The notes under the pieces are model-generated. The model was not told where the DNA came from, ran no database searches, and saw only the letters and a list, made by a program, of their open reading frames with translations. The position numbers and the translations under genes are program-made. This document shows, in pieces, positions 1 through 64,000 of a stretch of 64,000 bases of DNA. This DNA is from Hydractinia symbiolongicarpus (Eukaryota; Cnidaria; Hydrozoa; Anthoathecata; Hydractiniidae), in assembly GCF_029227915.1 (NCBI RefSeq), contig NC_079888.1, positions 5,281,001-5,345,000 on the forward strand. Reading direction: 5' to 3'. The first letter of the stretch is position 1. Each line of letters begins with the position of its first letter.

Positions 1-189
1 CAAAAGTGACAAAGTTTTGTCTTTTTACATCACAGTGTGGTTACTTAGACAACTAGCCTACTTAACAAAGCTTTCTTCTTCGAAGTTAATAAAATGAGTT
101 TCTGTCAAATAAAAGCTTAGATGCATATGAACTCAATGGAAACACAGAGTTTAAATTGACCAATGTGACTAATCACTTCTTAGGCCATT

Positions 190-470
190 TTAATATATCT
201 GGGGTTGTTATCTAAGCCTGGCCACCTAGGGTAAAAACTCCATGGTTTAATAGTGTTTGTTAGGGTGAGCAAAACCACTCGCTTGAATATTTGGGATGAA
301 AAGGGCTTCCTCGATATTAAACACATGAGCAAAGAACAACAGAATTAGCCAATTAAAAAAAAAATCGTTTGAGAACCCAGCGTAATTCTCACCTCATCTA
401 CTCCGATTTCCTGATGGAAAGAAAAATTATGCTGGGTCTCTTGTGGCTATTAGACCACTAGAATATAACC
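190..470 (+). repeat. Interspersed repeat, copy A (about 280 bp)
   Basis: This stretch matches the reverse complement of 56285-56560 along most of its length. Shared blocks include the AGGGTGA segment near 270, the CCACTCGCT block near 283, GCAAAGAACAA near 331, and CTACTCCGATTTCC near 400. The two copies have diverged by substitutions and small indels, so this is an old dispersed family, probably a MITE or SINE-like element. The ends carry weakly similar inverted sequence (AAGC.TGGCCAC against GTAAGTAGCCAGG). I see no reading frame in it. Confidence 0.6.
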
Positions 471-1701
471 TGATTGCAATTTTTGTACTTTTTCCTAACA
501 GATATTTTGTATGTGTTAAAACAGATTTTTCTTCCCTTAAGATATTTTTATCTGATGTAACAATACTGTCTATCTTTGACTTTTGCAAATATCTCAGTTG
601 ACAAATTGGGAATCTATATAGTATAGCTGTCCTGCCAGGTAGTTACGCCAACATGTATGTAATAAAGGTTTAAAGCATGGTTTATACAGCAACATTCCTC
701 CATCTAATTACATATTCAAGTGAATCCTTCTATGGACTAATTTTACTGTACATACCATGCAGCTAATTATTCTGCAATGTATAACTACATTGTGTTAAAG
801 GCTAAGAAGCTATCTCCTCAGTTTTCCCTTACTGTTCTATTTGCTCAACAGTCTGCACTCTTCCACACATGCAGTCAACATTTTAGAGGAAGGGTATGTT
901 ATGAACATAAAGTTCACTTAATTGCAACTTGTAGTATATTTGAGGATATAAGAGATGCAGGAATAAGAGATTGAATAGATTAAAATAGCTAGCTAACTAG
1001 GCTAGCCGCTAATTATAATCATTTATTTCATGAAATTTTTGCTGTGATTTCTCATATTTGTAATTTTTTTGTCCTTGAACTCTAGCTAACTGCAATTATA
1101 AAAACAAGGATAATAATACATATATCTTGAATAAATTACTGAGATTCTATTATAAAAAAGAATTGCAATTAGTGAAAATTAAAATAAAATACGAAAATAT
1201 AACCTAAACAAGCTCACGTTTCTAAGAGACATTGGAATATTTACACTTTAGGGTACCATTATTACTTTACCTCCATTTCAAAGAGATCGAAATTCTATTA
1301 AAAATGGTAGCTTAAAAGCGACCGTGTCTGTCAGGCCGTGTAAGAAGTTGTCGACTCTTTATATTTGTCCATTTATCAGATCATGTATGATATCTGTTTT
1401 AAAACACAGATATCATATGTCGCTTTAATAGATTTTAGGGTTAAGGTTCTTTTTTTCCTTTTTTCTACGTATAAATAGCGCTACGCACTATTCATACGTA
1501 GAAATTCATACACTTTATGTCATATTAAAGTGCGTACGAATATACAGTTCCTTTGTCATATTACCCCTGTGCAGAAATCTTCTAATATACAAGATATACA
1601 AGAATTTTCCGCAAAGGGTGGCGACCCGTCAGAAAACAGCACAAAATACAGGTGCTTTTCAGACGAGTTTAGTTTTTTGAAATAATAAATGTTGCTATTA
1701 T
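471..1701. other. Non-coding AT-rich stretch with two hairpins
   Basis: No supported gene. The short reading frame near 777 has no recognisable motif or exon signals. Two hairpins lie close together. At 1386-1417, 12 bp perfect arms (TATGATATCTGT and its complement) flank an 8 base loop. At 1463-1503, 16 bp arms with one mismatch (TTCTACGTATAAATAG) flank a 9 base loop. They may be the fold of a small non-autonomous transposon, but no target duplication was identified. Confidence 0.45.
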
Positions 1702-2026
1702 ATAGATAGATAGATAGATAGATATTTATTTATCAATAGCAGTTATATATATACAATTAAAATTAAAAGAAAATAAATATAAAGAAAAAGAAAATAAATA
1801 TCATAATTAGTCAGGGTAACAAAATGTATATATATAATGTATGTATATAATGCTATTGAAGGGAGACCATACCTAATAGCATAAAGCTAAGGCAAAGGGT
1901 ATGGCCACCCTTGGACAATTACAGTAAACGATACGAGACGCACAAAACAACACACACATAAAAGTGGGTCAAATGATAAACAACCATGAGGGAAACAAAT
2001 GGCCAAGTCTGACAATTCAGGAAGGA

Positions 2027-5000
2027 TTAGTAAGAGGAAACAAAGTACTTTTTCAGATCACTTCTAAGATTAAAATAATCAAGGGAAACAAATTTTCTAG
2101 TCATTAAAGACTGCAATTTATTCCAGGAATTAATGGCATTAAATCTAATTGAGTTTTTACCAAAAGAAATAGTATTAAAGGTAGGGAGATTGATCAAACC
2201 AATTTTCTCTGCCCGAGTGCCTTGAGCATGGGTGAAGTCAACCGCAAATGTATTAAGGATAGAAGCAGGCAATTTTTCATGAAATAGTTTATGTAAAAAT
2301 AGAATATTGTGACATTTGACAATATCAGAGAATTTGAGGAGCTCAAGATTACCATACAGGTGACTGGATGATGCTCTTCGAGATTCAAAAGACATGAGTC
2401 TAATAGCAAAATTTTGCAAAACAGTAATACGATTAACATCAAGACTGTTTGGCTGACCCCAAATTTGATTACAATATTGCAAGTGTGAATGAAAAATGGC
2501 ATAGTAAACTAGAATAAGAACATTTAAAGGCACAAAGTGACGAAGTTTAGCTAAAGCTCCATTGGCCCTCTTGAGCTTGGCAACAGTATCATTGATCTGA
2601 GACTTCCAGCTTAAATCAGAATCTAATAGAACACCAAGATATTTAATACAATTACTAGGTATAAGCCTTTTACCATTGATAAAAAGCCTAAAATCGTAAT
2701 TAAGAGGTTTCCGTGTATGTTTAAAAACAATGTACTCAGTCTTACTAGCATCAAGAGAAATTTTATTGGCATTGAGCCAATGGCAAAGAAGCTTGAGGTC
2801 AAAATTCATTTGTTTGGCCAGTTGTTTCAAAGATTTACTGAAGTTTAAGAGATTGGTGTCATCAGCAAAGTGATGCACCAAAGAAAAATTAATTGAACAA
2901 TGCAGGTCGTTAATATAAATTAAAAATAAAAGAGGTCCTAAAACAGAGCCCTGAGGGACACCATGCCTGATAAGATTACTAGTTGATATATTTCCATTGA
3001 TGGATACAAACTGTTGACGTCCTGTTAAGTAAGACTTAAATAGTGAGAGTGGGGTACCACGAATTCCATAGTGAAAAAGCTTTTTAAGCAAAATTTCATG
3101 ATCAACCGTATCAAAAGCCTTTTGAAGATCAATGAACACTCCACATGCATAATTTCCTTTATCAAGAGCATCCATAATTTTTTGAGAGATGTTCAGAAGT
3201 GTTTGAGAAGTCGAGTAATTTTTCCTAAAGCCAAATTGATGCTTGTAGAGGGCGTTGTTTGCTTCGAGAAAACCATACACTCGTTTGTATATGATTTTTT
3301 CATATATTTTATCAATATTTGAGAGTAAGGATATAGGTCGGTAATTTGTTAATTCTAATTTGGACCCTTTTTTATAAATAGGGATGGTCTTGGCAGTTTT
3401 TAGGTTTGTAGGAAAAATACCAGTTGTGAAAGACAAATTAATAAGTTTTGAAAGTGGTATAGATAATTCAGATTTAACAAGAGTTAAAATATGGGCAGGA
3501 ATACTGAATGGCCCAGAAGATTTACCAGGGTCAAGGGAAGAAATGCAATGCAGAACTTCTAAATCATCAGTTGGTGAAAGAAACATCGAATTAGAAGTAG
3601 AATTTTTTAGAAAAGAGGAGAAAAGTTTTCGAGTGAACGGGATATTCATTCTGATGTTATCTGCAATTGAAGCAAAGTAATCATTAAAAGAATTAGCAAT
3701 TGTCACTGGATCAGTTACAACAGAGTTATTAATGTTCATACAGGTGGGAGAAGCAGAAACAGAAGAACGAACAGAAATAATATTTTTAACCCCTTTCCAA
3801 ATATTGCCAATATTTTTTTGGTTATTGCTAAAATATTTATTGAGGAAATTACTCTTACTCATTCTACATAGAGATACAATTTTGTTGCGGTATTTTTTAA
3901 AACTCTCTAGCAAGGAAGACTTTAAAAGTGGATCTTTCTCTCTTAAAAAGCATTTATGCAGATGGTCTCTTTTGATTATTGAGGTAAGGATACCATTAGT
4001 AATCCAAGGATTGGATTTTTTTTTTCTTTTTTTGTTGCATGTTTTTTTTAGAGGAGCATGATTGACCAATAGACTGTTGATACAATTGTAAAAATTGTTA
4101 AACGATAAGTTGGGATCATCTACATTCAATTGTAGGATATCATCCCAATTTTTATTGTGAAGTTCGGTGAGAAAGTCATTGTGATGAAATTTCTTCCAAT
4201 CATGAACAAATATATCATCAGAGGTGTGCAAAGGATTGATTGCAGACAAGTTTTTTAAGACTAAGAACTGAGGGAAATGGTCAGATATTGAACTTATAAT
4301 ATTACCAGACACAGTGTCCCACTTGGCTGAACTAAAATAAATATTATCAATAATCGTGCTAGAAACTTCAGTAACTCTTGTGGGAAGAATTATATGCGGG
4401 AGTAAGTTAAATTGCGAAGTAATATCGATGTAATCGGACACTTCTTTGACTGTTTCAGACTTTAGAAGGTCAATATTAAAGTCTCCAAGGAGGAAGATAG
4501 ACTTGTTATCTGAAGACGCTTTCTCAAGAAGAGGCAATAAAAAATGATTGTTGAACTCATCAACAGACATCGAGGGATGTCTGTAGATGCATCCAACAAT
4601 CATGTTTCTATCTTTGGCCCGTATAATTTCAATGAATTTAGATTCAAGCTCCTTGCTTTTATATGCAAGAGTATCCAGGTCGGGACGTTCAATAAATTGC
4701 AAGTGATTAGGGATGTACAAAAGAGCACCACCCTTTTCACCTTCAGTAGGTGTGTGCGTGAAGGAATAACCCGATAGATCGCAGTTAATAGGTGGGATTT
4801 TAGTCTGGAATTTGGTCTCAGTGATACCAATAACACTGAAGTCATGCCCAAGTTGACCTAACAGAATCTTTAGTTCATCAATATGTTTAGACAGAGAGGC
4901 GATATTCATATGAAAAAGGGAGAATTTATCAGAATTAACTTGAAGGGCAGAGAATTCAATTGGATCGTAATATTTGCAGTTGACACCACCCATGGTTTCA

Positions 5001-5296
5001 GGATGGGGGACCTCGTTGATTTCAATAGAGTTGAGCTGGGAGAGAAACCTTTTCATTTCCATAGAGGAAAGACTCTTGTCATAAACTAAGGGGGGAGTTG
5101 TTGAGCCAAAGGGGAGAATTTTGTTGATACATTTACAACAGAACCAAAGTTCATCAGAGTTTTGGAGAGATATATAATCATCAGCATTGAGACCATTGCA
5201 TTTAATATGAATCCAGAATTTACAAATATCACACTGAATAGCCTTATGATTTGAATTAACAGACTTTCCACAGACACCACACGGAAAATTTATCAT
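2027..5296 (-). CDS. LINE ORF2: PHD finger, APE endonuclease, reverse transcriptase (1089 aa)
   Basis: This is the retrotransposon polyprotein that nicks target DNA and copies the RNA onto it. It opens with a PHD-type zinc finger (about residues 6-57; CGVCG, CDIC, WIHIKC, CCKC). An apurinic-type endonuclease follows (about 100-350), with ITETK, LGDFNIDL and SDHFP as the usual catalytic signatures. The reverse transcriptase comes next (about 590-860), with NYRPISLLS, IDLQKAFDTVDH, GVPQGSVLGPLLF and the catalytic FADD box near residue 810. A C-terminal thumb-like region follows. There are no internal stops or frameshifts. The first Met lies just before the zinc finger, so the start is plausible. 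PHD fingers are more often found in ORF1 of CR1-like elements; here the finger is fused to the front of ORF2. Confidence 0.93.
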   Translation of the reverse strand: MINFPCGVCGKSVNSNHKAIQCDICKFWIHIKCNGLNADDYISLQNSDELWFCCKCINKILPFGSTTPPLVYDKSLSSMEMKRFLSQLNSIEINEVPHPETMGGVNCKYYDPIEFSALQVNSDKFSLFHMNIASLSKHIDELKILLGQLGHDFSVIGITETKFQTKIPPINCDLSGYSFTHTPTEGEKGGALLYIPNHLQFIERPDLDTLAYKSKELESKFIEIIRAKDRNMIVGCIYRHPSMSVDEFNNHFLLPLLEKASSDNKSIFLLGDFNIDLLKSETVKEVSDYIDITSQFNLLPHIILPTRVTEVSSTIIDNIYFSSAKWDTVSGNIISSISDHFPQFLVLKNLSAINPLHTSDDIFVHDWKKFHHNDFLTELHNKNWDDILQLNVDDPNLSFNNFYNCINSLLVNHAPLKKTCNKKRKKKSNPWITNGILTSIIKRDHLHKCFLREKDPLLKSSLLESFKKYRNKIVSLCRMSKSNFLNKYFSNNQKNIGNIWKGVKNIISVRSSVSASPTCMNINNSVVTDPVTIANSFNDYFASIADNIRMNIPFTRKLFSSFLKNSTSNSMFLSPTDDLEVLHCISSLDPGKSSGPFSIPAHILTLVKSELSIPLSKLINLSFTTGIFPTNLKTAKTIPIYKKGSKLELTNYRPISLLSNIDKIYEKIIYKRVYGFLEANNALYKHQFGFRKNYSTSQTLLNISQKIMDALDKGNYACGVFIDLQKAFDTVDHEILLKKLFHYGIRGTPLSLFKSYLTGRQQFVSINGNISTSNLIRHGVPQGSVLGPLLFLIYINDLHCSINFSLVHHFADDTNLLNFSKSLKQLAKQMNFDLKLLCHWLNANKISLDASKTEYIVFKHTRKPLNYDFRLFINGKRLIPSNCIKYLGVLLDSDLSWKSQINDTVAKLKRANGALAKLRHFVPLNVLILVYYAIFHSHLQYCNQIWGQPNSLDVNRITVLQNFAIRLMSFESRRASSSHLYGNLELLKFSDIVKCHNILFLHKLFHEKLPASILNTFAVDFTHAQGTRAEKIGLINLPTFNTISFGKNSIRFNAINSWNKLQSLMTRKFVSLDYFNLRSDLKKYFVSSY

Positions 5297-5640
5297 TTTT
5301 AAGTGAACACACAGAACATAAAAATATCACACAAAAATTATCAACAAGCCTATAGAAACAAGATAATCACGTATGAGAGCAAACGAAAACAAGCAGGAAA
5401 TGACACAACACACAAAATGACAATGGGATGTGTCAAAAGATGTGTTTAGCGTTTCAAAAGCTAGACAAGATGATAAACTACAGGGGAGTGAAAATTGATT
5501 ATTATGACCGATTCAGCAAGCAAGCGCGCAAAAATAAATAAATAAATAAATTATTAAATCGAGTGAACGAAAAAAAAAAAAAAAAAAAAAAAAAAAAACG
5601 CCTTTTTTTGGCGCGAAAAAGACACGTTTAAAAATTTACC

Positions 5641-6414
5641 TTATTCCAAGGAAACATCGTCATAATAATAATCTAAGTCGCTTACGTGAAAAATTTTAAA
5701 AGGTTCATCTGTTATATTTGGTTTAATAAAAACATTACCCTTCCAAGACCAAGATGATGCAATTCTACCTTCGTGATATAATTGACTGCTCATTCCCAAC
5801 AGGGCTTTATAAGCTGGGCAAAGATTATCTGAAATAACAACTTTACGATGATTTACACTGTCTTTCAACTTTTTACGGTTTTCGAGCGCTTTTTCAGCCT
5901 TTTTCCTGTTGACGAACCTAACTATAGTGCGCTTTGGAAATTTCGAGTCTCTTTCCCTCTTTGACTTTGGTAGGCGATGACAAGCCTCAATTTCGTTACA
6001 ATCACAGGTAACACCGATTTCCTGAAGAATGCTTATTACCTTTGCTTCGAGATTTCGATCAGCGATATCATCTGATATGCCAATGATTTCCAGATTATTT
6101 CTTCTGGAGTATTGGTCCTGGGCGTTAATCTTCATTTCAAGGTTAATTTGAGATTCGTAAATTTCGTCGTTTTCCTTTTCAAGTAATCTAATTCTTTTTT
6201 TCATATTTTTGTTGTCGTCGAGAATTCGTTTAAGAACATTATTTTTGATTTCATCTACGCTGTCTTTTATTTCTTTCAGCCCAACCTTTTCTTTCACTTC
6301 ATCCTGAACTTTTATCAAAAATTGAACCAAATCTGGCTTTGTGAATTTATCAATTTGTGATTTAGATTTTCCCACAATGTCACTTAAGTTGGCAAGTGTA
6401 AAAGACGAAGCCAT
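5641..6414 (-). CDS. LINE ORF1: coiled-coil nucleic-acid-binding protein (257 aa)
   Basis: An intact frame upstream of ORF2 on the same strand. Residues about 45-105 are rich in charged heptads (runs of K/E/L with LLEKENDEI), which predict a coiled coil. The segment around 105-180 (SRRNNLEIIGI, then FPKRTIVRFVNRKKAEKAL) resembles the RNA-recognition-like core of L1-type ORF1 proteins. A short C-terminal domain follows. In this family the protein trimerises, binds the element RNA and acts as a chaperone for priming. The order ORF1-ORF2 and shared strand support one bicistronic element. No Cys-His knuckle is visible. Assignment rests on the pattern of the motif around YSRRNNLEI plus position. 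Confidence 0.82.
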   Translation of the reverse strand: MASSFTLANLSDIVGKSKSQIDKFTKPDLVQFLIKVQDEVKEKVGLKEIKDSVDEIKNNVLKRILDDNKNMKKRIRLLEKENDEIYESQINLEMKINAQDQYSRRNNLEIIGISDDIADRNLEAKVISILQEIGVTCDCNEIEACHRLPKSKRERDSKFPKRTIVRFVNRKKAEKALENRKKLKDSVNHRKVVISDNLCPAYKALLGMSSQLYHEGRIASSWSWKGNVFIKPNITDEPFKIFHVSDLDYYYDDVSLE

Positions 6415-6599
6415 TATATCTTTATTTGAAATTAACTATTTATTTATTTAAGTTTATTATTCTAATCACTCCCCGTTGTAGATAGAGAAGTTTTACATCC
6501 GCTTATAGCTTATGAACACGTCCGTTCGCTACGATGTCTTGCTTGAATGATTACCAGTTGGTAAGGCGAAATCCACTAGGCAAAAGGACAATAAAAAAA

Positions 6600-7160
6600 T
6601 AATGTTGTTTTAGATTTTTTGCTGACGTCAGCAGTGCAGATAGAAAAAAAAATTGGCAAAGTTTAGTTTATTCATTGCCTGTAATGTGTAAAGGTTAAAA
6701 CACTGATCAAAATAATGTATAGGATCATATGTTTTTGACAAATGCCTCTAAGGACATATATGATTATAACATTTTGCTGACATCAACAATGGCCCATCAA
6801 AACCCCCCAATTTTAATTTGTATATCGTATATAAGTTAAAACGCTGAGCAAGAAAATGTATAGGGTCACGTACTTTTGACAAACGATGGCAGAGATGACA
6901 GTTTTTTGATGACGTCACCACCAGGTTTGGTAAAATTACCCAAATTGGTTCTAGGTGGTCGCTAGTTACCTACGCGGTAAAAAAAAATCAACAACGTCAC
7001 CACCCTGTCTCCAAGTTATTTGGCCTCAAAGTGTTAAGTGCACTGTAATGGCTTCATTAATTTAATATAGGATATTGACGTTAAGGTAGTGTTAAAGGAA
7101 CACATCCACTTTGCCTGTTACAGACACGCAGACACACTTAGTGTATTATTATAGAGATAA
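6600..7160. repeat. Imperfect tandem repeats (about 150 bp unit) with TGACGTCA palindromes
   Basis: Two and a half related units run through 6610-6920. Each holds a GCTGACRTCA block, a stretch ending GTTAAAACRCTGA, then AAAATGTATAGG and TTTTGACAAA. Perfect TGACGTCA (CRE-like) octamers occur at 6623-6630 and 6910-6917. The right edge, read on the - strand from about 7158, begins TCTCTATAATAATAC, which resembles Helitron 5' ends; a matching 3' end was not located. The block lies directly upstream of KIN17, so it may contribute promoter sequence, but nothing here proves it. Confidence 0.5.
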
Positions 7161-7289
7161 ATTACAGTAATTGAAAGAACTTTCGGTTGCACTTTTAACC
7201 ACCTTGTAGGGACTGTAAAAAATGATTATTTCTAAAAAAATGCAAATTAAAGATGTTTCTATTTTAAATTTTAGTTTAAATAAGTACAA

Positions 7290-10200
7290 ATGGGTAAAGA
7301 GAAAGGCGGTTTTTTGACTCCAAAAGCAATAGCCAACAGAATAAAAGCTAAAGGTTTACAGAAGCTTCGATGGTATTGTCAGATGTGTCAAAAACAATGC
7401 AGAGACGAGGTTTGACTTTTTTAATTAAAAAAAATGTGGAAAATGTGTGCAAAGTCTTGTCTGGAGGGAGAGTGACATTGCTAAACAAACAACTTGTTCA
7501 TCAAATAAACGGATTTTGCCTAACATTTTTTGTCACCTTGTTATTCTTAACAATTTCCTAAAAGATAAAAAAGTGCGGTTACATTTTTCTAATAAAAACT
7601 TAGGTTATTGGAACATCAAGGCTAGTGTTGAATATTGAATCTAACCCCAGTGCAAGAGTTATAACCACTACGGACAGGCCCATAAACATTGTTGCTATGC
7701 CATGCTTGACTGTGAGAAATATTAGGCGACTCCAATTTAATGAGTTGCTCTTCGGGCAAAGTCAATAGTAGCTTACGGTCCGTCGTTCGGCGAAATAAAA
7801 ATAATTTTATCAAGAATGTATGGTCAGAACAGCAAAAAAAAGATAATAAAAATAACAGCGGAGGAGAGTGTTACGACAACCGTTTTTTTCTATGTATTTT
7901 TGCATCACCACGCAGTTTATCTTTTTTAGTTCCGAAGAAAAAATAATAATAATTTGTCTCACTAAAAATATGTATAACTAGTTCTCAAGGTGAAAAGATA
8001 AAAATACTTGCATTCTCAAAAACTTGCTTTTAAAAGTTTTGCAGCAAGAATTTTTCTTGTGTTGTTTTAAAAGTTATACAGCAAGAATTATTCTTGTGCT
8101 GTTTTGAATGTTGTACAGAATATATACTTGTATTGTTTTGAAAGTTTTACAGCAGGTTATTCTTCTCCTACTTAAAATAAAGAATCAAACAATTTTAGTG
8201 TTCTTTTAATGTTTTTTGCGCAGTTTTATAGGAAAATCTAAATTTAAGTGCAAATTCTTTTTCGGACTATGGTTGTTTAGTTGAGAATATTTAAAGTCTT
8301 TCACAGCGGTAGAATCTTTTTTTTTAAATTCATAACGGAGGAGGGTGTTACAATAAGCGTATTCTATCTTGTTTTAATTATTTTTCCTAAATGGTATCGA
8401 CTGTATTACAGTTTAGCTAGCATAATTTTAAACATATATATTAATTATAACAAAGGAGGGTGTTGCGACAATAATCTGTCTTGTTTTTTGCTTGTATTAT
8501 AACTATTTTAGCAAAAGTATCTAATTTTTGTTATAAATCACATAAAAATTTAAACTAACAAATTTGAACAAAGAATCAACTTCCAGTGTCCTAAGTAAAG
8601 TAACGTTGTTGATTCACCTTGTTGACATACAACCAACAAAAAGTAACATCATTGTCTTCTTTGCGCATTATATCTTCACCAGATGGGATGAAAACTTTTT
8701 TTTTTCTTTTTTTTTCTTTAAAAATTTTTTGCTTGGTATTATTATTTTTTTGTTTTCGTGAAAATTTAGGGTCGGTCGGGCCCGTAAAACAACTGATTAA
8801 ATTGGAGTTGCCTTACATAATGAAAAATAAAATAGAAAGGGGGTTAACAGGTATGGTTGTTTTGGTAAAAAAACAAGTATTGTAGATTTATGGCCGCCTA
8901 AAAAGTTACATTTCATATTTATATTGTCTTATAGACAATTTACTTTGTTTTTATACTTATATAATTTTGAAACAAAGGAACCTAAACTTTTGAGAAATAA
9001 GGAATATACTGAATATGTGTCTGCACCATTACAGATGCCTAAAACACAAGATTATAAGTGACTTAAATTTTGTGATGTTTTCTTAGAATGGTTTCAAATG
9101 CCATTGTATGTCAGAATCTCATCAAAGACAATTATTGTTATTTGCAGAAAACCCAAACAAGTATTTGGACTCTTTTTCACAGTAAGTAACTTTGTGTATG
9201 ACAGAATTTTTTTCCATTTTTTTTAACTATTGATTATAATGATGCTTTTAAAGCTGTTCTTTCTTGTTAATGTATATGTTCAACATTGTATTTTATAGGG
9301 AATTTTATGATGATTTCAAGTATCTTCTTAAACGTAGATTTGGTAAGTGTTGTGCACTCATCATATTACAGTTTTTTCTACATTATATTTCGCAACGTAA
9401 TTATGTCTAAATTTGATATTTACATATCTTTCCTTTTTTTACAGATAAATTTAGAACAGTCTACAGAGTTTATAGGATAAAAAAGTTGTTCATTTCTTTA
9501 TTATGATAACATGTATTTCACCAGTGGGGAAATGGGAAAGAAATGGGAAAAAAATTTGACACCCAGATTATTGATTAAGTCCAAACCAGAAAGCTTATCT
9601 TTTCAGAAAAAGACTTTTACAGGCCTATCAATAAGAGAATAACACCTGAGCAATAAATCGCTCCCCCAAGATTGCAATAATTTTAACTGAGCGAGCAATC
9701 TGAATAAATAGAATAAGTTTATAAATGCTTATTTATCACAAAGTGTTTTTATCTATTTTGTTTTATATTTTGGTTCTTTTTTACTGTAAATAATACGAAA
9801 GAGAACATCGATTTCCATGTGAAATGAATTGATATTGCTCAGACAGTAAATTTTTTTGAATTAAGGGAGCAATTAATGGCTCAGCTAATTTCTCATTTTT
9901 CAGAATTGGACAAGCCTTTGTGTAGCAAGAGCAATTGCTCTCCCTTTAATGATAGCCCTGCTTTTACTTTGATTACCTTTAACTAATTAAAAGTTTTAGA
10001 AACAATAGTTGTTTTTAGAGATTAAATCTATTTTGTTTTTTAGATTAAGCAAAAAAAAACTTTTTTGTAATAAGAAGAGTAACGGGTTAATATTATAGAA
10101 GGGCTTTTTAGACAATGCAAAACCTTATAAAGTATTTTTAATAGTGTGGGCTATATTAATTTATATATTTATATATATTAGGAAAAAGAGGAAAAAGATT

Positions 10201-13200
10201 GAGTTTTTAGATTGAGTTATTTAGAGAAATTGCTATTTATGCATTTTGTTATGCAGTGGGTTCTCTGCACCCATTTCTAACACACAAAATACAGTATTAT
10301 TAGTCGATGTGTTGAAAAAATAATTTTTTGAGAAAAAATTAATAAATTTCAAGCAGCTCTTACAATTTATGATAAAATTTGTTCAATGTTTTCACGTTGT
10401 TGAGAATAAGTATGTTATGGAGAACCTAGTCCTGGCCTAAAAGTTTTGGGCTTTTACTCCTTGCCTCCCTAAGTCTGTTACAAAAAATGCGTTCTTTATT
10501 TCATTAATCAAGTAAAATTATCCTCAACAACTTTTTTTCAAACAAAACTAAAGCTTATCAAAAAAGCCAAATAAATAAGTCATAATTACAAAGAAAGTGT
10601 TTAAGGCTTTTGCAGATTGTTTTATTTTTTTTAAGAAGTCTTTGATAGTTTATAATTTTAAGGTCTCCTCTTAAACCACAAAAAACGTTTTGTATTTTAT
10701 TTTTTAAAAAGAAGGATCAGTGAATACTTTGTATATATTAATTGAATTAAGGGATAATCCTTTTCTAATATTTCAAACTTAGGAACAAGACGTGTTCATT
10801 GCAATATTGTTTACCAAGAATATGTTGCTGAACGTAACCATATTCACATGAATGCAACAAAGTGGGAAACCCTAACTGAATTTGTACAGTGGTTAGGTCG
10901 AGAGGGACACTGTGTTGTTGACGAGACTCCCAAGGGATGGTATATTGCTTACATTGACAAAGACCCTGAAGTAATAGCCAGACAAAAAGTAAGAAAGAAA
11001 CCCTTGTGTTGACATGTCACTTGATCAAAAACTGATTTTCATTCAATTTTTAAGAAATTTAATTTTAGTTTTTTAGTTAGAAAATATTCCTATACAAATC
11101 TTTGTTAATACGAAAATGCTTTACAAAGTCAAGCTTTTTAATTTTGATTTTTAGGCTGCACAAAGTCGTGAGAAGAAGGAATTAGATGACCAGGAAAAGA
11201 TTAGTATGTTCTCACTTCGAAAAATTTTACATAAATTGCAGGCATTCAGTACTTTGTTTCTAAACCTTGATCACTGCTGTATTTATTTATGCCCTTATTT
11301 TTGGAATAAACACCCATTTTTTGTTCATTCAGTTTAGCGTTTTAAACTCATGCTGTTTATGCTCATAAACAGCGATGACACTTTTTGAAACTAGTCTCTA
11401 AAAAGGCACTGTCATATTAATGCAATTTTAACCTTGATGTGTAAATGTTATATGTATGTGCGGTGATAAGTATTGTTAATAATTTAGGTAAATTTGTTGC
11501 CAAACAAGTTGAGAAAGCGAAAGAGTCGATTGGAGAAGTGGTAAAAATTTAAAACATTTATATTTTTATTTATTTTATTATTATTTCTGACATGTGTTTC
11601 ATTATGCTTTTCCACAAACCCACAAGCACAACTGCAGCCTAATTAGAAGTTCAGTGTAATTTCGCCATGCAGTTTCTATGTAGGGTTTGTGCACTGTATA
11701 TAAATGTGTAGATAATGAAAAAGAACATACGTTTTTAGAAAAACAACAACATGAACAATGTATAAATTATCTGTGTATAAATTTGATTAATATTTGTCAG
11801 TTAATACAGTATAATATTTGTCAGTTAATACAGTATAATATTTGTCAGTTAATACAGTGGAAAGTAAATGCATAGGTATGCGTAATTCATGGGTTGACAT
11901 GATACCATTGTGATATTTTGAGATAATAATGTTTCATTATTAAATGGCGAAAAATTAAAACATCTGACAATAGTATAAACCTTCTTATTCACCCTAACAA
12001 CACAAATTCAATATATTTAATTTTTAACTTTCATTATTTAGGCACAGCCAACATTTACCGAACTTCAACGGGAGGATGAGAACGAAAAAGGTGTGTGACA
12101 TACAATGCAAATTTGTGCTTCATATAAGTTTCCTCACAAAATTATTTTTTAATTATTTTAAAATAAAATTGATAAACGAAAATGTATCTTGCGAATTAAT
12201 ATAATGGATTTTTTTTACCAATGTGAACGTTAATTGTGAAAGAAATAATACCGTTATGTATTACAATCTCCACTGTAGATTTATGCATTTTTTAATCTGT
12301 AAAATTCTTACATATAAGAGGCTTTGCCATATTTCAATACTTTACGATGTTGCATCCAGTAGATCAATAATGTTTGCAATTTGTTTACAGTTCAATTTGA
12401 TTTTGGAAAAGCCAGTGCTTCGAAGAGTGATACCACTAAAGTGGATATGTGAGTTTTACTAATTGTTTTCGATATTTTAGCAGAAAATTTCTGTGTAGAA
12501 GATTGTAGCGATTTTTTCTTTTTAACTTTCTTTTAGTTCATCAGGTGCTAAAAAGTTGGAAAGTTTAATAAAAAAGACAGATAGTCAACCTAAAGTTTTC
12601 AAAGAGTGAGTAAATCTCCTAGTAGTTGACTTATTTAATGGAGATGGTGTAGCAGGCAAGCAGGTTTAGACAATAATATGCATATCTTTAGTGGTAATTT
12701 ACCTTTGTTAGGGGAGGAAGAGCCAGTTGTTAGGAAAGAATCCCCTATAGGACACTAAATGTTCTGTTTGTCGTAAATCTCACTATTCACAAATTCACAA
12801 TTCGCGTTCTAGTCTTTTTAATGAGGTATGTGGTATGGGTCCATAGAATGGTTGATTTTCTCAACACCTGCATAATCTTTTAAGCTTTTTAGTGGCATTT
12901 CTGATACGAGAAAACTCAGAGTAGATGAAACATGCTCCCAATCAAACGTTAATTGTTATTATTTTTAGGAAGCCCAAAAAGCGGAAATCAGCTTTGGATG
13001 AAATTCTAAAGGTACTGTGGTTTCTATGTTTAGTTATATTCCAGGTATAAAACATGAATAGCCACAGCTCCAAACTTCATACGTTTGTGTGCAACTTGCT
13101 TACCCTCCGTAGGACTAAATTTTGATTGGTTCTTAATAAAGATAAATACAGATACTATGGCTAGGAAAATTTACTTTTTGTGAGAAATAAATTTCGCGAA

Positions 13201-15551
13201 ATTAGCAAATTCCTAAATTTAGCGTTAAAAAGATATAGTTGTCTTTTTTTCTTACAAAAGCTTAGTGTATATCGTTATTTCAAAAAAGAAAAAATTCAAA
13301 ATTTTGCGAGAATTAATTCTGTAGCAAAAATCGAATGTAATAATTTTCGCTTGTCAGATGTTCTTGAAAATTAGAAATATTAATTTGCTAACGGTACTTA
13401 CACCTTTTTAGGAGGAAGAAGAGCGAAAGAAAAAACAAAAAGAATCGAGATTACCAAACTGGTTAACAAAAGTAATTTGTATTTGCTGTTTGTTGTTGTT
13501 GTTTATTTTTTATTTCTGTCTTTATGAATTCACTTTTACATGCACCTTTTTCTAATGCTAACAGTTCTTAAGGTCAAATTTATCCATCATTTAAACCTTG
13601 CGGCTACCCACTAGTTTTTTTTGTTAGCATGTGCACACTTTCACGAAATGCATGCGCTTCAAAAAAAAATTTGTGAGTTTTTTGCACTATAGCGAAAAAT
13701 GCAGTCAAATAGAAACAAGCCGTGTGTCTTGGTCTCTCAGGAATCTGAATAGTGATATATGTCTTGAATCAGCAGTTTATGTATATATAGTATTAAGAAG
13801 TATATAGCTAATTTCTAACTGGCTTCAACTAAAAATATTTGAGTTTGAAAAATGGTATTTTTAATTGAAGGATATTGTGGTGAAAATCATAACAAAGAAG
13901 CTGGGAGAGAAATATTACAAAAAGAAGGGTATTATAAAGGTAATTTTTAAAATAATGGAGAATGGAAAACTAGAGAAACGTTATTTCAACTCTTTAAAAA
14001 AGCCGTTATTTCATTTACTGTGCTCGCTGTATTAAATCATTGTCTGTTTTTCCTGGTATTTTTCTCTTACAGTTCAGCGTGCCGTGTTTAAGGAATCTTT
14101 CTTATTGTTCTTTAGGAGGTTAAGAACTTGTATATCGGTATTGTTGAATTGCTTGATACAGGCGATACTCTGAAGTTGGATCAAACACATTTAGAAACAG
14201 TGTTACCTGCTCCAGGTTCGTAAAACTCATTGACGAAACTCTTCCTTTTCGTTTTGTTGACATTCTTTCTTTGATAGTTGTTTTGCCACAAGGACAAAAT
14301 TTTCTAGCGTTTGCAATTTTAAAATTAATGTAATTGAGATTTTAAGTGAACTCAATTCGTTAATTTGTTCTTTTTTTGCATCGTTTTGTTTCCGTTGGTA
14401 ACTCATTTCCACTAAAAAAAATCGAAAAAGAAGAACATTTATTTGAACTGTTCCTACTTTAGGCCTTCGATGCCAATGTAATACATGTTAAGATGTTTGA
14501 TAGAAAAAGTTGATTTTTGAGTGAAGTCGATTCTGTTACAGGAAAATTAGTCAAAATCCTGAACGGTCGTCATCGTGGCGAAAACGCGACAATGGTCGGC
14601 ATTAACGAAAAATCTTTCACTGCTACTATCAAGTTGACAAGTGTACGTTGATTTTGTTGTTTTTTCAATGTGCAGATCTTTGCTGTACATCGCCTTTTTG
14701 GATATATTTATTTTTATTTTCTGGTGTCCGTTTTTTGTCATGTTTAGTCACTTTCTTTGATTGTTTAAGAAGTTTGATTTTTATACTTTTTTGAGAATTT
14801 GACTTTGATGCATAAAAATAGTAAGGGCACCAGCAGATATTCACCAAAATAAATACCGCAAAATATAAAGTTTCTGTTTTTCGCGAAAATAAACTTTTGA
14901 AACTTTCAACCACGCAGATTTATTCTGCGATATCCATGGAAACCCTTGCTGATAAAAATCCTTGTAAGCCCTTAAATCTTTAAGGGTGTATATTCCTGGG
15001 AAATCCATTGAGCTTAGCCAACCGTAAAAATTTATAATAAATAAAATGGAAGAAAAAAATGTGGTTGTTTTAAATCGCGATATTTTCTTCCCGGGAAAAG
15101 TATTTGACAATAAGTATAATACACTTTAATAGCAACGAACATGTTAGCTATAAGATTATAACTTAAAATCTTACAGCGTGGTAAAAACATTATATATAAT
15201 TTATTTGTAAAGGCAAGGTATATTGATTTCTATTTCTTCTTAATAATACTGCAAATCTGGAAGCCACGGAGATATTGAATAATTTTTATAGTACAGTTGT
15301 CCATGATCTGCTGCTTCATTTTAGCTATAGAATATATTGAGTGAAAATCGCCACACTCATCCCTCGTAGCCCCGTGATCTTATGCAAAAACGTGCACAAG
15401 AAACTCTCTTAAATATTTTCTTGTCAACTAAATTTTCTTTTAACTACGAAACGACTAGTTTCTTGATGACACTTGTTTGTTGCAGGGACAATCGAAAGGT
15501 GAAACAATTTCGAAGATAGCATATGAAGATATCAGTAAACTGGCTGTCTGA
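7290..15551 (+). CDS. KIN: KIN17 DNA/RNA-binding nuclear protein (15 coding exons, 393 aa)
   Basis: Exons, all with GT-AG borders and a continuous frame: 7290-7409, 9087-9181, 9299-9342, 10783-10988, 11155-11203, 11488-11540, 12042-12090, 12391-12448, 12537-12605, 12969-13011, 13412-13471, 13871-13939, 14116-14215, 14542-14642, 15486-15551 (stop). The sum is 1182 nt, 393 residues, equal to the length I recall for vertebrate KIN17. The N terminus (FLTPKAIANRIKAKGLQKLR) is the family signature. A C2H2-type finger follows (C30, C33, H46, H52), then the winged-helix region (HIHMNATKWETL, TPKGWYIAYID). A basic KPKKRK lies near 249-254. The C-terminal tandem SH3/KOW part (LDQTHLETVLPAPG, then AYEDISKLAV) ends the protein. 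The family acts in the nucleus in DNA replication and repair and in pre-mRNA metabolism. No disabling lesion was seen. No AATAAA was noticed soon after the stop. Confidence 0.96.
7724..8813. mobile_element. Candidate inverted-repeat insertion in KIN17 intron 1
   Basis: A 34 bp sequence at 7724-7757 recurs inverted at 8780-8813 with about 29 of 34 positions identical; the core ATTAAATTGGAGT is shared. The repeats bracket about 1.02 kb with no recognisable protein. Inside are a GGAGGGTGTTRCGACAA-like motif seen near 7858, 8338 and 8455, and a tandem array at 8020-8165. This looks like a non-autonomous DNA transposon that expanded the first intron. A convincing target duplication was not identified, so a chance or older inverted duplication is possible. 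Confidence 0.45.
8020..8165. repeat. Tandem repeat, about 45-50 bp unit, three to four copies
   Basis: Successive units read roughly TTTTAAAAGTTNTACAGCAAGAATTATTCTTGTGYTG and drift by substitution. Each unit contains a small inverted pair (CAAGAAT / ATTCTTG). It lies within intron 1 of KIN17 and inside the candidate insertion. Confidence 0.6.
11782..11860. repeat. 24 bp tandem repeat, three copies
   Basis: ATAATATTTGTCAGTTAATA followed by CAGT is repeated three times almost exactly within KIN17 intron 6. It is a simple minisatellite with no coding meaning. Confidence 0.8.
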
Positions 15552-15976
15552 TCATTCTGAAGTAAACCAAGAAGAGCACGATTAATACGAGATGGACTGC
15601 GTTCAAATGTTAGCGTGGTTATGAGGCAACCTTATTATGTTGGATGAGATAGCTTAAAACGTTCCCAGAAAGGCTTGATGGTTGCTGGATTGGTGGCTCC
15701 GCTTAAACATAGAACAGTCTACTTGTAATACTCTCCAGCATATAGCTACCTGTAACACCAGTGAAATGGTCAAATTTTTCAAAAAAAGGATATCGTTTTA
15801 ACATTAACATTTTAGAATCTGATGTAAAATATTTGTTTTAAAGAGTTTTATAGATTTTTTCCGCAATTAGTTATCAATAACTTGATATATTTGTTCAGCA
15901 ATCAACTGGCAATAACAAGTGCAAATCAAAGACAAAATATTGTTAGGTCATTTCTAGAAAACTCTGGATATAGAAT

Positions 15977-16110
15977 TTCTCTTCAATAATATCCGCCGTC
16001 TGTCTGTCTCTGCGCAAAATGATACGACAAGTAACGAGACACAAAATGTGGTAGATAAAGGACGGACGTTCGGGAATCCACAGGTGGTTTTATCCACGGA
16101 CCAAAAATCT
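15977..16110 (+). repeat. Diverged copy of a Helitron-like short repeat
   Basis: The block carries CCGTCTGTCTGTC, then GCGCAAAATG, and a late GGTGG...CCACGG fold. This order matches the well-formed 141 bp element at 59095-59235 and the inverted copy at 39197-39296. The ends have decayed, so limits are approximate. It sits about 430 bp downstream of the KIN17 stop codon. Confidence 0.45.
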
Positions 16111-16120
16111 CTCGCAACGC

Positions 16121-16223
16121 TATATTAAGGAGCCTAACGTGTTGGTAATTCGGGTATATTAAGGAGCCTAACGTATCGGTAATTCGGGTATATTAAGGAG
16201 CCTAACGAATCGGTAATTCGGGT
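16121..16223. repeat. 36 bp tandem repeat, three copies
   Basis: The unit TATTAAGGAGCCTAACG followed by NRTYGGTAATTCGGG occurs three times in a row with single-base changes. No coding meaning is seen. Confidence 0.85.
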
Positions 16224-16594
16224 AAACACCAAGACCAAGCTTATTTTTTTCTTAATTTTTTTATTTGTTTATTGTTTTAACAAATTTAACTTTTCTTTTT
16301 TAAAAAAAAAATCTGTTTTTTTTCCTTTTTTTAACTATATTTTTTTATCTCGTTTCCTTATTTTGTGTTTTATTTTTGTTTCTGGTGAACTACTTTAAAT
16401 ATATACCATACGGGTGTGTTTCAAACGCCATACCGAAAAACTGGGTTCCACAACCCTAAAGGAGGACCCAGGAATAATAGGGTTCAAATGTAACAAAGCA
16501 AAATAAATGAGAAAATAAGTTTTTCAAGATTAGAAGAAAGGAAGTTTTTTATTTTTCATATTAAACTGAAAAGCACGAAAAAGTGAAAATTGTT

Positions 16595-16667
16595 CGCCCA
16601 ACGTGGGGCTCGAACCCACGACCCTGAGATTAAGAGTCTCATGCTCTACCGACTGAGCTAGCCGGGC
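16595..16667 (-). tRNA. tRNA-Lys (anticodon CTT)
   Basis: On the - strand the 73 nt sequence starts GCCCGGCTAGCTCAGTCGGT, giving a normal acceptor stem and A box. The anticodon loop reads ACTCTTAAT with CTT in the middle, and the B box GGTTCGAGCCC is intact. The acceptor 3' strand GTTGGGC pairs with GCCCGGC, allowing G-T. There is no intron. The flanks differ from those of the tRNA-Lys in the cluster at 34074, so this is an independently placed copy. Confidence 0.96.
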
Positions 16668-19600
16668 TGCCATTATTTAAAACATAAATTTAAAAATTCA
16701 AAAAATTAAAAGCAAGTAAGAAAAAACACCGCATACTATAAAAAAACAAAAAGAAAAATCACTGTTACAACATTGCAACAACAAACTGCTGTGTATTTTT
16801 TTAATGCAGCGTCTTTTGCTTTCCCTGTATTCATAAAAGACGCCCGAGAAGTGCATTTTTCACAAAACACAATCTTTATTTTTACTAAAATTATTTTTTT
16901 TATTTTGACGAAAAATAATCTCGTGTAATGTCTATCAAAGAAACTTCTTTTTTGTTTAAAAAAGAAAAAAAGACAAAACGAAACGCATCAACAATTTGGA
17001 GCTTTGTGATTGCTACATTTTCTCTTATTGGTGCATGACGCAGCAAGACTCATAGTAACTGGTCACAAATGCCTTAGTTTCAACTTCACCACATGGACTT
17101 TTAACAATGTGATTTTAATGGCGTTTAGTTCGCCAATGGTGTTTTGTTTGCCAAGTTCTTCAAAAAGGTTGTTTGGAAAATACAATTGTTGGAAAAAAGA
17201 AAAAAGCTTGGACCTAATAATACTTATAATTATCTGTATTTAAATTTTAAACTACCTTTAAACTATAAATAACTCAAATTTTGAAAATTCGCGTTAATTA
17301 AAACCCCGTAAATTTAATCATCGCGTAAATCCCCCCTACGGTAATTAATTGATGGCGCTAAAAGAATCCCTTGTTAACCTTAATTCTTAAAAATAAGTTT
17401 TAAACGCCTTGGATATTTAATTATTTCAATAGAAATAAAAAGAGAAAAAACATGTTGAAATTTTAAAGCTCTTTAATCTTCTCCAAACCACACATTGTGT
17501 CAAAATTTTCTATGCGTTACCTCAATTGATAGTTTCCATTTGAAAAGCAACATCTTCAACACCACAATCACTGTCATCTCCGTTATCTCCACTTTCGTTA
17601 TCAATTTTACCCCAAGATTATGTAAAATCTCTTTTGAATTGTCAATAATTTACCAGGACAGTCCCATGCAACAGAAATTTTGATCGGCACAATCGACCCA
17701 ACAAGAAAAGAATGCTAATTCAAGCTACAACATAGAATCTGTTATGGTCCCCAAAAACATGACTTTCATTCTTCAAAAATTTGAAAAACAGCATTTAGTG
17801 AATACTTCACTACTTGTATCGTGAAAGAAATTGTCCCTTCTGGAGATGTCACAGCTATTACGGAGTTTTATACCACGCAGGTCTGGGCATTAGCGTAGCG
17901 CTTTGTAAGGACAAATTTTTTCCTATTTTTGTCATGATAGATGAAATTTAAAAACCTTGGCACATCAAGGTGATGACTGAAGTGTACCATCACTTTCAGC
18001 AGGTATCACCTATAACTTGACAGCTGTCCGTAAAAACAATAAAAACACTATCAAAGATAAACCTTTTTTAGTAATCTTTAGATGAGAATTTTAGACAGAA
18101 AGATAAAATACGTGCGATGACATTTCATTATTTCTTTTTTATTCTCCTAGTTTGAACTTGTAAAAAAATGTCTACCTTTATGAGAATTCGCGTTAATTAA
18201 ATACCATCTGAAAATTTGAAATTCGTTGACTCGCGTTAATTACTTTGAAATTTAATTTTAAAATTCGCGTTAATTGCTGATCGCATTAATTATAGGGCCG
18301 TTAATTACTTGCTTCGTTTTTTCGTGTAATAAGGTATTTTAAAAAAACTTAAGATAATTTTGAGAAACTCAAAAACTCCAAAATTTTAGGTTTACAAAAA
18401 ATGGCGCCATTATGATTTCTTTAGAAAAAAAACACCAAAAATGTCACTTCCTAGCACTTACTGATAAAGTAAGTTTGTCAAAAGAAATCAGAAAAACTAT
18501 GCGCAGATCCTGAGGAGACGGACGGACGGACGTCTGTATGTACGTCTCTTCTGGATCCTGGATTGAAGCTTCAGCGATTGAAAAAAGGGGAAACGACGAT
18601 TTTGGGTTAAAGGAATTTTTAGGTAAAGACAAAATCTCGGGCCATTTCATAACCTTTTTTGCGATCTTAATAGAACCATGAATAATATATTCGATACCTA
18701 CGAATCTCTCCCGCAAGATTTCAGCACTATACTCTCGTTAGTACGTCCCAAAATTAAACGATTAGACACCCATTTTCAGAATTCATTGTAACGGACATAA
18801 GCTAAGTTATGCAGGAATCTCTAAAAGATCCGACTTGATGGGTTTAACGGACGATTAGGCGGGAATATCAAAAATGTACGAAGAAAAGTTGATCTGCTCC
18901 AAGTGTTTACAATTTTCTGGGACATTATACTATACTTACAACGTGTTCTGCAGCATTGTTTTTCTAGTTGCTTGTGATGCAGACTTTTTTCACCTCGGTC
19001 AACCTTGGTAAGGTACGAAACGACTATAACAGCTATGTGTTGTCTGACTGTGACATGGGTGAACGATTTGAAAACAACAGCTGGAGAATTCGCTCTTACC
19101 TGAATATAATTTTGAACCACTCCTATATTTTTTGCAGGGTGATGACATTTCCCAATGTCATCACCCTGCAAAATAACAAGAACTTTTTTCTGGGCAAATT
19201 TGACAGAGAAGCAGCATCAAATATTCGCCTTTCATGTTGCAGACGTGTTATTAAGAACGCGGTCAGAATTCTGGTATCTTGTTGGCAAATTTTCTCTACT
19301 CCGATAGAAGCTAATGTTACAAATGTTCAGAAAAATATTCTTGCATGTTTGTCTCTACATAGTTAATCATTCCTGCAGGTTTTGTTGACAGTGAGAGCAG
19401 CGATGTTACTATTATTTGGGCGACTTACGCACTAAAAGATATAAGACTAATGTAGGAACCACGGGCTAAGGATAAAGTTGTGACTATATGAGAAAGCATA
19501 TAAAAGATTATTTGTCATCAGATTATCACAGAGAGACATAAAAAAATAGAAAAAAGGGATTAAGTGTATTATAATAATATATAAGCAGTTGTAATAGCTA

Positions 19601-20835
19601 TTACTATATGTAACTATTTTTAGTTAATACACAGGATTTTAACACATGTTTGAGCAGCAGGCAGAACTACTTGAACTAAACGAACTTATCCTCTGTGCAC
19701 TTGCACTCTAAGTTCTCCAAACTGTAAAAAGAATAGTTTTGGGTTAGCTCCATTATAGCATTTTAGTTAAATTGCCTGACTTCATTGCCTCCACTTTTTT
19801 GCATATTCTCGATCTTCTTTAAATTTGTTTCTACCAGTTTTGTCCTTTCCATTTTATCTTTTTGAAAATTGAGACTGTTATGGTGTCTCATTGGCTAAGC
19901 GCGAAAATTGAGACTGCCAGCCAATGTGATTGGCCGAATTGAAAATAAGATAGCGACGAAGAAGTGCTAGGCGAGGAGATGTCTGTTTTGGTCAAGTATT
20001 TGTTGGAATTTAGTGCTATAAGTACTCCGCTCTGTCCTTTATACTGTGTCCTCTATTTCTTGTAGGCTTTACCTTCCCCATTACCTCCATTTTGTGTATA
20101 AATCTGCACTAAAATGCCCCAAATTAGAGCTTTTAAGACGTCTTAGCTCACAGCAGGGTAGCTACTTAGCTGGCTATAGTATTAGCTGTAGCTAGCTGGG
20201 GCTAGGTTTGGGTTAAATAGTCGAATTCTCAAGCTTGTCACACCCATACATCGTTAAGGTTTTAGCCATTCAAACATACTCCCATAATGGCAATCTTTTG
20301 GAAGGAAGGAGGATGTGGAGTGTCCTATTATTGTATGTTTAACGTTTCAAATTCTATGTAAAACTGTCATGTCTAATGGTCTGGAAGATTAATCCATACA
20401 CACCATACATACGTACATAGATACTTTTGGCGTATAGCCGATAAACATGTGAAGTTTTCCAAGGATGTCACTGCTTATGCTAGCTATAAACATAAATTTA
20501 ATTTTTATTTATAGTCTCTTGCTCAGCTAACTTAGCATTACTGCAACAGTTTTTAAAATGCCGAAGACTGTTCCGTCCAAAAAGGATTGGCTAGTCCGAT
20601 TGCGATTATTTGCCAACAGAAATCTTAATTTCCAACGGGTGTCTGTGGCCTGCATGAGATACAAAGTGGCATCGTGAATTGATGAAAATTAAATCTTGTT
20701 GTCGTCACGATGCAACAAAATCAAAAGATCTTTTTGGTAACGTCATCGCATGTACATGTACCTATCAACAGACGGTAAGGCTGATTCCCAGGATTTGCAT
20801 TATTACATTTATTTAATGCTGACATAAATTAGAAG
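16668..20835. other. Intergenic stretch without a supported gene
   Basis: Four kilobases with no recognisable protein. Direct copies of an AATTCGCGTTAATTAA-like motif occur near 17288, 18186, 18228 and 18266, as if remnants of one repeat family frame 17280-18310. Open frames at 18444-18716 (-), 18821-19171 (-) and 18968-19366 (+) overlap one another and match nothing I know. A perfect hairpin lies at 19130-19173 and is listed separately. Confidence 0.5.
19130..19173. repeat. Perfect 20 bp inverted repeat with 4 base loop
   Basis: TTTTGCAGGGTGATGACATT is followed by TCCC and then its exact reverse complement. A perfect 20 bp stem is unlikely by chance. It could be a cruciform-forming site, the centre of a folded-back transposon or a hairpin transcript. 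Confidence 0.85.
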
Positions 20836-21637
20836 GACCTTGTAGTCGGAAAGTGGCCTTGTGGAGTTTGCAGGAAAGGGGTTGGTAGTAACTCAATTTT
20901 TTGTCAGACTTGCAAGCATTGGGTACATAAGAAGTGCAGTAGTATTAGTGGAAGGTTAAGAGCTGACATTCAGTTTGTATGCAAGCGTTGCAAAGGTGAG
21001 ATTATAGAGAATGAAGTTTTTCCAGCTTTATTATGTACAACAGTGGCTCGTTAGAGATAGTTGAGAACTTCTGTTACTTAGGTGATATGTTGGGCAGTGA
21101 AGGGGTGTTGGAAGAAGTGTTACTTGCAGGATAGGTTCTGCTTGGAAAAAGTTCAGAGAGTTACTTCCTTTGTTGACTAGGAGAGCCCTGTCAATTGAGG
21201 TAAAAGGTAGGTTGTATGAGGCCTGTGTAAGAAGTGTTATGTTGTACGGTAGTGAGACATGGGCAGTGAAGCAGGAAGATCTTGAGCGTTTAGAAAGGAA
21301 TGATATGAGAATGGTTAGGTGGGTGTGTAACACCAGTCTGAGAGACAAAAAGAGTTCAGATGAGCTAAGAAGCAGGCTAAGTCTCCAAGAATGGAGGAGG
21401 ATAATTGGGTAAGAAAGTGTAGAAACTTGATAGTTCCTGGGGCAAAGCCCAGAGGCAGACCGAGAAAGACTTGGCAGGAGGTTATAAGGACAGACTTGAT
21501 ACAGAGGAAGTTGAGTTTAGATCTAACACAGTCTAGAGCGGGTTGGACAGGGTCATTAATATACCCTGTCCAACCCATGCTAGCGTGGGTAATGCATTAG
21601 CATTACCCACGTTAAGCCGAGAATGATGATGATGATG
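20836..21637 (+). mobile_element. 5'-truncated LINE copy with (GATGAT)n tail, copy 1
   Basis: The + strand begins inside the zinc-finger segment (CGVCRKGVGS) of the same family as the copy at 26423-27998. It runs through the C-terminal region (SVMLYGSETWAVKQEDLERL, then RGRPRKTWQEVIRTDL) and ends CGTTAAGCCGAGAATGATGA before the GAT tail. Several frameshifts break it, so no full protein results. Near the 3' end the copy has an extra short inverted pair (GTGGGTAATGC / GCATTACCCAC). Truncation from the 5' side is the normal outcome of target-primed reverse transcription. Confidence 0.9.
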
Positions 21638-22487
21638 TAGAGACATGTGTATATCAAATTTGCATATATATTTAGCCTACCAAACCATCTTCAACACTAA
21701 CACCTCCACCCCCAACATCCGTTCATCGCACCTCAACAAATATCTCCACCTCACCTGCTTAAACTTCAGCCTCATCTACTGTAAGCCCGATAAAAGTGAA
21801 GCAAAGATTTACATATTACAAATCTCCACCAAAGGTATCAACCTTTTACATTTCTTTTTAAAAATAAGATGCAAAGCTTTTGTATATACTTATGTGTCTT
21901 GGAATCTTAAACGTTAGTCCGGGTCACGCATTGTTTTTGTCACAAGGATATTTGGATGAGGAAAAAAAACTTTACGTTAACTGTTAAAGTATAAGCTTAA
22001 GTTTACATTTTGTTAGCCAACACAAGCTTCGAGTATTGCAACAACAAAAGATATGAGTTATAAGAATGTCAAATTTATAGGGATAAGAGATTTCTTTACG
22101 TTAAGTTTAAAATATTGATTTTACCATTATATTTTGTTAGCCTGAAAACAACAAAATTGCACAAACTCAATCTGTAAGTGGTACTAATACATATAGTTTT
22201 TTTAGCAAGTCTTATATTTAAAATTTATATATATAATGGCTTGTTTATTTTAGTCTTTTTCCTCATCGTGTCAAACAAAGAATAATGTGGTGAGTGATGC
22301 GTTACCCAAGACACCACCAAAACCTGTAAGTGTAACTGTGTTAGTTTCATTTGATTGTGAAGATTGCAAATAAGCTATTTTAAAATATTTTGCAAAGATT
22401 TATTTTTAAATATGAGTAAGAAATGTGAAATCATGCAATCATGTCTTAAAAGACAGTTTTTGTAAGTTTTTATATATTGCATGTATT

Positions 22488-22532
22488 AGCATGGAAAACG
22501 GACGTTAAGCCGAGAATGATGATGATGATGAT
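22488..22532 (+). mobile_element. Extreme 3' scrap of the GATGAT-tailed LINE, copy 3
   Basis: About 45 bp: TTAGCATGGAAAACGGACGT, then TAAGCCGAGAATGATGATG. It matches only the last bases of the copies at 20836-21637 and 26423-27998, including the GAT tail. It is an extremely 5'-truncated insertion and lies next to the long (TA)n tract. Confidence 0.88.
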
Positions 22533-22568
22533 TGTTTGTTTTAGTGATTTATTTTGTAAACACATATG

Positions 22569-22805
<237 letters not shown>

Positions 22806-25693
22806 AGCAAAATGTAATGTTTTAAATTTTATGTTTCTTTAGAAAAGAAGTCCATCAAAGTTCCCAAGGCACTCCAATGACTACAGTCAACGTCTGCCAA
22901 AAGGTTGGTCTACCAATGTGGCAATAGCTGAACGACAGTGGATAGGTCATCAAATTTTTGCAAATGAAAGAGACACGCCTGATCGATTTCAACAACCAAT
23001 GAAATTATGGAACCATCCACCACCTGTAAAATCATCATCAATTTCTAAGCCTGTGCCGGATAAGTATTTTTAGAGAAGAATGTTTCTATGGATGCCCCGG
23101 ATGATGTACAACTTTGATTTTAAATGTCCCAATTGTGGTAGAAGTGTACAATCCCGAGGTATACACCAAAAAGTGCGCCTGGTTTTGGATTTAAAAGATT
23201 TTTACTATCTTGCATCAGAATATTTGGGTTGTGCTTGTAGTAAAACAATCGTAGCAATGGACAGCCGCATGTTGGAACAGCTACCTTATGTCGTAACGTA
23301 GTACCATTATACGTACCACTATGCATGTGACACTGCTATCATTTCTTTCTTGAAATGAAGAACTCTTGGAAATAGTAGCAACGCCCTGAAGAACACTCTG
23401 CTTGAAATGCACCGTGAACACTGGGTCATAAGAAATCTGAACTTTCTCAGAGATTGTCAAAAGCATAAGGCAGCATTGGCCATGGTAAATGCAAAACCAT
23501 GCGTATATGCTAAAGCTGATGCATTTCGGGTCCTACCTAATTCCAAGTGGTTTTTGGCTGCATACGCAAGAGATGTGTGGTCCAGATTGGACATATGCAA
23601 GGCATCGGTTACCAGTGTATTTGGAGATGTTTTAAAAATCGATTCTAACAAAAAAATATTGTCAAGACTTACAGGAGATGCAAAAACATCTGAAACTTAG
23701 TTGAGAAACGTTGGTAATGAGTATGGTCCTATTTTGCAAAGCATTGTCACATCATCAGAGTCAAATGAGTCTTTGCAACCTATGGCAGATGGTCTGATGT
23801 CACGGTACAAAAACGCAGATGTCCCACCACCTAGCCTTTTGTATACAGACAGAGATTGTTGTAGTCTCAGTGTACCATCAAGGTTTAAGAGGTTCTTTCC
23901 ATCTTGGGACAGTTTGGAAGTTCGCTTGGACATTTGGCACTTCATGAGGCGCATTGCGCTTGGCTGTACTTCCGAATCCCACCCTCTTTATGGTTCCTTT
24001 ATGTCACAGCCCTCAGGATGTATTTTTGAATGGGAAGAAGGTGATTACAAAAAGTTAGTTGCTGCTAAGAAGGAAGAGCTTCAGATGAAAGGACTGTCGG
24101 CACCCTCGTTAAAAGCGGTTACCAATGCAATAACAAAATATGAATTGGCCAGACATTGCAAAAGAAAAACGAGAGGTGCTTCAGTTACCACAAAAAAATT
24201 TGAAGAACTTATCCTTACATATACTGGGTGTACTGACACTTTAGGTGTGCCATTCCTAAGGGAGAACATGGTGGAAATATATAATGAGCAAAAGAAGCAT
24301 ATTGTTTGCACCCAAGACCCAGACATGCCATTATATACTCAAGTGAAAATGGTTAAAAAAAGAGCTTCGTTTTTTCCATTGTACCGCTGTGCCAGAGAAG
24401 CACTTCATTAGAATCTTTTCACTGCCACCTGTTAAAGTTTATTCCAGGATCTTCTGCCAATGCAGTAGAAAAAAAACAGGCAGAAGGTCCAGGGATGCTT
24501 TCTTTACGTTCCTTCGATGTTGAACTCGTTGCAAAGTTCAACAAAATGCATTTGGATGTATATGGAGAAATGTTTAACAACAAACCTGTTCCAAATAAAG
24601 CAACGAATGAAGTAATTGGTATGGAATATGTTTTTCGACAAATTGACATGAGCTTTACTCAAGCTTACGTAGACAGTACCATCGAAAACGGGTGCAAGTT
24701 AGAAGATGAGGGCATATAGGTTGATGTAGATATCGATACTTCTGCTGTCAACCATCCAGTAGAGGACTTTGCTGATGGAGATGATGATGGCACAGAAGAG
24801 ATCGATGACACCACTACCGCTACTACCGACTCAAAAGGAATTCCTGGTTGGAATCATGTTGATGCGTTGGCACAAGCTCTTTTAGCATCGCATGGTCCAG
24901 TATTTCGGATGAAGATGCACAAAAAATCACTAGTCTCTTCAATCAACTGGACGAATATGACAAAAAGCCAATAACATATACAACTGTTTACCGGAAGCCA
25001 GTAAAAGGACGCTTCTGCACAAGGAAGAGGGAAGGTTTTACTGGTTTGGTGCAAATGAAGAGATCGTTTTTGTCAGGTGCCTCCCCTGCTCTTTTCCCAT
25101 CAAAAAGTAGGGTGGTTGAGGCTATTTGTATTCATCTGTGCCAGAAAATAACAGTACCACACACATCTACACGTAGTGCCGGAAGCAGACAGTACCGTTC
25201 TCGTTGGGGTACCATTTTAAAGGAGTACAATGCCATTCGTGCGAGGTTATTTAGCAGTCAACACCTGTTGAATAATACTAATATTACTTTGTTCAACATC
25301 AACGAGACCACCCTTAGACTTTGTTCAAAGACAAAATTCGAAGCAAAGAGATCATAACACTGATGCAAGGAAGACCTGTCCTTAAAGCTGTGTACATTTC
25401 AGTTGATACTTTGCCAGTTGTTTGTGAACGAGCAAACACAATGGAAGGTTTAAAGAACCCTATTAAGTTCACCAATCATGAAGACCAATCTGGACAGTGT
25501 AAACGTTCATACTGTAGAAAGGGAAAAACATCTGTTGCAACAGAAGCAGGTGAACCAGCATTAAAAGTAATACCACCCATTAACATTTCACCAGTATTAC
25601 CATCACCTATCTTACCAATGCCACACATGTTTACTCCTCCATCATCACCACCTTTTACCGTACCTGTTATTGTTTCACCAAATTTCGTGTAGA

Positions 25694-25732
25694 CCAATCG
25701 CGGCCATTCAAGACGGGAAATTCAGTCTGCGC
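25694..25732 (+). repeat. Left inverted repeat of the RAG1-like element
   Basis: CGGCCATTCA followed closely by ACGGGAAATTCAGTCTGCGC. The same sequence appears inverted at 31870-31920, where about 11 extra bases separate the two blocks. The pair brackets the RAG1-like gene. I could not find a flanking 5 bp target duplication or a clear terminal CAC trinucleotide, both expected for Transib/RAG elements. Confidence 0.6.
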
Positions 25733-25802
25733 CTGCGCGATTCTTGTGCGTTATATTTCAGAAAAAAAGTGAATTTTGGCGACCTGGTAAAGCTCTCACG
25801 AG

Positions 25803-25996
25803 ATGGAAGGTTTTGAAGATTTAAAATTTCCTGGTATTAAAGGTTTTTTGGCTAGTACTGAAGTTGCTTGTGGATGTATATATGATATGTGGAAACAGCA
25901 AAACGGACGTCGAAGCACTGTGCTTTTTTTTACAGAACTTGTAAAGCCCCAAACCTGGGGCATCAGACACGAAGAAGCAAATGAACCATCAGTCAG
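25803..25996 (+). CDS. Short ORF or first exon of unknown function
   Basis: The frame opens at an ATG 70 bp inside the left inverted repeat and codes for about 65 residues (MEGFEDLKFPGIKGF...), with two Cys in ACGCIYDMW. It ends at an AG/GTAACT donor-like border; an in-frame TAA follows at once. It faces the 3' end of the RAG1-like gene, so the two are convergent. No family is recognised. It could be a leftover first exon of a second transposon gene, or chance. Confidence 0.35.
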
Positions 25997-26422
25997 GTAA
26001 CTGCTTAAAAATTATATTTTCTGTGTAGTATAGATGCAGTGTAGCCATAAAACGTTCCTTAAATATAAAAATATATTTTAAATGTCCTTAAATTTTCTTT
26101 TTTTTACTTGAGGGGTCATGCTTTTTGCCATCGGTTTGACTTTCAGATGATGTCGCTCAAGCATAACTTTGACTCGAGCGTTATGTGGTCGGACTGATGC
26201 ATAAGTAGCTCTCAATTTGTTAAACTCTGGATGTATGCTCTCTCCTCCTTGTTCACCATACATGCCAAGACCAAAGTGCCACCTCTTTATAAAGTCAACT
26301 ACATGGTCCTCCAACATGTGGAGTTTTGGTGTTATAGACCGGTTTGGAAAAGTGGTTCATAGATAATCCATTAAATCTTTTATTGCAGCATCTAGAAAAG
26401 ATCATTAAGTACAGTTGATTGA

Positions 26423-27998
26423 CATCATCATCATCATCATCATTCTCGGCTTAACGTCTGTTTTCCATGCTAGCATGGGTTGGACGGGGTATATTAATGA
26501 CCCTCTTCCAATCTGATCTAGACTGTGTTAGATCTAAACTCAACTTCCTTTCTATCAAGTCTGTCCTTATAACCTCCTGCCAAGTCTTTCTCGGTCTGCC
26601 TCTGGGCTTTGCCCCAGGAACTATCAAGTCTCTACACTTTCTTACCCAATTATCCTCCTTCATTCTTTCCAAGTGCCCCAGCCAATTCAATCTTCTTATC
26701 TGGATAACATCTTTAATTCTACGGAGACTTAGCCTGCTTCTTAGCTCATCTGAACTCTTTCTGTCTCTCAGACTGGCATTACACATCCACCTAACCATTC
26801 TCATATCATTCCTTTCTAAACGGTCAAGATCTTCCTGCTTCACTGCCCAAATCTCACTACCGTACAACATAACACTTCTTACACAGGCCTCATACAACCT
26901 ACCTTTTACCTCAATTGACAGGACTCTGCTAGTCAATAAAGGAAGTAACTCTCTAAACTTTTTCCAAGCAGAACCTATCCTGCAAGTAACACTTCTTCCA
27001 ACACCCCCTTCACTGCCCAACATATCACCTAAGTAACAGAAGTTCTTAACTATCTCTAACGAGCCACTGTTGTACATCATTAAAGCTGGAAATACTTCAT
27101 TCTCTACAATCTCACCTTTGCAACGCTTGCATACAAACTGTATGTCAGCTCTTAACCTTCCACTAATACTACTGCACTTCTTATGTACCCAATGCTTGCA
27201 AGTCTGACAAAAAATTGAGTTACTACCAACCCCTTTCCTGCAAACTCCACAAGGCCACTTTCCAACTACAAGGTCACACTTGGCTGCAATGCTACTTATC
27301 ATGACTTTAGACTTTGCTGTGTTTACCTTCAGCCCTTTCTCTTCTAGTCCTTTCTCCCACTTCTCAAACTTTTCAACTAATTCTTCCATCGACTCTGCTA
27401 TGAGAACCAAATCATCTGCATACAATAACTCCCATGGACAACCTGTTCTGAACTCCATCGACAGCGCTTCTAAGACTAGAATAAACAACAAAGGACTAAG
27501 TACAGAACCCTGATGTACACCAACATTTACACTAAATTCATCACTAAGTGAATCGTTAATCCTGACACGACTTCTAGCATTGCTGTACATAGACTGAACC
27601 ATCGTAACTAGCCACTCATCCACACCTAATTTTCTCATAGCCCACCGAATAACTTTACGTGGCACTCTATCAAAAGCTTTCTCTAAATCTATAAAGGCAA
27701 AATAGAGATTCTTTCTCTTTCCTAAATACTTTTCCTGAAGCTGTCTGAGTAAAAATATTGCATCTGTAGTGCCACGCCCTGGAACAAAACCAAATTGCAT
27801 CTTATCTATATCAATTCTTTCTCTAAGTAACTTATCAATCACTCTTTCAATAACTTTCAATAACTTTCAACCAACTTCAAACCTCTATAGTTACCCCTTT
27901 CTAATGCATCACCCTTGCCCTTGAAACAGTTCACTATTACACTCGACTGCCACTCACTTGGAATAGCACCATCCTTTATAATCTGGTTAGCAAGACGT
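26423..27998 (-). mobile_element. 5'-truncated LINE copy with (GAT)n tail, copy 2, nested in the RAG1-like gene
   Basis: It reads leftward, starts inside the reverse transcriptase and ends with the family 3' end (CGTTAAGCCGAGAATGATGA) and GAT tail at 26423-26442. It lies between the exon ending near 28075 and the GEQGGES exon at 26078-26380 of the RAG1-like gene, so it inserted after that gene. A 10 bp duplication near 27855 (TTGAAAGTTA twice) shifts the reading frame in the fingers of the reverse transcriptase. Confidence 0.9.
26451..27860 (-). pseudogene. LINE reverse transcriptase fragment with zinc finger after the RT domain
   Basis: About 469 codons remain open. The reverse transcriptase part has FGFVPGRGTTDAIF, FIDLEKAFDRVPR, GVHQGSVLSPLLFILVLEAL and the YADD catalytic box. 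A Cys/His cluster follows directly (CGVCRKGVGSNSIFCQTCKH, then WVHKKC and CKRCKG), a PHD-like finger placed between the palm and the C-terminal region. After it come YGSEIWAVKQEDL, NWLGHLERM and RGRPRKTWQEVI, typical of the C-terminal part of many LINE ORF2 proteins. Upstream codons for NYRGLK exist in another frame (27861-27990), showing a frameshift. No endonuclease part is present because of 5' truncation. The frame given starts without a true ATG. Confidence 0.85.
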
Positions 27999-30900
27999 AG
28001 TATACATATACAGTAACAGTGCCAGTATCAATATGGAGCTTTCTTATGTTATAAACAGCTTTAAGAAAAATCTTTTACCAAACCAAGAGGCGTAAACCGG
28101 TTAAAAAGTATAAACGTCGTTTGTCGGACGGCCCCTTACCCAATTCATCCATGTTTTCATCACTAAATAAATCACACGAATTCATCAAGTTATAGCACAG
28201 TGCATATTTGAGAAAAAGGTGTTTGAACTGTGTTGCTATTTGAATAGCATCTGTGTGAATATCTGTGTCAACGAAACCCATTCGGTAAACTTCTTTAGGT
28301 ATGGTTTACGTTTTTTGTTTAGCTCCTCAATTTGTGACAACTAAATAGATAATATACATATAATTTTTAGTAGTGCAATATAAATGACTATAACTAATAA
28401 AAACAAACATAATTACCTTTTCTTTTAATTTGGTTTTTAAATGGACCAACCAAGGTTAAAAAACTTCATTGATTTCTACCTCTTGATCAGGATTTTTTAA
28501 AATATTTGAATTTATTGCTTCGTAAACCAAATTTATTTTGTTTTCGTAGTCGCCTGCAAGATATTGGAGTCTCTTATCTTGGACTGTGTTGTAACATATG
28601 CATCAAACCATTTTGATCTAACTTCCTGTTATTTACTGCCATAGCTGCTGCAATTTTCACGTCCAAAAGATGACAACGATCTTCGAGCATAATGAAGAAT
28701 TTAAGATACGACCCCAACGAAATATGTAAAGCTGGTAATGCAACCTAGAAGAAAAATATATGTTAACGTTCGAGGTTTTAACAATCCACAATGAAAAAAT
28801 ATTAGGATGAAATGTATTTCAATGGAGATGTTAGGGTGATAAAAACATTCACTATCATTACTTAGATGGCTTAGTTAATGAAAAAAGACTCACTTGCTCT
28901 ATGGGAACATTAAACATAACTTCATCGATAACATTGTTAAAGTGTTTCGCATCTTTTATATTTCCACCAGCAGCTTGAAATTATCGTAATCAAATTTCAA
29001 AGTGAGTAGTGTTCGTTTTTCATAATTTCCTCTTGTTGCCAATGATACTTGTAATTCTTTTGATGTTATGTTGTAAAATAAGCAGCAGTGACGACCTTAA
29101 TTAAAAAGTCAATTTTTTAAAAATTATCAATAAGTTATAATTTATTTATTAAAATCGTCAACTAATGCAATACCATTTGCTCCAGTCAATCCATAAATAG
29201 CACAAAGGAACTCATAATCACCATAAATGAAAACTCTCATATTTCTTGTTCTGAAAAAAAAAAAGAGTTTATAATATCTGTTAGTTGTAGATATGTATAC
29301 ATTCCTAAATGTATTTACCTAAAAAAATATTTATACCTTCAGTTTTGTGTTTGTAAAGTATCAATTTGAGATTTAAATGTGTCAAGCCCCATCTTCAGAT
29401 TTACTCTGTAGTCCTTTGCTTCGAAAGCACTGAACACAACTATATTCCCTTTGCTGTTTGGATGAAGTGTGTTACAGTATTGATAGGACATTTTAAACGA
29501 TTTCCAACCATGGTCCCCACCAATCTTTACATGGATCTCATTATCAGGAGTTTGTTTCTCAACAAATTGAGCATACCTTAATAAAATACAATTATATGGA
29601 ATTCAATAACATTTTAATTTACTGTGCATTTGTGAGATTTGTAGTAGAGAAACTTACTTGTATAATAAATTTAAGTAACAAAGAACGTAATGTGAAACCA
29701 GTACGTAACCCCATGGTGCCTCTCTAACGTCATAAGATCCCTTTTCCTCTTTAATTTGAAATCTGAAGGGAACACTTTCAACAACTATGTCATCCCCTGT
29801 CCACTCCTTTGCCACCTTTCGTTGTCTTGCCTGGGAAGCAACTTTGATGTTAAAGGTTTTTAGCCATCTATTGACAAATAATAATAAATAAAAATGTAAT
29901 TATGGATGAAAATGTCAATGTTGTTTATTGGAATTGTGATTTTTGCTGCTGTTACCAAACGCCAAAATTATTTTTTATCAAATAAATGAAAACCTTACTA
30001 AAACCTTACTATAAACCTTACTTAACGTATATAATGGGAAGTATGCATGCCGTTCCATTTTGTGTAATTTTTCCCATGGGATCCCTAAGTCAACTTTCAT
30101 AGATATCAATGTCTCTGCAGAGATTGATGTTGATAAAATATCAGGTTGCTTCAAACTATTTTCTTTTTCATTTTCTTGAAAACTGTTTACTAATTTATAT
30201 GTTTGGTTAACCATGGATGAAGATGTTCTACCAGTTGGTTTTGTAAAAACCTGTTTCTGATTTGGAGAGTTTTGCGAGTTACTTCAGTTCCCTTAATAGC
30301 TTTTGGTGTGGATAAAACAAAGCATTATGATCATTGTGCTGGATACTTCGTATGTTAGACTTTGTAATAAATGCGAAATAACTTTAATGTTAGAAAATTG
30401 TTTGACGTTTCACAAAATTTTATAGATTTGGCCAAATTTAGATATATCACATTGGAAGTTTATTTTTTGCTGATCGAATTTCAGGAAAATTTTCTGACAT
30501 TAAAGTAAAATAAGAATGCTATTTTTTACCCGAGAACCACCAGTCATAAACTCGATACTTTTATTTGGCAACATTGACTGTGCCATTTTTGTTTTTATGA
30601 CACAAAGGACAGCTTCTTCAAATTCTCGTGAAATAGGACTACTTTTATCTAGAGCGAACAAGTCGTTTAACAATGTATGTGATGATGTCGCCAAGATATT
30701 TTTTTGACCACAACATGATGCTTGGTGTATTTCTCTTGAGTTCATTCCAAAATATCAAAATTAATTCCACATCCTATTACACATTCCAGCTTAAGACACT
30801 TTGTCATATCAGTTATACCCTTTGATGGTATTATAGAATCTGGTGCTATAGCTGTTGATTTCTCTTCTTTAGATCAAACAGGACACTTGGTTTCTGTCAG

Positions 30901-31869
30901 CAGCAGGCCTTCAACCTGCAGCAACAAACATTTAAAACAAAGTGTGTGATGACAGGCAGTTATTAAAATGGGTTGAACTGGACAAGTACACAGATGCAAA
31001 TGACTATTTTGTTCAGATGTTAAACTTTTTATATTACATTTGTCAGGAATAATGTCTGCCGACATTTTATGTAGTAATTTTAGCGAGCATTCTTTTGTCC
31101 AGTATAAATGTTTTCCAGAATATCGCCTGGTACTTCCTCTCTTTTTTGGCCTCCCACCTCTTTTTAATGTTTTAAATTGAGTGCAAAAAGTACAATTACT
31201 GCTATGCTGACACCATGAAATATTTAAGTGCTGAGAAGTTGCATTATGTTACCATATTTTTTTAACTTGCAATAGCACTTCATGCAAATATTCTTTGGAT
31301 GAATATCATCCTTATCCTTATCAATGTCTACTAAGAAATATTTCTTGAGAGGTTCTTTTACTTTAACGTTTAATGCACTAAGCACATTGTGAGAGTTCTT
31401 AGGCAACAACTATTGGCAAATTCTACAAACTTGAGATAGGTTTTGAAGATGTCAGGCAGCCATGTTCGATTTTAGTGTAGCTAGCTAGCGAAAACTATGG
31501 TCTAAACTTTTATTAATAACTTTATCTAAAAGTATAACAGTAACTTATTAGATACATGTATAGAAAGCCGAATAATTGCTATGTATAACACTTATCATGA
31601 AAAACTTATTAGGAAAAGTTACTGACAGATCGTGAAATATGTGTCTTTTTACTTGCGACATTTTCCGGCGAATTCCCGCTATTTTGTATGTTCTTAGCTG
31701 AGCATGGCAATAGCAAAATATATATTTGGATTCCTTGATAAAAACATTAAAATCTGATCAGAAATTATCCGGTTGGCTAACAGAACACAGGAGGTGTTGA
31801 TAAGCACGTGTGTCCATTCCCCGCGCGAGCCTAAATTATCAGTTGTTTAACTTCTGCCTTTTGAAGCAC

Positions 31870-31920
31870 GCGCAGACTGAATTTCCCGTTTCTTGTACAA
31901 ACTGAATGGCCGTGCAATGG
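31870..31920 (-). repeat. Right inverted repeat of the RAG1-like element
   Basis: It is the reverse complement of the left repeat: GCGCAGACTGAATTTCCCGT, an 11 base spacer, then TGAATGGCCG. It ends about 4 bp before the damaged acceptor stem of the tRNA-Lys remnant at 31924. Confidence 0.6.
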
Positions 31921-31923
31921 GCG

Positions 31924-31996
31924 TAAATTTAAGCTCAGTCGGTAGAGCATGAGACTCTTAATCTCAGGGTCGTGGGTTCGAGCTCCACGTTGGGCG
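31924..31996 (+). pseudogene. tRNA-Lys(CTT) pseudogene with destroyed acceptor stem
   Basis: From position 10 onward it matches tRNA-Lys(CTT), including D arm, anticodon CTT and B box (GGTTCGAGCTC, one change). The first nine bases read TAAATTTAA instead of GCCCGGCTA, so the acceptor stem cannot form. It is the left-arm partner of the intact tRNA-Lys at 34074-34146. Confidence 0.9.
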
Positions 31997-32246
31997 CTTT
32001 TGTTGTTCCTGTTGGTATTTATTGTGAACCCACTGTGCCTGTAAAGGCTGATACTCCAAACCACATCGGACTACGTTCATTTTTACTTTTTTTAAACCGG
32101 GGTCTCATTCAACTGAAATCCAAATTTTGAGCTCGAATCCAGATTCCCATAGATTTACCAACGCTGGTAACAGATATAAGGCGTTGCAACACTTGTGGTA
32201 ATTATTTTAACGTTAAGTATTATCAACAGCAAAAATCCAAAACTTA

Positions 32247-32318
32247 TGACCCTGACGTGAATTGAACACGCAACCTTCTGATCTGGAGTCAGACGCGCTA
32301 CCATTGCGCCACAGAGTC
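32247..32318 (-). tRNA. tRNA-Trp (anticodon CCA), left arm
   Basis: 72 nt on the - strand: GACTCTGTGGCGCAATGGTA at the 5' end, loop ACTCCAGAT with CCA, B box GTTCAATTC, 3' CAGGGTCA. The acceptor stem GACTCTG/CAGGGTC pairs with one T-G. Intronless, and the same as the copy at 33752. Confidence 0.95.
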
Positions 32319-32385
32319 GTTACTGACATCTGGTCTTTACTTGTGCCATAATCACTTTGCCGTAAAACGAAAAAGAAAGAAAAGT

Positions 32386-32458
32386 TGTTTCCGCCCGGGC
32401 TCGAACCGGGGACCTTGCGCGTGTTAGGCGCACGTGATAACCACTACACTACGGAAAC
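32386..32458 (-). tRNA. tRNA-Val (anticodon AAC), left arm
   Basis: 73 nt on the - strand starting GTTTCCGTAGTGTAGTGGTT. The anticodon loop contains CTAACAC with AAC, the B box is GGTTCGAGCCC, and the acceptor stem GTTTCCG/CGGAAAC is perfect with discriminator A. Confidence 0.96.
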
Positions 32459-32707
32459 ATGCTGTTGAATGCGAGAGTGCTGCTTTATACTTTCTTGGTC
32501 ATGACAGATTTTGCAAACGGAGGATCTTTTTAAACAATCTGTCAATAGATTTAAATCAACGATCCAGTTGCATGGCGGAAAGTTTGCGTATTCGTCATCG
32601 CTATCGCTGGATGACACAGCGTCTGCAATTTTTTTTCGACTAGTGCTATCTGGACGATCGGCAGTAGAAACCTTTTGCTTTAATCTTCTTTTTAGCCGGC
32701 GAGTCAA
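32459..32707 (-). CDS. Exon-like ORF, unknown; basic start, acidic patch, CxxC
   Basis: About 80 residues are open up to the border of the tRNA-Val gene. The frame has a basic N terminus (TRRLKRRLKQK), a Ser/Asp acidic run (SSSDSDDEY), then NWIVDLNLLTDCLK and VCKIC. This pattern of an IVDL-LLTDCLK block followed by CxxC occurs at the front of some transposon-derived proteins in cnidarians. It lies in the spacer between the tRNA arms and appears cut off by the left arm. It may be a fragment and is not assigned a function. Confidence 0.3.
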
Positions 32708-33611
32708 ATATTTTTGTTTTAGGTATTGTTCTTTTTTTCGATGATATAAAAGCTTTATGACGATAGGACATTTTTATTCGCTGTTAAACTTGTAAACTGG
32801 TTTTGCCATGTTTTTCACGGTAATTTAACTTAGGAAGACAACATAGAAAAAGAAAATATCCTTATGAGAAATAGGAGAAAACTTCAAAAGAGTCTTTTAA
32901 CTACATACGAAAATCATTTTCCTCTTTGAGTCGGCTATCATTAACCGTGAACATAATTGAGTAGTAAAGATTAATGCCCAAGATGATTACGTGTGAACAA
33001 ATATTTGATCTTTATCGCATAACAAAAAAGTAATTTATAAAAAAAAATTGGGGGAATAATAATCTATCTTAAATACATTTTTAAAAAAAATATTTTTGCA
33101 CCATTTAAAAGCCCAGATCTTTTGCTACCTAATCACTGAAAAAAAATATTTTTTTTTAAAAAAAAAAACATTTTTTCGTATACTCAGTTGTACATTATCA
33201 TGTTGAACATGTTGAACTTTTTATAGTATGTGAGCCTAAAACCTTCACCATTTAACCTTTTTGCGTTCCTAGTTTTAGAAACTTTGTTTAACAGCTTACC
33301 AAATAGTTATCTAAGCACGATCTATAAAAAATAAAAAGTAAAATTCATTATAAATAATTTAAATAAATATAACAACTGGGCTGTCGTGGGTGGGAAAATG
33401 TTGAAAATTTACCTTGAAAATAAACTCGTTCCAACGACAATTTCAATTTTTAAAGTCAACCTGTAGAAAACTTTTTAAAAAAATAAATAAGATAGTGATA
33501 ATTTTATTTGGAATAACAAATGTTTTGGATTAAGCAAAAGAGCAAAAATTACACGAAAAAAAAACCCACCACAAAAAGCCGGCCGATTAAATGTTTTGTA
33601 GAACCAAGCAA

Positions 33612-33684
33612 GTTTCCGTAGTGTAGTGGTTATCACGTGCGCCTAACACGCGCAAGGTCCCCGGTTCGAGCCCGGGCGGAAACA
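33612..33684 (+). tRNA. tRNA-Val (anticodon AAC), right arm
   Basis: 73 nt, sequence as in the left-arm copy: 5' GTTTCCGTAGTGTAGTGGTT, anticodon AAC, B box GGTTCGAGCCC, perfect acceptor stem. Confidence 0.96.
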
Positions 33685-33751
33685 ACTTTTCTTTCTTTTT
33701 CGTTTTACGGCAAAGTGATTATGCCACAAATGAAGACCAGATGTCAGAAAC

Positions 33752-33823
33752 GACTCTGTGGCGCAATGGTAGCGCGTCTGACTCCAGATCAGAAGGTTGC
33801 GTGTTCAATTCACGTCAGGGTCA
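33752..33823 (+). tRNA. tRNA-Trp (anticodon CCA), right arm
   Basis: 72 nt, 5' GACTCTGTGGCGCAATGGTA, loop ACTCCAGAT, 3' CAGGGTCA. Same as the left-arm copy. Confidence 0.95.
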
Positions 33824-34073
33824 TAAGTTTTGGATTTTTGTTGTGGATAATACTTAACGTTAAAATAATTACCACAAGTGTTGCAACGCCTTATCTCTGT
33901 TACCAGCGTTGGTAAATCTATGGGAATCTGGATTCGAGCTCAAAATTGGGAGTTCAGTTGAATGAGACCCCAGTTTAAAAAAAGTAAAAATGAACGTAGT
34001 CCGATGTGGTTGGGAGTATCAGCTTTTACAGGCACAGTGGGTTCACAATAAATACCAACAGGAACAACAAAAG

Positions 34074-34146
34074 CGCCCAACGTGGGGCTCGAACCCACGA
34101 CCCTGAGATTAAGAGTCTCATGCTCTACCGACTGAGCTAGCCGGGC
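34074..34146 (-). tRNA. tRNA-Lys (anticodon CTT), right arm
   Basis: 73 nt on the - strand, the same sequence as the gene at 16595-16667. A box, anticodon CTT, B box and acceptor stem are intact, unlike its mirror partner at 31924. Confidence 0.96.
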
Positions 34147-36796
34147 TGACAACGTTGAACAAGAAACAGAAGGAAACAAAAGTAAGAAAAATTACAAAAA
34201 AAATATTAAATTTACAGAAATAAAGGAAAGGAGAAAAAAGTAAAGGAAATTAGAAAGTGATAACATTTAGTTATATTTAAAAAATTAAAAGAAAAAAAGG
34301 GAAAATTACAAAAAAAAAAGAAATATTTAATTAAGTTTATAAAGAGATAAAAGGAAAAAAGGAAATTAACTAAAAAAAAGAAATATTTAATTAAATTTAA
34401 AATAGATTAAATGGTTAAGAGATGATAAAACTTTTAGAAATAAAGATTGAAAATATGTTTTTTGTGCGAGAAAGGCTTGGCTGTTTACAATACGTTTTAT
34501 TTTAAAAGAATGTTTATGTAAAATGATCGATAAGAAAAAAATTGTGTACGGTGGCCGAGACGTGCCATATAAAAAAACAAACAATAATAAACACAAAAAG
34601 GATATAAAAACATAAACAAATAAATATAAAATCCGAAAAAAATTAAAGGAAAAGAAGTAAACGTCATAGCGCAGGAGCGTTAAAGTACATTACAAATTAA
34701 TACAAAGAGGGGCCCCCACAAAAAGCTGGGGACAAATTTGCGGGATAGAAAAGACAAGGCAATAAAACATTTCTTAGGTTTCAGACACCGTCTTTTAAAA
34801 CAAATGATCTTTTACACGCATTTGCCTGTAAATCACCTGTTATTGAAGTTAGAACCTGACGAAATTGCTCTAGATGCGTCAAGTCGATGTAGTTGGATTC
34901 AGAATTTTAAGGTACATACTCGTGATTAGTTAAAAAACTGCGTATCAGCAAATTCTACGTATGAAACCGATTATCACAAAATACGTTATATTATAAATTA
35001 CTTAAAAGACAATTTTATGATCTTTCAAACGAACATAAAAACGCATTGTTAAAAATGACTGCAAATCAAGATACTGGCTATTAAATATAAATTGATGACG
35101 TCAATGTTTAACTAGGATTTTTGAAATTTCATATAATATGGTTGGAAAGCAAACTTTATGGAGGATAAAATAAAGCAGGAATCATTCTATTTTGATAGCC
35201 AGTTAGCTGCGGAAGAGTTAGAAAAGTATACTGGCTAGCCAGGTCACCTTTTTGGGTGCTGACTTGCCCCTTATTCAACGTTATGTAGCTAGGTAGGTAT
35301 CTACTAAAGCTAGCTAAATTTCACTTTAGGCAAATTGAATGAAGTGAGATTGTAAACCTAAACTGTTTTCAAAAAACTGACAAACCATCGACCTAACACA
35401 TATCAGGATATATCATGGAATTTCCAAAAGCTTCTAAATAAATTTCAAAGCTATCCTGTCAATACTATATCTAAGATCTGTATTTTAATTCATTTATTGC
35501 GTGGTATTGTATGCAATCTACAATTCAACAGTACAGGTTTCAACTCCCACAAAAAATGCGTTGGTCAGGTAAGTAGCGTTAAAAATGAGCTGGGCGCACT
35601 TGATAATAATCCATATTAAGGCTCACAAAGGGCTCTGACATTTGTGAAAAGAGACCATGCTGACTTCAGCAACATTCTAAATAACCTTCAAGCTGTAGGG
35701 TTTTTTGTTCCACCTAACTTGCCTTTTTCCTTGACGTTAACAAGAAATGAAATACATTTCAGAACTTAAAAATTTGAAGCCACAAGTTGTTGTATGCGTG
35801 CTTTTAGAGATGGTTTCCACAAGCAATTATATACGTTCTTTCAATGTGCTGTCCGAGCTGTTTAAACCACAAGTTGTATATACGTGCTATGTTAAGTGCC
35901 ACTTCCCATTGCCAATTTTCAGGCTTTAAGAGGAATTGCAATAACAAAAACCGTTCTTGTTCCATGTTATTAATAAAGAGATAAGCATTTATCTATCTAG
36001 ATCCAGACTTTAAATACGCTAATTCTACTCTCTGATTATAAAGAAAATACGTCAACCAAGCGTGTTTTCAAGTTGTATCTCAAATTGATCCTGATTCATA
36101 TCGTGGCACGAAAACTGTTTTCATAACACCAAACCACACTTCGACCAAATTTCATCGATATCATTGGACGAAAGTTGAGAATAAAATACGTCCACAGACA
36201 CGAATAAGTTAAACAACCATGAAAATAAAGTCCGATTGCGGTATAAGTCCACTTTGCTTTTTTAGATGAAATGCGCATAATTAGATTTCCACAAAAGTTT
36301 AAAATAAACTAACATCACGCACGTAAAGAACGGTAAAAAATGCATTTAAACGAAACTAAAACGATACATCAGCAGGTACATTGAGTTTGGATGATGAGTG
36401 ATCCGACATATTTAAACAGTTTGTTTCGCCGCACTATTTTTTGCTAATGTGAATGACAGGGTCTGGAACGGCTCCGAAGCGAAATCTTATTGAATGTGAG
36501 AATGGTAGTAAAAGTAAAACAAAAATCAAATTTTCCACTACAACTATTTTGTTAGAAACATTTTGCAGAACCACATACTACATCATAAAACTCGTACGTG
36601 TGTAAAATGTTAAATCTTATCTTATCGTTACCATGCTAATGTACCTAATAACCCTCTACTTTTATGTTAATGCATTCCTTTTTATATAAACGATTGATTC
36701 TTCGCGCTTCGCTCCAATTATTTTTACTTGTTTAGGAAAAAAATCATAGCCAAAATAGTTTATCGTTTACATATTGGTTTGTTTATTTTTTAAAGT
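34147..36796. other. AT-rich stretch without a supported gene
   Basis: Poly-A-rich islands (GGAAAAGGAAATTA-like purine runs at 34180-34400) and short open frames without motifs. I see no coding or RNA gene here. The right end probably lies just beyond the 3' end of the TNF ligand transcript. Confidence 0.5.
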
Positions 36797-36812
36797 ATTT
36801 ATTTTATTTATA
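36797..36812 (-). terminator. Likely polyadenylation signals of the TNF ligand gene
   Basis: On the - strand this reads TATAAATAAAATAAA, giving two overlapping AATAAA hexamers about 170-180 nt after the stop codon at 36980. Confidence 0.55.
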
Positions 36813-36925
36813 CCAATTATTTTAAATCTTCCGCAATTGCTTAAAATTGTAGCTATTCTTGAGGCGATTGTGCAATTTTGTAATCGTTTACAAAACAGGA
36901 ATGGGCTAGCCTGGTGCACGAAATT

Positions 36926-36955
36926 CATGTTTGGATATTTAATATCCCGAACATG
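36926..36955 (-). promoter_or_regulatory. Hairpin in the presumed 3' UTR of the TNF ligand
   Basis: On the - strand the RNA would fold as CATGTT / AACATG outside and GGATAT / ATATCC inside, separated by a small internal loop, with a UAA triloop. It begins 25 nt after the stop codon. Vertebrate TNF messages carry a 3' UTR stem-loop with a triloop bound by Roquin; similarity here is in outline only and function is inference. Confidence 0.4.
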
Positions 36956-36979
36956 ATGTTACGGATACACGACAAACTT

Positions 36980-39974
36980 TTACGCTTTCATCAATAAATA
37001 TGCTCCGAATTGAGCTTTATCGGGAGACATGCTAAAATTGATGCCACTATCTGCAGTAGCTATTGAAAGGTCATCATCTTTCGTCAGTTTGACGATACGC
37101 GCAATGTATTTGGTACAGTACGTTTGACATGCACTGCGAGGGACGGTTGCATTTACTATTTTCGATAGACGATTTTTTCTGACATAGAATTGTAGAACGT
37201 CTTTGCGGAAGTCCTTATTTTCAGAAAAGAACATCTAAAAAGCAATTGAAACATTTTGTAAAAGTTATATTTTGATATTAAATAATTTAGATATAGATTG
37301 GCCTTTTGCCTTACCTGCGCGTAAACATAGTAGTAACCAGAAGATTTTATGATAATGTAAGAATCTTGAAAACTGGATATATTACCAGTTTGTAGAGTCG
37401 TCTTCCAATTATAGATAGCGGTATCTAAAATGAAGAAAAGTATCGTAAACGGTGTTGTTTTTTGTAAAGTTATTCCTTAAATTCACCAGATCTATATACC
37501 TTTCTGTGATTGTTGTTTTTGGTAGTTTCTACCCACCATCTGGATAGCTGCAAATGGTTTCTGAAAAATATGTTAAACATGTAATTTAATAGACAACCTT
37601 ACGTCTTTAAATGTTTAGTTTTGATCACATCATTTTAATGAAATTTTTCAAATTTCTGCTTAATCTATAAAATTCATTGATATTAAATCGTTTCAGAGTA
37701 TTTCGATTGCATTTATGTATTGGTATTTTTATTAGACTGATTAATTAACTTGCAGCTTAACTCCCACTAAAACAACATAATCTCAATATAGCATTTGTAT
37801 TATTTCTATTTATTTCCGGATTTACATTTTAAGAGGGCACAAAGATAACACAAACAAGGTTAAACAAGCACACTTGCATGCAAATCTGATCGCCACTTGA
37901 ATAAGTCTCTTGTGTGAAGTGCAACAATTAAAGTAATTTTGACGTCATTACGTTGCTCATCGGCAAAATTATAGAAATTCTAAAATAAGACTAAAACAAT
38001 TTGTACCAAAGTGGGTAAAATTTATAGTTTTGACGTTGGATTTGTTGCTTTATTCGAAACTAAGTCGCTGGAATCATACAGGGGGTATAAATCCCCTACC
38101 TACCGCTCGACCCTTTCCACTAGCACACCTCTGAGCAGCGTACTGACGTGAAAATCGGATTAAATCCGAAATAAGTTTAAACAAAAAAACAAGAGTTTTA
38201 ATATAGCGGGGGAGCAGTGACTTAAGTAGAGAAAAAATTAAAGGTAAAATTTCTGGATTTACAATACGTATTTCTAAAACGAATATTTTTTTGTTCACTA
38301 CAAATATATTATGAACATTTTAAGATTAAGTGGGAGGCCAGTTTTAAATTTCTGAACTTAATGAATTACTTTAGCAGCTGATTCGACTGCTTCGTCCAGT
38401 TGACAGCTGTTTCGTAAGAAATTAATTCTAAAGGGGGATTTTCACGAAGGGAATTCAACTGCGAATTCGACGGCAAATTGTATCTGAGCATGCGCAGTTT
38501 TGTTTGTTTTGATTTTGCATCGAAATATTCGCTTCGCTGAAAAGTAGAAACAGTTCCTACTTTTTCGCGGCTAAAGGTTAAGTTGCTAGTTTTTGACCAA
38601 TCAGAACGCGGTTAACTAATGTAAACAATGAATTTGGCGCCAAATTTATTTTGTCGTGAAAATTAAAAAGCGAATTCGCCATCGAATTCGCCGTCGAATT
38701 TGCCGTTCAATTCGCTTCGTGAAAATCCCCCTTAAAACAGCTTACGTCTCCTTTAGCTAAGTGTTTTTCTTTCAGAAACTGAAACGATGTCCTCGATTTC
38801 AAAAAGGCGCCACATGAAGTAGTAACAGAAACAAAAACTTGACAACGAAAAATATACCTAAAAAATTACTAAAAACGGGAATAACAAATTCAACATAGAG
38901 CGAAACAAATGAATTGAAAGGGTACTGAACGATAAGGCATGCAAAAATTTAAAAATCTTCAAAACGAAAGTCTCCTTAAAAGGGCGCCAAAATTTAGTGT
39001 TAGCCTTTCTTTACTTTAGTCAGGTTTTTTAAAGTGTTCTGGGGAAAGAGCTATTCCACGAGAAAGCAAAGCGAAAATTTAATTACTACTTACTAATTTT
39101 TGAAGTTTGTTCTTAATTTACTAAGTCAGCTATAAAAATATGAAAACGCCTTTTCATTCCCATATCTTGGAAAGAAAATAGGAAAAAATTGTATAACAAG
39201 TCGTTTGCCCGTAGAAAAATCCACGAGTTCGTGTCTGGCTACTGCGGTTACTATTTTGCGTGACAGACAGACGAATACGGGTATAATACAGACTGAAAAT
39301 GTTGCAGTTTATTGGTTATCTATTCATTGGTTCAGAAAAAAAGCTCGTTTTTGTGAAGAGCTCAAATTGAAATTTCCTTTAAATTTCTCATAAAAAGTGC
39401 GAATGTTCTAGCTTTGAGTGAAATTATGACACTGGCCGCAAGTATAATGTGTTTTTTCTTCATTTAATAATATTTAAGAATAGCTGTAGGCCGGTTGAGA
39501 AAGTCCGCCAGTTTGCCCATTGTTAAAATTCCTCGCAAATTCGCCTGCAAAAAATAAATTGTATAAGAAAATATTGCATTTGCTATTCTATGTGTCCTTA
39601 GCACGAACACGAGTATTATTATAGAGATAGAGATGTTATACCTTCTCCGGAGCCTGTGTAACTTTGGTCCGGTTCCTGGTTTCTTTTTTGAACTGTTGAA
39701 AAATTTTCGTGTAATTCGATAACAACTTAGCGTAAAGGTGCAATTTTTTCTGATCGATAGGAGCTGAATACGATACTTGTGATAATATTTCTTGTAGGTG
39801 ATCTTCTTTTGCCTGTAATCTTTCAAGCCCTTTCTCTAATTCCTTCTCTGAATTTGTGTACATGTAACCAACCAAAGATAGCAAAGAGATAAACAGAAAC
39901 GAAAAAACAAGAGGGAGACATAACCTCTTAAAATATGAATTCCTTGCTTCTTCTTTAAATGACACAGAATGCAT
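36980..39974 (-). CDS. TNF-superfamily ligand, type II membrane protein (4 exons, about 252 aa)
   Basis: Exons on the - strand: 39642-39974, 37500-37560, 37315-37424, 36980-37234 (stop). All have GT-AG borders and phases join cleanly (759 nt). Exon 1 gives a short cytosolic tail, one transmembrane helix (about residues 19-40; LVFSFLFISLLSLVGYMY) and a charged coiled-coil stalk (EKELEKGLERLQAKEDHL) with NYT and NRT glycosylation sites. The remaining exons make the trimeric TNF homology domain. It opens KPFAAIQMVG (strand A), followed by YNWKTTLQTG, SGYYYVYAQMFF (the conserved G-Y-Y-x-Y-x-Q) and the C-terminal QFGAYLL. Two Cys (ACQTYC) may pair in a loop. Such ligands signal through TNF receptors in cell death and immunity. 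The domain is strongly supported; the link from exon 1 across a 2.08 kb intron is inferred from phase, type II topology and order. An extra exon in that intron is possible. Confidence 0.84.
38431..38733. mobile_element. MITE of about 303 bp in the TNF ligand intron
   Basis: Ends are long inverted repeats: AAGGGGGATTTTCACGAAG at the left, and the same sequence inverted at the right. Each continues into internally repetitive GAATTCGNCGGC sequence for about 50 bp. The right flank reads TTAA and the left TAAA, so a TTAA target (piggyBac or Kolobok type) with one change is possible. No coding capacity. Confidence 0.85.
39197..39296 (-). mobile_element. Short Helitron-like repeat copy, decayed end
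   Basis: On the - strand this runs from TCAGTCTGTATTATACCCG through CGTCTGTCTGTCACGCAAAA to a decayed fold (CGTGGATTTTTCTACGGG) and CTTGT. It parallels the well-formed element at 59095-59235. The expected final CTAG has become CTTG. Confidence 0.65.
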
Positions 39975-42937
39975 TTTTTACATTTAGTATTATAACTTAT
40001 CCTGTCATAAACTTTTTTTTACAGCTCTTGTCTACATTTAAAAAAATTTAAAGCTTCTGTACAAGATGTATAAACATTCTCAAAAAATTCTCCGAAGAAG
40101 AGTTTGCTTATTAAATATTTAAAACTCGATGCTGGTAATGTTAAATGAGAATTATTATTACAACAATAAAATAGATTTTCTTGGAAGTTTATACATCTAT
40201 AACAAACAAAAAACAAAAGGGAAAGTTATAAAAAGCAATAAAGGTTTATTTGTATTAGCATTCAAACTGAAATGATTAAATCACGTGTGTCCTTAAAGGC
40301 GCATAATCACACTTATCGAAAAAAATTAAAATATACATTTTATTTATTTATTTCAAAGTTCAGACGGAGTTATGACTTTCCTGAAAGTTTGAGGATGTAA
40401 AACATACTAGAAATGGAAATAATGGCACATTAATATCTAGAATTTATTGTTTTTGTTTTCCAGCCGCCATATTTAACGATCTTGTTGATCTCTTATTTTT
40501 GTCTAATAAGCGAGCCGTCGCAAAATGTTCGTGTGAAACCGTAGGTAAACAAACGGCCTCAACTTTAAATGAGCTCTGAGATGGAGTTCGATAAAATCAA
40601 CGAAAGTAAAACTCGTTAATTGACGCCTTTAATAATTTATGTCATAAAATTTTAATGTATGCACATTTTCTTAAAAGAAAACGGGGGAATAGAATTATAT
40701 GAATTCTTTATAGGTTTGCCTTTTCATAGTTAAATAGTAAATATTTCTTGGGTTTAAGGCAATAAATAATATTTACTAATTAGAATTATATGCTTCCATG
40801 TTTATACTAAGGAGATGTTTTTATCTTTTTAAATGTTCAACCGGAAATTCTTATATTTCAAGCATTTTCTCTTTTTTCAAAATGTTGTAATTTTTCGCAA
40901 GATCACGACAAAGGATTCTGCTTTGAATGGTTTATTTTCTTACATTTTGGTATATAAAGATCATTTTTTAGTTAGAATTAAACGATTCTTAAAAAATTCA
41001 CATACTGTGCTATCATAAATAGTATAAATATTTTATTTAAAACCATTTATTTTTTCTATAGGTCAACCACTAATCTGTTCAAACAGTGGGAATTCTAAGA
41101 CGACATATTATGTTAGAAACGCAACCTCGTTTCCAGCGCCTGTTGTCTCTTTTTATCTGGGGATTTTTATCAGGTACAGGATTTGAAACAAAAGTCCCAC
41201 ACGTTTAGCGTATGTTATTGTTGGTATCTAACAAGTTGCATATATCAAAACTAGGCGAAGGATCTCTCCCCTGCCTGCTACTACCCTGGTTTTTCCCCTG
41301 TGAATCAGGTAAATTCTTGTCTGTTTACACAAGTTTTATTTCTTTCTCAATCAAACTGGACTTTTGTTCAAAGACGCTACATCACTTTCTCTTTAGTTCT
41401 TACTAAGAGGGGTTTTCCAGAACATGATGAGCCTAGACCGAAACTGAACTTTTCTAACAATTATAATTCCCTCCCCATTCCCATCCACGCCCCCCCCCCC
41501 CAAAAAAAAAAAAAAAAAATAGCTCCAATCTAGTTACCAAAGTGCAGTGAACTCTCCCTATTTCGACTACTCTTTATCTTAAACATCTCGGTCTCGCTTC
41601 CTTGAAGATTTGTTTAGGTTCTAAGCTATTTTCCTCTATCTCAAACCTCTCTATATCAAATACCTCTCTATCTCGAACCTAAATCTCAGTCCCGTCTGAT
41701 TATTTCTTTCTCTTTGTCGAACTTCTTCGCAATTAAGGGCCTATTTACACTAAAAATCGAATTAAAATGTTCGATTTGGGGACGAAAATGTTTGATGTTT
41801 GGATTCTAAGGTAGATCAAGACATTATGTAGTGTTTATACTGAATCAGAAATCTTTATGAAGATGTCGGCTGTGAAACGCAAACTCAATAATTTCTCTTG
41901 GTTCAAAAATGCAATTCGAAAAATTGAGAAAAGAATGATTAACAAAAAAATTTTAAAATCCCCCAAAACACAAATTCAACATGAATGAAGAACAAAGTTA
42001 AAACCATGTCTACATTATATCGGATAGGTTTTGTGTCGATAAAAAATCATATCGGATAGGTCTTCTGTTTACACTATACACTGTGTTTTGCAGCATGATT
42101 TCTATTCCGGATAGGTTTTGCAACGCAATGTATGTACCGGATAGGTTTTTATAAGTATGTACCGGATAGGTTTTTGTAACGCCATATTTTCTAGTGTGAT
42201 CAGTTAAATGGCATGATTTTCATGCCGAATACTTGTTTTTTGTGTTTATTTTACCATTTTACACACGTTTTTTTCCGAGATTGTGGAGGAAATAATATTT
42301 CTATTTTATGGACTGCAAAACATGTAAGCTGTTCAGTTGTTATTCACCACCGAAATTTTAACAGCATCCTAACAAATACACGAAGAGATAGACTTCTCAG
42401 ACTTGCTTGTTTGAATGAACTGTAATCGATGTCATAGGAAAGCGTTCCTCCAGGCCAATGAAACAAATAGTGGGTTTTTTTTAAGTTTTGAACCTTCGTG
42501 CTTATATTCAGAAAAACGATACCCAATTCCACGATTCCTCCGGTAAGAATCGTGGTATTTCGAATTTTGTATTTTGAATCCAAGTTTTGATTAATTTCTG
42601 CCTTTTTCCTAGAACTCTGTGGGACATGTTCTTTTAAACTTCGACTTTGAGATTGCTTGGTAGTTTCTGATGGCTCTTTTGCTGATTGACTTGTTTGTGA
42701 TGATGGCAATTGCGATGAATACTTGAATACTTTTTGCAAAGACGTTCGTTTTCCAGATATTGAGAGTATTTTGCCGGTGTTTTTTTAAAAATTTTGGCAC
42801 CATTTCTGCTTTCTGATCCTCTCTTTTGACTTTTTTAATTCACCCATTGCTTCCCGATATTTTTGGATACTTCTGAGTTGGTCAGTCCACTGTACATTCC
42901 ACCTCACGATCCTAAGAAAAATATGTGAGAAAATAAA
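39975..42937. other. Intergenic stretch; GGATAGGT repeats, no supported gene
   Basis: No recognised gene upstream of the TNF ligand. A C-then-A homopolymer pair sits at about 41491-41519. At 42018-42177 the motif ACCGGATAGGTTTT or a close variant occurs five times at uneven spacing. The open frame at 42344-42739 on the - strand has no domain I can name; see the exon candidates flanking the hAT element. Confidence 0.45.
42018..42177. repeat. Irregular repeats of CGGATAGGTTTT
   Basis: Five copies of (A/C)CGGATAGGT(T/C)TT at intervals of about 20-50 bp. The spacing is irregular, so this is a degenerate satellite or clustered motif. Confidence 0.75.
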
Positions 42938-42942
42938 TCATT

Positions 42943-45900
42943 CAGGGGCGGATCCAAACCCCGTCAAATGGGTCAAAGGACGGGGTTCAAAAATAACAAG
43001 TATAGTTTATCTAATTTTCAAATATTTAGTACTAACCAGTAATATTTGGGGCGTGTAATAATGTATTCATTTGAGCGCTCATCAATATAAAAATTAATAA
43101 TATTGCCGCCGCTGCTGCTGCCGTGTGTATGGTCGCGCGGTGGTGGCGGTGGCGCGCGTTATGGCATCAGCTTCATTTTCGTTGCGAAGACAGGGCGCAA
43201 AGATGGCTAGACCTAATCTTTAATGGTGGATAGAAAAATATAGACTTTGTTCTGCAGGTTTTTGACGGAGCAATGAGGTTATTCTTAACTCTTATTGGTC
43301 TAGAGTGCCGGGTTTGCAGGAGAAGAACACCGGCAGGATTTGATTGGTCCTTACAGAAGTTTTCTTAAGCTGTGATTGGCTAAAAATCAATACCCTGCAA
43401 AAGCCAAAATTCTCACGCTAGTCTTCATCTTCATATCTTCCTCAACATTATTGCTCAACATGGCGTTTAGTTCAGTGAGAGAAGATGTTTTGAAATTATT
43501 TCAAGACGAAGATTTGCAGAAATTGATTGAAATATTTAATATTTATTCTGAGAAATGGATAAATTCAAATAAAAATGTGTTTTTAAACACAGAACAGCTT
43601 TATGCTGTACTTTCTTGCGGAGAAATTGGTGTGAATGAAGATGCTTTGAAATATCTTCCTGCATCAGTTTCTTCCAAGAATTGTGTTGCATTGAGGTAAG
43701 ATTTTATTTTCTGTAATTTCCATTTCTGATTATTGCTGACCATTTGTTACCATAGTAATTAAGTGTACATCACTATGTCATCACCATGAACTACTTATGG
43801 CTAGCTAGCTAGCTACATGTATTCGTGGTTTTTGTTTTGATTATTACTCTTGGAGAGCTAGCAACCGTATCTATGGTAGCTAGCTGGCATGTGTGTGTGG
43901 AATTAATAATGGTTTTGATTCTTCTCAAAATGTTAAAATTTAGTGTCTTTGCTCTGGGGAGTGAATTCTCTTTAATTTCTCTAAGAAATATTTATTTATT
44001 TTTCACTGTTTAGGTCCGAATCATCTGGAAATTGCTTGTTTAGCTCCATATCCTTATGTCTGGTAGGTGATAATACTTTGACGCAACAGTTAAGGCTACT
44101 TGCTTGCATTGAACTTTTTGTCAATTCTGAGTATTATAGTTCTCACCCCAATTTATTTGTTGACAAATATCCATCTTTAAGTCCATCAAATATTTTAGCA
44201 ATGTCAGTATCTCATGCTGCTGTTGATACTAATTTTAAGGCTGCTGAACTTGTCAAAGCTGAGGCTACTTTTTGTTTGAAAAACATGAACCAGTGGTCTG
44301 GTTTTCTCTTTGTTTTGTCATTGTCTTCTATAATTCGCAGAAATATTATGTGTTATTATCCTGATTGTGGTCCTCTCAAATACAAAGAAATATTCAATAA
44401 AAAGGTTTTTCCACGTGTGCCAAAGGTTGATGAAACTTGCTTCCATATTTTGTTTTGTTATGAAGGTTATCTCATTTCAGATATTACTTTTAAACATAAT
44501 CACTATGTGCCACTTTTATTTACTTCTAAGGAATTAATTTATAAGCCTCTATTTAAGAAGAAATGTATGTCTACCAATGTTTCTGGATTCTTTCAAAAGA
44601 AAATTGATTTTAAACCTGTCACCAAGAATAAGCTTATTTTACCAAAGGTATCTCTTCCTCAGCAATTGCCTACATCAAGTCAGGATCCCCAAGCAATAAT
44701 AAAAGGTACTAATAATACACCTTCAAGCAACATTTCAAATCCTTATACTTCTTCTGTATCTAATGTTTTTAGTAATCTTTTACAAAATAGTACTAGCCAT
44801 GAACCTAATTTTTTTCCAAACAATAATAAGTCAGTCATAACATCAAAAATAGTTGATTCCCTTCCACAAAATTTTGATGTAACTGATGTTGCATATTACA
44901 GACTTCGTGTTAAAGAAGGGATGACAGACAAACAAATTTTCGATCTAATAAATCAGACTCTTTCCCCTTCTGCAGATTATACCTACCCTAAAACTTTAAA
45001 ACGTCAGTTCCGTTCAAAGTGGTTGAAAGATTACCCTTGGCTTCGCTACTCACCAGCCTATGATGGGGCTTTTTGTTTACCCTGTGTTCTTTTTGGATCA
45101 AAGTTCCCTGACAAATGTGGTAAAAATTCAAAACCTTTTTTTACAACCTTTTACAAAATGGAATGATGCAACTAGATCTTTTAATCAACATCAATCCACA
45201 AATAATGGTTTACATGAATTTACTTCCACTGTTTTTAATAATTTCATTAGTCAGATGTTATCTAAATCCCAGCCCATCAATGTTTTAGTCAATGATCAGC
45301 TACAACAGAAAATAAACAAAAATAGAGAAGTTTTGAAATCTATTGTTGATACCATCATTTTATGTGGTCATACCAATTCAGCTTTGCGGGGACATAGGGA
45401 TGATGGGAAATATCTCCCTGAGGCAGGAGGCTATGCTAATCAAGCCGGGGTTGGAAATTTTCATAAGTTTTTAAACTTTTCAATTCGCAGTGGCAATCAA
45501 CTATTAAAAGATCATTTAGAGTCCAGTGCTAAAAATGCCAGGTATATTTCTAAAACAGTGCAGAATGACTTAATTGGATGTTGTGGTCAAGAAATTACTA
45601 ATGAAATCATTTCTGAGGTTAAAGTAAATAAGTTTTATTCCATAATTGCAGATGAAGCATGTGACTCATCAACTAAAGAGCAAATGGCTCTCATTTTAAG
45701 ATATGTTGATAGCACTTGTGAAATAAAAGAGGACTTCATTCGTTTTTTACACTGCTCTGAAGGATTATCTGGTGCTGATCTCTTCAGTACAATTATGAAA
45801 TGTTTAAAAGAAGATCTAGGGCTTGACATAATGGATTGCAGAGGACAGGGCTATGATGGTGCTGGGTCAGTTTCTGGTCACATTAATGGTCTATCTTCTC

Positions 45901-47993
45901 ATATTTTAAGACTTAATTCAAAAGCCATTTATACACATTGTCACTCTCATAAACTTAATTTAACAGTGTGTGATTCCCTAGACATATTGTTAGTGTCAGA
46001 AGTGTTTGATAAAGTGAAGGAATTGTCATACTTTTTCAATTTGTCTGAAACAAGACAAAACGTTCTGCAAAAGTTTGTTGTTGAGTGTAAGCCTGATACC
46101 TCAAAATCTAAGTTGAAAGATATTTGTAGGACAAGGTGGGTTGAACGAATCGATGCTCTAGAAGACTTTTTGAAATTGTACACAACCATTGTGAAATGTC
46201 TTAAATATATGTCTTCTTCTGATTGTATGTGTAACAGAGATACAAAGTCTAAGGCTTCAAGTTTTGTCAATTCAATTTCCAGATTTGATTTTTTAATTTC
46301 TTTAGTGTGTACTACCAAAGTTCTGTTGGTGACTCTTCCTGTCACACGAAATTTACAATCTAAATCTGTAGATATTCTTAAAGGTATCAATTTAATTTCT
46401 GCATTGAAAAAAGAGTTAATTGATACTAGAAATTCTGTTGATGCATTTCATAATAATGTATTTTCTGAGGCAGTTGCTATTGCAAATGAGCTGGATGTAA
46501 CCATTAAAGCACCAAGAATTTGTAAAACACAAATCCATAGGTCAAACACTCCTTTTGACTCAGTATCTGATTATTTTAAACGTTCAGTAACAATACCACT
46601 TCTAGATTTTCTTAATACTTCTATTAGTAAGCGCTTTCAACCTGAAACAGTTGCTGCTTACAAAGGATTGGCATTAATTCCATCTCATTTATTTTTCCTT
46701 AAAAGTCAGGGTAAAGACTGGAAAAACGAAGTTCAAGATTTTATTACATTTTATACGTCTGATTTTCTTAGTGTTAATGCCCTTCAATCTGAACTGTCGC
46801 TCTGGGAAAAATATTGGGAAGAATATACTGATACTCTCCCTGATAGCATATCCTTGGCATTAAAAGCAGTTTCTTTCCCTGGTTTTGAAAATATAAAAAT
46901 AGCCCTACGTATTCTAGGGACTCTTCCTGTTACTTCCTGTGAGAGTGAAAGGAGTTTCTCTGCATTAAGAAGGTTAAAAGAATACGCACGGAGTACCATG
47001 ACCAATGATCGTTTAAATGGGTTAGCATTGTTATATATCCATCAAGAAATTATCCCTGACAAAGATAAAGTTATTGATAGATACGCTCTTTCAAATCGTA
47101 GGCTTGAATTTTAATTGTTATGTATATTTGTTGCAAAGGTTGGTATTATATTATACTATTGGTATTCTTAAAAAATTAATTTAATAGAAAATATGTTTAT
47201 CAAAATTATTAAACACTTATATTAATACTACTTTATCACTTTGATTGTTAACATATTTCGTGTTCCATTTCCATTTTTTTAGTCCATAGTTCATTTTCAT
47301 TTAATTGACAACTGTCAAGAAATAGTAGAACATAGTTGCAGGGACTGTGGGGTTACTCAGTTGTCATTTTATCCTGCATTCATTTTTGTTCATATCAAAC
47401 CATTTCATTCCAATATTCATTATCATTTAATTGACAACTGTCAAGAAATAGTAGAACATAGTTGCAGTTGTCAAGTTATCCTGTATTTTTTAAATATAAA
47501 TATGCCAATGACAGCTAAATTTTTCTCTATTTTTTCCTCATCATTGTATCTTGTTATCTTAATTCTTTACTTCTTTTTTATTTGGCTGTCCATGTCTGGA
47601 TCACATTTTTTGTTATCCTAGGCATGCTGATGAGCTCTGATATTGAGCGAAACGGCCTATTAACATCTATAAATTATATGAGATAATCTTGTTTCTTTAG
47701 TTCATAGGCTTCATATATAACAATAGAAACTCAGCAAGAAAGACAAGCAACCAAACAACATTGTTGAAAAGATGACACGGTAACGATTTTCGTTTTATGC
47801 TGTATGAATGACAAATAGCCTTTTTATTTTCCAAATAATTTAGATGCGGAAATGTTGTTTTCAGACAATCTATGACCCTCCAATGTTTAAAAATTTTCTG
47901 GCCCCTCACGCCCAACCATGGTGGGCCTTCGCGTGTCACTAATATAAGTACATTTTATGACGGGGTACATCAGAAATCCTAGATCCGCCCCTG
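42943..47993 (+). mobile_element. hAT-superfamily DNA transposon, 5.05 kb, with TIRs and TSD
   Basis: The ends are inverted repeats, CAGGGGCGGATCCA at the left and CAGGGGCGGATCTA (inverted) at the right. They are flanked by a perfect 5 bp direct repeat TCATT (42938-42942 and 47994-47998). hAT elements usually duplicate 8 bp; I recall a hAT subgroup with 5 bp duplications, which this would match. Intact ends and a gene with one lesion indicate a recent insertion. A 45 bp block of the 3' region (AATTGACAACTGTCAAGAAA and onward) is duplicated at about 47298 and 47424. Confidence 0.9.
43460..47114 (+). CDS. OTU-protease / TTF zinc finger / hAT transposase fusion (one frameshift)
   Basis: Exon 1 is 43460-43695 and exon 2 is 44014-47114, with GT-AG borders and matching phase; about 1.1 thousand residues. 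The first part of exon 2 carries an OTU cysteine-protease signature (SGNCLFSSISLCLVGD, with the nucleophile Cys, and later HNHYVPLL for the His); the usual Asp before Gly is Ser. A TTF-type finger follows (RSKWLKDYPWLRYS, then DGAFCLPCVLFG). Then comes the hAT transposase: IADEACD and GQGYDGAGSVSG for the two Asp, a TRWVERIDAL block, and a C-terminal dimerisation motif SCESERSFSALRRLK. A run of seven T at 45136-45142 puts the two halves in different frames. This may be a true mutation or a homopolymer error in the assembly. The role is cut-and-paste transposition; the OTU part may remove ubiquitin, but this is inference. Confidence 0.88.
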
Positions 47994-48121
47994 TCATTAC
48001 CAAAAGAAGAAAGTAATCAATTAACTACAGCAGCAGTACTGCAATCACAGGAAGGATGAAGTTTGATAAAAAATGTATAAAGCATACCTTTTCCTTTCTT
48101 TGAACCTTGAGAGTCACTCAT

Positions 48122-49298
48122 TTGAAAAATAACTAACTTGACTAAGCAAGAAAAAAAAACCTTGAACTTAAAAGAAACTGAAAAGTTCTTTTTCAAAATA
48201 CTTAAATTCGAATTCGAATTCGAATATAGAATCATATATAATCCACATATGGCATTATAAAGCCATTGCAATGCAAAATGAACACGTTTGACCTTATGTC
48301 AGGCTGCCAAAGTTTGTAATAGATGAGCTCTGTAATTGATAGCAAGTAACTTGTGGGTGAAAAAATTTCCGTTCGAGAATTATTTCAAAGTATATTCTTT
48401 ATTGAGAGTTAGAAAAATTATAGTGGGGAAATTCTAACGAACTTTATTGCAAAAGCGGTTAAAAGACATACAACCTCAGCTAAACGTACTTGGAACGTTT
48501 TAGACTAAATGATTACAGAGTATACAGACATTGGACGTTAGCGACTTTTTATGTCTTTTTTGTCGGACGGAATGAAGGAAGAAAAACTCGTTATTCTAGG
48601 AAAGTACAAACTGAAATGAGATTTTTCTGGTTAAATTGATGATTTTTTTTACCTTCTTCGACACTTGAACAATGTGAAACTCCGGCAGTTGATATTCACT
48701 AGCCTGTGAAGAAATATTTTGCTTCCACTTTTTGTCGGACGGAAACAAATGGTCTACTATCAATAGATTCGTATTCCTTTTAGCCAGGTCTTTTTCTAAC
48801 TACTTTCTTTAATTTTTTTATAATGTTAATATGAATCTTACCTTTGAATTAATAAAAAAAGTATAATGTTGTTCTCTGAATTTTGAGAGTTTCGCCATAT
48901 TGTAAACACGATCGCGCATGAATACGAAGCATATCTAATATGTCCCGCCTACGTCAGTGTCCAGGTTCAAAATTGGACCGAAAACATGGAGAATGTATAA
49001 CGAACCAATTTAATTTATAATGCCGAATATTTAAAAATTACCCTCCTGCTACGAGCTAGACGCTCGTCTGTGATATATATTTTTGGATCGTGAAAGGGTA
49101 TTGACAGACTGCAATATTAAAAATCACAAATGAATAACGTATGGATTCTTTAAAATTATTTAACGGAAAAAACTAAATATATCTGTCAAAGTATGATGTA
49201 ATGTCATACACAAATTAGCAGCAGTTAAAAAACATTATTGAATGACTTGGGTTTTAAGCAAAGCGAAACGTTGAAGGTTATGCTATGTGCACATACAC
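48122..49298. other. Intergenic stretch without a supported gene
   Basis: No motif-bearing frame. Two copies of TTTTTGTCGGACGGA occur near 48556 and 48738. The run CGAATTCGAATTCGAAT at about 48208 is a short palindromic repeat. Confidence 0.5.
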
Positions 49299-49302
49299 TT
49301 AA

Positions 49303-49640
49303 AAGGGCTACGAACCGGTTAAAATGCTCGCATTCCGTTTATTCCGCCACATATTAAAAATCCGGCAAACACGTTTTGCGCAATAAACAGACCGGCGCAC
49401 TTTGCTCGCTGGTTCAATATTTTTTTCCGAAAAGTATATTACAAAGAAATATTTCAGCCTCATTCTGGATGAAAACATAACCAAGGCCGTAGAAGATAAA
49501 AGTTCTAGATATATCTATATGTTCGAGTCTGTAAATTTCATACATGCCGGAAAAATACCCATTTTTGTTTTCCGCCGCCATCAGCTCGACTTTCGTGTAA
49601 GTCACCAAAAACAAAAACCAACAGCCGTTCCGTAGCCCCT
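49303..49640. mobile_element. MITE of 338 bp flanked by TTAA
   Basis: TTAA at 49299-49302 and 49641-49644 flank inverted ends (AAGGGCTACGAACCGG at the left; AGGGGCTACGGAACGG inverted at the right). TTAA targets are typical of piggyBac and Kolobok elements. Kolobok transposases carry THAP fingers, and a THAP frame begins 140 bp downstream, but a direct link is only inference. Confidence 0.75.
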
Positions 49641-49779
49641 TTAAACATAGACCAAAAATTTATCCAGTCGGGACGAAACTGATATAAAAAAAAAATCTTC
49701 AAAAACCGTGGATACGAAGTTGCTGAACGGTTTATCATAAGCAAAGAAATGTTCCAAAATTATCAGTTTAAAAACGAAC

Positions 49780-50110
49780 ATGTCTTGGTGCTCAGCGTTC
49801 GGTTGCAGCAATAATAGTAAACGCGACAAAAAAAAAGTTTTTTCGTCTACCAGGGGATCCAAATGTACGAAATGCCTGGGTAAAAGCTAAAAACACAACT
49901 GAATTGCCGAAAAAAGTTCTCTTATGTTCTGATCACTTTACGGAGAACTGTTTCGATAAAAGTTGGAGCCTTCAAAATGAATTGTTTTATACCGAGAGAA
50001 CAGCAAAAAGGAAATTGGTACCTGGATCTTTGCCAACAATTTTCCCACAAAAACCGCGACCTAAGGAGAGGCAATCTTCCAAGAAAAGAGCGGGAAAAAG
50101 TTTAAAAGAG
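49780..50110 (+). pseudogene. THAP zinc-finger exon with a homopolymer frameshift
   Basis: ATG at 49780 opens MSWCSAFGCSNNSKRD. After a run of nine A (49828-49836) the family pattern continues in another frame: FFRLPGDPNVRNAWVKA, LLCSDHFTENCFDKSW and, at the end, VPGSLPTIFP. This is the C2-CH THAP DNA-binding module (Cys-x4-Cys, then Cys-x2-His with FFRLP and the terminal P motif). The exon ends at AAAGAG/GTACAC. One extra A would restore the frame, so the break may be sequencing error or decay. THAP modules front many transposases and some host regulators; no following exon was identified. Confidence 0.75.
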
Positions 50111-50214
50111 GTACACACGATTCTGAAAATAATTCTGAGGCTCATTTTTAAGTCCTTTTGTTTTCAATTTTGGTTCAATATATCATAGTCACAGTGTTCT
50201 ATACTGTAGTTGAT

Positions 50215-50649
50215 TTAAGTCATAGTGCTTTTGTTTTTGCCTATTTTTGCTCTCTCCATCACATTCTTCCCTTTGGTTATATGTTGCAATCCTGATCTCT
50301 TACCAAGTGTTTGACTCGATACTTGGAAATTGGGTTGTGGAAAATGACTAGAATGATAGGTCAAACTCTGGTTATTTAAAAATTGAGAGGGCGAGGCTAT
50401 GGGTGGTGAGTACATCGTTTTACCAAATGCTTGCTGCGATTGAAGTGCTAACATTTGTCTAAGCGAATGAACGCTTTGTTGCATCGCAGCACCAATATTC
50501 GACATAACTATGTGGATATTTGTTAGCCTAGCTTGTAACTCCTTGTCATTTTTTTCAATTTGTTGGAATAGCCATATCTTCCTAAGTTTTCCAAAACCAT
50601 ATAATTGTGAGCAGTTTTTAAATGGTTTACTGTTCAAAGAAACAAACAC
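50215..50649 (-). CDS. ORF of unknown function with coiled-coil and low-complexity tail
   Basis: A 144-codon frame. Its first part contains WLFQQIEKNDKELQARLTNI, which could form a coiled coil. The later part is Ser/Gln/Pro-rich (SPPIASPSQFLNNQSL) and ends with basic residues. No family is recognised. Related sequence follows at 50640-50900 as three diverged tandem copies of a roughly 110 bp block (AAATGGTTTACTGTTCAAA), so the 5' part overlaps repeat DNA and may not be a real gene. Confidence 0.25.
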   Translation of the reverse strand: MFVSLNSKPFKNCSQLYGFGKLRKIWLFQQIEKNDKELQARLTNIHIVMSNIGAAMQQSVHSLRQMLALQSQQAFGKTMYSPPIASPSQFLNNQSLTYHSSHFPQPNFQVSSQTLGKRSGLQHITKGKNVMERAKIGKNKSTMT

Positions 50650-50895
50650 ATCCGGATCAATGGTACTTCAATAACTTAATTAAAAGTTTTCCAAAACTAT
50701 GTAATTATAATTAAACAGACAAGGCTGTTTTGAAATGGTTTACTGTTCAAAAAAGCAAACACATCCGGATCGATAGTACTTTTATAACTTAATTAAAATT
50801 TTTTTGAAACTATATAATTATGAGCAGATAGAAAAGGCTGTTTTTAAATGGTTTACTGTTCAAAAAAGCAAACACATCCAGATCGATGCTACTTT
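50610..50895. repeat. Three diverged tandem copies of a roughly 110 bp unit
   Basis: AAATGGTTTACTGTTCAAA followed by AACACATCCGGATC (last copy CCAGATC) recurs near 50620, 50735 and 50848, each preceded by a TATAATTATGAGCAG-like segment. No coding role is seen. Confidence 0.75.
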
Positions 50896-51744
50896 GATAA
50901 AAAAGCGCTGAGTTTGACTGCAAACTTTGATTATTTACGTTTTTAGGCTTCCGATTGTTGGCTAGACAAATGAAAAAACATGGTTATAGTTTTTATTTGC
51001 TGCATGATAAAAACATACAATGTATTTTCTATATAAAACACTGGAATTACATTTCTGTTTTTTTAAAATCTCCACCATCGACTTTGATAAGCTGAGAACA
51101 CAGGGGACCTGTATCTCATCACTATCTCTAAGATGGTGATGGATCTCCCAAACTGATCGGGAAGGAGAAAATAAAATTTGATTTTGACAAACTTTCCATT
51201 TTTTCCTAACGGCGAATGTCCGACTAGTTTCCCATCATTTTTGACGGCTACATCGTATTTATCAACAGGGTTTTAAGGTTCCATTTCTCTGTGTAATTTT
51301 TTTTGTTGAATTGATGGCCATAAACTTTTATAAACATGGTACCCTCTGATGTAAGAAGTAATGTCAATAAAAGACAAAACGACGAGTAGCATATTTTCTG
51401 TGAGTTTAAATTTCTTGCCCTTCCATCTTGGATAGTTCTTCAATGTCATTTACACTAATTATATTCGCCTGTCATAATCGGGGGTCCGATCCGTGTAAAA
51501 AATTCTCTGTTAAGAATAAACAAACGGATTTGCCATGATAAAAGATCACCTATATCGCTATAACTTAATTACTTGTTCCAGTGAAATTAGAGCCATGTTG
51601 TTCATAAGATTCTACTACACACCATACACGTGTTCAACATGAGTTTGTAAAAACGTAAGAATCGAAAAAACCAATCTGAAAATGTACAACGTTCTATTAA
51701 TATAAAGGAGCTGCCTTACATGAAACATTTCTTTTCGGGGACAG

Positions 51745-52311
51745 CATTTCGTTGAAAGTTATTGGTGGTGAATGTAAGTCAGTTACAAATCAAATGAAAA
51801 GCTCCTGGAATGAAACCGCACTCCAAACCATTCTGTTGAATTACAAATTGGAGGACACTTTCAACGCAGATGACTTTGAATTGTTTTACTATTGTCTTCC
51901 TGAAAAAACATAAGATCTCAAGCCATCAATTCTGAAGTTAACAAACATCCAGCTCGCTTTTTTTTGCTCCCTAACGCTATGTTAGTATTGCAATCGATGG
52001 TCGAAGTTGTCATACGGAGTTTCAAAGCGCGTTACAGAGGAAGTGGCTAAGTAGTGCTTTGGAGAACAACAAGCCTTTGCCAAAGATTTCTATTTTAAAA
52101 GGAGTGAAGATACTGGGCGATTTTATGGGAGGTTTTAACTGAAGAACCCATAGTCAATTGCTTTAGAAAATTTTGAATCTCTTCTACCGTGCAACAGGCT
52201 GCTACTGCTGATTTGGATGACCCATTTAAAGATCTTCAAGAAATTTCGGAAGATTTAAGAGAGGCTGATCCATCATTGATACCAAACGATGTTACTGCTA
52301 ATGTCCTTTGA
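51745..52311 (+). pseudogene. Fossil pogo/Tigger (DDE_1) transposase, C-terminal half
   Basis: Decayed + strand codons preserve the family order: SWNETALQTILLNYK, then DTFNADDFELFYYCLPEKT (first catalytic Asp in NAD; the usual following Glu is Asp), LLPNAMLVLQSM (for LPPNxTxxLQPxD), VIRSFKARYR, EEPIVNCFRKF, and LDDPFKDLQEI with DPSLIP at the end. Several in-frame stops and frameshifts occur from 51911 onward. The N-terminal helix-turn-helix part and the middle (second Asp) region were not found. This is an old relic. Confidence 0.78.
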
Positions 52312-52910
52312 CCTTGTATGAAGAGGATGGATACTTTGTAAAAGAAAATACAATTTTAAAATTGAAACCTCAAAAAAAAGTGCATTGTAAATATATGAGA
52401 ATCGTGTAATCTGTAACGGCGCTCTTGTTATTAGTGTGCCATGTGATATTAAAGAGCCTGGAACAAATTTTAAACGTAACTGAGTACGGAAGTGTCATCC
52501 TTAAAGAAAACAAGAAATCAATCTAATATGTGCGTTTAGGAAAGGTCTGTTTTTCAAATAACAAAGATTATCTTATTATTTCCTTATCACTTTTTGTGTT
52601 GACTGCTTTATCCATGTCTTTACGTTGCAGGATTGTGAAAAATATGATTTTACTTTCGACAAGCTAAGCATTGCCTTATAAAATTAGACGCAAAAAGTGT
52701 GAAAAACCTTGTCCATTGACTTTGTTTGTTTGTTCGTTATGACGAAGAAATTGATTCAGCCGATACGATTTTTAATTATCTGAACAACTGTGTTATTAAA
52801 AATAAAAAGATTTAATAAGAACGCAAACCTGGAATCAACTGTTGAGATCTCCTTTCTTAGGTTCTCTTTAAAGCTTGAAAATGAACACGCTTAGAGAATT
52901 ACAGTGAAAC

Positions 52911-53310
52911 CTACCTAAAGTGGACACTTGCAAGAGATGCAAATTCTACCTAAAGCCAACGCTTGCCGAGATACGAAACCTACCCAAAGTAAATACTTGT
53001 ACGAGATGCGTAATCAACCTAAAGTGGACACTTGCGCGAGATGCGAAACCTACTTAAAGTGGACACTTGTTCGAGGTGCAATACCAGCTTAAAGTGGACA
53101 CTTGTACGAGACGCAAAATCTACCTTAAGTGAGCACTTGCATGAAATTCAAAACCTATCTAAAGTGCTCACTCGCACGAAATGCCAAACCTACCTAAAGT
53201 TGACACTTGCAAGAGATGCCTTACTCACTTAAAGTACACACTTGCACGAAATAAGAAACCTACCTAAGGTGGACACTTGCACAAGATGCAATACCCACTT
53301 AAAGTGGACA
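52911..53310. repeat. Minisatellite array, about 36 bp unit, around 11 copies
   Basis: The unit is close to GAAACCTACCTAAAGTGGAC followed by ACTTGCACGAGATGC. Copies differ by several bases each. The short frame that it opens at 53032-53232 is an artefact of the repeat. Confidence 0.9.
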
Positions 53311-53619
53311 TGTCTGCGTGTTGACTGTTAAGTAATTTAATTCAAAATTTTCCTGATAGTAATATGGACTTTTTGTGTGCTTTTATGCAACAGCAGAAAT
53401 ATTGCTTAACAGGACAAGCTTTATTAAAAAGATACGCATCATAAAAAAGTCCATTTTACTCTGTGAGTATTCCTTACAAAACTTGCCCAGAATAAATAAA
53501 ATTGTCCAAAACTGCCCAAAGGTATCCAATTTAGAGCATGCTTTAAAACGTTCCTGCAGTGTATTCTTTTTACCTACACTAAATCCACCTCCACCGCTTC
53601 TTTTTGTTTTCGTTGCTAA

Positions 53620-55015
53620 TTTTTCCGGTGTTCTTGTTTCCGGTGTTGTTGTTTCCACTGTTCTTGTTTCCACTGTTCTTGTTTCCACTGTTCTTGTTTC
53701 AAGTGTTGTTGTTTCCACTGTTCTTGTTTCCACTGTTCTTGTTTCAAGTGTTGTTGTTTCAACTGTTTTTGTTTCCAAGGCTGTTGTTTCCAGTGTTGTT
53801 GTTTTCAGTGTTGTTGTTTCCAGTGTTTTTGTTTTCAGTGCTTTTGTTTCCAATGTTGTTGTTTCCGGTGTTGTTTTTTCAAATGTTATTTCCGATGTTT
53901 TTGTTTCCAGTGTTTTTGTTTTTGATGCTGTCGTTTTCAGTGCTGTTGTTTCCCGTATCTTTGTTTCCAGTGTTGTTTTTTTGGGGGTTGTTGTTTCAGC
54001 TGTTTCTTTTTTCAGTGTTTTTGTTTCTGGTGCTGTTGTTTCTGGTGTTATTTTTTCCGACGTTTTTGTTTCTAGTGTCGTTGTTTCTGTTGTTGTATTG
54101 TTGTTTTTGTTTTCAGTGTTGTTATTATTTGTATTGTTGTTTTCAATGTTGCTGTTTCTGGTGTTGCTTTTTCAAGTATGATTATTTTTGGTGTTGTTGT
54201 TTTCACTGCAGTTGTTTCTGGTGTTGTTTTTTCCGGTGTTTTTGTTTTGAGGGTTGTTCTTTCCGGTGTTGTTTTTTTGGTGTTGTTGTTTCTGGTGTTA
54301 TTATTTTCGATGTTTTTCTTTCCGGTGTTGTTGTTTATGGTGTTGTTTTTTCTAGTGTTGTTATTTTTGTTGTTGTTATTTTCATTGTTTTTGTTTTCAG
54401 TGTTGCTGTTTCCGGTGTTGTTGTTTCCAATGTTTTTGTTTCTAGTGTTGTTATTTTCTGTGTTTTTGTTTTCACTGCTGTTGTTTCCAGTGTTGTTTTT
54501 TCCGGTGTTTTTGTTTCCAGGGTTGTTGTTTCCGGTGGTTTTTTTTCAAGTGTGGTTATTTTTGTTGTTGTTGTTTCCAGTGCTGTTGTCGCCCGTGTTG
54601 TTTTTCCGATGTTTTTGTTTCCTGTGCTTTTGTTTCCAGTGTTGTTGTTTCCAGTGTTGCTATTTTTGGTGTTGTTATTTTCATTGTTTTTGTTTTCAGC
54701 GTTGCTGTTTCCGGTGTTGTTGTTTCCAGTGTTTTTGTTTCTAGTGTTGTTATTTTTTGTGTTGTAGTTTTCACTGCTGTTGTTTCCAGTGTTGTTTTTT
54801 CCGCTGTTTTTGTTTCGAAGGTTGTTGTTTCCGGTGTTGTTTTTTCCGGTATTTTTGTTTCCAGTTTTGTTATTTTTTGTGTTGTTGTTTTCAATGCTGC
54901 TGTTTCTGGTGTCGTTGTTTCCAGTGTTTTTGTTTTCAGTGTTGTTGCTTCTGGTGTTTTTGTTTCCGGTGCTTTTGTTTCCAGTGTTGTTGTTTGCGGT
55001 GTTGTTTTTTCCAAT
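53620..55015. repeat. 18 bp minisatellite, 1.4 kb, open in several frames on both strands
   Basis: The unit is near GTTGTTTCCAGTGTTTTT with steady base drift. Because 18 is a multiple of three, long frames stay open. On the + strand they give hydrophobic hexapeptides (FPVLLF, SGVVVS, CFQCCC types; up to 387 codons). On the - strand they give Thr/Glu hexapeptides (TTTLET, KTPETT types; 156 and 152 codons). The - strand peptides resemble Thr-rich surface or mucin-like spacers and one runs into 150 bp of non-repeat sequence. No exon signals or homology prove expression, so I annotate it as satellite DNA. Confidence 0.92.
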
Positions 55016-56284
55016 GTTGTTGCTACTTATACCTATAATAGAAATAAGACTTAACGTGCGAAATTCAACTAAATAATTGCAAAATCATGAAACCAGCTGC
55101 CAGAAGTAATTGCTTTCTTACAAAAAGTTGTGACGATACAATTGAATCAAGATTATGATTATTAGAACAAATATCTCCGAGTTTTTTTATTATACTATAA
55201 TACTCAGCAAGTTTTGACCTGTTTTTGATCTAGAAGTAAAGTAATCCTTTCTCTCCTAAACGACTTAAGTAATTTAAGCTGTGAGCGTCCACCTTTCTTG
55301 TACTTTATGAAAATTTGTAAAAACTTAACTTGGGTACTGTAGAAATTTATATCAAACATATTTTGCAGTCATCCTTCTGCTTATATGGCCTGCTGGATTT
55401 AATTATTTTGTAACTACATGTTTTTTCTTTCATAACAATCTGCAAAAACAAGCCACTGCAAGAAAAACTCTGATTCAACATGTAGTTTAAGCATCTTTTT
55501 TTGTGTGTATATATCTTTCGCATACTTTTTTTAAATGTATAGAAAAGAAAAACAATTTATGAACTGGTATGCCTTTCCACTAAAATTTGGCACAAAATCC
55601 AGGGTCAGCAAAAAACTTTCGTGTTTGATCGACTTTTTTAAATAATACGTATGTTAATAAGAAATAATTTTCTAAGCAGTTTTGTATCATTAAGAACATT
55701 TTAAGTCACTGCAGTATCACTAGTAAGCACTAAATCACTGACTGGAACCTAAAACACATGTAATCTGTATGAGGTATACACCACTGGTTTATGACAAAAA
55801 CAGGTACACGAAGGTATCAGATACAAATAAATTCCAATATAACTATTTAACGCAAATTAAGCAAACATTCGTGTCTATTGTAGTTTTTTTTTTAAGTTTG
55901 CATTGTTAGCATCTTAAAAGAGAGCACGCCTTCAATGAAACAGTTCTTTTTATAAAAATCATACATGAAAAAGTAATAGTGCTAAATTCAGCACAATTCG
56001 ATGAATCGGTGCAGAGTTGTATAGTTGAAATCTAACAACCAGAATCAATATTCAATGTTTGTCTCCAATGCGGCGACCTAACACCCACACCAAACCACTT
56101 TGTTATTATTTTTTCTAATGTTTTGTTTTAGAATTCATTCAACTATATAAACTTCTTGCCGAAAATATCACTTATTTTATATGCAAAAATATCTGTAATA
56201 TTCTGTTATTATGTGATAAAAATACACGATACAATAGAAAGAACAAGCTGAATTTAATTTAATTTATAACATCAGGCATGTAAG
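55016..56284. other. Intergenic stretch, nothing recognised
   Basis: AT-rich, with only short motif-free frames and no tandem or inverted structure that I could see. Confidence 0.5.
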
Positions 56285-56560
56285 TAGCCAGGAGACCTAG
56301 CATAATTTTTCTTAACAACGGGAAATCGGAGTAGCTAAGGTGGGAAAATTTACGGTTGGTCTCAACTGTATCTTGTGCGGTCAGAAACTGGCCGCGCGTT
56401 TTGATTGGCTCATTCTATTGTTCTTTGCTTACGTGAGCATTATCGGGGAAAGCCATTTTCATCCCGATTATTCCGAGCGAGTGGTTTCATTCACCCTAAC
56501 AGTCATTACTAAACCATGAAGTTTATACCAGAGTAAGATGTGGCCAAGCTTGGTAAACAA
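56285..56560 (-). repeat. Interspersed repeat, copy B (inverse of 190-470)
   Basis: The reverse complement aligns with 190-470 in order: CCACTCGCT, GGGATGAAAA, GCAAAGAACAA, CTACTCCGATTTCC, AAAAATTATGCT. This copy carries a GC-rich GGCCGCGCGTTTTGATTGGC block where copy A has an A-rich run. Confidence 0.6.
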
Positions 56561-59094
56561 CTTGCAGATAAATTAGAATGGCCTCCGTAGCGATTAGTCG
56601 CATTAGTCAATTTAAGTCAGGGTTTTCGCTGAGTCGTTTGCGTCTAAGCTTTTGTTTCAGAGAAACTCATTTTAATGACCTCGGAGAAGAAAGCGACAAC
56701 GAAGAAAAAACATTTTTGTGCTCCTTAATCTCTGCAATCAGTTTTATTCTTTCACATAAAAAAGAATAATAAAAATGGATGAAAGATTGACTCCATCACA
56801 GAAATGATAAGCGAGCATGTAATACATTCGTGGATTTTGATACGATCTAAACGTACTTGGTAATACCAAATTATCTGAACTATTCTTCAGTTGCGCTTCT
56901 CTGCACTACTATTAACACTCTATTCTGTGCATAAAAACATTTAAAATGAAGGAAAATTCGAGTGTGAGTACACTGGTGGCGATTTCCTTTGAAATAATAT
57001 TGCTCTAACAAAAAAAAATTGATCTTAAAAAATCAAACCAGTTCGATTTAATTAAATCGATTTTTTAATATTGATTTGTGTCTTTACGTCATTTTAGTAT
57101 TATCGTTCTATTATTTTTTAACGATGTACACACAACAATTTTGGATTAATTATAGTTCAATATTATATTTTCAAAATTGTTCTGCAAAATTGTTTCGCCT
57201 ATCTGGCCCTAAAACCACATTTAAAAAGTAATCTATGCGCACACTCGGTTAATACTTTTGACAAAATGGAGTTTCCTAATGAAGTCTTGGTCCCAATCAA
57301 CAAGAGCATGAAGTGAATCACTTCCACTATATCATTACAAAGGTTTAGGAAGATTTCTGAATTTGATGTTAACAAGAACAAAAATTTTTAATTATCAGAC
57401 GAGGTTTATCTAACACTTGTCTTCTGGGAGCTCTAATGCACGACTTTTCTCTCGACATGGTTGCTGACATCAAAAAATAACAGAAAATATAATAGCTGTC
57501 CAACCATTGGTTTCCGTATTGGTGCAATCAGGAGGACATTGTGAAAATTAATAGTGGCTTCGTCGTGTTGATATAATATACAATCACTTGTTTGCACTCC
57601 ATTTATAATAGGGAGCCCACTCACTGAACACAGAGAGTTTAGTTCACAAGCAAGCGCGCATTTTGTAACCGTAACTGTAATTGTTTTTACTACTGTTCCT
57701 TTTACTTCGTTGATAGTTCCCATCTTAAGTAAAATCCCCGTTGATAAAGGAAAACATAAATGAAAAAGTAAGAAAGAAAGAATTTGAATCATTCTTCATA
57801 ACAAAGCTTAGAAGCTAATGGCTTCCTCGTAACGAATTCGTGAATACTTTGAGGAAAGGTGAATATTTGTTATCATGTTCTGTTAAATTTAATACTTTCT
57901 TTTTAACACCATTTATAAAAAGTTTTATTTAATAAAGCTTTTCGTTACCTATAGAAGGGTGACGTCCTATTTAATAGGTGATTTTTCTTAAAAAATGTTT
58001 TACAAGCTTCTCTCTAGTACTTCGTGCGCTTTTTAAATAAATAGAAGAAAAGAAATAGTGGTTACATGATTGCTTTGTGTTTTTCCATACTCGCTTAAAA
58101 CTACATAAACATTATGAAATATTTATATTCGCTAAAATTTAATAACCTTCAGCATAATAAAAATTGGAACTTCAAACATGCATGATAACTTCCTTCTACT
58201 ATTGCGCAAAGTTTAGACACGTGAAAAAACCGATTTCCCGATTTCTTCTTCGTATTATACCTAGACAGTATCTTTAATAACTCTTATTTGGCTATCGGAA
58301 CTTTAAGAACAAAAAAGGGCGCTATTATTATTCTTTCAATTGTTTTTGTTTTTTTGTTTATTAGAGTGATATCTATCATAGTACATTGCGCCATCATTGC
58401 TGTATCTTTATACACGATGGCAACTCGAGTAATCAACAATACAAAAATTTTCCGTATAGCATGACAAAAACGTCGCCAGTTTCTCAATCAAAACAACACA
58501 GACATCTGCTATTTCTGCAACTTTTATTGTTGTCCACTTTCTTAGGAGCAAAAAATGTTTTTGTGTGGTGTTAACTGGATGTTGCTTTTAGGACTTACAT
58601 GCGTTGTCAGATATATACGCACTCAAAGAAATATTGAGTCAACAATGTTGCTAATTGTACGTTTGGGACGAATTTCGCGTAAAAAGCTTTCGCAAAAATC
58701 AAAAATCACTTCAAATCTTTTGCGAATAGAAACAATTAGATAATAAGAAAAAAAAAGAAAAACAAGAGGTTTTTCTTTCGTCTCTTATTATTAGTATTCG
58801 AAAGTCTGCTTCCATTAACTCCTGTGGTTTATTTGTTTTTAATATTAAAAAAAGCCTCTTCTTTCTTGGAGAGATACACGAAGACATTTTCTGAAGAACA
58901 TTTAGCTTCCTGCTGGCTTTAGAACAAATGTTTCAATGTGTGCGGCAAATTTTAGTTTTGTATAAATCGTATAACCGAGCAATTCAACTGTTGGACTCCA
59001 CATAGTAGTGTGACCCTCAAAAGAAATAAAATTGTCGATACTTCCCATCGTAATGTATTGATATTTATTTAAATTTACGAAGAGAAAGTTTTCA
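56561..59094. other. Mostly non-coding stretch with one possible secreted ORF
   Basis: Apart from the ORF at 57433-57792, I find no supported gene. Frames at 56578-56769, 57199-57381 and 58284-58743 have no motifs or exon signals. Confidence 0.4.
57433..57792 (-). CDS. Possible small secreted protein, PAN/apple-like
   Basis: The 119-codon frame starts with a good signal peptide (MIQILSFLLFHLCFPLSTG). The next part, KCALACELNSLCSVSGL and then SDCILYQHDE, has the spaced Cys seen in PAN/apple modules (C-x3-C-x5-C, later C-x-LY). The C terminus turns hydrophobic (LLYFLLFF) and may run past a missed donor site into intron. It could be a terminal exon of a larger extracellular protein. The family call is tentative. 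Confidence 0.35.
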   Translation of the reverse strand: MIQILSFLLFHLCFPLSTGILLKMGTINEVKGTVVKTITVTVTKCALACELNSLCSVSGLPIINGVQTSDCILYQHDEATINFHNVLLIAPIRKPMVGQLLYFLLFFDVSNHVERKVVH

Positions 59095-59235
59095 TCTATA
59101 TTATAATACCCGTATACGTCTGTCTGTCTTTCTGTTACGCAAAATGGTAGCCTAGCTGCGCAAGTAGCGAGAATCGCGCAATGTGGTATAAAAAAAACAG
59201 GCGAACCCGTGGATTTTCCACGGGCTAACGACTAG
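59095..59235 (+). mobile_element. Mini-Helitron, 141 bp, with both termini
   Basis: It starts TCTATATTATAATACCCG directly after an A, and ends in a perfect hairpin (CCCGTGGA, TTT, TCCACGGG) followed by CTAACGACTAG and then T. A TC start, a hairpin a few bases before a CTRR end, and insertion between A and T are the Helitron hallmarks. There is no coding capacity, so it depends on an autonomous relative. Related copies lie at 39197-39296 and 15977-16110. Confidence 0.82.
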
Positions 59236-59579
59236 TTAAACTAACTATGCAATACACTATGAGTTATTATATTTTAACTTCGTCTAAGCATATAAAGTGT
59301 TATCATTTGCAAAGTGATTCACTAAACTTGAAAGAAGTAAATGCGTCTGGTATGGTGTGGATTACCTATGACTATGTTAGGCGAACAAGCAGGAAGGTAG
59401 ACAGACAGACGTTGGAAATTGTAATATAGATAAATGTATATGTTACATCAAAGATTAAGTTTTGATATGAACGATTTCCTAAAAAAGAAGTATTTTTATT
59501 TATTATCATTCGCTTTTCTTTGAGAGAATAAAATATTTGATTACAATTGAAGAAACAAATGTGAGATTTTGTCATCCTT

Positions 59580-61813
59580 TACATTGACAACTTGTACTTC
59601 GAGCACTTCACTGCTGGTAAAATCCATGGCGGTGACAGTGCAGTAAGTCGCATTGTGTCCTAGCGTGTGACACTGACCATCAATACCTATATTTAATTTA
59701 ACTGCTCGAAGCTCTACAACCAAATTTTGTTGATGAACTTTCCAAGCGTGATCGATGGCAGGAAACACATAATCACCTGAACATAGTTTTATCACACATT
59801 ATTATCAATTTCTCGAGATGTAAGACCAAAAAATTACAAAAAGCGTACCACGGAGCCTGTAAAATGTCGCCTTCTCAATAAAAATTAAGTTCAACACGTA
59901 GGCAAATCTTCTCAATTTTGAAAATGGTACACCAACATGCTCAGCTGCTGCAGTTACCATTAAATTCTCTGAACCTAAAAGACAGCCCCGTACACTTTGT
60001 ATATATAATTTCAGAAATTGTAAAACATTATTGAGAAAACATACAATTGAATCAACTTCCGGCTGCGAAGACCAGGATGTTGAACAACCATTTAAACCTT
60101 CCACGGTGACTTTGTATTGACTGTCCAAACTCTTTAGTTCTTTTATGTCATAAACGAAACTTCCACATTTTAAGCACTTCGAAAGCAGTTGTTTTAACTT
60201 TGATTCGTACACCAAAACACCCTTTCGTATTTCGTACACCCTTTGATTGGTCAGCAGACGTGTGTACAGTGACTTTCATTGCAGGTTTGAAGTCCGGATC
60301 TGAGCGTTCCGATCTCTTCATGGATGTGAGTAACCAACTATCATTCAAGACTTCATCGTCGTGCCTCATGCTGATCAGGAACAAAAAGGTACAGGTATGT
60401 TTATAAAGAAAGTAACATAAAACAATATATTTTGCTCAAGGAGCTTTAGTAGTGGACTCTAGTTTCAGTATACCTATTTGTCATAGTAGTTGAAGCTGCT
60501 TCTTTATTAAATCGTTGTTTTGTTGGTGTTGATTATCTATAAGAAAACGATAGAAAATAGTGAAATAAGACATACCCTTTTTTGAATAATGTCTAAATAT
60601 TTTAACTTACAAATAAACGTCGAGGTTAGTTGTCGATGTATTTACGTCGTGCATTTTCATAGGTGATGGCCTTTTGTTTCTCGGTACTGTGAATAAAATC
60701 CCTGAAGTTAAATGTTATTGAAATAAATATACAGAATTTATAAGAGTTTTAGGCAATAATTACAAACACTTACAAGATAACTGGTTTCAACAGAGGCATA
60801 TCAAGTATGGTGCATAAATGATCAATGATCGCAATCTAATCTGTCGGTAAATCTAGTGAAAATAAGGTAAAGTTCGTTTAAAAAAAGACACAACGATTTA
60901 CAAAATTACATTTATAGAAGATAATGTCATACCATCTTCGAGTAAATCTGTTTGTATTGCCACGGAGAATGATTTTGCGAAGTTTTCTTTAGTGACATGA
61001 ACTTTTTTGCGCCTGATGTTTGGCTACATTGGGCGAAATAAACTATAAGAATGTTTGCAATTTTGAACAAAATAATCAACGTAAATTTTGTTTTGCTCGA
61101 TTTGCCTTGACATTCACTTGTGAACCTTTGCATTCAGTGGTAGCAACTTTTGGCTGCGTAGGGACGCAGTTCCGCAAAAAGATGTCGTCATTGTCGGCAT
61201 CCAGGAGTAAATTCTGTTCTTCATGTTCAGAATTTAAATCCTCGGCTTCTGCTGTCGCCATCGCAGCTATAATAACCTAGAATGTACTTTTCATGAAAAA
61301 GAAAACAAAAAAAGCGAAGAAGAAGCAGCCAAAAATATATATGTACAGAAATTCCCCATGCTTTCACCTTCCTTTTTTGTAACTTCTCAACGACACTAAC
61401 TCTTTTGCTATGTTCAGGCTTGCGTGCAAAGATCGTTAGAACAGCCCCTTAAACCAGTTTACGAGGTGCTTTTTTAAATCGTGTAATACGAACCACTAAT
61501 TCACACATTCGCAATATACACTGTGTTCAGTATCACAACCTTCTTACCAGTCCCTCCGATAATAACTGGACTAACACAAAGAAAAAACGTTGTTTACTAT
61601 GCGTATCTTCATTAGTTGATTTCTTAAATCGATGGACTTATCAAAGCAGTTGTTTTGGAAGTGCTCCTCGCATAAATAAATAGTTTTTGGAAGATCAGTT
61701 CTTTTCATGCTTGCTGCAGATTTATCACGCAGGATTTGGAAAAATGATAACTCCAGATTCCCTTTTATGTGGTTTTGACAGCCTGCGGCAGCACAAGACG
61801 CATCCATTCTCAA
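59580..61813 (-). pseudogene. Decayed THAP-domain DDE transposase gene, 5' and middle exons
   Basis: On the - strand: a THAP exon (61571-61813; CAAAGCQNH, SFFQIL, YLCEEHFQNNCFDKS) lacking the usual NxW segment, as if a few codons were deleted. Next is an exon from about 61280 to 60930 (MATAEAEDLNSEHEEQNLLL, then SVAIQTDLLED in another frame). A short exon lies near 60625-60690, and a zinc-binding and helical region at 60240-59850 (KCLKCGSFVYDIKEL, GCSTSW, GVPFSKLRRF). Then comes an exon beginning DYVFPAIDHAW that holds the first catalytic Asp (NIGIDGQC, HNATYC). A 70 bp intron (about 59780-59849) separates the last two. Frame changes near 60215 and 61000 show decay, and the rest of the DDE domain is missing. 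The layout fits THAP-bearing cut-and-paste transposases, possibly Kolobok-like. Confidence 0.65.
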
Positions 61814-64000
61814 AATTTCTTTTTTCTACAAAACTTTGCCAAGTCTTTCGTTATATTGCAAGAAAATTTTGTAAATGTTTTACTTCTGAATTAATTTTTT
61901 ATTCGAAAAAAAAAAATAAAATAAAAAAAAAAATAGGAACCTGCGGCGCGCCATAAACAGATTTCCTTTATAAAAACAGGGGGTTGTTTAATTCCGCTTA
62001 AGCAATTTACTTCATAGCCGGCTCTACGTCATTTGTTTACATTTTTCTCGCATCCGCTGAACTAGACCGTTTTGGAGAGGAAGCCCGCCATACTGTCGAA
62101 GGCAGAACGTTTGGTAAAAATGGTAAGAAAGAATACAATATTTCTAAGTTACACTAATGAATTGTGCAAAATAATTATTGAATTCAGCTTAAGGCAGCAT
62201 TATTGACGATATGAGAAAAAGGTTTTTTGAGGTGGGAGTTCCCCTATAAATTTTATATTTTTCGTACTTTTCTTGCATAAAGTTTGAACTTTATATGTTA
62301 TTGCAACATCATCTAGAAAAAGCACAAATTATGATTATACGACACACAAATTCTTAGCTACAACTCTTTAATACATGACGAATTACACATAATAATGGAA
62401 ATTGATTTGTTTGTTTGTTTGTTTGTTTCGCTGAAATGGAAAAAGAAAAATTTTCCTGCAAATATTCTGGCGAGCTACAAGAAACTCGACAAACAGAACT
62501 CTACAAACATAGATTTAAAACACCAAGCGTCATTTTAAATTATTCTAAAAATTGTTGGTTTCAAAATTATCATTTTTTCTTCACTTCATTTTTGCTTAAA
62601 AAATTTCAGCAACAACAGCTTCTTTCTTCATCTTAACTAAGAGCCATGCTTCAATAATAAAAACAGCTGTAGAAAAGATAAAGGTCTGGTTTTTTAACTT
62701 TATATCAAGAAAGCACAACATTAGCTTTCCGTTTACGCAAGAAAATAGTAAGGAATTTTTTCATCCAGTGAAATGAGCAGTAACAATGATTCGAATCCAG
62801 TGTGATAAAACTTTCCTGAAGACCGCCGCTGCCGCCGCGACGAAAGGGGAAACCAACATATCGCACTACTCCGTACGTGTGATTTAATCAATACTACATA
62901 ACCCCTGCCCAAACCACTTCCCTTGTAAATACAGCTTTAGACGTGTGAGTTTTTTTGTCCTAAAGAATTTCAAATTTTGACTTTAAGAAAAAGTTTCATC
63001 AAAGTGTTAACTTGCCGTAGCAATGAAGTTATTTATCAAAACCACAATTTCATTTAACTTTATTAAACCAAGTTAATTAATTCTTCTAATACAACAAGAT
63101 ATATTTTAATCTTTTTCCCCGTTTATCGATAGTATTCTTACACCATCCCGTTACTCATTCTATCTTCCTTCTGAACATTTTTCCTGTTTGTGTGTGGGGG
63201 ATGAGCATTCATCACTTATAACGATTTTCTTCCTCCTTTTTCTTTTATGTGTGTCAACACTATACTCTATGCATTAATTTTTAAATTTGCTCATTTTGAA
63301 GTCAAAACAAATTAATCAACAAAAAAATTAACTCATAAAAGGTGGTTACATTTGAGTGATTTGACAAGGAACATGCTTTAGAATATGGCATCACACGAAA
63401 AAAATAAAAAGAAGAACGAGTGGTCCTTGTTGGACAGGGGAAAACAAAGAAGTTTATTCGAGACGGTATTATGGCAGACGAATGTTTGCATATTGCAATT
63501 ACAAATTTAGCTAATTGATATTGTAACATAGGATGTCTTCATGCCCTTTTTTAAATTTAGTTATACAGAGCAAATACGGGATGAAACTCTCCACAACAAC
63601 TTCAACAAAAATAGAAGAAATTAATGACATCACATGCGTTTTAACACAGTTCAAAATCCGTTGTTGCCTCATCATAGCATTATGTTGGAACAAGGTCACT
63701 CGATAAAGGTCGGGGGAGGCAAGCGCTATTCCTATAACTTCTTAACTAATTCTATATTTTTGAAACTTACTTAGCAGACATAAGTCACATCACGAACTAA
63801 CGAAGCTAACTTTGACGTTTTCATGTCTGATCACGAGAATCGAACATTATAACAATAAATTAGTGGTTCCAATGCATTTTTTTCAGGTAGACATAAATTG
63901 CCAAATAGTTCATATTAGTGCTTAAGCTAAGAATAAGTCATGTTTGTTGTTCCGGCGCACCTTCGTGCACACTTGTGATAACCGGCAACTACCCTACTAC
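61814..64000. other. Window end: no supported gene
   Basis: Short motif-free frames only. A possible 5' exon ends ...AAAAATG/GTAAGAAAG at about 62128, where a start codon would sit directly before a splice donor, but no partner exon is visible. A (TTTG)n run lies at about 62408-62428. Confidence 0.4.

Follow-up and report, generated by a model that had tools for sequence, protein, structure and literature searches.

The 64,000-nucleotide stretch of the Hydractinia symbiolongicarpus genome considered here (contig NC_079888.1; hereafter the window) harbors a broken DNA transposon. The element occupies positions 25699–31914 on the minus strand (6216 bp, including a nested LINE), its limits being set by the CACGG/CACGT tips of its genome copies and by flanking ATTG. 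It carries one gene, with a Chapa/RAG1-type zinc region, a RING finger, and a DDE core; terminal repeats that start with CAC and a 4-bp target duplication surround this gene, and a LINE, stop codons, and frameshifts interrupt it. All gene pieces lie on the minus strand from 31463 to 26081. The original prediction described a RAG1-like locus in which DDIHPKNICMKC, CHHTLCFKC, EEAVLCVI, and then the D, D, and E motifs follow one another on this strand. These strings are present in that order, with KIGGDHGW, YGDYEFL, and YGEQGGES as candidates for the first-D, second-D, and E motifs, respectively. It is likewise borne out that one transposon, bounded by terminal inverted repeats, combines a DDE core with RAG1-type zinc and RING parts at the N terminus, and copies of the repeats elsewhere in the genome define its ends.

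The amino terminal part begins with the Chapa/RAG1-type N-terminal zinc region (CRIC … IHPKNICMKCY; 31239–31463, minus strand), followed by a second zinc pair (WCQH..CTFC) and a degenerate RING finger (30715–31248, minus strand), each of these two pieces having two in-frame stops. The end of the first exon (30530–30712, minus strand) contains the EFEEAVLCVIKTKMA block, which is the EFEEAVLCVI block in gene order. An exon at 30047–30291 (minus strand, in two frames) stands where RAG1 has its nonamer-binding domain; the evidence for an equivalent domain is weak, the fold comparison having covered 23 chains only, and the absence of other folds there is uninformative. The exon at 29657–29869 (minus strand) precedes the first-D exon and would be the pre-RNase H region by position.

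The first D (KIGGDHGW) is found in a DDE exon at 29354–29578 (minus strand), which belongs to DUF1280 (PF06918, E-value 1.1e-8, above the cut-off) and matches P0029 and other proteins by tblastn. The second-D exon (FIYGDYEFLCAIYG; YGDYEFL) follows at 29172–29249, and the C(2)C zinc exon at 28894–29093, both on the minus strand. Both the C(2)C and the H..H motifs expected between the second D and the E are present in the alignments of the relatives and in the paralogue frames; in the window copy, the second cysteine is replaced and the frame changes within the exon. A helical region in several pieces (28135–28744, minus strand; one stop) leads to the last exon (26081–26392, minus strand; one stop), which harbors the HMLEDH zinc pair and the catalytic E (YGEQGGES).

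The LINE insertion splits the element after the helical region and ahead of the last exon; its open frame (26451–27866, minus strand) encodes a reverse transcriptase (RVT_1, 1.2e-29) with a PHD finger (1.1e-6). Six in-frame stops and several frame changes are distributed across the joined gene pieces, and the frame changes even inside a stretch that corresponds to a single 317-codon open frame in a paralogue. The nested LINE and the disrupted frame are corrections to the original prediction.

On the basis of Pfam searches, the first zinc piece of the window matches RAG1_imp_bd (PF12560) at an E-value of 4.4e-4, below the cut-off, and the RING of the second zinc piece is degenerate, with a best value of 0.007. 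The paralogue L012 has an open exon where the zinc/RING exon of the window is broken, and there both PF12560 (1.8e-9) and RING (9.2e-6) score above the cut-off. When compared with the PDB, this first exon of the paralogue matches general RING proteins (best 1.5e-5), with no RAG1 chain among the best 60 of 62 matches.

The joined window protein matches five database proteins, two of them from Hydra vulgaris, with P0001 as the best at 2.2e-111; by summed tblastn bits, the best named relatives of the window are Hydra proteins. Scored against the 7990 candidates with the most words in common, a profile of the five relatives retrieves 38 proteins with names from Hydra, Branchiostoma, Haliotis, and Lineus. 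Among the combined 41 relatives at 0.001, DUF1280 is found in 38, RAG1_imp_bd in 19, and the commonest RING model in 6, counts that are not to be taken as frequencies, since some members do not extend over the full architecture. PF06918 is present in the best full-length relatives, many of which also have PF12560. In a survey of RNase H-like proteins, DUF1280 is described as comprising putative Chapaev transposases, with RAG1 and DUF1280 in one clade (PMC3985635), and an enrichment of DUF1280 genes has been listed for Hydra genomes (PMC7642931).

RAG1 in the PDB matches the joined window protein in the N-terminal zinc region only (21wb_A, E 0.003), the same region that P0001 alone matches at 0.024. 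The five-relative profile reaches the RAG1 RING at 2.4e-9 at best, while the RING2 chimera, a general RING protein, ranks higher at 5.2e-10, and it aligns the E region of the last exon with that of RAG1 at 3.0 bits only. The Pfam RAG1 core is unmatched in the seven gene pieces scanned and in the five relatives at E-values up to 1, and it is not among the families that the 41 relatives match at 0.001. The core fold of one full-length relative, however, has RAG1 as its nearest match, and the core fold of Transib is likewise recognized. The assignment of the core to RAG1/Transib is not sustained by sequence, given the DUF1280 first-D exon, the PF06918 relatives, and a RAG1 match confined to the N-terminal region.

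If the core were truly that of RAG1, in a cnidarian element of the RAG1-like (RAGL) or Transib kind, this would account for the RAG1-type N-terminal zinc region with its RING, for the nearest fold of the relative's core, and for the CAC at the start of the ends. RAG1L-RAG2L pairs were reported from three cnidarians in 2020 (PMC7204232). This reading is nevertheless improbable in view of the DUF1280 first-D exon, the unmatched Pfam core, and the restriction of the RAG1 match to the N-terminal region. Moreover, the target duplication is 4 bp long, as opposed to 5 bp in RAG, Transib, and RAGL (PMC7204232). For RAGL in particular, no RAG2-like (kelch) match is found in the open frames scanned, and the gene lies less than 0.7 kb from either element end in both the window and the paralogue. 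Because the first-D exon is DUF1280, the duplication is 4 bp, and the RAG1 core is unmatched by sequence, the element is placed in Chapaev and not in RAG1L/Transib. The features of a Chapaev with RING are all found: a DUF1280-type core, the Chapa zinc domain, a RING after Chapa, CA..TG termini, and a duplication within 2–5 bp. CA..TG termini, 2–5-bp duplications, and C(2)C/H(3-4)H motifs characterize the CMCT clade (PMC12730594).

The ends of the element share a 19-mer, CGGGAAATTCAGTCTGCGC, which occurs exactly twice in the window and in inverted orientation, at 25714–25732 (plus strand) and 31870–31888 (minus strand). There is no third site in the window at up to three mismatches, and none in 100 shuffles. 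Local alignment of the two window ends scores 48; when one side is mononucleotide-shuffled 300 times, the score never exceeds 31. Genome-wide (480.9 Mb, 76 contigs), the 19-mer has 17 occurrences, and its reversed control has none. The short inverted repeats of the original prediction are thus real as an exact pair, but the ends of the element lie further out, at 31914 and 25699.

The 5′ terminal repeat, of the long type (31870–31914, minus strand), consists of an outer block of 12 bp (31903–31914), a spacer of 14 bp (31889–31902), and the inner block of 19 bp (31870–31888). The 3′ terminal repeat, of the short type (25699–25732, plus strand), has an outer block of 12 bp (25699–25710), a spacer of 3 bp (25711–25713), and the inner block of 19 bp (25714–25732). 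Upstream of the gene, the tip at 31914 reads CAC; the other tip, at 25699, has decayed to CGC, and in L017/L044, where this short end occurs independently, the CAC is intact. The consensus from genome copies is CACG(G/T)(T/C)CATTCA with few changes, followed by the spacer and by the inner block GAAATTCAG..TGCGC. The target-site duplication reads ATTG on the minus strand at both 31915–31918 and 25695–25698.

Related copies and transposase-less derivatives, some of them miniature, are found elsewhere in the genome. Fifteen loci were fetched around the other copies: seven are two-ended within 10 kb, two more (J12 and J13, which have common flanks) become two-ended after extension, and six are one-ended. 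With the window, this gives 10 two-ended copies, nine of them distinct. The 4-bp target duplication is perfect (4/4) in 8 of the 10, while L022 retains 3/4 and L014 2/4; the search for genome copies thereby defined the ends, although with a duplication of 4 bp in place of the 5 bp anticipated. The pair C1:31920005/C1:31928182 resembles one two-ended element in its positions but is not counted, since its outer flanks (tcat vs attt in same-strand reading) form no duplication.

The same ends are also borne by miniature copies of 304 bp (L014) and 410 bp (L018), which raises the possibility of unrelated nested elements, in which the repeats stem from a small element that has trapped host sequence, the RAG1-like gene, between them. 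This is very hard to reconcile with the J12/J13 locus, a second site at which the same gene is bounded by ends of this kind and by a target duplication of its own. In addition, both ends of L014 match those of J12 (100% over 45 bp at one, 96.5% over 260 bp at the other), as would be expected of a deletion derivative. Origin of the repeats from an unrelated small element, the outcome that would have undone the proposal of one transposon, is accordingly given almost no weight.

The two ends are unequal: 14 bp separate the outer from the inner block at the end upstream of the gene, and 3 bp at the downstream end. All 10 two-ended copies pair a long with a short spacer, 14 and 3 bp in each case except L018 (16 and 3 bp). 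The long end lies upstream of the gene in the copies that have transposase sequence and a placed long end (the window, J12/J13, and L011). A spacing-blind search of the genome for both blocks with 0–30 bases between them (N, which includes three inner-block bases), requiring exact matches at the given letters such that diverged ends go uncounted, returns 21 sites: 14 at N = 17, six at N = 6, one at N = 19, and none at any other spacing. The reversed control returns 0. After sites with the same flanks are collapsed, 17 are left (10, six, and one, respectively). A scan of every position in eight extended loci, with spacings of 0–30 and up to five mismatches, yields 10 ends, seven at N = 17 and three at N = 6. 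The inner block is therefore displaced by about one helical turn (11 bp) between the two ends, as in a 12/23-type arrangement.

The copies, all from the one genome in which the asymmetry was examined, form three subfamilies: that of the window; J12 with the 304-bp L014; and elements of 3.2–4.2 kb that lack a detectable transposase, with the 410-bp L018. Between subfamilies, long ends have 10–12 of 12 identical positions in the outer block and 4–7 of 14 in the spacer; the identity of 19/19 in the inner block is a product of selection, as the loci were fetched by that block. Short ends, which are mostly unselected, agree at 8–11 of 12 outer, 1 of 3 spacer, and 14–17 of 19 inner positions. Searches for relatives gave two pattern stretches in IMG/VR and 23 in GTDB genomes, with none confirmed in either.

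The main rival to a pairing rule accepts a Chapaev element and takes the 14/3 spacing as a frozen accident, a single ancestral 11-bp indel inherited by all copies, and its chances are put only slightly short of even. Every copy belongs to one family in one genome. Few indels would be expected in a 14-bp spacer with about seven substitutions (an estimate), and for this reason constant spacer length alone is moderate evidence for a rule. What speaks against an accident is that the length is kept in three subfamilies even though their long spacers match so poorly (one 16-bp copy excepted), that two spacing values cover 16 of the 17 distinct sites, and that the step approximates one helical turn and equals that of the vertebrate recombination signal sequences (RSS; 23 minus 12, or 11 bp). 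The favored reading, in which the locus is a defunct autonomous Chapaev DNA transposon whose transposase would work like RAG1 under a pairing rule, is considered probable.

In the mechanism envisaged for this Chapaev transposon, the transposase would act like RAG1: its core would bind the CAC tip and cut there, with a nick and then a hairpin, for cut-and-paste transposition. The nick-and-hairpin chemistry is suggested by the RAG1/Transib fold together with the CAC tips. The domain between the RING and the core, in place of the RAG1 nonamer-binding domain, may grip the inner block. By analogy with V(D)J recombination, a flexible binding domain meeting inner blocks one helical turn apart could favor mixed pairs, such that the enzyme would bring a long end together with a short one and so follow a 12/23-like rule in the absence of RAG2. 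E3 ligase activity of the RING finger, as in RAG1, may be directed at host factors or at the transposase.

Among known systems, vertebrate RAG1 likewise has an N-terminal zinc region, a RING, and the core fold, and the RSS likewise start with CAC. The second block lies at nearly the same distances: the distance from the tip to the start of the GAAAT or GAA motif is 30 bases in the long and 19 in the short ends, as compared with 31 and 20 for the nonamer (by arithmetic, 7 + 23 and 7 + 12). In contrast to the vertebrate system, the core is unmatched by sequence, the inner block is GAAATTCAG and not a nonamer, RAG2 is lacking, and the duplication is 4 bp. Transib differs in the absence of the N-terminal zinc/RING region, in its 5-bp target duplication, and in its core family. 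The P element belongs to another transposase family and differs in target-site length. The closest counterpart is the Chapaev with RING of Kapitonov and Jurka and of Kapitonov and Koonin (2015), which has the same Chapa zinc, RING, and DUF1280 core, the window copy being dead. Chapaev with RING was reported from lancelet and sea anemone, with a DDE core distantly related to Transib/RAG1 (PMC4411706). N-RAG-TP of Aplysia, a mollusc transposon, has RAG1 N-terminal-like sequence in common and is described in PMC8355894 as that sequence only.

The bearing on an early full RAG1 architecture stands insofar as the parts are joined in a cnidarian, but the point was already made for Chapaev: Kapitonov and Koonin (2015) describe Chapa, RING, and core in Chapaev and place their joining in a common ancestor with Transib, deep in animal history (PMC4411706). 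Because Chapaev already accounts for zinc-RING parts on a RAG1-related core, this main point of the original prediction is not new. The unequal Chapaev ends, however, may be. Outside RAG, 12/23 asymmetry is stated to be known only in some Transibs, with no RAGL ends following 12/23, and its origin is called a central question (PMC8355894). The portions of PMC4411706, PMC12730594, PMC7204232, and PMC8355894 that were compared make no mention of unequal 12/23-like Chapaev ends.

With its 11-bp step at RSS-like distances, this Chapaev family offers a RAG2-free system for asking whether end pairing is an old property of the fold or arose more than once. A rather unlikely but far-reaching answer is that the ancestor of the Chapaev/Transib/RAG1 group already had ends differing by one helical turn, recognized without RAG2 by a transposase of RAG1 shape. 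If so, V(D)J recombination would owe its 12/23 rule to a rule of end pairing that Chapaev-like transposons of early animals already followed.

The insertion site of the dead Chapaev copy is adjoined by a decayed element harboring a DUF6729 domain (22843-25692, + strand; Pfam, 3.5e-23), the final open frame of which stops 2 bases short of the Chapaev target duplication. On the other side, the insertion point is found a few bases upstream of the left tRNA-Lys of a tRNA Val-Trp-Lys cluster. This cluster is present in two copies (31932-32463 and 33607-34138), which form an inverted duplicate with 97% identity. The acceptor stem of the left tRNA-Lys has lost its 5′ strand.

The LINE nested within the Chapaev copy (26451-27866, - strand) has, on the basis of Pfam domains, a PHD finger within its reverse-transcriptase frame. 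Its antisense frame and that at 21031-21516 are alike by eye; therefore, the latter, at 21 kb, is probably a second fragment of the same PHD-finger LINE family. Domain matches also identify a long LINE frame at 2027-6435 (- strand), which combines PHD, endonuclease, and reverse-transcriptase domains, and upstream of it lies a 264-aa frame that is ORF1-like in look and has no Pfam match. A hAT-type transposase with a DUF4371 domain match occupies 43985-47114 (+ strand), preceded by a 393-aa frame that resembles an OTU protease by eye and is likewise without a Pfam match.

Elsewhere in the genome, four long Chapaev ends on a single contig, C1 (loci L032-L035, 25.7-31.9 Mb), have an identical outer flank. 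Because this flank is common to all four, they probably represent a single insertion that was multiplied along with a duplicated segment. Two further loci, L014 (304 bp) and L018 (410 bp), are miniature elements that each pair a long Chapaev end with a short one. An internal deletion in the element at J12, a second locus with a Chapaev gene between such ends, appears to have given rise to L014.
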